Below are positions 1-64,000 of a stretch of DNA of 64,000 bases, piece by piece; the first letter of the stretch is position 1; each line of letters starts with the position of its first letter. Below the pieces are notes generated by a model that was not told where the DNA came from, did no database searches, and saw only the letters and a program-made list of their open reading frames with translations. The stretch comes from Meghimatium bilineatum. Taxonomy: Eukaryota > Mollusca > Gastropoda > Stylommatophora > Philomycidae. Both the position numbers and the translations under genes were made by a program. The DNA lies in NCBI GenBank assembly GCA_034231615.1, contig CM067306.1:45204094-45268093 (forward strand). Direction: 5' to 3'.

Positions 1-189
1 AAGCTTACTACACTAGAATTGAGTGTATTCTGGCCAATTGCACATGATTTCGTTGTATGGCACCTTAATACTGCAGATCACTGGCATATTAAACACGAAT
101 TGGGTGTATTGCAGTTTAGTACGCCAAAAATCGTTGTATTCTTGGATATTACTCACACATTCATTGTACTGAAGCTTACTACACTAGAA

Positions 190-249
190 TTGAGTGTATT
201 CTGGCCTATTACACATGATTTCGTTGTATTGCAGCTTAATACGTCAGAA
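190..249 (+). repeat. Internal A-B dimer 1 (60 bp)
   Basis: A full type A block (190-219, core TCTGGCCTATTAC) is followed by a full type B block (220-249, core TGCAGCTTAATACG). This is one intact 60-base unit of the presumed ancestral dimer. Confidence 0.88.
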
Positions 250-300
250 CACTGGCGTATCACATACGAATTGGGCGTATTGCAGTTTAGTACGCCACAA
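250..300 (+). repeat. Internal A-B dimer 2, shortened by 9 bp (51 bp)
   Basis: The type A half (250-270) starts directly at CACTGGCGTAT and lacks the nine-base TTnnkTGTA head that every other block has. The type B half (271-300, core TGCAGTTTAGTACG) is complete. The missing nine bases explain why the monomer is 171 and not 180 bases. Every monomer I inspected shares this shortened dimer, so the deletion predates amplification of the array. Confidence 0.87.
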
Positions 301-360
301 CTGGTTGTATTCTGGGATATTACTCACAAATTCATTGTACTGAAGCTTACTACACTAGAA
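301..360 (+). repeat. Internal A-B dimer 3 (60 bp), carries the HindIII site
   Basis: Type A block 301-330 (core TCTGGGATATTAC) is followed by type B block 331-360 (core TGAAGCTTACTAC). The AAGCTT used to phase the array is the type B core with one base changed relative to TGCAGCTTA in dimer 1. Monomer variants have lost the site (AAGCGT, AATCTT and AAGCTAAC forms). Confidence 0.87.
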
Positions 361-3300
361 TTGAATGTATTCTAGCCTATTACACATGATTTCCTTGTTG
401 TGCAGCTTAATTCTTCAGAACTCTGGCGTATTACACACAAATTAGGTGTATTGCAGTTTAGTACGCTAAATCTCGTTGTATTCTGGCATATTACTCACAA
501 ATTCATTGTACTGAAGCTTACTACACTATAATTGAGTGTATTCTGGCCCATTACACATGATTTCGTTGTATTGCATCTTAATACTGCAGAACACTGGCGT
601 ATTAAACACGAATTGGGTGTATTGCAGTTTAGTACGCCAAAACTCGTTGTATTCTGGCATATTACTCACAAATTGGGTGTACTGAAGCTTACTACACTAG
701 AATTGAGTGTATTCTGGCCTATTGCACATGATTTCGTTGTACTGCAGCTTAATACGTCAGAACACTGGCGTATTACACAAGAATTGAGTGTATTGCAGTT
801 TAGTACGACAAAACTCGTTGTATTCTGGGATATTACTCACAAATTCATTGTACTGAAGCTTACTACAATAGAATTGAGTATATTCTGGCCTATAACACAT
901 GATTTCGTTGTATTACATCTTAATACTGCAGATCACTGGCGTATTAAACACGAATTGGGTGTATTGCAGTTTAGTATGCCAAAATTTTTGTATTCTGGGA
1001 TATTACTCACATATTCATTGTACTGAAGCTTACTACACTAGAATTGAGTGTATTCTGGCCTATTACTCATGATTTCGTTGTAGTGCAGCTTAATGCGTCA
1101 GAACACTGGCGTATCACATACGAATTGGGTGTATTGCAGTTTAGTACGCCACAACTGGTTGTATTCTGGCACATTACTCACAAATTCATTGTACTGAAGC
1201 TTACCACACTAGAATTGAGTGTATTCTGGTCCATTACACATGATTTCGTTGTATTGCAGCTTAATACTTCAGAACACTGGCGTATTAAACACGATTTGGG
1301 AGTATTGCAGTTTAGTACGCCAAAACTCGTTGTATTCTGGCATATTAATCACAAATTCATTGCATTGAAGCTTACTACACTAGAATTGAGTGTATACTGG
1401 CCTATTGCACATGATTTCGTTGTATTGCAGCTTAATACGTCAGAACACTGGCGTATCACATACGAATTGGTTGTATTGCAGTTTAGTACGCCACAACTGG
1501 TTGTATTCTGGCATATTACTCACAAATTCATTGTACTGAAGCTTACTACACTATAATTGAGTGTATTCTGGCCCATTACACATGATTTCGTTGTATTGCA
1601 CCTTAATACTGCAGAACACTGGCGTATTAAACACGAATTGGGTGTATTGCAGTTTAGTACGCCAAAACTCGTTGTATTCTGGCATATTACTCACAAATTG
1701 GGTGTACTGAAGCTTACTACACTAGAATTGAGTGTATTCTGGCCTATTGCACATGATTTCGTTGTAGTGCAGCTTAATACTTCAGAACTCTTGCGTATTA
1801 CACACAAATTGGGTGTATTGCAGTTTAGTATTCTAAAACTCGTTGTATTCTGGCATATTACTCACAAATTCATTGTACTGAAGCTTACTACACTAGAAGT
1901 GAGTGTATTCTGGCCCATTACACATGATTTCGTTGTATTGCACCTTAATACTGCAGAACACTGGCGTATTAAACACGAATTGGGTGTATTGCAGTTTAGT
2001 ACGCCAAAACTCGTTGTATTCTGGGATATTACTCACAAATTGGGTGTACTGAAGCTTACTACACTAGGATTGAGTGTATTCTGGCCTATTGTACATGATT
2101 TCGTTGTACTGCAGCTTAATACGTCAGGACACTGGCGTATTACACAAGAATTGAGTGTATTGCAGTTTAGTACGCCAAAACTCGTTGTATTCTGGGATAT
2201 TACTCACAAATTCATTGTACTGAAGCTTAATGCACTAGAATTGAGTGTATTCTGGCCTATAACACATGATTTCGTTGTATGGCACCTTAATACTGCAGAT
2301 CACTGTCGTATTAAACACGAATTGGGTGTATTGCAGTTTAGTACGACAAAAATCGTTGTATTCTGGGATATTACTCACATATTCATTGTACTGAAGCTTA
2401 CTACACTAGAATTGAGTGTATTCTGGCCTATTACACATGATTTCGTTGTATTGCAGCTTAATACGTCAGAACACTGGCGTATCACATACGAATTGGTTGT
2501 ATTGCAGTTTAGTACGCCACAACTGGTTGTATTCTGGCATATTACTCACAAATTCATTGTACTGAAGCTTACTACACTATAATTGAGTGTATTCTGGCCC
2601 ATTACACATGATTTCGTTGTATTGCACCTTAATACTGCAGAACACTGGCGTATTAAACACGAATTGGGTGTATTGCAGTTTAGTACGCCAAAACTCGTTG
2701 TATTCTGGGATATTACTCACAAATTGGGTGTACTGAAGCTTACTACACTAGGATTGAGTGTATTCTGGCCTATTGTACATGATTTCGTTGTACTGCAGCT
2801 TAATACGTCAGGACACTGGCGTATTACACAAGAATTGAGTGTATTGCAGTTTAGTACGCCAAAACTCGTTGTATTCTGGGATATTACTCACAAATTCATT
2901 GTACTGAAGCTTAATGCACTAGAATTGAGTGTATTCTGGCCTATAACACATGATTTCGTTGTATGGCACCTTAATACTGCAGATCACTGGCGTATTAAAC
3001 ACGAATTGGGTGTATTGCAGTTTAGTACGCCAAAAATCGTTGTATTCTGGGATATTACTCACAAATTCATTGTACTGAAGCTTAATGCACTAGAATTGAG
3101 TGTATTCTGGCCTATAACACATGATTTCGTTGTATGGCACCTTAATACTGCAGATCACTGGCGTATTAAACACGAATTGGGTGTATTGCAGTTTAGTACG
3201 CCAAAAATCGTTGTATTCTGGGATATTACTCACAAATTCATTGTACTGAAGCTTAATGCACTAGAATTGAGTGTATTCTGGCCTATAACACATGATTTCG

Positions 3301-3761
3301 TTGTATGGCACCTTAATACTGCAGATCACTGGCGTATTAAACACGAATTGGGTGTATTGCAGTTTAGTACGCCAAAAATCGTTGTATTCTGGCATATTAC
3401 TCACAAATTGGTTGTACTGAAGCTTACTACACTAGAATTGAGTGTATTCTGGCCAATTGCACACGATTTCGTTGTATGGCACCTTAATACTGCAGATCAC
3501 TGGCATATTAAACACGAATTGGGTGTATTGCAGTTTAGTACGCCAAAAATCGTTGTATTCTTGGATATTACTCACACATTCATTGTACTGAAGCTTACTA
3601 CACTAGAATTGAGTGTATTCTGGCCTATTACACATGATTTCGTTGTATTGCAGCTTAATACGTCAGAACACTGGCGTATCACATACGAATTGGGCGTATT
3701 GCAGTTTAGTACGCCACAACTGGTTGTATTCTGGGATATTACTCACAAATTCATTGTACTG
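343..3761 (+). repeat. Region-1 HOR copy 1: 20 monomers, 3419 bp
   Basis: It starts with the marker monomer carrying TTCTAGCC, TTCCTTGTTGTG and AATTCTTCAG, which returns at 3762. The length is 20 x 171 minus one base, the loss being near 984-989 (CCAAAATTTTTG in place of CCAAAAATCGTTG). Near its end are three near-identical monomers in a row from 2907. Compared with copy 2 it lacks four monomers' net length in its middle, including the AATAGGTCAG monomer. Confidence 0.85.
2907..3419 (+). repeat. Local triplication of a single monomer
   Basis: Three monomers start with AAGCTTAATGCACTAG at 2907, 3078 and 3249. By eye the first two are identical over 171 bases. The third differs only near its end, where the D-type ending (GGGATATT) gives way to GGCATATT and TTGGTTGTA. 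This is the shortest-period homogenisation in the window and implies very recent one-monomer duplication. The same monomer run recurs in HOR copies 2 and 4. Confidence 0.85.
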
Positions 3762-6700
3762 AAGCTTACTACACTAGAATTGAATGTATTCTAGCCTATT
3801 ACACATGATTTCCTTGTTGTGCAGCTTAATTCTTCAGAACTCTGGCGTATTACACACAAATTAGGTGTATTGCAGTTTAGTACGCTAAATCTCGTTGTAT
3901 TCTGGCATATTACTCACAAATTCATTGTACTGAAGCTTACTACACTATAATTGAGTGTATTCTGGCCCATTACACATGATTTCGTTGTATTGCATCTTAA
4001 TACTGCAGAACACTGGCGTATTAAACACGAATTGGGTGTATTGCAGTTTAGTACGCCAAAACTCGTTGTATTCTGGCATATTACTCACAAATTGGGTGTA
4101 CTGAAGCTTACTACACTAGAATTGAGTGTATTCTGGCCTATTGCACATGATTTCGTTGTACTGCAGCTTAATACGTCAGAACACTGGCGTATTACACAAG
4201 AATTGAGTGTATTGCAGTTTAGTACGACAAAACTCGTTGTATTCTGGGATATTACTCACAAATTCATTGTACTGAAGCTTACTACAATAGAATTGAGTAT
4301 ATTCTGGCCTATAACACATGATTTCGTTGTATTACATCTTAATACTGCAGATCACTGGCGTATTAAACACGAATTGGGTGTATTGCAGTTTAGTATGCCA
4401 AAATTTTTGTATTCTGGGATATTACTCACATATTCATTGTACTGAAGCTTACTACACTAGAATTGAGTGTATTCTGGCCTATTACTCATGATTTCGTTGT
4501 AGTGCAGCTTAATGCGTCAGAACACTGGCGTATCACATACGAATTGGGTGTATTGCAGTTTAGTACGCCACAACTGGTTGTATTCTGGCACATTACTCAC
4601 AAATTCATTGTACTGAAGCTTACCACACTAGAATTGAGTGTATTCTGGTCCATTACACATGATTTCGTTGTATTGCAGCTTAATACTTCAGAACACTGGC
4701 GTATTAAACACGATTTGGGAGTATTGCAGTTTAGTACGCCAAAACTCGTTGTATTCTGGCATATTAATCACAAATTCATTGCATTGAAGCTTACTACACT
4801 AGAATTGAGTGTATACTGGCCTATTGCACATGATTTTGTTGTATTGCACCTTAATACTGCAGAACACTGGCGTATTAAACACGAATTGGGTGTATTGTAG
4901 TTTAGTACGCCAAAACTCGTTGTATTCTGGCATATTACTCACAAATTGGTTGTACTGAAGCTTACTACACTAGAATTGAGTGTATTCTGGCCAATTGAAC
5001 ATGATTTCTTTGTACTGCAGCTTAATAGGTCAGAAAACTGGCGTATTACACAAGAATTGGGTGTATTGCAGTTTATTACGCCAAAACTCGTTGTATTCTG
5101 GGATATTACTAACAAATTCATTGTACTGAAGCTTACTACACTAGAATTGAGTGTTTTCTAGCCTATTACACATGATTTCGTTTTAGTGCAGCTTAATACT
5201 TCAGAACACTGGCGTATTAAACACGATTTGGGTGTATTGCAGTTTAGTACGCCAAAACGCATTGTATTCTGGCATATTACTCACAAATTGTGTGTACTGA
5301 AGCGTACTACACTAGAATTGAGTGTTTTCTGGCCTATTGCACATGATTTCGTTGTACTGCAGCTTAATACGTCAGAACACTGGCGTATTACACACAAATT
5401 GTGTGTATTGCAGTTTAGTACGCCAAAACTCGTTGTATTCTGGCATATTACTCACAAATTGGGTGTACTGAAGCTTACTACACTAGAATTGAGTGTATTC
5501 TGGCCTATTGCATATGATTCCGTTGTACTGCAGCATTATACGTCAGAACACTGGCGTATTACACAAGAATTGGGTGTATTGCAGTTTAGTACGCCAAAAC
5601 TCGTTGTATTCTGGGATATTACTCACAAATTCATTGTACTGAAGCTTACTACAATAGAATTGAGTATATTCTGGCCTATTACTCATGATTTCGTTGTAGT
5701 GCAGCTTAATGCGTCAGAACACTGGCGTATCACATACGAATTGGGTGTATTGCAGTTTAGTACGCCACAACTGGTTGTATTCTGGCACATTACTCACAAA
5801 TTCATTGTACTGAAGCTTACTACACTAGAATTGAGTGTATTCTGGTCCATTACACATGATTTCGTTGTATTGCAGCTTAATACTTCAGAACACTGGCGTA
5901 TTAAACACGATTTGGGAGTATTGCAGTTTAGTACGCCAAAACTCGTTGTATTCTGGCATATTAATCACAAATTCATTGCATTGAAGCTTACTACACTAGA
6001 ATTGAGTGTATACTGGCCTATTGCACATGATTTTGTTGTATTGCACCTTAATACTGCAGAACACTGGCGTATTAAACACGAATTGGGTGTATTGTAGTTT
6101 AGTACGCCAAAACTCGTTGTATTCTGGCATATTACTCACAAATTGGTTGTACTGAAGCTTACTACACTAGAATTGAGTGTATTCTGGCCTATTACACATG
6201 ATTTCGTTGTATTGCAGCTTAATACGTCAGAACACTGGCGTATCACATACGAATTGGTTGTATTGCAGTTTAGTACGCCACAACTGGTTGTATTCTGGCA
6301 TATTACTCACAAATTCATTGTACTGAAGCTTACTACACTATAATTGAGTGTATTCTGGCCCATTACACATGATTTCGTTGTATTGCACCTTAATACTGCA
6401 GAACACTGGCGTATTAAACACGAATTGGGTGTATTGCAGTTTAGTACGCCAAAACTCGTTGTATTCTGGCATATTACTCACAAATTGGGTGTACTGAAGC
6501 TTACTACACTAGAATTGAGTGTATTCTGGCCTATTGCACATGATTTCGTTGTAGTGCAGCTTAATACTTCAGAACTCTTGCGTATTACACACAAATTGGG
6601 TGTATTGCAGTTTAGTATTCTAAAACTCGTTGTATTCTGGCATATTACTCACAAATTCATTGTACTGAAGCTTACTACACTAGAAGTGAGTGTATTCTGG

Positions 6701-7864
6701 CCCATTACACATGATTTCGTTGTATTGCACCTTAATACTGCAGAACACTGGCGTATTAAACACGAATTGGGTGTATTGCAGTTTAGTACGCCAAAACTCG
6801 TTGTATTCTGGGATATTACTCACAAATTGGGTGTACTGAAGCTTACTACACTAGGATTGAGTGTATTCTGGCCTATTGTACATGATTTCGTTGTACTGCA
6901 GCTTAATACGTCAGGACACTGGCGTATTACACAAGAATTGAGTGTATTGCAGTTTAGTACGCCAAAACTCGTTGTATTCTCGGATATTACTCACAAATTC
7001 ATTGTACTGAAGCTTAATGCACTAGAATTGAGTGTATTCTGGCCTATAACACATGATTTCGTTGTATGGCACCTTAATACTGCAGATCACTGGCGTATTA
7101 AACACGAATTGGGTGTATTGCAGTTTAGTACGCCAAAAATCGTTGTATTCTGGGATATTACTCACAAATTCATTGTACTGAAGCTTAATGCACTAGAATT
7201 GAGTGTATTCTGGCCTATAACACATGATTTCGTTGTATGGCACCTTAATACTGCAGATCACTGGCGTATTAAACACGAATTGGGTGTATTGCAGTTTAGT
7301 ACGCCAAAAATCGTTGTATTCTGGGATATTACTCACAAATTCATTGCACTGAAGCTTAATGCACTAGAATTGAGTGTATTCTGGCCAATAACACATGATT
7401 TCGTTGTATGGCACCTTAATACTGCAGATCACTGGCGTATTAAACACGAATTGGGTGTATTGCAGTTTAGTACGCCAAAAATCGTTGTATTCTGGCATAT
7501 TACTCACAAATTGGTTGTACTGAAGCTTACTACACTAGAATTGAGTGTATTCTGGCCAATTGCACATGATTTCGTTGTATGGCACCTTAATACTGCAGAT
7601 CACTGGTATATTAAACACGAATTGGGTGTATTGCAGTTTAGTACGCCAAAAATCGTTGTATTCTTGGATATTACTCACACATTCATTGTACTGAAGCTTA
7701 CTACACTAGAATTGAGTGTATTCTGGCCTATTACACATGATTTCGTTGTATTGCAGCTTAATACGTCAGAACACTGGCGTATCACATACGAATTGGGCGT
7801 ATTGCAGTTTAGTACGCCACAACTGGTTGTATTCTGGGATATTACTCACAAATTCATTGTACTG
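3762..7864 (+). repeat. Region-1 HOR copy 2: 24 monomers, 4103 bp
   Basis: It begins and ends with the same marker monomers as copy 1 and inherits the same one-base loss (near 4403-4408), so both descend from one parent copy. It is four monomers longer, with a middle section that includes the AATAGGTCAG monomer (about 4958-5128) and a second copy of a block first seen at 4463-4900. Confidence 0.84.
4463..6097 (+). repeat. 7-monomer (1197 bp) duplication inside HOR copy 2
   Basis: The stretch 4463-4900 and the stretch 5660-6097 match in order and variants, including CTGGTCCATTACAC, GCATATTAATCACAAATTC, GTATACTGGCC and the terminal TATTGTAGTTTAG. The offset is 1197 = 7 x 171. The region between them holds the AATAGGTCAG monomer and the AAGCGTACTAC monomers. 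Confidence 0.78.
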
Positions 7865-10800
7865 AAGCTTACTACACTAGAATTGAATGTATTCTAGCCT
7901 ATTACACATGATTTCCTTGTTGTGCAGCTTAATTCTTCAGAACTCTGGCGTATTACACACAAATTAGGTGTATTGCAGTTTAGTACGCTAAATCTCGTTG
8001 TATTCTGGCATATTACTCACAAATTCATTGTACTGAAGCTTACTACACTATAATTGAGTGTATTCTGGCCCATTACACATGATTTCGTTGTATTGCATCT
8101 TAATACTGCAGAACACTGGCGTATTAAACACGAATTGGGTGTATTGCAGTTTAGTACGCCAAAACTCGTTGTATTCTGGCATATTACTCACAAATTGGGT
8201 GTACTGAAGCTTACTACACTAGAATTGAGTGTATTCTGGCCTATTGCACATGATTTCGTTGTACTGCAGCTTAATACGTCAGAACACTGGCGTATTACAC
8301 AAGAATTGAGTGTATTGCAGTTTAGTACGACAAAACTCGTTGTATTCTGGGATATTACTCACAAATTCATTGTACTGAAGCTTACTACAATAGAATTGAG
8401 TATATTCTGGCCTATAACACATGATTTCGTTGTATTACATCTTAATACTGCAGATCACTGGCGTATTAAACACGAATTGGGTGTATTGCAGTTTAGTATG
8501 CCAAAATTGTTGTATTCTGGGATATTACTCACATATTCATTGTACTGAAGCTTACTACACTAGAATTGAGTGTATTCTGGCCTATTACTCATGATTTCGT
8601 TGTAGTGCAGCTTAATGCGTCAGAACACTGGCGTATCACATACGAATTGGGTGTATTGCAGTTAGTACGCCACAACTGGTTGTATTCTGGTACATTACTC
8701 ACAAATTCATTGTACTGAAGCTTACTACACTAGAATTGAGTGTATTCTGGTCCATTACACATGATTTCGTTGTATTGCAGCTTAATACTTCAGAACACTG
8801 GCGTATTAAACACGATTTGGGAGTATTGCAGTTTAGTACGCCAAAACTCGTTGTATTCTGGCATATTAATCACAAATTCATTGCATTGAAGCTTACTACA
8901 CTAGAATTGAGTGTATACTGGCCTATTGCACATGATTTTGTTGTATTGCACCTTAATACTGCAGAACACTGGCGTATTAAACACGAATTGGGTGTATTGT
9001 AGTTTAGTACGCCAAAACTCGTTGTATTCTGGCATATTACTCACAAATTGGTTGTACTGAAGCTTACTACACTAGAATTGAGTGTATTCTGGCCAATTGA
9101 ACATGATTTCTTTGTACTGCAGCTTAATAGGTCAGAAAACTGGCGTATTACACAAGAATTGGGTGTATTGCAGTTTATTACGCCAAAACTCGTTGTATTC
9201 TGGGATATTACTAACAAATTCATTGTACTGAAGCTTACTACACTAGAATTGAGTGTTTTCTAGCCTATTACACATGATTTCGTTGTAGTGCAGCTTAATA
9301 CTTCAGAACACTGGCGTATTAAACACGATTTGGGTGTATTGCAGTTTAGTACGCCAAAACGCATTGTATTCTGGCATATTACTCACACATTGTGTGTACT
9401 GAAGCGTACTACACTAGAATTGAGTGTTTTCTGGCCTATTGCACATGATTTCGTTGTACTGCAGCTTAATACGTCAGAACACTGGCGTATTACACACAAA
9501 TTGTGTGTATTGCAGTTTAGTACGCCAAAACTCGTTGTATTCTGGCATATTACTCACAAATTGGGTGTACTGAAGCTTACTACACTAGAATTGAGTGTAT
9601 TCTGGCCTATTGCATATGATTCCGTTGTACTGCAGCATAATACGTCAGAACACTGGCGTATTACACAAGAATTGGGCGTATTGCAGTTTAGTACGCCACA
9701 ACTGGTTGTATTCTGGGATATTACTCACAAATTCATTGTACTGAAGCTTACTACACTAGAATTGAATGTATTCTAGCCTATTACACATGATTTCCTTGTT
9801 GTGCAGCTTAATTCTTCAGAACTCTGGCGTATTACACACAAATTAGGTGTATTGCAGTTTAGTACGCTAAATCTCGTTGTATTCTGGCATATTACTCACA
9901 AATTCATTGTACTGAAGCTTACTACATTAGAAGTGAGTGTATTCTGGCCCATTACACATGATTTCGTTGTATTGCACCTTAATACTGCAGAACACTGGCG
10001 TATTAAACACGAATTGGGTGTATTGCAGTTTAGTACGCCAAAACTCGTTGTATTCTGGGATATTACTCACAAATTGGGTGTACTGAATCTTACTACACTA
10101 GGATTGAGTGTATTCTGGCCTATTGTACATGATTTCGTTGTACTGCAGCTTAATACGTCAGGACACTGGCGTATTACACAAGAATTGAGTGTATTGCAGT
10201 TTAGTACGCCAAAACTCGTTGTATTCTCGGATATTACTCACAAATTCATTGTACTGAAGCTTAATGCACTAGAATTGAGTGTATTCTGGCCTATAACACA
10301 TGATTTCGTTGTATGGCACCTTAATACTGCAGATCACTGGCGTATTAAACACGAATTGGGTGTATTGCAGTTTAGTACGCCAAAACTCGTTGTATTCTGG
10401 GATATTACTCACAAATTGGGTGTACTGAAGCTTACTACACTAGGATTGAGTGTATTCTGGCCTATTGTACATGATTTCGTTGTACTGCAGCTTAATACGT
10501 CAGGACACTGGCGTATTACACAAGAATTGAGTGTATTGCAGTTTAGTACGCCAAAACTCGTTGTATTCTCGGATATTACTCACAAATTCATTGTACTGAA
10601 GCTTAATGCACTAGAATTGAGTGTATTCTGGCCTATAACACATGATTTCGTTGTATGGCACCTTAATACTGCAGATCACTGGCGTATTAAACACGAATTG
10701 GGTGTATTGCAGTTTAGTACGCCAAAAATCGTTGTATTCTGGGATATTACTCACAAATTCATTGTACTGAAGCTTAATGCACTAGAATTGAGTGTATTCT

Positions 10801-10940
10801 GGCCTATAACACATGATTTCGTTGTATGGCACCTTAATACTGCAGATCACTGGCGTATTAAACACGAATTGGGTGTATTGCAGTTTAGTACGCCAAAAAT
10901 CGTTGTATTCTGGGATATTACTCACAAATTCATTGTACTG
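7865..10940 (+). repeat. Region-1 HOR copy 3: 18 monomers, 3076 bp
   Basis: It has the same opening marker as copies 1 and 2. The length is 18 x 171 minus two: one base lost near 8501-8510 (CCAAAATTGTTG) and one near 8661-8665 (GCAGTTAGTACG). A second marker monomer (TTCTAGCC with AATTCTTCAG) sits internally at about 9772, showing rearrangement within the copy. Confidence 0.83.
10084..10767 (+). repeat. Tandem two-monomer (342 bp) duplication
   Basis: The monomer pair containing CACTAGGATTG, GTCAGGACACTGG, GTATTCTCGGATATT and then AAGCTTAATGCAC occurs twice in a row, offset by 342 bases. The first copy differs by AATCTT in place of AAGCTT at about 10086. The CTCGGATATT variant also occurs in other region-1 copies. 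Confidence 0.78.
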
Positions 10941-13900
10941 AAGCTTACTACACTAGAATTGAATGTATTCTAGCCTATTACACATGATTTCCTTGTTGTG
11001 CAGCTTAATTCTTCAGAACTCTGGCGTATTACACACAAATTAGGTGTATTGCAGTTTAGTACGCTAAATCTCGTTGTATTCTGGCATATTACTCACAAAT
11101 TCATTGTACTGAAGCTTACTACACTATAATTGAGTGTATTCTGGCCCATTACACATGATTTCGTTGTATTGCATCTTAATACTGCAGAACACTGGCGTAT
11201 TAAACACGAATTGGGTGTATTGCAGTTTAGTACGCCAAAACTCGTTGTATTCTGGCATATTACTCACAAATTCATTGTACTGAAGCTTACTACACTAGAA
11301 TTGAGTGTATTCTGGCCTATTGCACATGATTTCGTTGTACTGCAGCTTAATACGTCAGAACACTGGCGTATTACACAAGAATTGAGTGTATTGCAGTTTA
11401 GTACGACAAAACTCGTTGTATTCTGGGATATTACTCACAAATACATTGTACTGAAGCTTACTACAATAGAATTGAGTATATTCTGGCCTATAACACATGA
11501 TTTCGTTGTATTACATCTTAATACTGCAGATCACTGGCGTATTAAACACGAATTGGGTGTATTGCAGTTTAGTATGCCAAAATTGTTGTATTCTGGGATA
11601 TTACTCACATATTCATTGTACTGAAGCTTACTACACTAGAATTGAGTGTATTCTGGCCTATTACTCATGATTTCGTTGTAGTGCAGCTTAATGCGTCAGA
11701 ACACTGGCGTATCACATATGAATTGGGTGTATTGCAGTTAGTACGCCACAACTGGTTGTATTCTGGCACATTACTCACAAATTCATTGTACTGAAGCTTA
11801 CTACACTAGAATTGAGTGTATTCTGGTCCATTACACATAATTTCGTTGTATTGCAGCTTAATACTTCAGAACACTGGCGTATTAAACACGATTTGGGAGT
11901 ATTGCAGTTTAGTACGCCAAAACTCGTTGTATTCTGGCATATTAATCACACATTCATTGCATTGAAGCTTACTACACTAGAATTGAGTGTATACTGGCCT
12001 ATTGCACATGATTTTGTTGTATTGCACCTTAATACTGCAGAACACTGGCGTATTAAACACGAATTGGGTGTATTGTAGTTTAGTACGCCAAAACTCGTTG
12101 TATTCTGGCATATTACTCACAAATTTTTTGTACTGAAGCTTACTACACTAGAATTGAGTGTATTCTGGCCAATTGAACATGATTTCTTTGTACTGCAGCT
12201 TAATAGGTCAGAAAACTGGCGTATTACACAAGAATTGGGTGTATTGCAGTTTATTACGCCAAAACTCGTTGTATTCTGGGATATTACTAACAAATTCATT
12301 GTACTGAAGCTTACTACACTAGAATTGAGTGTTTTCTAGCCTATTACACATGATTTCGTTGTAGTGCAGCTTAATACTTCAGAACACTGGCGTATTAAAC
12401 ACGATTTGGGTGTATTGCAGTTTAGTACGCCAAAACGCATTGTATTCTGGCATATTACTCACACATTGTGTGTACTGAAGCGTACTACACTAGAATTGAG
12501 TGTTTTCTGGCCTATTGCACATGATTTCGTTGTACTGCAGCTTAATACGTCAGAACACTGGCGTATTACACACAAATTGTGTGTATTGCAGTTTAGTACG
12601 CCAAAACTCGTTGTATTCTGGCATATTACTCACAAATTGGGTGTACTGAAGCTTACTACACTAGAATTGAGTGTATTCTGGCCTATTGCATATGATTCCG
12701 TTGTACTGCAGCATTATACGTCAGAACACTGGCGTATTACACAAGAATTGGGTGTATTGCAGTTTAGTACGCCAAAACTCGTTGTATTCTGGGATTATTA
12801 CTCACAAATTCATTGTACTGAAGCTTACTACAATAGAATTGAGTATATTCTGGCCTATAACACATGATTTCGTTGTATGGCACCTTAATACGTCAGAACA
12901 CTGGCGTATTACACAAGAATTGAGTGTATTGCAGTTTAGTACGACAAAACTCGTTGTATTCTGGCATATTACTCACAAATTCATTGTACTGAAGCTTACT
13001 ACACTAGAAGTGAGTGTATTCTGGCCCATTACACATGATTTCGTTGTATTGCACCTTAATACTGCAGAACACTGGCGTATTAAACACGAATTGGGTGTAT
13101 TGCAGTTTAGTACGCCAAAACTCGTTGTATTCTGGGATATTACTCACAAATTGGGTGTACTGAAGCTTACTACACTAGGATTGAGTGTATTCTGGCCTAT
13201 TGTACATGATTTCGTTGTACTGCAGCTTAATACGTCAGGACACTGGCGTATTACACAAGAATTGAGTGTATTGCAGTTTAGTACGCCAAAACTCGTTGTA
13301 TTCTCGGATATTACTCACAAATTCATTGTACTGAAGCTTAATGCACTAGAATTGAGTGTATTCTGGCCTATAACACATGATTTCGTTGTATGGCACCTTA
13401 ATACTGCAGATCACTGGCGTATTAAACACGAATTGGGTGTATTGCAGTTTAGTACGCCAAAAATCGTTGTATTCTGGGATATTACTCACAAATTCATTGT
13501 ACTGAAGCTTAATGCACTAGAATTGAGTGTATTCTGGCCTATAACACATGATTTCGTTGTATGGCACCTTAATACTGCAGATCACTGGCGTATTAAACAC
13601 GAATTGGGTGTATTGCAGTTTAGTACGCCAAAAATCGTTGTATTCTGGGATATTACTCACAAATTCATTGTACTGAAGCTTAATGCACTAGAATTGAGTG
13701 TATTCTGGCCTATAACACATGATTTCGTTGTATGGCACCTTAATACTGCAGATCACTGGCGTATTAAACACGAATTGGGTGTATTGCAGTTTAGTACGCC
13801 AAAAATCGTTGTATTCTGGCATATTACTCACAAATTGGTTGTACTGAAGCTTACTACACTAGAATTGAGTGTATTCTGGCCAATTGCACATGATTTCGTT

Positions 13901-15563
13901 GTATGGCACCTTAATACTGCAGATCACTGGCATATTAAACACGAATTGGGTGTATTGCAGTTTAGTACGCCAAAAATCGTTGTATTCTTGGATATTACTC
14001 ACACATTCATTGTACTGAAGCTTACTACACTAGAATTGAGTGTATTCTGGCCTATTACACATGATTTCGTTGTATTGCAGCTTAATACGTCAGAACACTG
14101 GCGTATCACATACGAATTGGGCGTATTGCAGTTTAGTACGCCACAACTAGTTGTATTCTGGGATATTACTCACAAATTCATTGTACTGAAGCTTACTACA
14201 CTACAATTGAATGTATTCTAGCCTATTACACATGATTTCCTTGATGTGCAGCTTAATTCTTCAGAACTCTGGCGTATTACACACAAATTAGGTGTATTGC
14301 AGTTTAGTACGCCAAAACTCGTTGTATTCTGGCATATTACTCACAAATTGGGTGTACTGAAGCTTACTACACTAGAATTGAGTGTATTCTGGCCTATTGC
14401 ATATGATTCCGTTGTACTGCAGCATTATACGTCAGAACACTGGCGTATTACACAAGAATTGGGTGTATTGCAGTTTAGTACGCCAAAACTCGTTGTATTC
14501 TGGGATATTACTCACAAATTCATTGTACTGAAGCTTACTACACTAGAATTGAGTGTATTCTGGCCTATTGCACATGATTTCGTTGTACTGCAGCTTAATA
14601 CGTCAGAACACTGGCGTATTACACAAGAATTGAGTGTATTGCAGTTTAGTACGACAAAACTCGTTGTATTCTGGGATATTACTCACAAATTCATTGTACT
14701 GAAGCTTACTACAATAGAATTGAGTATATTCTGGCCTATAACACATGACACATGATTTCGTTGTATTGCAGCTTAATACTTCAGAACACTGGCGTATTAA
14801 ACACGATTTGGGAGTATTGCAGTTTAGTACGCCAAAACTCGTTGTATTCTGGCATATTAATCACAAATTCATTGCATTGAAGCTTACTACACTAGAATTG
14901 AGTGTATACTGGCCTATTGCACATGATTTTGTTGTATTGCACCTTAATACTGCAGAACACTGGCGTATTAAACACGAATTGGGTGTATTGTAGTTTAGTA
15001 CGCCAAAACTCGTTGTATTCTGGCATATTACTCACAAATTGGTTGTACTGAAGCTTACTACACTAGAATTGAGTGTATTCTGACCTATAACACATGATTT
15101 CGTTGTATGGCACCTTAATACTGCAGATCACTGGCGTATTAAACAAGAATTGGGTGTATTGCAGTTTATTACGCCAAAACTCGTTGTATTCTGGGATATT
15201 ACTAACAAATTCATTGTACTGAAGCTTACTACACTAGAATTGAGTGTTTTCTAGCCTATTACACATGATTTCGTTGTAGTGCAGCTTAATACTTCAGAAC
15301 ACTGGCGTATTAAACACGATTTGGGTGTATTGCAGTTTAGTACGCCAAAACGCATTGTATTCTGGCATATTACTCACACATTGTGTGTACTGAAGCGTAC
15401 TACACTAGAATTGAGTGTTTTCTGGCCTATTGCACATGATTTCGTTGTACTGCAGCTTAATACGTCAGAACACTGGCGTATTACACACAAATTGTGTGTA
15501 TTGCAGTTTAGTACGCCAAAACTCGTTGTATTCTGGCATATTACTCATAAATTGGGTGTACTG
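10941..15563 (+). repeat. Region-1 HOR copy 4: 27 monomers, 4623 bp
   Basis: It shares copy 3's two one-base losses (near 11581 and 11738), so it is closest to copy 3. It adds two private indels: one extra base near 12791-12800 (GGGATTATTACTC) and a seven-base direct duplication at 14741-14754. Together these make 27 x 171 + 6. An internal marker-type monomer at about 14187 is fused to a different monomer type. Confidence 0.82.
14741..14754 (+). repeat. Seven-base direct duplication (ACACATG twice)
   Basis: ACACATG is repeated head to tail where all other monomers have it once. This is the largest insertion I found in the window. It also coincides with a switch of monomer type (an AACACATG variant upstream, a CTTCAGAACACTGG variant downstream), so it may be the scar of a slightly misaligned recombination rather than simple slippage. 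Confidence 0.85.
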
Positions 15564-15734
15564 AAGCTTACTACACTAGAATTGAGTGTATTCTGGCCTA
15601 TTGCATATGATTCCGTTGTACTGCAGCATTATACGTCAGAACTCTGGCGTATTACACACAAATTAGGTGTATTGCAGTTTAGTACGCTAAATCTCGTTGT
15701 ATTCTGGGATATTACTCACAAATTCATTGTACTG
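15564..15734 (+). repeat. Chimeric monomer at the start of HOR copy 5
   Basis: The left part (GCATATGATTCCG, GCAGCATTATACGTCAG) belongs to one monomer type. The right part (AACTCTGGCGTATTACACAC, AATTAGGTG, ACGCTAAATCTCG) belongs to the HOR-opening marker monomer. The switch lies between about 15628 and 15650, inside shared sequence. The opening half of the marker, including TTCTAGCC, is missing here. Confidence 0.82.
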
Positions 15735-18126
15735 AAGCTTACTACACTATAATTGAGTGTATTCTGGCCCATTACACATGATTTCGTTGTATTGCATCTT
15801 AATACTGCAGAACACTGGCGTATTAAACACGAATTGGGTGTATTGCAGTTTAGTACGCCAAAACTCGTTGTATTCTGGCATATTACTCACAAATTGGGTG
15901 TACTGAAGCTTACTACACTAGGATTGAGTGTATTCTGGCCTATTGCACATGATTTCGTTGTACTGCAGCTTAATACGTCAGAACACTGGCGTATTACACA
16001 AGAATTGAGTGTATTGCAGTTTAGTACGACAAAACTCGTTGTATTCTGGGATATTACTCACAAATTCATTGTACTGAAGCTTACTACAATAGAATTGAGT
16101 ATATTCTGGCCTATAACACATGATTTCGTTGTATTACATCTTAATACTGCAGATCACTGGCGTATTAAACACGAATTGGGTGTATTGCAGTTTAGTATGC
16201 CAAAATTGTTGTATTCTGGGATATTACTCACATATTCATTGTACTGAAGCTTACTACACTAGAATTGAGTGTATTCTGGCCTATTACTCATGATTTCGTT
16301 GTAGTGCAGCTTAATGCGTCAGAACACTGGCGTATCACATACGAATTGGGTGTATTGCAGTTAGTACGCCACAACTGGTTGTATTCTGGCACATTACTCA
16401 CAAATTCATTGTACTGAAGCTTACTACACTAGAATTGAGTGTATTCTGGTCCATTACACATGATTTCGTTGTATTGCAGCTTAATACTTCAGAACACTGG
16501 CGTATTAAACACGATTTGGGAGTATTGCAGTTTAGTACGCCAAAACTCGTTGTATTCTGGCATATTAATCACAAATTCATTGCATTGAAGCTTACTACAC
16601 TAGAATTGAGTGTATACTGGCCTATTGCACATGATTTTGTTGTATTGCACCTTAATACTGCAGAACACTGGCGTATTAAACACGAATTGGGTGTATTGTA
16701 GTTTAGTACGCCAAAACTCGTTGTATTCTGGCATATTACTCACAAATTGGTTGTACTGAAGCTTACTACACTAGAATTGAGTGTATTCTGGCCAATTGAA
16801 CATGATTTCTTTGTACTGCAGCTTAATAGGTCAGAAAACTGGCGTATTACACAAGAATTGGGTGTATTGCAGTTTATTACGCCAAAACTCGTTGTATTCT
16901 GGGATATTACTAACAAATTCATTGTACTGAAGCTTACTACACTAGAATTGAGTGTTTTCTAGCCTATTACACATGATTTCGTTGTAGTGCAGCTTAATAC
17001 TTCAGAACACTGGCGTATTAAACACGATTTGGGTGTATTGCAGTTTAGTACGCCAAAACGCATTGTATTCTGGCATATTACTCACACATTGTGTGTACTG
17101 AAGCGTACTACACTAGAATTGAGTGTTTTCTGGCCTATTGCACATGATTTCGTTGTACTGCAGCTTAATACGTCAGAACACTGGCGTATTACACACAAAT
17201 TGTGTGTATTGCAGTTTAGTACGCCAAAACTCGTTGTATTCTGGCATATTACTCATAAATTGGGTGTACTGAAGCTTACTACACTAGAATTGAGTGTATT
17301 CTGGCCTATTGCATATGATTCCGTTGTACTGCAGCATTATACGTCAGAACACTGGCGTATTACACAAGAATTGGGTGTATTGCAGTTTAGTACGCCAAAA
17401 CTCGTTGTATTCTGGGATATTACTCACAAATTCATTGTACTGAAGCTTACTACAATAGAATTGAGTATATTCTGGCCTATAACACATGATTTCGTTGTAT
17501 TACATCTTAATACTGCAGATCACTGGCGTATTAAACACGAATTGGGTGTATTGCAGTTTAGTATGCCAAAAATCGCTGTATTCTGGGATATTACTCACAT
17601 ATTCATTGTACTGAAGCTTACTACACTAGAATTGAGTGTATTCTGGCCTATTACACATGATTTCGTTGTAGTGCAGCTTAATGCGTCAGAACATTGGCGT
17701 ATCACATACGAATTGGGTGTATTGCAGTTTAGTACGCCACAACTGGTTGTATTCTGGCACATTACTCACAAATTCATTGTACTGAAGCTTACTACACTAG
17801 AATTGAGTGTATTCTGGTCCATTACACATGTTTTCGTTGTATTGCAGCTTAATACTTCAGAACACTGGCGTATTAAACACGATTTGGGAGTATTGCAGTT
17901 TAGTACGCCAAAACTCGTTGTATTCTGGCATATTAATCACAAATTCATTGCATTGAAGCTTACTACACTAGAATTGAGTGTATACTGGCCAATTGCACAT
18001 GATTTCTTTGTACTGCAGCTTAATAGGTCAGAAAACTGGCGTATTACACAAGAATTGGGTGTATTGCAGTTTATTACGCCAAAACTCATTGTATTCTGGG
18101 ATATTACTAACAAATTCATTGTACTG
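15564..18126 (+). repeat. Region-1 HOR copy 5, partial: 15 monomers, 2563 bp
   Basis: It runs parallel to copies 3 and 4, carrying the same two one-base losses near 16201 and 16361, and then changes into the 25-mer described next. The length is 15 x 171 minus two. Confidence 0.8.
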
Positions 18127-21100
18127 AAGCTTACTACACTAGAATTGAGTGTATTCTAGCCTATTATACATGATTTCGTTGTAGTGCAGCTTAATACTTC
18201 AGAACTCTGGCGTATTACACACAAATTCGGTGTATTGTAGTTTAGTACGCAAAAAATCGTTGTATTCTGGGAGATTACTCACATATTCATTGTACTGAAG
18301 CTTACTACACTAGAATTGAGTGTATTCTGGCCTATTACACATGATTTCGTTGTATTGCAGCTTAATACGTCAGAACACTGGCGTATTAAACACGAATTGG
18401 GTGTATTGCAGTTTAGTACGCCAAAACTCGTTGTATTCTGGCATATTACTCACAAATTGGGTGTACTGAAGCTTACTACACTAGAATTGAGTGTATTCTG
18501 GCCTATTGCACATGATTTCGTTGTAGTGCAGCTTAATACTTCAGAACTCTTGCGTATTACACACAAATTGGGTGTATTGCAGTTTAGTATTCTAAAACTC
18601 GTTGTATTCTGGCATATTACTCACAAATTCATTGTACTGAAGCTTACTACACTAGAAGTGAGTGTATTCTGGCCCATTACACATGATTTCGTTGTATTGC
18701 ACCTTAATACTGCAGAACACTGTCGTATTAAACACGAATTGGGTGTATTGCAGTTTAGTACGCCAAAACTCGTTGTATTCTGGGATATTACTCACAAATT
18801 GGGTGTACTGAAGCTTACTACACTAGGATTGAGTGTATTCTGGCCTATTGTACATGATTTCGTTGTACTGCAGCTTAATACGTCAGGATACTGGCGTATT
18901 ACACAAGAATTGAGTGTATTGCAGTTTAGTACGCCAAAACTCGTTGTATTCTGGGATATTACTCACAAATTCATTGTACTGAAGCTTAATGCACTAGAAT
19001 TGAGTGTATTCTGGCCTATAACACATGATTTCGTTGTATGGCACCTTAATACTGCAGATCACTGGCGTATTAAACACGAATTGGGTGTATTGCAGTTTAG
19101 TACGCCAAAAATCGTTGTATTATGGCATTTTACTCACAAATTGGTTGTACTGAAGCTTACTACACTAGAATTGAGTGTATTCTGGCCAATTGCACATGAT
19201 TTCTTTGTACTGCAGCTTAATAGGTCAGAAAACTGGCGTATTACACAAGAATTGGGTGTATTGCAGTTTATTACGCCAAAACTCGTTGTATTCTGGCATA
19301 TTACTCACAAATTCATTGTACTGAAGCTTACTACACTAGAATTGAGTGTATTCTGGCCTATTGCATATGATTCCGTTGTACTGCAGCATTATACGTCAGA
19401 ACACTGGCGTATTACACAAGAATTGGGTGTATTGCAGTTTAGTACGCCAAAACTCGTTGTATTCTGGGATATTACTCACAAATTCATTGTACTGAAGCTT
19501 ACTACAATAGAATTGAGTATATTCTGGCCTATAACACATGATTTCGTTGTATTACATCTTAATACTGCAGATCACTGGCGTATTAAACACGAATTGGGTG
19601 TATTGCAGTTTAGTATGCCAAAAATCGTTGTATTCTGGGATATTACTCACATATTCATTGTACTGAAGCTTACTACACTAGAATTGAGTGTATTCTGGCC
19701 TATTACACATGATTTCGTTGTAGTGCAGCTTAATGCGTCAGAACATTGGCGTATCACATACGAATTGGGTGTATTGCAGTTTAGTACGCCACAACTGGTT
19801 GTATTCTGGCACATTACTCACAAATTCATTGTACTGAAGCTTACTACACTAGAATTGAGTGTATTCTGGTCCATTACACATGATTTCGTTGTATTGCAGC
19901 TTAATACTTCAGAACACTGGCGTATTAAACACGATTTGGGAGTATTGCAGTTTAGTACGCCAAAACTCGTTGTATTCTGGCATATTAATCACAAATACAT
20001 TACATTGAAGCTTACTACACTAGAATTGAGTGTATACTGGCCTATTGCACATGATTTTGTTGTATTGCACCTTAATACTGCAGAACACTGGCGTATTAAA
20101 CACGAATTGGGTGTATTGTAGTTTAGTACGCCAAAACTCGTTGTATTCTAGCATATTACTCACAAATTGGTTGTACTGAAGCTTACTACACTAGAAGTGA
20201 GTGTATTCTGGCCTATTGTACATGATTTCGTTGTACTGCAGCTTAATACGTCAGGACACTGGCGTATTACACAAGAATTGAGTGTATTGCAGTTTAGTAC
20301 GCCAAAACTCGTTGTATTCTGGGATATTACTCACAAATTCATTGTACTGAAGCTTAATGCACTAGAATTGAGTGTATTCTGGCCTATAACACATGATTTC
20401 GTTGTATGGCACCTTAATACTGCAGATCACTGGCGTATTAAACACGAATTGGGTGTATTGCAGTTTAGTACGCCAAAAATCGTTGTATTATGGCATTTTA
20501 CTCACAAATTGGTTGTACTGAAGCTTACTACACTAGAATTGAGTGTATTCTGGCCAATTGCACATGATTTCTTTGTACTGCAGCTTAATAGGTCAGAAAA
20601 CTGGCGTATTACACAAGAATTGGGTGTATTGCAGTTTATTACGCCAAAACTCGTTGTATTCTGGCATATTACTCACAAATTCATTGTACTGAAGCTTACT
20701 ACACTAGAATTGAGTGTATTCTGGCCTATTGCATATGATTCCGTTGTACTGCAGCATTATACGTCAGAACACTGGCGTATTACACAAGAATTGGGTGTAT
20801 TGCAGTTTAGTACGCCAAAACTCGTTGTATTCTGGGATATTACTCACAAATTCATTGTACTGAAGCTTACTACAATAGAATTGAGTATATTCTGGCCTAT
20901 AACACATGATTTCGTTGTATTACATCTTAATACTGCAGATCACTGGCGTATTAAACACGAATTGGGTGTATTGCAGTTTAGTATGCCAAAAATCGTTGTA
21001 TTCTGGGATATTACTCACATATTCATTGTACTGAAGCTTACTACACTAGAATTGAGTGTATTCTGGCCTATTACACATGATTTCGTTGTAGTGCAGCTTA

Positions 21101-22401
21101 ATGCGTCAGAACATTGGCGTATCACATACGAATTGGGTGTATTGCAGTTTAGTACGCCACAACTGGTTGTATTCTGGCACATTACTCACAAATTCATTGT
21201 ACTGAAGCTTACTACACTAGAATTGAGTGTATTCTGGTCCATTACACATGATTTCGTTGTATTGCAGCTTAATACTTCAGAACACTGGCGTATTAAACAC
21301 GATTTGGGAGTATTGCAGTTTAGTACGCCAAAACTCGTTGTATTCTGGCATATTAATCACAAATACATTACATTGAAGCTTACTACACTAGAATTGAGTG
21401 TATACTGGCCTATTGCACATGATTTTGTTGTATTGCACCTTAATACTGCAGAACACTGGCGTATTAAACACGAATTGGGTGTATTGTAGTTTAGTACGCC
21501 AAAACTCGTTGTATTCTAGCATATTACTCACAAATTGGTTGTACTGAAGCTTACTACACTAGAAGTGAGTGTATTCTGGCCCATTACACATGATTTCGTT
21601 GTATTGCACCTTAATACTGCAGAACACTGGCGTATTAAACACGAATTGGGTGTATTGCAGTTTAGTACGCCAAAACTCGTTGTATTCTGGGATATTACTC
21701 ACAAATTGGGTGTACTGAAGCTTACTACACTAGGATTGAGTGTATTCTGGCCTATTGTACATGATTTCGTTGTACTGCAGCTTAATACGTCAGGACACTG
21801 GCGTATTACACAAGAATTGAGTGTATTGCAGTTTAGTACGCCAAAACTCGTTGTATTCTGGGATATTACTCACAAATTCATTGTACTGAAGCTTAATGCA
21901 CTAGAATTGAGTGTATTCTGGCCTATAACACATGATTTCGTTGTATGGCACCTTAATACTGCAGATCACTGGCGTATTAAACACGAATTGGGTGTATTGC
22001 AGTTTAGTACGCCAAAAATCGTTGTATTATGGCATATTACTCACAAATTGGTTGTACTGAAGCTTACGACACTAGAATTGAGTGTATTCTGGCCAATTGC
22101 ACATGATTTCTTTGTACTGCAGCTTAATAGGTCAGAAAACTGGCGTATTACACAAGAATTGGGTGTATTGCAGTTTATTACGCCAAAACTCGTTGTATTC
22201 TGGCATATTACTCACAAATTCATTGTACTGAAGCTTACTACACTAGAATTGAGTGTATTCTGGCCTATTGCATATGATTCCGTTGTACTGCAGCATTATA
22301 CGTCAGAACACTGGCGTATTACACAAGAATTGGGTGTATTGCAGTTTAGTACGCCAAAACTCGTTGTATTCTGGGATATTACTCACAAATTCATTGTACT
22401 G
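18127..22401 (+). repeat. 25-monomer block, 4275 bp
   Basis: It opens with a distinctive monomer (CTATTATACATG, AATTCGGTGTATTGTAG, GGGAGATTACTC) that recurs at 22402 and 24625. The length is exactly 25 x 171, with no indel. It contains a tandem eight-monomer duplication. One forward frame is open from 18316 to 20121, but only because the consensus motif lacks stops in that frame. Confidence 0.84.
18835..21570 (+). repeat. Tandem 8-monomer duplication (2 x 1368 bp)
   Basis: The two halves are 18835-20202 and 20203-21570. Private variants repeat at an offset of exactly 1368: TATGGCATTTTACTC at 19121 and 20489, ACAAATACATTACATTG near 19991 and 21359, and GTATTCTAGCATATTACTC near 20143 and 21511. 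The halves differ at single bases (for example GGATACTGG in the first and GGACACTGG in the second), so the event is recent. Confidence 0.87.
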
Positions 22402-24624
22402 AAGCTTACTACACTAGAATTGAGTGTATTCTAGCCTATTATACATGATTTCGTTGTAGTGCAGCTTAATACTTCAGAACTCTGGCGTATTACACACACA
22501 TTCGGTGTATTGTAGTTTAGTACGCCAAAAATCGTTGTATTCTGGGAGATTACTCACATATTCATTGTACTGAAGCTTACTACACTAGAATTGAGTGTAT
22601 TCTGGCCTATTACACATGATTTCGTTGTATTGCAGCTTAATACGTCAGAACACTGGCGTATTAAACACGAATTGGGTGTATTGCAGTTTAGTACGCCAAA
22701 ACTCGTTGTATTCTGGCATATTACTCACAAATTGGGTGTACTGAAGCTTACTACACTAGAATTGAGTGTATTCTGGCCTATTGCACATGATTTCGTTGTA
22801 GTGCAGCTTAATACTTCAGAACTCTTGCGTATTACACACAAATTGGGTGTATTGCAGTTTAGTATTCTAAAACTCGTTGTATTCTGGCATATTACTCACA
22901 AATTCATTGTACTGAAGCTTACTACACTAGAAGTGAGTGTATTCTGGCCCATTACACATGATTTCGTTGTATTGCACCTTAATACTGCAGAACACTGGCG
23001 TATTAAACACGAATTGGGTGTATTGCAGTTTAGTACGCCAAAACTCGTTGTATTCTGGGATATTACTCACAAATTGGGTGTACTGAAGCTTACTACACTA
23101 GGATTGAGTGTATTCTGGCCTATTGTACATGATTTCGTTGTACTGCAGCTTAATACGTCAGGACACTGGCGTATTACACAAGAATTGAGTGTATTGCAGT
23201 TTAGTACGCCAAAACTCGTTGTATTCTGGGATATTACTCACAAATTCATTGTACTGAAGCTTAATGCACTAGAATTGAGTGTATTCTGGCCTATAACACA
23301 TGATTTCGTTGTATGGCACCTTAATACTGCAGATCACTGGCGTATTAAACACGAATTGGGTGTATTGCAGTTTTGTACGCCAAAAATCGTTGTATTATGG
23401 CATATTACTCACAAATTGGTTGTACTGAAGCTTACTACACTAGAATTGAGTGTATTCTGGCCAATTGCACATGATTTCTTTGTACTGCAGCTTAATAGGT
23501 CAGAAAACTGGCGTATTACACAAGAATTGGGTGTATTGCAGTTTATTACGCCAAAACTCGTTGTATTCTGGCATATTACTCACAAATTCATTGTACTGAA
23601 GCTTACTACACTAGAATTGAGTGTATTCTGGCCTATTGCATATGATTCCGTTGTACTGCAGCATTATACGTCAGAACACTGGCGTATTACACAAGAATTG
23701 GGTGTATTGCAGTTTAGTACGCCAAAACTCGTTGTATTCTGGGATATTACTCACAAATTCATTGTACTGAAGCTTACTACAATAGAATTGAGTATATTCT
23801 GGCCTATAACACATGATTTCGTTGTATTACATCTTAATACTGCAGATCACTGGCGTATTAAACACGAATTGGGTGTATTGCAGTTTAGTATGCCAAAAAT
23901 CGTTGTATTCTGGGATATTACTCACATATTCATTGTACTGAAGCTTACTACACTAGAATTGAGTGTATTCTGGCCTATTACACATGATTTCGTTGTAGTG
24001 CAGCTTAATGCGTCAGAACATTGGCGTATCACATACGAATTGGGTGTATTGCAGTTTAGTACGCCACAACTGGTTGTATTCTGGCACATTACTCACAAAT
24101 TCATTGTACTGAAGCTTACTACACTAGAATTGAGTGTATTCTGGTCCATTACACATGATTTCGTTGTATTGCAGCTTAATACTTCAGAACACTGGCGTAT
24201 TAAACACGATTTGGGAGTATTGCAGTTTAGTACGCCAAAACTCGTTGTATTCTGGCATATTAATCACAAATACATTGCATTGAAGCTTACTACACTAGAA
24301 TTGAGTGTATACTGGCCTATTGCACATGATTTTGTTGTATTGCACCTTAATACTGCAGAACACTGGCGTATTAAACACGAATTGGGTGTATTGTAGTTTA
24401 GTACGCCAAAACTCGTTGTATTCTGGCATATTACTCACAAATTGGTTGTACTGAAGCTTACTACACTAGAATTGAGTGTATTCTGGCCAATTGCACATGA
24501 TTTCTTTGTACTGCAGCTTAATAGGTCAGAAAACTGGCGTATTACACAAGAATTGGGTGTATTGCAGTTTATTACGCCAAAACTCGTTGTATTCTGGGAT
24601 ATTACTAACAAATTCATTGTACTG
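22402..24624 (+). repeat. 13-monomer block, 2223 bp
   Basis: It is bounded by the CTATTATACATG monomer at both ends. Its content follows the first part of the 25-mer at an offset of 4275, without the eight-monomer duplication. It is therefore the simpler form of the same HOR. The length is exactly 13 x 171. Confidence 0.84.
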
Positions 24625-25821
24625 AAGCTTACTACACTAGAATTGAGTGTATTCTAGCCTATTATACATGATTTCGTTGTAGTGCAGCTTAATACTTCAG
24701 AACTCTGGCGTATTACACACAAATTCGGTGTATTGTAGTTTAGTACGCCAAAAATCGTTGTATTCTGGGAGATTACTCACATATTCATTGTACTGAAGCT
24801 TACTACACTAGAATTGAGTGTATTCTGGCCTATTACACATGATTTCATTGTATTGCAGCTTAATACGTCAGAACACTGGCGTATCACATACGAATTGGTT
24901 GTATTGCAGTTTAGTACGCCACAACTGGTTGTATTCTGGCATATTACTCACAAATTCATTGTACTGAAGCTTACTACACTATAATTGAGTGTATTCTGGC
25001 CCATTACACATGATTTCGTTGTATTGCACCTTAATACTGCAGAACACTGGCGTATTAAACACGAATTGGGTGTATTGCAGTTTAGTACGCCAAAACTCGT
25101 TGTATTCTGACATATTACTCACAAATTGGGTGTACTGAAGCTTACTACACTAGAATTGAGTGTATTCTGGCCTATTGCACATGATTTCGTTGTAGTGCAG
25201 CTTAATACTTCAGAACTCTTGCGTATTACACACAAATTGGGTGTATTGCAGTTTAGTATTCTAAAACTCGTTGTATTCTGGCATATTACTCACAAATTCA
25301 TTGTACTGAAGCTTACTACACTAGAAGTGAGTGTATTCTGGCCCATTACACATGATTTCGTTGTATTGCACCTTAATACTGCAGAACACTGGCGTATTAA
25401 ACACGAATTGGGTGTATTACAGTTTAGTACGCCAAAACTCGTTGTATTCTGGGATATTACTCACAAATTGGGTGTACTGAAGCTTACTACACTGGGATTG
25501 AGTGTATTCTGGCCTATTGTACATGATTTCGTTGTACTGCAGCTTAATACGTCAGGACACTGGCGTATTACACAAGTATTGAGTGTATTGCAGTTTAGTA
25601 CGCCAAAACTCGTTGTATTCTGGGATATTACTCACAAATTCATTGTACTGAAGCTTAATGCACTAGAATTGAGTGTATTCTGGCCTATAACACATGATTT
25701 CGTTGTATGGCACCTTAATACTGCAGATCACTGGCGTATTAAACACGAATTGGGTGTATTGCAGTTTAGTACGCCAAAAATCGTTGTATTCTGGGATATT
25801 ACTCACAAATTCATTGTACTG
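24625..25821 (+). repeat. 7-monomer transition between the two HOR regimes
   Basis: It opens with the CTATTATACATG marker of the preceding blocks, continues with monomers also seen at about 1387-2400 (GTATCACATACGAATTGG, GTATTCTAAAACTC, AGAAGTGAGTG), and leads into the first monomer of the trimer type at 25822. The length is 7 x 171. Confidence 0.78.
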
Positions 25822-27873
25822 AAGCTTACTACACTAGAATTGAGTGTATTCTAGACTATTACACATGATTTCCTTCTTGTGCAGCTTAATACTTCAGAAC
25901 TCTTGCGTATTACACACAAATTAGGTGTATTGCAGTTTAGTACGCTAAATCTCGTTGTATTCTGGCATATTACTCACAGATTCATTGTACTGAAGCTTAC
26001 TACACTATAATTGAGTGTATTCTGGCCCATTACACATGATTTCGTTGTATTGCACCTTAATACTGCAGGACACTGGCGTATTAAACACGAATTGGGTGTA
26101 TTGCAGTTCAGTACGCCAAAACTCGTTGTATTCTGGGATATTACTCACAAATTCATTGTACTGAAGCTTACTACACTAGAATTGAGTGTATTCTGGCCTA
26201 TAACACATGATTTCGTTGTATGGCACTTTAATACTGCAGATCACTGGCGTATTAAACACGAATTGGGTGTATTGCAGTTTAGTACGCCAAAAATCGTTGT
26301 ATTCTAGGATATTACTCACATATTCATTGTACTGAAGCTTACTACACTAGAATTGAGTGTATTCTGGCCTATTACACATGATTTCGTTGTATTGCAGCTT
26401 AATACGTCAGAACACTGGCGTATCACATACGAATTGGGTGTATTGCAGTTTAGTACGCCACAACTGGTTGTATTCTGGCACATTACTCACAAATTCATTG
26501 TACTGAAGCTTACTACACTAGAATTGAGTGTATTCTGGTCCATTACACATGATTTCGTTGTATTGCAGCTTAATACTTCAGAACACTGGCGTATTAAACA
26601 CGAATTGGGTGTATTGCAGTTTAGTACGCCACAAATCGTTGTATTCTGGGATATTACTCACAAATTCATTGTACTGAAGCTTACTACACTAGAATTGAGT
26701 GTATTCTAGCCTATTACACATGATTTCCTTGTTGTGCAGCTTAATACTTCAGAACTCTTGCGTATTACACACAAATTAAGTGTATTGCAGTTTAGTACGC
26801 TAAATCTCGTTGTATTCTGGCATATTACTCACAGATTCATTGTATTGAAGCTTACTACACTATAATTGAGTGTATTCTGGCCCATTACACATGATTTCGT
26901 TGTATTGCACCTTAATACTGCAGAACACTGGCGTATTAAACACGAATTGGGTGTATTGCAGTTTAGTACGCCACAACTCGTTGTATTCTGGGATATTACT
27001 CACAAATTCATTGTACTGAAGCTTACTACACTAGAATTGAGTGTATTCTGGCCTATAACACATGATTTCGTTGTATGGCACCTTAATACTGCAGATCACT
27101 GGCGTATTAAACACGAATTGGGTGTATTGCAGTTTAGTACGCCAAAAATCGTTGTATTCTGGGATATTACTCACAAATTCATTGTACTGAAGCTTACTAC
27201 ACTAGAATTGAGTGTATTCTAGACTATTACACATGATTTCCTTGTTGTGCAGCTTAATACTTCAGAACTCTTGCGTATTACACACAAATTAGGTGTATTG
27301 CAGTTTAGTAAGCTAAATCTCGTTGTATTCTGGCATATTACTCACAGATTCATTGTACTGAAGCTTACTACACTATAATTGAGTGTATTCTGGCCCATTA
27401 CACATGATTTCGTTGTATTGCACCTTAATACTGCAGAACACTGGCGTATTAAACACGAATTGGGTGTATTGCAGTTCAGTACGCCAAAACTCGTTGTATT
27501 CTGGGATATTACTCACAAATTCATTGTACTGAAGCTTACTACACTAGAATTGAGTGTATTCTGGCCTATAACACATGATTTCGTTGTATGGCACCTTAAT
27601 ACTGCAGATCACTGGCGTATTAAACACGAATTGGGTGTATTGCAGTTTAGTACGCCAAAACTCGTTGTATTCTGGGATATTACTCACATATTCATTGTAC
27701 TGAAGCTTACTACACTAGAATTGAGTGTATTCTGGCCTATTACACATGATTTCGTTGTATTGCAGCTTAATACGTCAGAACACTGGCGTATCACATACGA
27801 ATTGGGTGTATTGCAGTTTAGTACGCCACAACTGGTTGTATTCTGGCACATTACTCACAAATTCATTGTACTG
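25822..27873 (+). repeat. First run of 3-mer and 5-mer HORs (12 monomers)
   Basis: The diagnostic monomer of this regime appears here first. It has TTCTAGAC or TTCTAGCC, then TTCCTTSTTGTG, CTCTTGCG, ACGCTAAATCTCG and CTCACAGATTC, and is followed by a monomer opening after CTATAATTG. Units are 855 bp and 513 bp, and no indel changes the phase. Confidence 0.83.
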
Positions 27874-29579
27874 AAGCTTACTACACTATAATTGAGTGTA
27901 TTCTGGCCCATTACACATGATTTCGTTGTATTGCACCTTAATACTGCAGAACACTGGCGTATTAAACACGAATTGGGTGTATTGCAGTTTAGTACGCCAA
28001 AACTCGTTGTATTCTGGCATATTACTCACAAATTGGGTGTACTGAAGCGTACTACACTTGAATTGAGTGTTTTCTGGCCTATTGCACATGATTTCGTTGT
28101 ACTGCAGCTTAATACGTCAGAACACTGGCGTATTACACACAAATTGTGTTTATTGCAGTTTAGTACGCCAAAACTCGTTGTATTCTGGCATATTACTCAC
28201 AAATTGGGTGTACTGAAGCTTACTACACTAGAATTGAGTGTATTCTGGCCTATTGCATATGATTCCGTTGTACTGCAGCATTATACGTCAGAACACTGGC
28301 GTATTACACAAGAATTGGGTGTATTGCAGTTTAGTACGCCAAAACTCGTTGTATTCTGGGATATTACTCACAAATTCATTGAACTGAAGCTTACTACACT
28401 AGAATTGAGTGTATTCTGGCCTATAACACATGATTTCGTTGTATGGCACCTTAATACTGCAGATCACTGGCATATTAAACACGAATTGGGTGTATTGCAG
28501 TTTAGTACGCCAAAAATCGTTGTATTCTTGGATATTACTCACATATTTGTTGTACTGAAGCTTACTACACTAGAATTGAGTGTATTCTGGCCTATTACAC
28601 ATGATTTCGTTGAATTGCAGCTTAATACGTCAGAACACTGGCGTATCACATACGAATTGGGTGTATTGCAGTTTATAACGCCACAACTGGTTGTATTCTG
28701 GCATATTACTCACAAATTCATTGTACTGAAGCTTACTACACTATAATTGAGTGTATTCTGGCCCATTACACATGATTTCGTTGTATTGCACCTTAATACT
28801 GCAGAACACTGGCGTATTAAACACGAATTGGGTGTATTGCAGTTTAGTACGCCAAAACTCGTTGTATTCTGGCATATTACTCACAAATTGGGTGTACTGA
28901 AGCTTACTACACTAGAATTGAGTGTATTCTGGCCTATTGCACATGATTTCGTTGTAGTGCAGCTTAATACTTCAGAACTCTTGCGTATTACACACAAATT
29001 GGGTGTATTGCAGTTTAGTATTCTAAAACTCGTTGTATTCTGGCATATTACTCACAAATTCATTGTACTGAAGCTTACTACACTAGAAGTGAGTGTATTC
29101 TGGCCCATTACACATGATTTCGTTGTATTGCACCTTAATACTGCAGAACACTGGCGTATTAAACACGAATTGGGTGTATTGCAGTTTAGTACGCCAAAAC
29201 TCGTTGTATTCTGGGATATTACTCACAAATTGGGTGTACTGAAGCTTACTACACTAGGATTGAGTGTATTCTGGCCTATTGTACATGATTTCGCTGTACT
29301 GCAGCTTAATACGTCAGGACACTGGCGTATTACACAAGAATTGAGTGTATTGCAGTTTAGTACGCCAAAACTCGTTGTATTCTGGGATATTACAAATTCA
29401 TTGTACTGAAGCTTACTACACTAGAATTGAGTGTATTCTAGACTATTACACATGATTTCCTTCTTGTGCAGCTTAATACTTCAGAACTCTTGCGTATTAC
29501 ACACAAATTAGGTGTATTGCAGTTTAGTACGCTAAATCTCGTTGTATTCTGGCATATTACTCACAGATTCATTGTACTG
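27874..29579 (+). repeat. Cassette copy 1: 10 monomers, 1706 bp
   Basis: It has the same monomer order as the 1881 bp cassettes at 38300, 44456, 49757 and 54716, but lacks the tenth monomer (the AAGCTTAATGCAC type). It has also lost four bases near 29391 (GATATTACAAATTC in place of GATATTACTCACAAATTC). The four-base loss lies close to where the monomer is missing. Confidence 0.83.
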
Positions 29580-32314
29580 AAGCTTACTACACTATAATTG
29601 AGTGTATTCTGGCCCATTACACATGATTTCGTTGTATTGCACCTTAATACTGCAGGACACTGGCGTATTAAACACGAATTGGGTGTATTGCAGTTCAGTA
29701 CGCCAAAACTCGTTGTATTCTGGGATATTACTCACAAATTCATTGTACTGAAGCTTACTACACTAGAATTGAGTGTATTCTGGCCTATAACACATGATTT
29801 CGTTGTATGGCACCTTAATACTGCAGATCACTGGCGTATTAAACACGAATTGGGTGTATTGCAGTTTAGTACGCCAAAAATCGTTGTATTCTGGGATATT
29901 ACTCACATATTCATTGTACTGAAGCTTACTACACTAGAATTGAGTGTATTCTGGCCTATTACACATGATTTCGTTGTATTGCAGCTTAATACGTCAGAAC
30001 ACTGGCGTATCACATACGAATTGGGTGTATTGCAGTTTAGTACGCCACAACTGGTTGTATTCTGGCACATTACTCACAAATTCATTGTACTGAAGCTTAC
30101 TACACTAGAATTGAGTGTATTCTGGTCCATTACACATGATTTCGTTGTATTGCAGCTTAATACTTCAGAACACTGGCGTATTAAACACGAATTGGGTGTA
30201 TTGCAGTTTAGTACGCCACAAATCGTTGTATTCTGGGATATTACTCACAAATTCATTGTACTGAAGCTTACTACACTAGAATTGAGTGTATTCTAGCCTA
30301 TTACACATGATTTCCTTGTTGTGCAGCTTAATACTTCAGAACTCTTGCGTATTACACACAAATTAAGTGTATTGCAGTTTAGTACGCTAAATCTCGTTGT
30401 ATTCTGGCATATTACTCACAGATTCATTGTATTGAATCTTACTACACTATAATTGAGTGTATTCTGGCCCATTACACATGATTTCGTTGTATTGCACCTT
30501 AATACTGCAGAACACTGGCGTATTAAACACGAATTGGGTGTATTGCAGTTTAGTACGCCACAACTCGTTGTATTCTGGGATATTACTCACAAATTCATTG
30601 TACTGAAGCTTACTACACTAGAATTGAGTGTATTCTGGCCTATAACACATGATTTCGTTGTATGGCACCTTAATACTGCAGATCACTGGCGTATTAAACA
30701 CGAATTGGGTGTATTGCAGTTTAGTACGCCAAAAATCGTTGTATTCTGGGATATTACTCACATATTCATTGTACTGAAGCTTACTACACTAGAATTGAGT
30801 GTATTCTGGCCTATTACACATGATTTCGTTGTATTGCAGCTTAATACGTCAGAACACTGGCGTATCACATACGAATTGGGTGTATTGCAGTTTAGTACGC
30901 CACAACTGGTTGTATTCTGGCACATTACTCACAAATTCATTGTACTGAAGCTTACTACACTAGAATTGAGTGTATTCTGGTCCATACACATGATTTCGTT
31001 GTATTGCAGCTTAATACTTCAGAACACTGGCGTATTAAACACGAATTGGGTGTATTGCAGTTTAGTACGCCACAAATCGTTGTATTCTGGGATATTACTC
31101 ACAAATTCATTGTACTGAAGCTTACTACACTAGAATTGAGTGTATTATAGCCTATTACACATGATTTCCTTGTTGTGCAGCTTAATACTTCAGAACTCTT
31201 GCGTATTACACACAAATTAAGTGTATTGCAGTTTAGTACGCTAAATCTCGTTGTATTCTGGCATATTACTCACAGATTCATTGTATTGAATCTTACTACA
31301 CTATAATTGAGTGTATTCTGGCCCATTACACATGATTTCGTTGTATTGCACCTTAATACTGCAGAACACTGGCGTATTAAACACGAATTGGGTGTATTGC
31401 AGTTTAGTACGCCACAACTCGTTGTATTCTGGGATATTACTCACAAATTCATTGTACTGAAGCTTACTACACTAGAATTGAGTGTATTCTGGCCTATAAC
31501 ACATGATTTCGTTGTATGGCACCTTAATACTGCAGATCACTGGCGTATTAAACACGAATTGGGTGTATTGCAGTTTAGTACGCCAAAAATCGTTGTATTC
31601 TGGGATATTACTCACAAATTCATTGTACTGAAGCTTACTACACTAGAATTGAGTGTATTCTAGACTATTACACATGATTTCCTTGTTGTGCAGCTTAATA
31701 CTTCAGAACTCTTGCGTATTACACACAAATTAGGTGTATTGCAGTTTAGTACGCTAAATCTCGTTGTATTCTGGCATATTACTCACAGATTCATTGTACT
31801 GAAGCTTACTACACTATAATTGAGTGTATTCTGGCCCATTACACATGATTTCGTTGTATTGCACCTTAATACTGCAGAACACTGGCGTATTAAACACGAA
31901 TTGGGTGTATTGCAGTTCAGTACGCCAAAACTCGTTGTATTCTGGGATATTACTCACAAATTCATTGTACCGAAGCTTACTACACTAGAATTGAGTGTAT
32001 TCTGGTCCATTACACATGATTTCGTTGTATTGCAGCTTAATACTTCAGAACACTGGCGTATTAAACACGAATTGGGTGTATTGCAGTTTAGTACGCCACA
32101 AATCGTTGTATTCTGGGATATTACTCACAAATTCATTGTACTGAAGCTTACTACACTAGAATTGAGTGTATTCTAGCCTATTACACATGATTTCCTTGTT
32201 GTGCAGCTTAATACTTCAGAACTCTTGCGTATTACACACAAATTAAGTGTATTGCAGTTTAGTTCTCTAAATCTCGTTGTATTCTGGCATATTACTCACA
32301 GATTCATTGTATTG
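29580..32314 (+). repeat. Run of 3-mer and 5-mer HORs (16 monomers)
   Basis: The unit series is 855, 854, 513, 513. The second unit has lost one base near 30983 (GGTCCATACAC). Several of the linker monomers have AATCTT instead of AAGCTT (for example near 30435 and 31289). Confidence 0.82.
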
Positions 32315-33682
32315 AATCTTACTACACTATAATTGAGTGTATTCTGGCCCATTACACATGATTTCGTTGTATTGCACCTTAATACTGCAGAACACTGGCG
32401 TATTAAACACGAATTGGGTGTATTGCAGTTTAGTACGCCACAACTCGTTGTATTCTGGGATATTACTCACAAATTCATTGTACTGAAGCTTACTACACTA
32501 GAATTGAGTGTATTCTGGCCTATAACACATGATTTCGTTGTATGGCACCTTAATACTGCAGATCACTGGCATATTAAACACGAATTGGGTGTATTGCAGT
32601 TTAGTACGCCAAAAATCGTTGTATTCTTGGATATTACTCACATATTTGTTGTACTGAAGCTTACTACACTAGAATTAAGTGTATTCTGGCCTATTACACA
32701 TGATTTCGTTGAATTGCAGCTTAATACGTCAGAACACTGGCGTATCACATACGAATTGGGTGTATTGCAGTTTATAACGCCACAACTGGTTGTATTCTGG
32801 CATATTACTCACAAATTCATTGTACTGAAGCTTACTACACTATAATTGAGTGTATTCTGGCCCATTACACATGATTTCGTTGTATTGCACCTTAATACTG
32901 CAGAACACTGGCGTATTAAACACGAATTGGGTGTATTGCAGTTTAGTACGCCAAAACTCGTTGTATTCTGGCATATTACTCACAAATTGGGTGTACTGAA
33001 GCTTACTACACTAGAATTGAGTGTATTCTGGCCTATTGCACATGATTTCGTTGTAGTGCAGCTTAATACTTCAGAACTCTTGCGTATTACACACAAATTG
33101 GGTGTATTGCAGTTTAGTATTCTAAAACTCGTTGTATTCTGGCATATTACTCACAAATTCATTGTACTGAAGCTTACTACACTAGAAGTGAGTGTATTCT
33201 GGCCCATTACACATGATTTCGTTGTATTGCACCTTAATACTGCAGAACACTGGCGTATTAAACACGAATTGGGTGTATTGCAGTTTAGTACGCCAAAACT
33301 CGTTGTATTCTGGGATATTACTCACAAATTGGGTGTACTGAAGCTTACTACACTAGGAATGAGTGTATTCTGGCCTATTGTACATGATTTCGCTGTACTG
33401 CAGCTTAATACGTCAGGACACTGGCGTATTACACAAGAATTGAGTGTATTGCAGTTTAGTACGCCAAAACTCGTTGTATTCTGGGATATTACTCACAAAT
33501 TCATTGTACTGAAGCTTACTACACTAGAATTGAGTGTATTCTAGACTATTACACATGATTTCCTTCTTGTGCAGCTTAATACTTCAGAACTCTTGCGTAT
33601 TACACACAAATTAGGTGTATTGCAGTTTAGTACGCTAAATCTCGTTGTATTCTGGCATATTACTCACAGATTCATTGTACTG
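32315..33682 (+). repeat. Partial cassette: last part only, 8 monomers
   Basis: It begins with a trimer-type monomer, then joins into the cassette at the CACTGGCATATTAAAC monomer and continues through the GTTGAATTGCAG, AGTATTCTAAAACTC, AGAAGTGAG and TTCGCTGTACTG monomers. The first three cassette monomers are absent, as is the AAGCTTAATGCAC monomer that cassette copy 1 also lacks. Confidence 0.8.
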
Positions 33683-36600
33683 AAGCTTACTACACTATAA
33701 TTGAGTGTATTCTGGCCCATTACACATGATTTCGTTGTATTGCACCTTAATACTGCAGGACACTGGCGTATTAAACACGAATTGGGTGTATTGCAGTTCA
33801 GTACGCCAAAACTCGTTGTATTCTGGGATATTACTCACAAATTCATTGTACTGAAGCTTACTACACTAGAATTGAGTGTATTCTGGCCTATAACACATGA
33901 TTTCGTTGTATGGCACCTTAATACTGCAGATCACTGGCGTATTAAACACGAATTGGGTGTATTGCAGTTTAGTACGCCAAAAATCGTTGTATTCTGGGAT
34001 ATTACTCACATATTCATTGTACTGAAGCTTACTACACTAGAATTGAGTGTATTCTGGCCTATTACACATGATTTCGTTGTATTGCAGCTTAATACGTCAG
34101 AACACTGGCGTATCACATACGAATTGGGTGTATTGCAGTTTAGTACGCCACAACTGGTTGTATTCTGGCACATTACTCACAAATTCATTGTACTGAAGCT
34201 TACTACACTAGAATTGAGTGTATTCTGGTCCATTACACATGATTTCGTTGTATTGCAGCTTAATACTTCAGAACACTGGCGTATTAAACACGAATTGGGT
34301 GTATTGCAGTTTAGTACGCCACAAATCGTTGTATTCTGGGATATTACTCACAAATTCATTGTACTGAAGCTTACTACACTAGAATTGAGTGTATTCTAGC
34401 CTATTACACATGATTTCCTTGTTGTGCAGCTTAATACTTCAGAACTCTTGCGTATTACACACAAATTAAGTGTATTGCAGTTTAGTACGCTAAATCTTGT
34501 TGTATTCTGGCATATTACTCACAGATTCATTGTATTGAATCTTACTACACTATAATTGAGTGTATTCTTGCCCATTACACATGATTTCGTTGTATTGCAC
34601 CTTAATACTGCAGAACACTGGCGTATTAAACACGAATTGGGTGTATTGCAGTTTAGTACGCCACAACTCGTTGTATTCTGGGATATTACTCACAAATTCA
34701 TTGTACTGAAGCTTACTACACTAGAATTGAGTGTATTCTGGCCTATAACACATGATTTCGTTGTATGGCACCTTAATACTGCAGATCACTGGCGTATTAA
34801 ACACGAATTGGGTGTATTGCAGTTTAGTACGCCAAAAATCGTTGTATTCTGGGATATTACTCACAAATTCATTGTACTGAAGCTTACTACACTATAATTG
34901 AGTGTATTCTAGACTATTACACATGATTTCCTTGTTGTGCAGCTTAATACTTCAGAACTCTTGCGTATTACACACAAATTAGGTGTATTGCAGTTTAGTA
35001 CGCTAAATCTCGTTGTATTCTGGCATATTACTCACAGATTCATTGTACTGAAGCTTACTACACTATAATTGAGTGTATTCTGGCCCATTACACATGATTT
35101 CGTTGTATTGCACCTTAATACTGCAGAACACTGGCTTATTAAACACGAATTGGGTGTATTGCAGTTCAGTACGCCAAAACTCGTTGTATTCTGGGATATT
35201 ACTCACAAATTCATTGTACTGAAGCTTACTACACTAGAATTGAGTGTATTCTGGTCCATTACACATGATTTCGTTGTATTGCAGTTTAATACTTCAGAAC
35301 ACTGGCGTATTAAACACGAATTGGGTGTATTGCAGTTTAGTACGCCACAAATCGTTGTATTCTGGGATATTACTCACAAATTCATTGTACTGAAGCTTAC
35401 TACACTAGAATTGAGTGTATTCTAGCCTATTACACATGATTTCCTTGTTGTGCAGCTTAATACTTCAGAACTCTTGCGTATTACACACAAATTAAGTGTA
35501 TTGCAGTTTAGTACGCTAAATCTCGTTGTATTCTGGCATATTACTCACAGATTCATTGTATTGAATCTTACTACACTATAATTGAGTGTATTCTGGCCCA
35601 TTACACATGATTTCGTTGTATTGCACCTTAATACTGCAGAACACTGGCGTATTAAACACGAATTGGGTGTATTGCAGTTTAGTACGCCACAACTCGTTGT
35701 ATTCTGGGATATTACTCACAAATTCATTGTACTGAAGCTTACTACACTAGAATTGAGTGTATTCTGGCCTATAACACATGATTTCGTTGTATGGCACCTT
35801 AATACTGCAGATCACTGGCGTATTAAACACGAATTGGGTGTATTGCAGTTTAGTACGCCAAAAATCGTTGTATTCTGGGATATTACTCACAAATTCATTG
35901 TACTGAAGCTTACTACACTAGAATTGAGTGTATTCTAGACTATTACACATGATTTCCTTGTTGTGCAGCTTAATACTTCAGAACTCTTGCGTATTACACA
36001 CACATTAGGTGTATTGCAGTTTAGCACGCTAAATCTCGTTGTATTCTGGCATATTACTCACAGATTCATTGTACTGAAGCTTACTACACTATAATTGAGT
36101 GTATTCTGGCCCATTACACATGATTTCGTTGTATTGCACCTTAATACTGCAGAACACTGGCGTATTAAACACGAATTGGGTGTATTGCAGTTCAGTACGC
36201 CAAAACTCGTTGTATTCTGGGATATTACTCACAAATTCATTGTACTGAAGCTTACTACACTAGAATTGAGTGTATTCTGGTCCATTACACATGATTTCGT
36301 TGTATTGCAGTTTAATACTTCAGAACACTGGCGTATTAAACACGAATTGGGTGTATTGCAGTTTAGTACGCCACAAATCGTTGTATTCTGGGATATTACT
36401 CACAAATTCATTGTACTGAAGCTTACTACACTAGAATTGAGTGTATTCTAGCCTATTACACATGATTTCCTTGTTGTGCAGCTTAATACTTCAGAACTCT
36501 TGCGTATTACACACAAATTAAGTGTATTGCAGTTTAGTACGCTAAATCTCGTTGTATTCTGGCATATTACTCACAGATTCATTGTATTGAATCTTACTAC

Positions 36601-38299
36601 ACTATAATTGAGTGTATTCTGGCCCATTACACATGATTTCGTTGTATTGCACCTTAATACTGCAGAACACTGGCGTATTAAACACGAATTGGGTGTATTG
36701 CAGTTTAGTACGCCACAACTCGTTGTATTCTGGGATATTACTCACAAATTCATTGTACTGAAGCTTACTACACTAGAATTGAGTGTATTCTGGCCTATAA
36801 CACATGATTTCGTTGTATGGCACCTTAATACTGCAGATCACTGGCGTATTAAACACGAATTGGGTGTATTGCAGTTTAGTACGCCAAAAATCGTTGTATT
36901 CTGGGATATTACTCACAAATTCATTGTACTGAAGCTTACTACACTAGAATTGAGTGTATTCTAGACTATTACACATGATTTCCTTGTTGTGCAGCTTAAT
37001 ACTTCAGAACTCTTGCGTATTACACACACATTAGGTGTATTGCAGTTTAGCACGCTAAATCTCGTTGTATTCTGGCATATTACTCACAGATTCATTGTAC
37101 TGAAGCTTACTACACTATAATTGAGTGTATTCTGGCCCATTACACATGATTTCGTTGTATTGCACCTTAATACTGCAGAACACTGGCGTATTAAACACGA
37201 ATTGGGTGTATTGCAGTTCAGTACGCCACAACTCGTTGTATTCTGGGATATTACTCACAAATTCATTGTACTGAAGCTTACTACACTAGAATTGAGTGTA
37301 TTCTGGCCTATAACACATGATTTCGTTGTATGGCACCTTAATACTGCAGATCACTGGCGTATTAAACACGAATTGGGTGTATTGCAGTTTAGTACGCCAA
37401 AACTCGTTGTATTCTGGGATATTACTCACAAATTCATTGTACTGAAGCTTAATGCACTAGAATTGAGTGTATTCTGGCCTATAACACATGATTTCGTTGT
37501 ATGGCACCTTAATACTGCAGATCACTGGCGTATTAAACACGAATTGGGTGTATTGCAGTTTAGTACGCCAAAAATCGTTGTATTCTGGGATATTACTCAC
37601 AAATTCATTGTACTGAAGCTTACTACACTAGAATTGAGTGTATTCTAGACTATTACACATGATTTCCTTGTTGTGCAGCTTAATACTTCAGAACTCTTGC
37701 GTATTACACACAAATTAGGTGTATTGCAGTTTAGTACGCTAAATCTCGTTGTATTCTGGCATATTACTCACAGATTCATTGTACTGAAGCTTACTACACT
37801 ATAATTGAGTGTATTCTGGCCCATTACACATGATTTCGTTGTATTGCACCTTAATACTGCAGAACACTGGCGTATTAAACACGAATTGGGTGTATTGCAG
37901 TTCAGTACGCCAAAACTCGTTGTATTCTGGGATATTACTCACAAATTCATTGTACTGAAGCTTACTACACTAGAATTGAGTGTATTCTGGCCTATAACAC
38001 ATGATTTCGTTGTATGGCACCTTAATACTGCAGATCACTGGCGTATTAAACACGAATTGGGTGTATTGCAGTTTAGTACGCCAAAAATCGTTGTATTCTG
38101 GGATATTACTCACATATTCATTGTACTGAAGCTTACTACACTAGAATTGAGTGTATTCTGGCCTATTACACATGATTTCGTTGTATTGCAGCTTAATACG
38201 TCAGAACACTGGCGTATCACATACGAATTGGGTGTATTGCAGTTTAGTACGCCACAACTGGTTGTATTCTGGCACATTACTCACAAATTCATTGTACTG
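33683..38299 (+). repeat. Longest trimer run of region 2 (27 monomers)
   Basis: One 855 bp unit is followed by 513 bp units starting at 34538, 35051, 35564, 36077, 36590 and 37103 (the last with an extra monomer, 684 bp), then the lead-in trimer of the next cassette at 37787. No indel occurs in 4617 bases. Confidence 0.85.
35283..37050 (+). repeat. 6-monomer (1026 bp) duplication within the trimer run
   Basis: Two private variants repeat at an offset of 1026: GCAGTTTAATACTTCAG at 35281 and 36307, and TTAGCACGCTAAAT at 36021 and 37047. The shared segment therefore spans at least 741 bases, and the trimers here are homogenised in pairs. Confidence 0.8.
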
Positions 38300-40180
38300 A
38301 AGCTTACTACACTATAATTGAGTGTATTCTGGCCCATTACACATGATTTCGTTGTATTGCACCTTAATACTGCAGAACACTGGCGTATTAAACACGAATT
38401 GGGTGTATTGCAGTTTAGTACGCCAAAACTCGTTGTATTCTGGCATATTACTCACAAATTGGGTGTACTGAAGCGTACTACACTTGAATTGAGTGTTTTC
38501 TGGCCTATTGCACATGATTTCGTTGTACTGCAGCTTAATACGTCAGAACACTGGCGTATTACACACAAATTGTGTTTATTGCAGTTTAGTACGCCAAAAC
38601 TCGTTGTATTCTGGCATATTACTCACAAATTGGGTGTACTGAAGCTTACTACACTAGAATTGAGTGTATTCTGGCCTATTGCATATGATTCCGTTGTACT
38701 GCAGCATTATACGTCAGAACACTGGCGTATTACACAAGAATTGGGTGTATTGCAGTTTAGTACGCCAAAACTCGTTGTATTCTGGGATATTACTCACAAA
38801 TTCATTGAACTGAAGCTTACTACACTAGAATTGAGTGTATTCTGGCCTATAACACATGATTTCGTTGTATGGCACCTTAATACTGCAGATCACTGGCATA
38901 TTAAACACGAATTGGGTGTATTGCAGTTTAGTACGCCAAAAATCGTTGTATTCTTGGATATTACTCACATATTTGTTGTACTGAAGCTTACTACACTAGA
39001 ATTGAGTGTATTCTGGCCTATTACACATGATTTCGTTGAATTGCAGCTTAATACGTCAGAACACTGGCGTATCACATACGAATTGGGTGTATTGCAGTTT
39101 ATAACGCCACAACTGGTTGTATTCTGGCATATTACTCACAAATTCATTGTACTGAAGCTTACTACACTATAATTGAGTGTATTCTGGCCCATTACACATG
39201 ATTTCGTTGTATTGCACCTTAATACTGCAGAACACTGGCGTATTAAACACGAATTGGGTGTATTGCAGTTTAGTACGCCAAAACTCGTTGTATTCTGGCA
39301 TATTACTCACAAATTGGGTGTACTGAAGCTTACTACACTAGAATTGAGTGTATTCTGGCCTATTGCACATGATTTCGTTGTAGTGCAGCTTAATACTTCA
39401 GAACTCTTGCGTATTACACACAAATTGGGTGTATTGCAGTTTAGTATTCTAAAACTCGTTGTATTCTGGCATATTACTCACAAATTCATTGTACTGAAGC
39501 TTACTACACTAGAAGTGAGTGTATTCTGGCCCATTACACATGATTTCGTTGTATTGCACCTTAATACTGCAGAACACTGGCGTATTAAACACGAATTGGG
39601 TGTATTGCAGTTTAGTACGCCAAAACTCGTTGTATTCTGGGATATTACTCACAAATTGGGTGTACTGAAGCTTACTACACTAGGATTGAGTGTATTCTGG
39701 CCTATTGTACATGATTTCGCTGTACTGCAGCTTAATACGTCAGGACACTGGCGTATTACACAAGAATTGAGTGTATTGCAGTTTAGTACGCCAAAACTCG
39801 TTGTATTCTGGGATATTACTCACAAATTCATTCTACTGAAGCTTAGTGCACTAGAATTGAGTGTATTCTGGCCTATAACACATGATTTCGTTGTATGGCA
39901 CCTTAATACTGCAGATCACTGGCGTATTAAACACGAATTGGGTGTATTGCAGTTTAGTACGCCAAAAATCGTTGTATTCTGGGATATTACTCACAAATTC
40001 ATTGTACTGAAGCTTACTACACTAGAATTGAGTGTATTCTAGACTATTACACATGATTTCCTTCTTGTGCAGCTTAATACTTCAGAACTCTTGCGTATTA
40101 CACACAAATTAGGTGTATTGCAGTTTAGTACGCTAAATCTCGTTGTATTCTGGCATATTACTCACAGATTCATTGTACTG
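38300..40180 (+). repeat. Cassette copy 2: 11 monomers, 1881 bp
   Basis: Marker order: GAAGCGTACTACACTTG, TTGTGTTTATTGCAG, GCATATGATTCCG, TTCATTGAACTG, CATATTTGTTGTAC, GTTGAATTGCAG, TTTATAACGCC, CTATAATTG, AGTATTCTAAAACTC, AGAAGTGAG, TTCGCTGTACTG, then the AAGCTTAATGCAC type (here AAGCTTAGTGCAC, with TTCTACTG just before), and finally the CTCACAGATTC monomer. The length is exactly 11 x 171. Confidence 0.86.
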
Positions 40181-43100
40181 AAGCTTACTACACTATAATT
40201 GAGTGTATTCTGGCCCATTACACATGATTTCGTTGTATTGCACCTTAATACTGCAGGACACTGGCGTATTAAACACGAATTGGGTGTATTGCAGTTCAGT
40301 ACGCCAAAACTCGTTGTATTCTGGGATATTACTCACAAATTCATTGTACTGAAGCTTACTACACTAGAATTGAGTTTATTCTGGCCTATAACACATGATT
40401 TCGTTGTATGGCACCTTAATACTGCAGATCACTGGCGTATTAAACACGAATTGGGTGTATTGCAGTTTAGTACGCCAAAAATCGTTGTATTCTGGGATAT
40501 TACTCACATATTCATTGTACTGAAGCTTACTACACTAGAATTGAGTGTATTCTGGCCTATTACACATGATTTCGTTGTATTGCAGCTTAATACGTCAGAA
40601 CACTGGCGTATCACATACGAATTGGGTGTATTGCAGTTTAGTACGCCACAACTGGTTGTATTCTGGCACATTACTCACAAATTCATTGTACTGAAGCTTA
40701 CTACACTAGAATTGAGTGTATTCTGGTCCATTACACATGATTTCGTTGTATTGCAGCTTAATACTTCAGAACACTGGCGTATTAAACACGAATTGGGTGT
40801 ATTGCAGTTTAGTACGCCACAAATCGTTGTATTCTGGGATATTACTCACAAATTCATTGTACTGAAGCTTACTACACTAGAATTGAGTGTATTCTAGCCT
40901 ATTACACATGATTTCCTTGTTGTGCAGCTTAATACTTCAGAACTCTTGCGTATTACACACAAATTAAGTGTATTGCAGTTTAGTACGCTAAATCTCGTTG
41001 TATTCTGGCATATTACTCACAGATTCATTGTATTGAAGCTTACTACACTATAATTGAGTGTATTCTGGCCCATTACACATGATTTCGTTGTATTGCACCT
41101 TAATACTGCAGAACACTGGCGTATTAAACACGAATTGGGTGTATTGCAGTTTAGTACGCCACAACTCGTTGTATTCTGGGATATTACTCACAAATTCATT
41201 GTACTGAAGCTTACTACACTAGAATTGAGTGTATTCTGGCCTATAACACATGATTTCGTTGTATGGCACCTTAATACTGCAGATCACTGGCGTATTAAAC
41301 ACGAATTGGGTGTATTGCAGTTTAGTACGCCAAAAATCGTTGTATTCTGGGATATTACTCACAAATTCATTGTACTGAAGCTTACTACACTAGAATTGAG
41401 TGTATTCTAGACTATTACACATGATTTCCTTGTTGTGCAGCTTAATACTTCAGAACTCTTGCGTATTACACACAAATTAGGTGTATTGCAGTTTAGTACG
41501 CTAAATCTCGTTGTATTCTGGCATATTACTCACAGATTCATTGTACTGAAGCTTACTACACTATAATTGAGTGTATTCTGGCCCATTACACATGATTTCG
41601 TTGTATTGCACCTTAATACTGCAGAACACTGGCGTATTAAACACGAATTGGGTGTATTGCAGTTCAGTACGCCAAAACTCGTTGTATTCTGGCACATTAC
41701 TCACAAATTCATTGTACTGAAGCTTACTACACTAGAATTGAGTGTATTCTGGTCCATTACACATGATTTCGTTGTATTGCAGCTTAATACTTCAGAATAC
41801 TGGCGTATTAAACACGATTTGGGAGTATTGCAGTTTAGTATGCCATAACTCGTTGTATTCTGGCATATTAATCACAAATTCATTGCATTGAAGCTTACTA
41901 CACTAGAATTGAGTGTATTCTGGCCACTTGCACATGATTTCTTTGTACTGCAGCTTAATAGGTCAGAAAACTGGCGTATTACACAAGAATTGTGTGTATT
42001 GCAGTTTATTACGCCAAAACTCGTTGTATTCTGGGATATTACTAACAAATTCATTGTACTGAAGCTTACTACACTAGAATTGAGTGTATTCTAGCCTATT
42101 ACACATGATTTCGTTGTAGTGAAGCTTAATACTTCAGAACACTGGCGTATTAAACACGATTTGGGTGTGTTGCAGTTTAGTACGCCAAAACGCATTGTAT
42201 TCTGGCATATTACTCACAAATTGTGTGTACTGAAGCGTACTACACTAGAATTGAGTGTATTCTGGCCTATTACACATGATTTCATTGTTGTGCAGCTTAA
42301 TACGTCAGAACACTGGCGTATCACATATGAATTGGTTGTATTGCAGTTTAGTACGCCACAACTGGTTGTATTCTGGCACATTACTCACAAATTCATTGTA
42401 CTGAAGCTAACTACACTAGAATTGAGTGTTTTCTGGCCCATTACACATGATTTCGTTGTATTGCACCTTAATACTGCAGAACACTGGCGTATTAAACACG
42501 AATTGGGTGTATTGCAGCTCAGTACGCCAAAACTCGTTGTATTCTGGGATATTACTCACAAATTCATTGTACTGAAGCTTACTACACTAGAATTGAGTGT
42601 ATTCTGGCCCATTACACATGATTTCGTTGTATTGCACCTTAATACTGCAGAACACTGGCGTATTAAACACGAATTGGGTGTATTGCAGTTCAGTACGCCA
42701 AAACTCGTTGTATTCTGGGATATTACTCACAAATTCATTGTACTGAAGCTTACTACACTAGAATTGAGTGTATTCTGGCCTATAACACATGATTTCGTTG
42801 TATGGCACCTTAATACTGCAGAACACTGGCGTATTAAACACGAATTGGGTGTATTGCAGTTTAGTACGCCAAAAATCGTTGTATTCTGGGATATTACTCA
42901 CAAATTCATTGTACTGAAGCTTACTACACTAGAATTGAGTGTATTCTAGACTATTACACATGATTTCCTTGTTGTGCAGCTTAATACTTCAGAACTCTTG
43001 CGTATTACACACAAATTAGGTGTATTGCAGTTTAGTACGCTAAATCTCGTTGTATTCTGGCATATTACTCACAGATTCATTGTACTGAAGCTTACTACAC

Positions 43101-44455
43101 TATAATTGAGTGTATTCTGGCCCATTAAACATGATTTCGTTGTATTGCACCTTAATACTGCAGAACACTGGCGTATTAAACACGAATTGGGTGTATTGCA
43201 GTTCAGTACGCCAAAACTCGTTGTATTCTGGGATATTACTCACAAATTCATTGTACTGAAGCTTACTACACTAGAATTGAGTGTATTCTGATCCATTACA
43301 CATGATTTCGTTGTATTGCAGCTTAATACTTCAGAACACTGGCGTATTAAACACGAATTGGGTGTATTGCAGTTTAGTACGCCACAAATCGTTGTATTCT
43401 GGGATATTACTCACAAATTCATTGTGCTGAAGCTTACTACACTAGAATTGAGTGTATTCTAGCCTATTACACATGATTTCCTTGTTGTGCAGCTTAATAC
43501 TTCAGAACTCTTGCGTATTACACACAAATTAAGTGTATTGCAGTTTAGTACGCTAAATCTCGTTGTATTCTGGCATATTACTCACAGATTCATTGTATTG
43601 AATCTTACTACACTATAATTGAGTGTATTCTGGCCCATTACACATGATTTCGTTGTATTGCACCTTAATACTGCAGAACACTGGCGTATTAAACACGAAT
43701 TGGGTGTATTGCAGTTTAGTACGCCACAACTCGTTGTATTCTAGGATATTACTCACAAATTCATTGTACTGAAGCTTACTACACTAGAATTGAGTGTATT
43801 CTGGCCTATAACACATGATTTCGTTGTATGGCACCTTAATACTGCAGATCACTGGCGTATCACATACGAATTGGGCGTATTGCAGTTTAGTACGCCACAA
43901 TTGGTTGTATTCTGGCACATTACTCACAAATTCATTGTACTGAAGCTTACTACACTATAATTGAGTGTATTCTGGCCCATTACACATGATTTCGTTGTAT
44001 TGCACCTTAATACTGCAAAACACTGGCGTATTAAACACGAATTGGGTGTATTGCAGTTCAGTACGCCAAAACTCGTTGTATTCTGGGATATTACTCACAA
44101 ATTCATTGTACTGAAGCTTACTACACTAGAATTGAGTGTATTCTGGCCTATAACACATGATTTCGTTGTATGGCACCTTAATACTGCAGATCACTGGCGT
44201 ATTAAACACGAATTGGGTGTATTGCAGTTTAGTACGCCAAAAATCGTTGTATTCTGGGATATTACTCACATATTCATTGTACTGAAGCTTACTACACTAG
44301 AATTGAGTGTATTCTGGCCTATTACACATGATTTCGTTGTATTGCAGCTTAATACGTCAGAACACTGGCGTATCACATACGAATTGGGTGTATTGCAGTT
44401 TAGTACGCCACAACTGGTTGTATTCTGGCACATTACTCACAAATTCATTGTACTG
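40181..44455 (+). repeat. Mixed segment, 25 monomers
   Basis: It starts with an 855 bp unit and a 513 bp unit. From about 41720 it contains monomers otherwise typical of region 1 (TTAATCACAAATTCATTGC, AATAGGTCAG, CAAAACGCATTG, AAGCGTACTAC). It then returns to trimer types with several private changes (TATTCTGATCC near 43286, TATTCTAGGATATT near 43740) and ends with the cassette lead-in trimer. The length is exactly 25 x 171. Confidence 0.8.
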
Positions 44456-46336
44456 AAGCTTACTACACTATAATTGAGTGTATTCTGGCCCATTACACAT
44501 GATTTCGTTGTATTGCACCTTAATACTGCAGAACACTGGCGTATTAAACACGAATTGGGTGTATTGCAGTTTAGTACGCCAAAACTCGTTGTATTCTGGC
44601 ATATTACTCACAAATTGGGTGTACTGAAGCGTACTACACTTGAATTGAGTGTTTTCTGGCCTATTGCACATGATTTCGTTGTACTGCAGCTTAATACGTC
44701 AGAACACTGGCGTATTACACACAAATTGTGTTTATTGCAGTTTAGTACGCCAAAACTCGTTGTATTCTGGCATATTACTCACAAATTGGGTGTACTGAAG
44801 CTTACTACACTAGAATTGAGTGTATTCTGGCCTATTGCATATGATTCCGTTGTACTGCAGCATTATACGTCAGAACACTGGCGTATTACACAAGAATTGG
44901 GTGTATTGCAGTTTAGTACGCCAAAACTCGTTGTATTCTGGGATATTACTCACAAATTCATTGAACTGAAGCTTACTACACTAGAATTGAGTGTATTCTG
45001 GCCTATAACACATGATTTCGTTGTATGGCACCTTAATACTGCAGATCACTGGCATATTAAACACGAATTGGGTGTATTGCAGTTTAGTACGCCAAAAATC
45101 GTTGTATTCTTGGATATTACTCACATATTTGTTGTACTGAAGCTTACTACACTAGAATTGAGTGTATTCTGGCCTATTACACATGATTTCGTTGAATTGC
45201 AGCTTAATACGTCAGAACACTGGCGTATCACATACGAATTGGGTGTATTGCAGTTTATAACGCCACAACTGGTTGTATTCTGGCATATTACTCACAAATT
45301 CATTGTACTGAAGCTTACTACACTATAATTGAGTGTATTCTGGCCCATTACACATGATTTCGTTGTATTGCACCTTAATACTGCAGAACACTGGCGTATT
45401 AAACACGAATTGGGTGTATTGCAGTTTAGTACGCCAAAACTCGTTGTATTCTGGCATATTACTCACAAATTGGGTGTACTGAAGCTTACTACACTAGAAT
45501 TGAGTGTATTCTGGCCTATTGCACATGATTTCGTTGTAGTGCAGCTTAATACTTCAGAACTCTTGCGTATTACACACAAATTGGGTGTATTGCAGTTTAG
45601 TATTCTAAAACTCGTTGTATTCTGGCATATTACTCACAAATTCATTGTACTGAAGCTTACTACACTAGAAGTGAGTGTATTCTGGCCCATTACACATGAT
45701 TTCGTTGTATTGCACCTTAATACTGCAGAACACTGGCGTATTAAACACGAATTGGGTGTATTGCAGTTTAGTACGCCAAAACTCGTTGTATTCTGGGATA
45801 TTACTCACAAATTGGGTGTACTGAAGCTTACTACACTAGGATTGAGTGTATTCTGGCCTATTGTACATGATTTCGCTGTACTGCAGCTTAATACGTCAGG
45901 ACACTGGCGTATTACACAAGAATTGAGTGTATTGCAGTTTAGTACGCCAAAACTCGTTGTATTCTGGGATATTACTCACAAATTCATTGTACTGAAGCTT
46001 AATGCACTAGAATTGAGTGTATTCTGGCCTATAACACATGATTTCGTTGTATGGCACCTTAATACTGCAGATCACTGGCGTATTAAACACGAATTGGGTG
46101 TATTGCAGTTTAGTACGCAAAAAATCGTTGTATTCTGGGATATTACTCACAAATTCATTGTACTGAAGCTTACTACACTAGAATTGAGTGTATTCTAGAC
46201 TATTACACATGATTTCCTTCTTGTGCAGCTTAATACTTCAGAACTCTTGCGTATTACACACAAATTAGGTGTATTGCAGTTTAGTACGCTAAATCTCGTT
46301 GTATTCTGGCATATTACTCACAGATTCATTGTACTG
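44456..46336 (+). repeat. Cassette copy 3: 11 monomers, 1881 bp
   Basis: It has the same marker order as cassette copy 2 at an offset of exactly 6156 (36 monomers), including the lead-in trimer before it. A private change ACGCAAAAAATCG is present near 46116. Confidence 0.86.
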
Positions 46337-49221
46337 AAGCTTACTACACTATAATTGAGTGTATTCTGGCCCATTACACATGATTTCGTTGTATTGCACC
46401 TTAATACTGCAGGACACTGGCGTATTAAACACGAATTGGGTGTATTGCAGTTCAGTACGCCAAAACTCGTTGTATTCTGGGATATTACTCACAAATTCAT
46501 TGTACTGAAGCTTACTACACTAGAATTGAGTGTATTCTGGCCTATAACACATGATTTCGTTGTATGGCACCTTAATACTGCAGATCACTGGCGTATTAAA
46601 CACGAATTGGGTGTATTGCAGTTTAGTACGCCAAAAATCGTTGTATTCTGGGATATTACTCACAAATTCATTGTACTGAAGCTTACTACACTAGAATTGA
46701 GTGTATTCTAGCCTATTACACATGATTTCCTTGTTGTGCAGCTTAATACTTCAGAACTCTTGCGTATTACACACAAATTAAGTGTATTGCAGTTTAGTAC
46801 GCTAAATCTCGTTGTATTCTGGCATATTACTCACAGATTCATTGTATTGAAGCTTACTACACTATAATTGAGTGTATTCTGGCCCATTACACATGATTTC
46901 GTTGTATTGCACCTTAATACTGCAGAACACTGGCGTATTAAACACGATTTGGGTGTGTTGCAGTTTAGTACGCCAAAACGCATTGTATTCTGGCATATTA
47001 CTCACAAATTGTGTGTACTGAAGCGTACTACACTAGAATTGAGTGTATTCTGGCCTATTACACATGATTTCCTTGTTGTGCAGCTTAATACGTCAGAACA
47101 CTGGCGTATCACATATGAATTGGTTGTATTGCAGTTTAGTACGCCACAACTGGTTGTATTCTGGCACATTACTCACAAATTCATTGTACTGAAGCTAACT
47201 ACACTAGAATTGAGTGTATTCTGGCCCATTACACATGATTTCGTTGTATTGCACCTTAATACTGCAGAACACTGGCGTATTAAACACGAATTGGGTGTAT
47301 TGCAGTTCAGTACGCCAAAACTCGTTGTATTCTGGGATATTACTCACAAATTGGGTGTACTGAAGCTTACTACACTAGAATTGAGTGTATTCTGGCCTAT
47401 TGCACATGATTTCGTTGTAGTGCAGCTTAATACTTCAGAACTCTTGCGTATTACACACAAATTGGGTGTATTGCAGTTTAGTATTCTAAAACTCGTTGTA
47501 TTCTGGCATATTACTCACAAATTCATTGTACTGAAGCTTACTACACTAGAAGTGAGTGTATTCTGGCCCATTACACATGATTTCGTTGTATTGCACCTTA
47601 ATACTGCAGAACACTGGCGTATTAAACACGAATTGGGTGTATTGCAGTTTAGTACGCCAAAACTCGTTGTATTCTGGGATATTACTCACAAATTGGGTGT
47701 ACTGAAGCTTACTACACTAGGATTGAGTGTATTCTGGCCTATTGTACATGATTTCGCTGTACTGCAGCTTAATACGTCAGGACACTGGCGTATTACACAG
47801 GAATTGAGTGTATTGCAGTTTAGTACGCCAAAACTCGTTGTATTCTGGGATATTACTCACAAATTCATTGTACTGAAGCTTAATGCACTAGAATTGAGTG
47901 TATTCTGGCCTATAACACATGATTTCGTTGTATGGCACCTTAATACTGCAGATCACTGGCGTATTAAACACGAATTGGGTGTATTGCAGTTTAGTACGCC
48001 AAAAATCGTTGTATTCTGGGATATTACTCACAAATTCATTGTACTGAAGCTTACTACACTAGAATTGAGTGTATTCTAGACTATTACACATGATTTCCTT
48101 CTTGTGCAGCTTAATACTTCAGAACTCTTGCGTATTACACACAAATTAGGTGTATTGCAGTTTAGTACGCTAAATCTCGTTGTATTCTGGCATATTACTC
48201 ACAGATTCATTGTACTGAAGCTTACTACACTATAATTGAGTGTATTCTGGCCCATTACACATGATTTCGTTGTATTGCACCTTAATACTGCAGGACACTG
48301 GCGTATTAAACACGAATTGGGTGTATTGCAGTTCAGTACGCCAAAACTCGTTGTATTCTGGGATATTACTCACAAATTCATTGTACTGAAGCTTACTACA
48401 CTAGAATTGAGTGTATTCTGGCCTATAACACATGATTTCGTTGTATGGCACCTTAATACTGCAGATCACTGGCGTATTAAACACGAATTGGGTGTATTGC
48501 AGTTTAGTACGCCAAAAATCGTTGTATTCTGGGATATTACTCACAAATTCATTGTACTGAAGCTTACTACACTAGAATTGAGTGTATTCTAGCCTATTAC
48601 ACATGATTTCCTTGTTGTGCAGCTTAATACTTCAGAACTCTTGCGTATTACACACAAATTAAGTGTATTGCAGTTTAGTACGCTAAATCTCGTTGTATTC
48701 TGGCATATTACTCACAGATTCATTGTATTGAAGCTTACTACACTATAATTGAGTGTATTCTGGCCCATTACACATGATTTCGTTGTATTGCACCTTAATA
48801 CTGCAGAACACTGGCGTATTAAACACGATTTGGGTGTGTTGCAGTTTAGTACGCCAAAACGCATTGTATTCTGGCATATTACTCACAAATTGTGTGTACT
48901 GAAGCGTACTACACTAGAATTGAGTGTATTCTGGCCTATTACACATGATTTCCTTGTTGTGCAGCTTAATACGTCAGAACACTGGCGTATCACATATGAA
49001 TTGGTTGTATTGCAGTTTAGTACGCCACAACTGGTTGTATTCTGGCACATTACTCACAAATTCATTGTACTGAAGCTAACTACACTAGAATTGAGTGTAT
49101 TCTGGCCCATTACACATGATTTCGTTGTATTGCACCTTAATACTGCAGAACACTGGCGTATTAAACACGAATTGGGTGTATTGCAGTTCAGTACGCCAAA
49201 ACTCGTTGTATTCTGGGATAT
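45460..49221 (+). repeat. Tandem 11-monomer duplication (2 x 1881 bp)
   Basis: Segments 45460-47340 and 47341-49221 match with only scattered differences (ACGCAAAAAATCG against ACGCCAAAAATCG, CACAAGAATTG against CACAGGAATTG). Left of 45460 the sequence has GGCATATT where the corresponding place before 47341 has GGGATATT. Right of 49221 it has AAATTCATTGTA where 47347 has AAATTGGGTGTA. So the duplicated unit has definable ends and the joint lies at about 47340, within a monomer. Confidence 0.86.
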
Positions 49222-49756
49222 TACTCACAAATTCATTGTACTGAAGCTTACTACACTAGAATTGAGTGTATTCTGGCCCATTACACATGATTTCGTTGTA
49301 TTGCACCTTAATACTGCAGAACACTGGCGTATTAAACACGAATTGGGTGTATTGCAGTTCAGTACGCCAAAACTCGTTGTATTATGGGATATTACTCACA
49401 AATTCATTGTACTGAAGCTTACTACACTAGAATTGAGTGTATTCTGGCCTATAACACATGATTTCGTTGTATGGCACCTTAATACTGCAGATCACTGGCG
49501 TATTAAACACGAATTGGGTGTATTGCAGTTTAGTACGCCAAAAATCGTTGTATTCTGGGATATTACTCACATATTCATTGTACTGAAGCTTACTACACTA
49601 GAATTGAGTGTATTCTGGCCTATTACACATGATTTCGTTGTATTGCAGCTTAATACGTCAGAACACTGGCGTATCACATACGAATTGGGTGTATTGCAGT
49701 TTAGTACGCCACAACTGGTTGTATTCTGGCACATTACTCACAAATTCATTGTACTG
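48218..49756 (+). repeat. Nine-monomer segment before cassette copy 4
   Basis: It begins as the second copy of the 11-monomer duplication, then from about 49222 continues with monomers ending in the standard lead-in trimer (HOR start near 49244). The length is 9 x 171. A private TATTATGGGATATT occurs near 49380. Confidence 0.78.
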
Positions 49757-51637
49757 AAGCTTACTACACTATAATTGAGTGTATTCTGGCCCATTACACA
49801 TGATTTCGTTGTATTGCACCTTAATACTGCAGAACACTGGCGTATTAAACACGAATTGGGTGTATTGCAGTTTAGTACGCCAAAACTCGTTGTATTCTGG
49901 CATATTACTCACAAATTGGGTGTACTGAAGCGTACTACACTTGAATTGAGTGTTTTCTGGCCTATTGCACATGATTTCGTTGTACTGCAGCTTAATACGT
50001 CAGAACACTGGCGTATTACACACAAATTGTGTTTATTGCAGTTTAGTACGCCAAAACTCGTTGTATTCTGGCATATTACTCACAAATTGGGTGTACTGAA
50101 GCTTACTACACTAGAATTGAGTGTATTCTGGCCTATTGCATATGATTCCGTTGTACTGCAGCATTATACGTCAGAACACTGGCGTATTACACAAGAATTG
50201 GGTGTATTGCAGTTTAGTACGCCAAAACTCGTTGTATTCTGGGATATTACTCACAAATTCATTGAACTGAAGCTTACTACACTAGAATTGAGTGTATTCT
50301 GGCCTATAACACATGATTTCGTTGTATGGCACCTTAATACTGCAGATCACTGGCATATTAAACACGAATTGGGTGTATTGCAGTTTAGTACGCCAAAAAT
50401 CGTTGTATTCTTGGATATTACTCACATATTTGTTGTACTGAAGCTTACTACACTAGAATTGAGTGTATTCTGGCCTATTACACATGATTTCGTTGAATTG
50501 CAGCTTAATACGTCAGAACACTGGCGTATCACATACGAATTGGGTGTATTGCAGTTTATAACGCCACAACTGGTTGTATTCTGGCATATTACTCACAAAT
50601 TCATTGTACTGAAGCTTACTACACTATAATTGAGTGTATTCTGGCCCATTACACATGATTTCGTTGTATTGCACCTTAATACTGCAGAACACTGGCGTAT
50701 TAAACACGAATTGGGTGTATTGCAGTTTAGTACGCCAAAACTCGTTGTATTCTGGCATATTACTCACAAATTGGGTGTACTGAAGCTTACTACACTAGAA
50801 TTGAGTGTATTCTGGCCTATTGCACATGATTTCGTTGTAGTGCAGCTTAATACTTCAGAACTCTTGCGTATTACACACAAATTGGGTGTATTGCAGTTTA
50901 GTATTCTAAAACTCGTTGTATTCTGGCATATTACTCACACATTCATTGTACTGAAGCTTACTACACTAGAAGTGAGTGTATTCTGGCCCATTACACATGA
51001 TTTCGTTGTATTGCACCTTAATACTGCAGAACACTGGCGTATTAAACACGAATTGGGTGTATTGCAGTTTAGTACGCCAAAACTCGTTGTATTCTGGGAT
51101 ATTACTCACAAATTGGGTGTACTGAAGCTTACTACACTAGGATTGAGTGTATTCTGGCCTATTGTACATGATTTCGCTGTACTGCAGCTTAATACGTCAG
51201 GACACTGGCGTATTACACAAGAATTGAGTGTATTGCAGTTTAGTACGCCAAAACTCGTTGTATTCTGGGATATTACTCACAAATTCATTGTACTGAAGCT
51301 TAATGCACTAGAATTGAGTGTATTCTGGCCTATAACACATGATTTCGTTGTATGGCACCTTAATACTGCAGATCACTGGCGTATTAAACACGAATTGGGT
51401 GTATTGCAGTTTAGTACGCCAAAAATCGTTGTATTCTGGGATATTACTCACAAATTCATTGTACTGAAGCTTACTACACTAGAATTGAGTGTATTCTAGA
51501 CTATTACACATGATTTCCTTCTTGTGCAGCTTAATACTTCAGAACTCTTGCGTATTACACACAAATTAGGTGTATTGCAGTTTAGTACGCTAAATCTCGT
51601 TGTATTCTGGCATATTACTCACAGATTCATTGTACTG
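49757..51637 (+). repeat. Cassette copy 4: 11 monomers, 1881 bp
   Basis: It has the same marker order as cassette copies 2 and 3, and lies 5301 bases (31 monomers) after copy 3. A private change CTCACACATTC occurs near 50936. Confidence 0.86.
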
Positions 51638-54600
51638 AAGCTTACTACACTATAATTGAGTGTATTCTGGCCCATTACACATGATTTCGTTGTATTGCAC
51701 CTTAATACTGCAGGACACTGGCGTATTAAACACGAATTGGGTGTATTGCAGTTCAGTACGCCAAAACTCGTTGTATTCTGGGATATTACTCACAAATTCA
51801 TTGTACTGAAGCTTACTACACTAGAATTGAGTGTATTCTGGCCTATAACACATGATTTCGTTGTATGGCACCTTAATACTGCAGATCACTGGCGTATTAA
51901 ACACGAATTGGGTGTATTGCAGTTTAGTACGCCAAAAATCGTTGTATTCTGGGATATTACTCACATATTCATTGTACTGAAGCTTACTACACTAGAATTG
52001 AGTGTATTCTGGCCTATTACACATGATTTCGTTGTATTGCAGCTTAATACGTCAGAACACTGGCGTATCACATACGAATTGGGTGTATTGCAGTTTAGTA
52101 CGCCACAACTGGTTGTATTCTGGCACATTACTCACAAATTCATTGTACTGAAGCTTACTACACTAGAATTGAGTGTATTCTGGTCCATTACACATGATTT
52201 CGTTGTATTGCAGCTTAATACTTCAGAACACTGGCGTATTAAACACGAATTGGGTGTATTGCAGTTTAGTACGCCACAAATCGTTGTATTCTGGGATATT
52301 ACTCACAAATTCATTGTACTGAAGCTTACTACACTAGAATTGAGTGTATTCTAGCCTATTACACATGATTTCCTTGTTGTGCAGCTTAATACTTCAGAAC
52401 TCTTGCGTATTACACACAAATTAAGTGTATTGCAGTTTAGTACGCTAAATCTCGTTGTATTCTGGCATATTACTCACAGATTCATTGTATTGAAGCTTAC
52501 TACACTATAATTGAGTGTATTCTGGCCCATTACACATGATTTCGTTGTATTGCACCTTAATACTGCAGAACACTGGCGTATTAAACACGAATTGGGTGTA
52601 TTGCAGTTTAGTACGCCACAACTCGTTGTATTCTGGGATATTACTCACAAATTCATTGTACTGAAGCTTACTACACTAGAATTGAGTGTATTCTGGCCTA
52701 TAACACATGATTTCGTTGTATTGCACCTTAATACTGCAGAACACTGGCGTATTAAACACGAATTGGGTGTATTGCAGTTCAGTACGCCAAAACTCGTTGT
52801 ATTCTGGGATATTACTCACAAATTCATTGTACTGAAGCTTACTACACTAGAATTGAGTGTATTCTGGCCTATAACACATGATTTCGTTGTATGGCACCTT
52901 AATACTGCAGATCACTGGCGTATTAAACACGAATTGGGTGTATTGCAGTTTAGTACGCCAAAAATCGTTGTATTCTGGGATATTACTCACATATTCATTG
53001 TACTGAAGCTTACTACACTAGAATTGAGTGTATTCTGGCCTATTACACATGATTTCGTTGTATTGCAGCTTAATACGTCAGAACACTGGCGTATCATATA
53101 CGAATTGGGTGTATTGCAGTTTAGTACGCCACAACTGGTTGTATTCTGGCACATTACTCACAAATTCATTGTACTGAAGCTTACTACACTAGAATTGAGT
53201 GTATTCTGGTCCATTACACATGATTTCGTTGTATTGCAGCTTAATACTTCAGAATACTGGCGTATTAAACACGATTTGGGAGTATTGCAGTTTAGTATGC
53301 CAAAACTCGTTGTATTCTGGCATATTAATCACAAATTCATTGCATTGAAGCTTACTACACTAGAATTGAGTGTATTCTGGCCAATTGCACATGATTTCTT
53401 TGTACTGCAGCTTAATAGGTCAGAAAACTGGCGTATTACACAAGAATTGTGTGTATTGCAGTTTATTACGCCAAAACTCGTTGTATTCTGGGATATTACT
53501 AACAAATTCATTGTACTGAAGCTTACTACACTAGAATTGAGTGTATTCTAGCCTATTACACATGATTTCGTTGTAGTGAAGCTTAATACTTCAGAACACT
53601 GGCGTATTAAACACGATTTGGGTGTGTTGCAGTTTAGTACGCCAAAACGCATTGTATTCTGGCATATTACTCACAAATTGTGTGTACTGAAGCGTACTAC
53701 ACTAGAATTGAGTGTATTCTGGCCTATTACACATGATTTCCTTGTTGTGCAGCTTAATACGTCAGAACACTGGCGTATCACATATGAATTGGTTGTATTG
53801 CAGTTTAGTACGCCACAACTGGTTGTATTCTGGCACATTACTCACAAATTCATTGTACTGAAGCTAACTACACTAGAATTGAGTGTATTCTGGTCCATTA
53901 CACATGATTTCGTTGTATTGCAGCTTAATACTTCAGAACACTGGCGTATTAAACACGATTTGGGAGTATTGTAGTTTAGTACACCAAAACTCGTTGTATT
54001 CTGGCATATTACTCACAAAATCATTGTACTGAAGCTTACTACACTAGAATTGAGTGTATTCTGGCCTATAACACATGATTTCATTGTATGGCACCTTAAT
54101 ACTGCAGATCACTGGCATATTAAACACGAATTAGGTGTATTGCAGTTTAGTACGCCAAAAATCGTTGTATTCTTGGATATTACTCACATATTCATTGTAC
54201 TGAAGCTTACTACACTAGAATTGAGTGTATTCTGGCCTATTACACATGATTTCGTTGTATTGCAGCTTAATACGTCAGAACACTGGCGTATCACATACGA
54301 ATTGGGTGTATTGCAGTTTATAACGCCACAACTGGTTGTATTCTGGCACATTACTCACAAATTCATTGTACTGAAGCTTACTACACTAGAATTGAGTGTA
54401 TTCTGGTCCATTACACATGATTTCGTTGTATTGCAGCTTAATACTTCAGAACACTGGCGTATTAAACACGATTTGGGAGTATTGCAGTTTAGTATGCCAA
54501 AACTCGTTGTATTCTGGCATATTAATCACAAATTCATTGCAATGAAGCTTACTACACTAGAATTGAGTGTATTCTGGCCAATTGCACATGATTTCTTTGT

Positions 54601-54715
54601 ACTGCAGCTTAATAGGTCAGAAAACTGGCGTATTACACAAGAATTGTGTGTATTGCAGTTTATTACGCCAAAACTCGTTGTATTCTGGGATATTACTAAC
54701 AAATTCATTGTACTG
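51638..54715 (+). repeat. Mixed segment, 18 monomers
   Basis: An 855 bp unit leads into a long stretch without the CTATAATTG linker. It then repeats the region-1-like monomers (AATAGGTCAG near 53414 and 54612, CAAAACGCATTG near 53642), parallel to about 41.7-42.4 kb at an offset of 11457 (67 monomers). The length is exactly 18 x 171. Confidence 0.8.
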
Positions 54716-56596
54716 AAGCTTACTACACTAGAATTGAGTGTATTCTGGCCCATTACACATGATTTCGTTGTATTGCACCTTAATACTGCAGAACACTGGC
54801 GTATTAAACACGAATTGGGTGTATTGCAGTTTAGTACGCCAAAACTCGTTGTATTCTGGCATATTACTCACAAATTGGGTGTACTGAAGCGTACTACACT
54901 TGAATTGAGTGTTTTCTGGCCTATTGCACATGATTTCGTTGTACTGCAGCTTAATACGTCAGAACACTGGCGTATTACACACAAATTGTGTTTATTGCAG
55001 TTTAGTACGCCAAAACTCGTTGTATTCTGGCATATTACTCACAAATTGGGTGTACTGAAGCTTACTACACTAGAATTGAGTGTATTCTGGCCTATTGCAT
55101 ATGATTCCGTTGTACTGCAGCATTATACGTCAGAACACTGGCGTATTACACAAGAATTGGGTGTATTGCAGTTTAGTACGCCAAAACTCGTTGTATTCTG
55201 GGATATTACTCACAAATTCATTGAACTGAAGCTTACTACACTAGAATTGAGTGTATTCTGGCCTATAACACATGATTTCGTTGTATGGCACCTTAATACT
55301 GCAGATCACTGGCATATTAAACACGAATTGGGTGTATTGCAGTTTAGTACGCCAAAAATCGTTGTATTCTTGGATATTACTCACATATTTGTTGTACTGA
55401 AGCTTACTACACTAGAATTGAGTGTATTCTGGCCTATTACACATGATTTCGTTGAATTGCAGCTTAATACGTCAGAACACTGGCGTATCACATACGAATT
55501 GGGTGTATTGCAGTTTATAACGCCACAACTGGTTGTATTCTGGCATATTACTCACAAATTCATTGTACTGAAGCTTACTACACTATAATTGAGTGTATTC
55601 TGGCCCATTACACATGATTTCGTTGTATTGCACCTTAATACTGCAGAACACTGGCGTATTAAACACGAATTGGGTGTATTGCAGTTTAGTACGCCAAAAC
55701 TCGTTGTATTCTGGCATATTACTCACAAATTGGGTGTACTGAAGCTTACTACACTAGAATTGAGTGTATTCTGGCCTATTGCACATGATTTCGTTGTAGT
55801 GCAGCTTAATACTTCAGAACTCTTGCGTATTACACACAAATTGGGTGTATTGCAGTTTAGTATTCTAAAACTCGTTGTATTCTGGCATATTACTCACAAA
55901 TTCATTGTACTGAAGCTTACTACACTAGAAGTGAGTGTATTCTGGCCCATTACACATGATTTCGTTGTATTGCACCTTAATACTGCAGAACACTGGCGTA
56001 TTAAACACGAATTGGGTGTATTGCAGTTTAGTACGCCAAAACTCGTTGTATTCTGGGATATTACTCACAAATTGGGTGTACTGAAGCTTACTACACTAGG
56101 ATTGAGTGTATTCTGGCCTATTGTACATGATTTCGTTGTACTGCAGCTTAATACGTCAGGACACTGGCGTATTACACAAGAATTGAGTGTATTGCAGTTT
56201 AGTACGCCAAAACTCGTTGTATTCTGGGATATTACTCACAAATTCATTGTACTGAAGCTCACTGCACTAGAATTGAGTGTATTCTGGCCTATAACACATG
56301 ATTTCGTTGTATGGCACCTTAATACTGCAGATCACTGGCGTATTAAACACGAATTGGGTGTATTGCAGTTTAGTACGCCAAAAATCGTTGTATTCTGGGA
56401 TATTACTCACAAATTCATTGTACTGAAGCTTACTACACTAGAATTGAGTGCATTCTAGCCTATTACACATGATTTCCTTGTTGTGCAGCTTAATACTTCA
56501 GAACTCTTGCGTATTACACACAAATTAGGTGTATTGCAGTTTAGTACGCTAAATCTCGTTGTATTCTGGCATATTACTCACAGATTCATTGTACTG
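54716..56596 (+). repeat. Cassette copy 5: 11 monomers, 1881 bp
   Basis: It has the same order as the other cassettes, 4959 bases (29 monomers) after copy 4. It is entered from an AATAGGTCAG monomer rather than the usual lead-in trimer. The TTCGCTGTACTG variant shared by the other copies is here the common TTCGTTGTACTG, and the AAGCTTAATGCAC monomer reads AAGCTCACTGCAC, so this copy diverged separately. Confidence 0.84.
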
Positions 56597-57621
56597 AAGC
56601 TTACTACACAATAATTGAGTGTATTCTGGCCCATTACACATGATTTCGTTGTATTGCACCTTAATACTGCAGAACACTGGCGTATTAAACACGAATTGGG
56701 TGTATTGCAGTTTAGTACGCCACAACTCGTTGTATTCTGGGATATTACTCACAAATTCATTGTACTGAAGCTTACTACACTAGAATTGAGTGTATTCTGG
56801 CCTATAACACATGATTTCTTTGTATGGCACCTTAATACTGCAGATCACTGGCGTATTAAACACGAATTGTGTGTATTGCAGTTTAGTACGCCACAAATCG
56901 TTGTATTCTGGGATATTACTCACAAATTCATTGTACTGAAGCTTACTACACTAGAATTGAGTGTATTCTAGACTATTACACATGATTTCCTTGTTGTGCA
57001 GCTTAATACTTCAGAACTCTTGCGTATTACACACAAATTAGGTGTATTGCAGTTTAGTACGTTAATCTCGTTGTATTCTGGCATATTACTCACAGATTCA
57101 TTGTACTGAAGCTTACTACACTATAATTGAGTGTATTCTGGCCCATTACACATGATTTCGTTGTATTGCACCTTAATACTGCAGAACACTGGCGTATTAA
57201 ACACGAATTGGGTGTATTGCAGTTTAGTACGCCAAAACTCGTTGTATTCTGGAATATTACTCACAAATTGGGTGTACTGAAGCTTACTACACTAGGATTG
57301 AGTGTATTCTGGCCTATTGTACATGATTTCGTTGTACTGCAGCTTAATACGTCAGGACACTGGCGTATTACACAAGAATTGAGTGTATTGCAGTTTAGTA
57401 CGCCAAAACTCGTTGTATTCTGGGATATTACTCACAAATTCATTGTACTGAAGCTTACTGCACTAGAATTGAGTGTATTCTGGCCTATAACACATGATTT
57501 CGTTGTATGGCACCTTAATACTGCAGATCACTGGCGTATTAAACACGAATTGGGTGTATTGCAGTTTAGTACGCCAAAAATCGTTGTATTCTGGGATATT
57601 ACTCACAAATTCATTGTACTG
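56426..57621 (+). repeat. 7-monomer unit, first copy (1196 bp)
   Basis: It contains the CTACACAATAATTG linker, the TTCTTTGTATGG and AATTGTGTGTATTG variants, and a one-base loss in ACGTTAATCTCG near 57061. It is followed directly by a second copy. Confidence 0.83.
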
Positions 57622-58814
57622 AAGCTTACAACACTAGAATTGAGTGTATTCTAGCCTATTACACATGATTTCCTTGTTGTGCAGCTTAATACTTCAGAAC
57701 TCTTGCGTATTACACACAAATTAGGTGTATTGCAGTTTAGTACGCTAAATCTCGTATTCTGGCATATTACTCACAGATTCATTGTACTGAAGCTTACTAC
57801 ACAATAATTGAGTGTATTCTGGCCCATTACACATGATTTCGTTGTATTGCACCTTAATACTGCAGAACACTGGCGTATTAAACACGAATTGGGTGTATTG
57901 CAGTTTAGTACGCCACAACTCGTTGTATTCTGGGATATTACTCACAAATTCATTGTACTGAAGCTTACTACACTAGAATTGAGTGTATTCTGGCCTATAA
58001 CACATGATTTCTTTGTATGGCACCTTAATACTGCAGATCACTGGCGTATTAAACACGAATTGTGTGTATTGCAGTTTAGTACGCCACAAATCGTTGTATT
58101 CTGGGATATTACTCACAAATTCATTGTACTGAAGCTTACTACACTAGAATTGAGTGTATTCTAGACTATTACACATGATTTCCTTGTTGTGCAGCTTAAT
58201 ACTTCAGAACTCTTGCGTATTACACACAAATTAGGTGTATTGCAGTTTAGTACGTTAATCTCGTTGTATTCTGGCATATTACTCACAGATTCATTGTACT
58301 GAAGCTTACTACACTATAATTGAGTGTATTCTGGCCCATTACACATGATTTCGTTGTATTGCACCTTAATACTGCAGAACACTGGCGTATTAAACACGAA
58401 TTGGGTGTATTGCAGTTTAGTACGCCAAAACTCGTTGTATTCTGGGATATTACTCACAAATTGGGTGTACTGAAGCTTACTACACTAGGATTGAGTGTAT
58501 TCTGGCCTATTGTACATGATTTCGTTGTACTGCAGCTTAATACGTCAGGACACTGGCGTATTACACAAGAATTGAGTGTATTGCAGTTTAGTACGCCAAA
58601 ACTCGTTGTATTCTGGGATATTACTCACAAATTCATTGTACTGAAGCTTACTGCACTAGAATTGAGTGTATTCTGGCCTATAACACATGATTTCGTTGTA
58701 TGGCACCTTAATACTGCAGATCACTGGCGTATTAAACACGAATTGGGTGTATTGCAGTTTAGTACGCCAAAAATCGTTGTATTCTGGGATATTACTCACA
58801 AATTCATTGTACTG
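57622..58814 (+). repeat. 7-monomer unit, second copy (1193 bp)
   Basis: It shares CTACACAATAATTG, TTCTTTGTATGG and the ACGTTAATCTCG loss (near 58253) with the first copy. It adds a private three-base loss near 57751 (CTCGTATTCT in place of CTCGTTGTATTCT), so that loss happened after the duplication. Confidence 0.84.
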
Positions 58815-61800
58815 AAGCTTACAACACTAGAATTGAGTGTATTCTAGCCTATTACACATGATTTCCTTGTTGTGCAGCTTAATACTTCAGAACTCTTGCG
58901 TATTACACACAAATTAGGTGTATTGCAGTTTAGTACGCTAAATCTCGTTGTATTCTGGCATATTACTCACAGATTCATTGTACTGAAGCTTACTACACTA
59001 TAATTGAGTGTATTCTGGCCCATTACACATGATTTCGTTGTATTGCACCTTAATACTGCAGAACACTGGCGTATTAAACACGAATTGGGTGTATTGCAGT
59101 TTAGTACGCCACAACTCGTTGTATTCTGGGATATTACTCACAAATTCATTGTACTGAAGCTTACTACACTAGAATTGAGTGTATTCTGGCCTATAACACA
59201 TGATTTCTTTGTATGGCACCTTAATACTGCAGATCACTGGCGTATTAAACACGAATTGTGTGTATTGCAGTTTAGTACGCCACAAATCGTTGTATTCTGG
59301 GATATTACTCACAAATTCATTGTACTGAAGCTTACTACACTAGAATTGAGTGTATTCTAGCATATTACACATGATTTCGTTGTAGTGCAGCTTAATACTT
59401 CAGAACTCTTGCGTATTACACACAAATTAGGTGTATTGCAGTTTAGTACGCTAAATCTCGTTGTATTCTGGCATATTACTCACAGATTCATTGTACTGAA
59501 GCTTACTACACTATAATTGAGTGTATTCTGGCCTATTGTACATGATTTCGTTGTATTGCACCTTAATACTGCAGAACACTGGCGTATTAAACACGAATTG
59601 AGTGTATTGCAGTTTAGTACGCCAAAACTCGTTGTATTCTGGGATATTACTCACAAATTCATTGTACTGAAGCTTAATGCACTAGAATTGAGTGTATTCT
59701 GGCCTATAACACATGATTTCGTTGTATGGCACCTTAATACTGCAGATCACTTGCGTATTAAACACGAATTGTGTGTATTGCAGTTTAGTACGCCAAAAAT
59801 CGTTGTATTTTGGGATATTACTCACAAATTCATTGTACTGAAGCTTACTACACTAGAATTGAGTGTATTCTAGCCTATTACACATGATTTCCTTGTTGTG
59901 CAGCTTAATACTTCAGAACTCTTGCGTATTACACACAAATTAGGTGTATTGCAGTTTAGTACGCTAAATCTCGTTGTATTCTGGCATATTACTCACAGAT
60001 TCATTGTACTGAACTTACTACACTATAATTGAGTGTATTCTGGCCCATTACACATGATTTCGTTGTATTGCACCTTAATACTGCAGAACACTGGCGTATT
60101 ACACACGAATTGAGTGTATTGCAGTTTAGTACGCCAAAACGCGTTGTATTCTGGGATATTACTCACAAATTCATTGTACTGAAGCTTACTACACTAGAAT
60201 TGAGTGTATTCTGGCCTATAACACATGATTTCGTTGTATGGCACCTTAATACTGCAGATCACTGGCGTATTAAACACGAATTGTGTGTATTGCAGTTTAG
60301 TACGCCACAAATCGTTGTATTCTGGGATATTACTCACAAATTCATTGTACTGAAGCTTACTACACTAGAATTGAGTGTATTCTAGCCTATTACACATGAT
60401 TTCCTTGTTGTGCAGCTTAATACTTCAGAACTCTTGCGTATTACACACAAATTAGGTGTATTGCAGTTTAGTACGCTAAATCTCGTTGTATTCTGGCATA
60501 TTACTCACAGATTCATTGTACTGAAGCTTACTACACTATATTTGAGTGTATTCTGGCCCATTACACATGATTTCGTTGTGTTGCACCTTAATACTGCAGA
60601 ACACTGGCGTATTAAACACGAATTGGGTGTATTGCAGTTTAGTACGCCAAAACTCGTTGTATTCTGGGATATTACTCACAAATTCATTGTACTGAAGCTT
60701 ACTACACTAGAATTGAGTGTATTCTGGCCTATAACACATGATTTCGTTGTATGGCACCTTAATACTGCAGATCACTGGCGTATTAAACACGAATTGGGTG
60801 TATTGCAGTTTAGTACGCCAAAAATCGTTGTATTCTGGGATATTACTCACAAATTCATTGTACTGAAGCTTACTACACTAGAATTGAGTGTATTCTAGCC
60901 TATTACACATGATTTCCTTGTTGTGCAGCTTAATACTTCAGAACTCTTGCGTATTACACACAAATTAGGTGTATTGCAGTTTAGTACGCTAAATCTCGTT
61001 GTATTCTGGCATATTACTCACAGATTCATTGTACTGAAGCTTACTACACTATAATTGAGTATATTCTGGCCCATTACACATGATTTCGTTGTATTGCACC
61101 TTAATACTGCAGAACACTGGCGTATTAAACACGAATTGGGTGTATTGCAGTTCAGTACGCCAAAACTCGTTGTATTCTGGGATATTACTCACAAATTCAT
61201 TGTACTGAAGCTTACTACACTAGAATTGAGTGTATTCTGGCCTATAACACATGATTTCGTTGTATGGCACCTTAATACTGCAGATCACTGGCGTATTAAA
61301 CACGAATTGGGTGTATTGCAGTTTAGTACGCCAAAAATCGTTGTATTCTGGGATATTACTCACAAATTCATTGTACTGAAGCTTACTACACTAGAATTGA
61401 GTGTATTCTAGACTATTACACATGATTTCCTTGTTGTGCAGCTTAATACTTCAGAACTCTTGCTTATTACACACAAATTAGGTGTATTGCAGTTTAGTAC
61501 GCTAAATCTCGTTGTATTCTGGCATATTACTCACAGATTCATTGTACTGAAGCTTACTACACTATAATTGAGTGTATTCTGGCCCATTACACATGATTTC
61601 GTTGTATTGCAACTTAATACTGCAGAACACTGGCGTATTAAAAACGAATTGGGTGCATTGCAGTTCAGTACGCCAAAACTCGTTGTATTCTGGGATATTA
61701 CTCACAAATTCATTGTACTGAAGCTTACTACACTAGAATTGAGTGTATTCTGGCCTATAACACATGATTTCGTTGTATGGCACCTTAATACTGCAGATCA

Positions 61801-61891
61801 CTGGCGTATTAAACACGAATTGGGTGTATTGCAGTTTAGTACGCCAAAAATCGTTGTATTCTGGGATATTACTCACAAATTCATTGTACTG
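58815..61891 (+). repeat. Six consecutive 513 bp trimers (18 monomers, 3077 bp)
   Basis: Trimers start at 58815, 59328, 59841, 60353, 60866 and 61379. Each is a linker monomer (TTCTAG to CTATAATTG, or CTATATTTG in one case), then a TTGCACCTTAATACTGCAGAAC monomer, then a TATGGCACCTTAATACTGCAGATC monomer. The third trimer is one base short (GAACTTACTAC near 60011, which also destroys AAGCTT). The first half of this run also continues the preceding 7-mer pattern. Confidence 0.87.
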
Positions 61892-62232
61892 AAGCTTACT
61901 ACACTAGAATTGAGTGTATTCTGGTCCATTACACATGATTTCGTTGTATTGCAGCTAATACTTCAGAACACTGGCGTATTAAACACGATTTGGGAGTATT
62001 GCAGTTTAGTACGCCAAAACTCGTTGTATTCTGGCATATTAATCACAAATTCATTGCATTGAAGCTTAATACACTAGAATTGAGTGTATACTGGCCTATT
62101 GCACATGATTTCGTTGTAGTGCAGCTTAATACGTCAGAACACTGGCGTATTAGACATGAATTGGGTGTATTGCAGTTATGTACGCCACAACTCGTTGTAT
62201 TCTGGGATATTACTCACAAATTCATTGTACTG
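61892..62232 (+). repeat. Two-monomer block with GCAGCTAATAC loss, first copy
   Basis: It has a one-base loss near 61954-61957, TTAATCACAAATTC, AAGCTTAATACAC, GTATACTGG, ATTAGACATG and GCAGTTATGTACG. The same set returns 1709 bases later at 63601. Confidence 0.84.
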
Positions 62233-63600
62233 AAGCTTACTACACTAGAATTGAGTGTATTCTAGCCTATTACACATGATTTCCTTGTTGTGCAGCTTAA
62301 TTCTTCAGAACTCTGGCGTATTACACACAAATTAGGTGTATTGCAGTTTAGTACGCTAAATCTCGCTGTATTCTGGCATATTACTCACAAATTCATTGTA
62401 CTGAAGCTTACTACACTATAATTGAGTGTATTCTGGCCCATTACACATGATTTCGTTGTAGTGCACCTTAATACTGCAGAACACTGGCGTATTAAACACG
62501 AATTGGGTGTATTGCAGTTTAGTACGCAAAAACTCGTTGTATTCTGGCATATTACTCACAAATTGGGTGTACTGAAGCTTACTACACTACAATTGAGTGT
62601 ATTCTGGCCTATTGCACATGATTTCGTTGTACTGCAGCTTAATACGTCAGAACACTGGCGTATTACACAAGAATTGAGTGTATTGCAGTTTAGTACGACA
62701 AAACTCGTTGTATTCTGGGATATTACTCACAAATTCATTGTACTGAAGCTTACTACACTAGAATTGAGTGTATTCTAGCCTATTACACATGATTTCGTTG
62801 TAGTGCAGCTTAATACTTCAGAACTCTTGCGTATTACACACAAATTAGGTGTATTGCAGTTTAGTACGCTAAATCTCGTTGTATTCTGGCATATTACTCA
62901 CAGATTCATTGTACTGAAGCTTACTACACTATAATTGAGTGTATTCTGGCCCATTACACATGATTTCGTTGTATTGCACCTTAATACTGCAGAACACTGG
63001 CGTATTAAACACGAATTGGGTGTATTGCAGTTTAGTACGCCACAACTCGTTGTATTCTGGGATATTACTCACAAATTCATTGTACTGAAGCTTACTACAC
63101 TAGAATTGAGTGTATTCTGGCCTATAACACATGATTTCCTTGTTGTGCAGCTTAATACTTCAGAACTCTTGCGTATTACACACAAATTAGGTGTATTGCA
63201 GTTTAGTACGCTAAATCTCGTTGTATTCTGGCATATTACTCACAGATTCATTGTACTGAAGCTTACTACACTATAATTGAGTGTATTCTGGCCCATTACA
63301 CATGATTTCGTTGTATTGCACCTTAATACTGCAGAACACTGGCGTATTAAACACGAATTGGGTGTATTGCAGTTCAGTACGCCAAAACTCGTTGTATTCT
63401 GGGATATTACTCACAAATTCATTGTACTGAAGCTTACTACACTATAATTGAGTGTATTCTGGCCCATTACACATGATTTCGTTGTATTGCACCTTAATAC
63501 GTCAGAACACTGGCGTATCACATACGAATTGGGTGTATTGCAGTTTACTACGCCACAACTGGTTGTATTCTGGCACATTACTCACAAATTCATTGTACTG
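62233..63600 (+). repeat. Eight-monomer stretch mixing region-1 and trimer types
   Basis: It opens with the region-1 form of the linker monomer (AATTCTTCAGAACTCTGG near 62299, CACAAATTC rather than CACAGATTC), last seen before this near 14260. It then has an ACGACAAAACTCG monomer as in region 1, followed by trimer-type monomers. The length is exactly 8 x 171. Confidence 0.8.
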
Positions 63601-64000
63601 AAGCTTACTACACTAGAATTGAGTGTATTCTGGTCCATTACACATGATTTCGTTGTATTGCAGCTAATACTTCAGAACACTGGTGTATTAAACACGATTT
63701 GGGAGTATTGCAGTTTAGTACGCCAAAACTCGTTGTATTCTGGCATATTAATCACAAATTCATTGCATTGAAGCTTAATACACTAGAATTGAGTGTATAC
63801 TGGCCTATTGCACATGATTTCGTTGTAGTGCAGCTTAATACGTCAGAACACTGGCGTATTAGACATGACTTGGGTGTATTGCAGTTATGTACGCCAAAAC
63901 TCGTTGTATTCTGGGATATTACTCACAAATTCATTGTACTGAAGCTTACTACACTAGAATTGAGTGTATTCTAGCCTATTACACATGATTTCCTTGTTGT
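63601..64000 (+). repeat. Second copy of the GCAGCTAATAC block, cut by the window end
   Basis: The loss near 63663, ATTAGACATG near 63859 and GCAGTTATG at 63881 reproduce the block at 61892 at an offset of 1709. The final 59 bases start a further linker monomer (TTCTAGCC, TTCCTTGTTGT), so the array runs on past the window. Confidence 0.85.

Follow-up and report, generated by a model that had tools for sequence, protein, structure and literature searches.

A 171-bp satellite monomer made of three 60-bp A-B dimers less nine bases, and other cuts of the same lattice in one genome

How does a tandem repeat come to have a monomer exactly as long as the human centromere repeat, and is that monomer really its basic unit? 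The question is raised by the 64,000-bp stretch of DNA analysed here and referred to as the window (C9:45204094-45268093, in a genome of 1.61 Gb in 32 contigs), which is satellite from end to end, arranged head-to-tail with a period of 171 and 374.3 copies as counted by TRF. The initial annotation had split one monomer (positions 190-360, exactly 171 bp and rotated by 5 bp from the start of unit A1 at 195) into alternating 30-bp types A, B, a, B, A, B, and had derived it from a 60-bp dimer. Our analysis retains the dimer, shifts the more likely position of a 9-bp loss, and finds other multiples of the dimer elsewhere in the genome.

A boundary walk through the 374 monomers gave 356 of 171 bp, 14 of 170 bp, and one each of 172, 178, 167, and 168 bp; the 356 monomers of 171 bp have a mean identity of 0.945 to their consensus and a pairwise identity of 0.913. 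The array has the long head-to-tail, single-family organization of satellite DNA, with 374 monomers in the window and about 1.73 Mb on the contig as a whole. The monomers in the window comprise 174 distinct sequences, and near-identical runs (at least 98.5% identity) reach 20 monomers at irregular lags. Such local near-identical blocks are the pattern of concerted evolution, and together with the count of distinct monomers they are consistent with active exchange. No regular higher-order repeat (HOR) stands out within the window, where the mean identity never exceeds 0.919 at lags of 1-149 monomers, and no Rfam family matched window positions 1-10000 at the gathering threshold. In samples from C1, C7, and C8 (for instance, C8:24352001-24354000), a 1-bp loss in unit a is found repeatedly, so that 170-bp monomers are frequent in some of them.

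The 171-bp monomer consists of three 60-bp A-B dimers minus nine bases (Table 1). Below 171, the autocorrelation of the window is 0.524 at lag 60, 0.519 at lag 111 (the complement of 60 in 171), 0.479 at lag 30, and 0.473 at lag 141, with a chance level of 0.268; in the circular consensus, lags 60 and 30 reach 0.532 and 0.503, and the 99.9th percentile of shuffle maxima over lags is 0.415 (2000 shuffles). The expected order, 60 above 30, thus holds in both the window and the consensus. A division of the monomer into three 57-mers was rejected, the consensus identity at lag 57 (0.234) lying below chance, as does the window autocorrelation at this lag (0.237 vs 0.268).

Table 1. Positions of the array and of the subunits of an example monomer (195-365), numbered from the first base of the window
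Feature	Positions	Strand	Basis and remarks
Satellite array, uninterrupted, 374 monomers mostly of 171 bp	1..64000	+	TRF, monomer walk, C9 sampling; part of a C9 array of about 1.73 Mb
Unit A1, 30 bp	195..224	+	Dimer-profile alignment
Unit B1, 27 bp in this alignment, 3' end inside the 9-bp loss	225..251	+	Dimer-profile alignment, gap test
Position of the 9-bp loss at the B1/a junction	251..252	+	Gap sizes 0-15 tested; corresponds to the intact B2/A3 junction
Unit a (A2), 24 bp in this alignment, 5' end inside the 9-bp loss	252..275	+	Dimer-profile alignment, gap test
Unit B2, 30 bp	276..305	+	Dimer-profile alignment
Unit A3, 30 bp	306..335	+	Dimer-profile alignment
Unit B3, 30 bp	336..365	+	Dimer-profile alignment

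Two alternating subunit types are present, and like units are more similar than unlike ones: consensus identities are 0.75, 0.77, and 0.67 for A-A, 0.78, 0.70, and 0.63 for B-B, and 0.42-0.63 for the nine A-B pairs, so that the A-B values, taken as a group, do not equal or exceed those of the A-A and B-B comparisons. The A/B split scores 0.163, the top of the ten possible 3+3 splits (the runner-up scores 0.064), and was chosen in 1708 of 2000 column bootstraps; within-column permutation reached this score in none of 5000 trials for the A/B split itself, and in 4 of 5000 when the best of the ten splits was taken. Two weak points should be mentioned. Only two columns are fixed for A versus B, the same number as for the wrong split (A1, B2, A3), and the B2-B3 identity of 0.63 is no higher than that of the top A-B pair (0.63). 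Overall, the alternation of types proposed in the initial annotation is borne out, and the 60-bp dimer as the older unit gains support from the dimer multiples of 159, 282, and 499 bp described below. The open-frame translation, which had been put forward as further support, adds nothing independent, since 30, 60, and 9 are all multiples of three.

The second dimer of the monomer carries a single 9-bp register shift. When gaps of 0 to 15 bp were placed between B1 and a, the 60-bp register returned with a gap of 9 bp only (0.705, with at most 0.490 for any other size), and no better alignment dispensing with the 9-bp gap emerged. The gap had been assigned to the first nine bases of a. As to its placement, the alignment by itself hardly discriminates, with 251 matches if all nine bases are taken from a and 253 if two or six of them come from B1. 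The intact B2/A3 junction reads AAC-TCGTTGTAT-TCTGG, and the B1/a junction reads AACACTGG or AACTCTGG; removal of TCGTTGTAT from the intact junction yields exactly the second of these forms, AACTCTGG, in which monomer position 80 is T (58 of 356 window monomers, against A in 298). This comparison with the intact junction and the TC microhomology there speak for 2-4 bases having been lost from B1 and 5-7 from a. Judging from these sequences, the loss more likely straddled the B1/a junction than removed the start of a alone, and the TC on either side would fit slippage between short repeats.

The nine bases were probably lost and not gained, because B4, from the sister dimer of that of B1 in the 282-bp unit described below, retains the end that is missing in B1. 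When the genome was searched for a B1/a junction without the deletion (CAGAACTCGTTGTATTCTGGCGTATTA, two mismatches tolerated), 21,400 places were found (13,149 + 8,251), and all of the matches listed had one mismatch, reading CTGGCA, which is of the B2/A3 type. A stricter pattern of B1 plus a full A occurs at 166 places in the genome; among the matches listed, all but one (on C5) read CTTACTACG as in B4, not CTTAATACG as in B1.

This genome also contains the lattice cut to other lengths. Repeat units of 159, 282, and 499 bp correspond to three, five, and nine dimers with other small losses: where 171 is three dimers less 9, 159 is three less 21, 282 is five less 18, and 499 is nine less 41. 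The first reading should therefore be corrected in that the dimer, and not the 171-mer, appears to be the quantum of the satellite family. The 159-bp form was observed on C1, in the sample at 70.80 Mb, and on C9, in samples taken at 45.6 Mb and further to the right, and 282-bp units occur among 171-bp ones at the left edge of the C1 array. We derived a 282-bp consensus from 18 complete five-dimer cycles at five loci (ten on C1, four on C6, two on C5, and one each on C2 and C7), dimers outside complete cycles being left out. Besides the 9-bp loss, it shows two more, of 3 and 6 bp, and its five A and five B units repeat the pattern of the monomer, with mean identities of 0.818 (A-A), 0.764 (B-B), and 0.565 (A-B); the A/B split ranks first of 126, with bootstrap support of 493/500 and 0/500 in permutation. 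Dimers D1 and D4 of this unit are alike at 0.88, and D3p and D5 at 0.89, which implies that an adjacent dimer pair was duplicated or lost as a 111-bp block. At the right end of C14:19807001-19808500, a 111-bp dimer pair, one dimer with the 3-bp and one with the 6-bp loss, appears to restart right after itself, and this pair may thus also repeat on its own.

The nine-dimer unit of 499 bp occurs on C2 and C4, with dimer lengths of 57+52+60+57+54+57+50+53+59 on C4. Identity at lag 499 is 0.827 in a 3-kb sample of C2 (44394001-44397000) and 0.963 in a 1.5-kb sample of C4 (17365001-17366500). Its mean identities are 0.73 for A-A, 0.69 for B-B, and 0.49 for A-B, with overlapping ranges (lowest B-B 0.43, highest A-B 0.70). 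These two samples have the 499-bp unit in common, which suggests interchromosomal exchange or a common origin of both zones. A 1.5-kb sample of C23 has a period of 682 bp (0.978 vs 0.603 at lag 171), and samples of the same size from C16, C20, and C22 are plain 171-bp arrays with identities of 0.971, 0.919, and 0.941 at lag 171.

In all 19 chosen loci, from 16 contigs, mean next-neighbour identity is higher for A-A and B-B than for A-B and B-A, in alignments made with a dimer profile that was trained on the window and leans towards A/B; C9 entered this test with window positions 1-3000 only. Dimers with a leading gap, as given by the 9-bp loss, are present in all 19 loci and hence in every sampled contig. 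No pure 60-bp array or intact 180-bp trimer was found in the window or the loci examined, and four A cores at 60-bp steps gave no match in the window with up to three mismatches allowed.

The satellite is abundant and widespread. The deleted junction was found at 67,794 places in the genome with up to two mismatches (45,026 + 22,768), whereas a reversed-pattern control gave one; at 171 bp each, this amounts to an estimated 11.6 Mb, or 0.7% of the genome. Among the matches listed there is one internal zone each on C1, C2, C3, C4, C5, C6, C7, and C8, and likewise on C9, C14, C15, C16, C20, C22, C23, and C25, that is, on at least 16 of the 32 contigs, some of which are counted on one or two matches only (C15 on one). 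The array size is bounded on C9, where sampling places the limits at 44.565-44.570 and 46.300-46.305 Mb, about 1.73 Mb apart; satellite was present in 12 of 18 samples of 10 kb, 9 of 20 of 300 bases, 14 of 18 in a finer set of 300 bases, and 2 of 2 of 1 kb, always on the plus strand. The leftmost positive sample (44.570 Mb) contains 282-type pieces and the rightmost (46.300 Mb) diverged 171-type units. From the single internal zone per contig where one was seen, and from the size of the array on C9, the repeat is most likely a centromeric or pericentromeric satellite of a mollusc, perhaps a bivalve.

Several other observations were made in the genome. The C1 array begins abruptly at about 70,125,065 (sample C1:70115000-70134999), and the 10 kb outside its edge are without a satellite match, the longest open stretch there being 132 aa. 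At C23:39.35-39.56 Mb, the matches listed lie on both strands within 0.21 Mb, switching from plus to minus between 39.436 and 39.510 Mb, so that the array there includes either an inverted segment or a join made in assembly. At C2:121988305-121991928 lies a nuclear copy of mitochondrial DNA, with adjoining stretches (translation table 5) that we take to be nad4-, nad2-, and cox1-like; a short repeat comes next. At C20:39.66-39.68 Mb there are seven matches to globin, spaced about 3.2 kb from one another. In six, the matched stretch includes a stop, a picture expected of a tandem or multi-domain globin gene when the reading runs beyond the exon ends.

We regard as probable a nested history of a non-coding satellite, leading from a 30-bp sequence through the A-B dimer to re-amplified dimer blocks. 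A sequence of about 30 bp would have been duplicated, the two halves becoming A and B by divergence; unequal exchange or slippage would have multiplied the resulting 60-bp dimer in tandem. At one junction between dimers, 9 bp would then have been lost, probably between two TC dinucleotides, other small deletions would have changed the register of the lattice, and blocks of dimers may have been re-amplified as new repeat units of 171, 159, 282, and 499 bp, of which the 171-bp block presumably became the commonest and the main form in the window. The two ends of this scheme, both present in the initial annotation, stand to different degrees. As to the step from 30 bp to the dimer, the A and B consensus sequences are identical at 16 of 30 sites, a value that 44 of 20000 shuffles attain in fixed register and 847 of 20000 (4%) with the register left free; a 30-bp common ancestor of A and B is thus likely, with moderate support from the sequences compared. 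As to the final step, the 180-9 lattice agrees with a trimerised dimer that lost 9 bp, whereas a direct trimerisation does not follow from it, the 171-bp forms being interleaved with the five-dimer unit in the edge samples.

The same numbers bear on other readings of the repeat. It is unlikely, in our opinion, that A and B are non-homologous, with the 60-bp unit primary and the 30-bp signal a product of 10-bp A/T-run phasing and chance. The free-register shuffles leave room for this, and the strongest A/T-dinucleotide harmonic among the tested harmonics of 171 bp lies at 10.06 bp (a value taken without a shuffle control), which would suit rotational nucleosome phasing. However, averaged over 25 pairs, A-B identity amounts to 0.565 in register 0, none of the other 29 registers exceeds 0.375, and the fixed-register shuffles rarely attain the consensus value. 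A protein-coding repeat of 57 residues is a very improbable source of the regularity and was rejected. One consensus frame is indeed free of stops over 57 codons (the other five have 1-9), which follows from the units coming in multiples of three. Nevertheless, the distinct variants of the window in this frame, observed against expected, number 122/125 non-synonymous, 44/37 synonymous, and 7/10 stops, near expectation, and variability at codon positions one to three is 0.066, 0.045, and 0.054, the third position not being the most variable; the window variants thus show no coding constraint. The frame is broken by the 14 monomers of 170 bp, by the recurrent 1-bp loss in a, and by the 499-bp unit, which is no multiple of three.

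The order of the re-amplification steps in the nested history is more debatable. The 171-bp monomer might have been carved from an older five-dimer 282-bp unit by the loss of two dimers (111 bp), an order of events that we consider possible and no more than that. Units of the 282 type are located where older copies are expected, namely, at the edge of the C1 array, in the leftmost positive C9 sample, and at the start of the array on C5. Dimers of the 171 type agree with D1, D2, and D5 of the 282-bp unit at 0.96, 0.85, and 1.00 (the last value being obtained with the C allele, at a site where 0.53 of the window monomers have G), and the D3p/D5 and D1/D4 sister pairs point in the same direction. 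However, these similarities also fit a duplication of the D5-D1 pair within a trimer of 171 bp, both forms occur intermixed in samples from the edges, and the opposite C9 edge is of the 171 type. Moreover, the D4 allele with the 6-bp loss, found at 14,714 places in the genome with up to two mismatches, is common and no rare relic. Descent from primate alpha satellite, finally, is an explanation to which we give almost no credence. The equal length, the A+T richness, the megabase array, and the higher-order units on some contigs speak for it, but 171 bp is accounted for as 180-9, and a scan with the CENP-B box motif found no exact box on either strand of the window, the consensus reaching at most 7 of 9 positions, as did or surpassed 212 of 1000 shuffles. 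The source of the DNA also argues against it: the tested globin stretch, one of 35 matches, is most similar to PDB 8oup "Nerve hemoglobin" (1.9e-13) and then to myoglobin-labelled chains, presumably from Spisula and Aplysia, respectively, which points to a mollusc.

As an extension of the nested history, we tentatively suggest that the 60-bp dimer is the evolutionary quantum of a karyotype-wide centromeric satellite, a lattice re-cut into at least four lengths (159, 171, 282, and 499 bp) on different chromosomes or array layers, of which the nucleosome-length 171-bp cut became the commonest; this idea is at present a conjecture that may well fail. If it is true, a single genome would display selection on repeat length picking one product among the many of one lattice. 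The recurrence of centromeric repeats of about 170 bp across so many unrelated animals and plants calls for an explanation. In the present case, the 171 bp decompose into a lattice without an intrinsic tie to that length, sibling cuts survive beside it, and the 171-bp length can thus be compared with sibling lengths in one genome.

The HORs of alpha satellite are generally whole multiples of 171 and its monomers are not known to have an A-B internal structure, whereas the HOR found here on C2 and C4 is a series of nine dimers and no multiple of 171. The repeat resembles the primate satellite in its monomer length, its megabase arrays, and HORs that differ between chromosomes, all of which are described for alpha satellite in excerpts of PMC4053949 and PMC8122249. 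The view that the length match is convergence is supported, as the likeness appears to be one of length only, and the match to the human centromere repeat is probably a coincidence, the two being set apart, in the features compared, by the lack of an exact CENP-B box in the window, the HOR length, and the internal structure.

No description of this repeat was found in the open-licence PMC literature, and the excerpt of PMC2722675 held no description of subunits. Satellites of the molluscs Donax, Adamussium, Pecten maximus, and Nuttallochiton are likewise built from subrepeats, which can re-form as higher-order units; compared by description, the excerpt of PMC5874043 mentions no 60-bp A-B dimer or 171-bp monomer among them. 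As satellite architecture, the arrangement is ordinary and has a parallel in the mouse major (gamma) satellite, an AT-rich repeat of 234 bp composed of 58+60+58+58 bp, in which every unit divides into subunits of 28+30 bp and larger HORs are formed (excerpt of PMC3218096; units of 58-60 bp also in that of PMC8122249). The two share a nested build, as far as descriptions can be compared; they differ in that the present array belongs to an unrelated animal, has a 60-bp unit with discrete losses of 9, 6, and 3 bp, and contains re-amplified 3-, 5-, and 9-mers. A layered satellite build is thus already known from the mouse, and the coexistence of several cuts of one lattice in a single genome is the part worth following.
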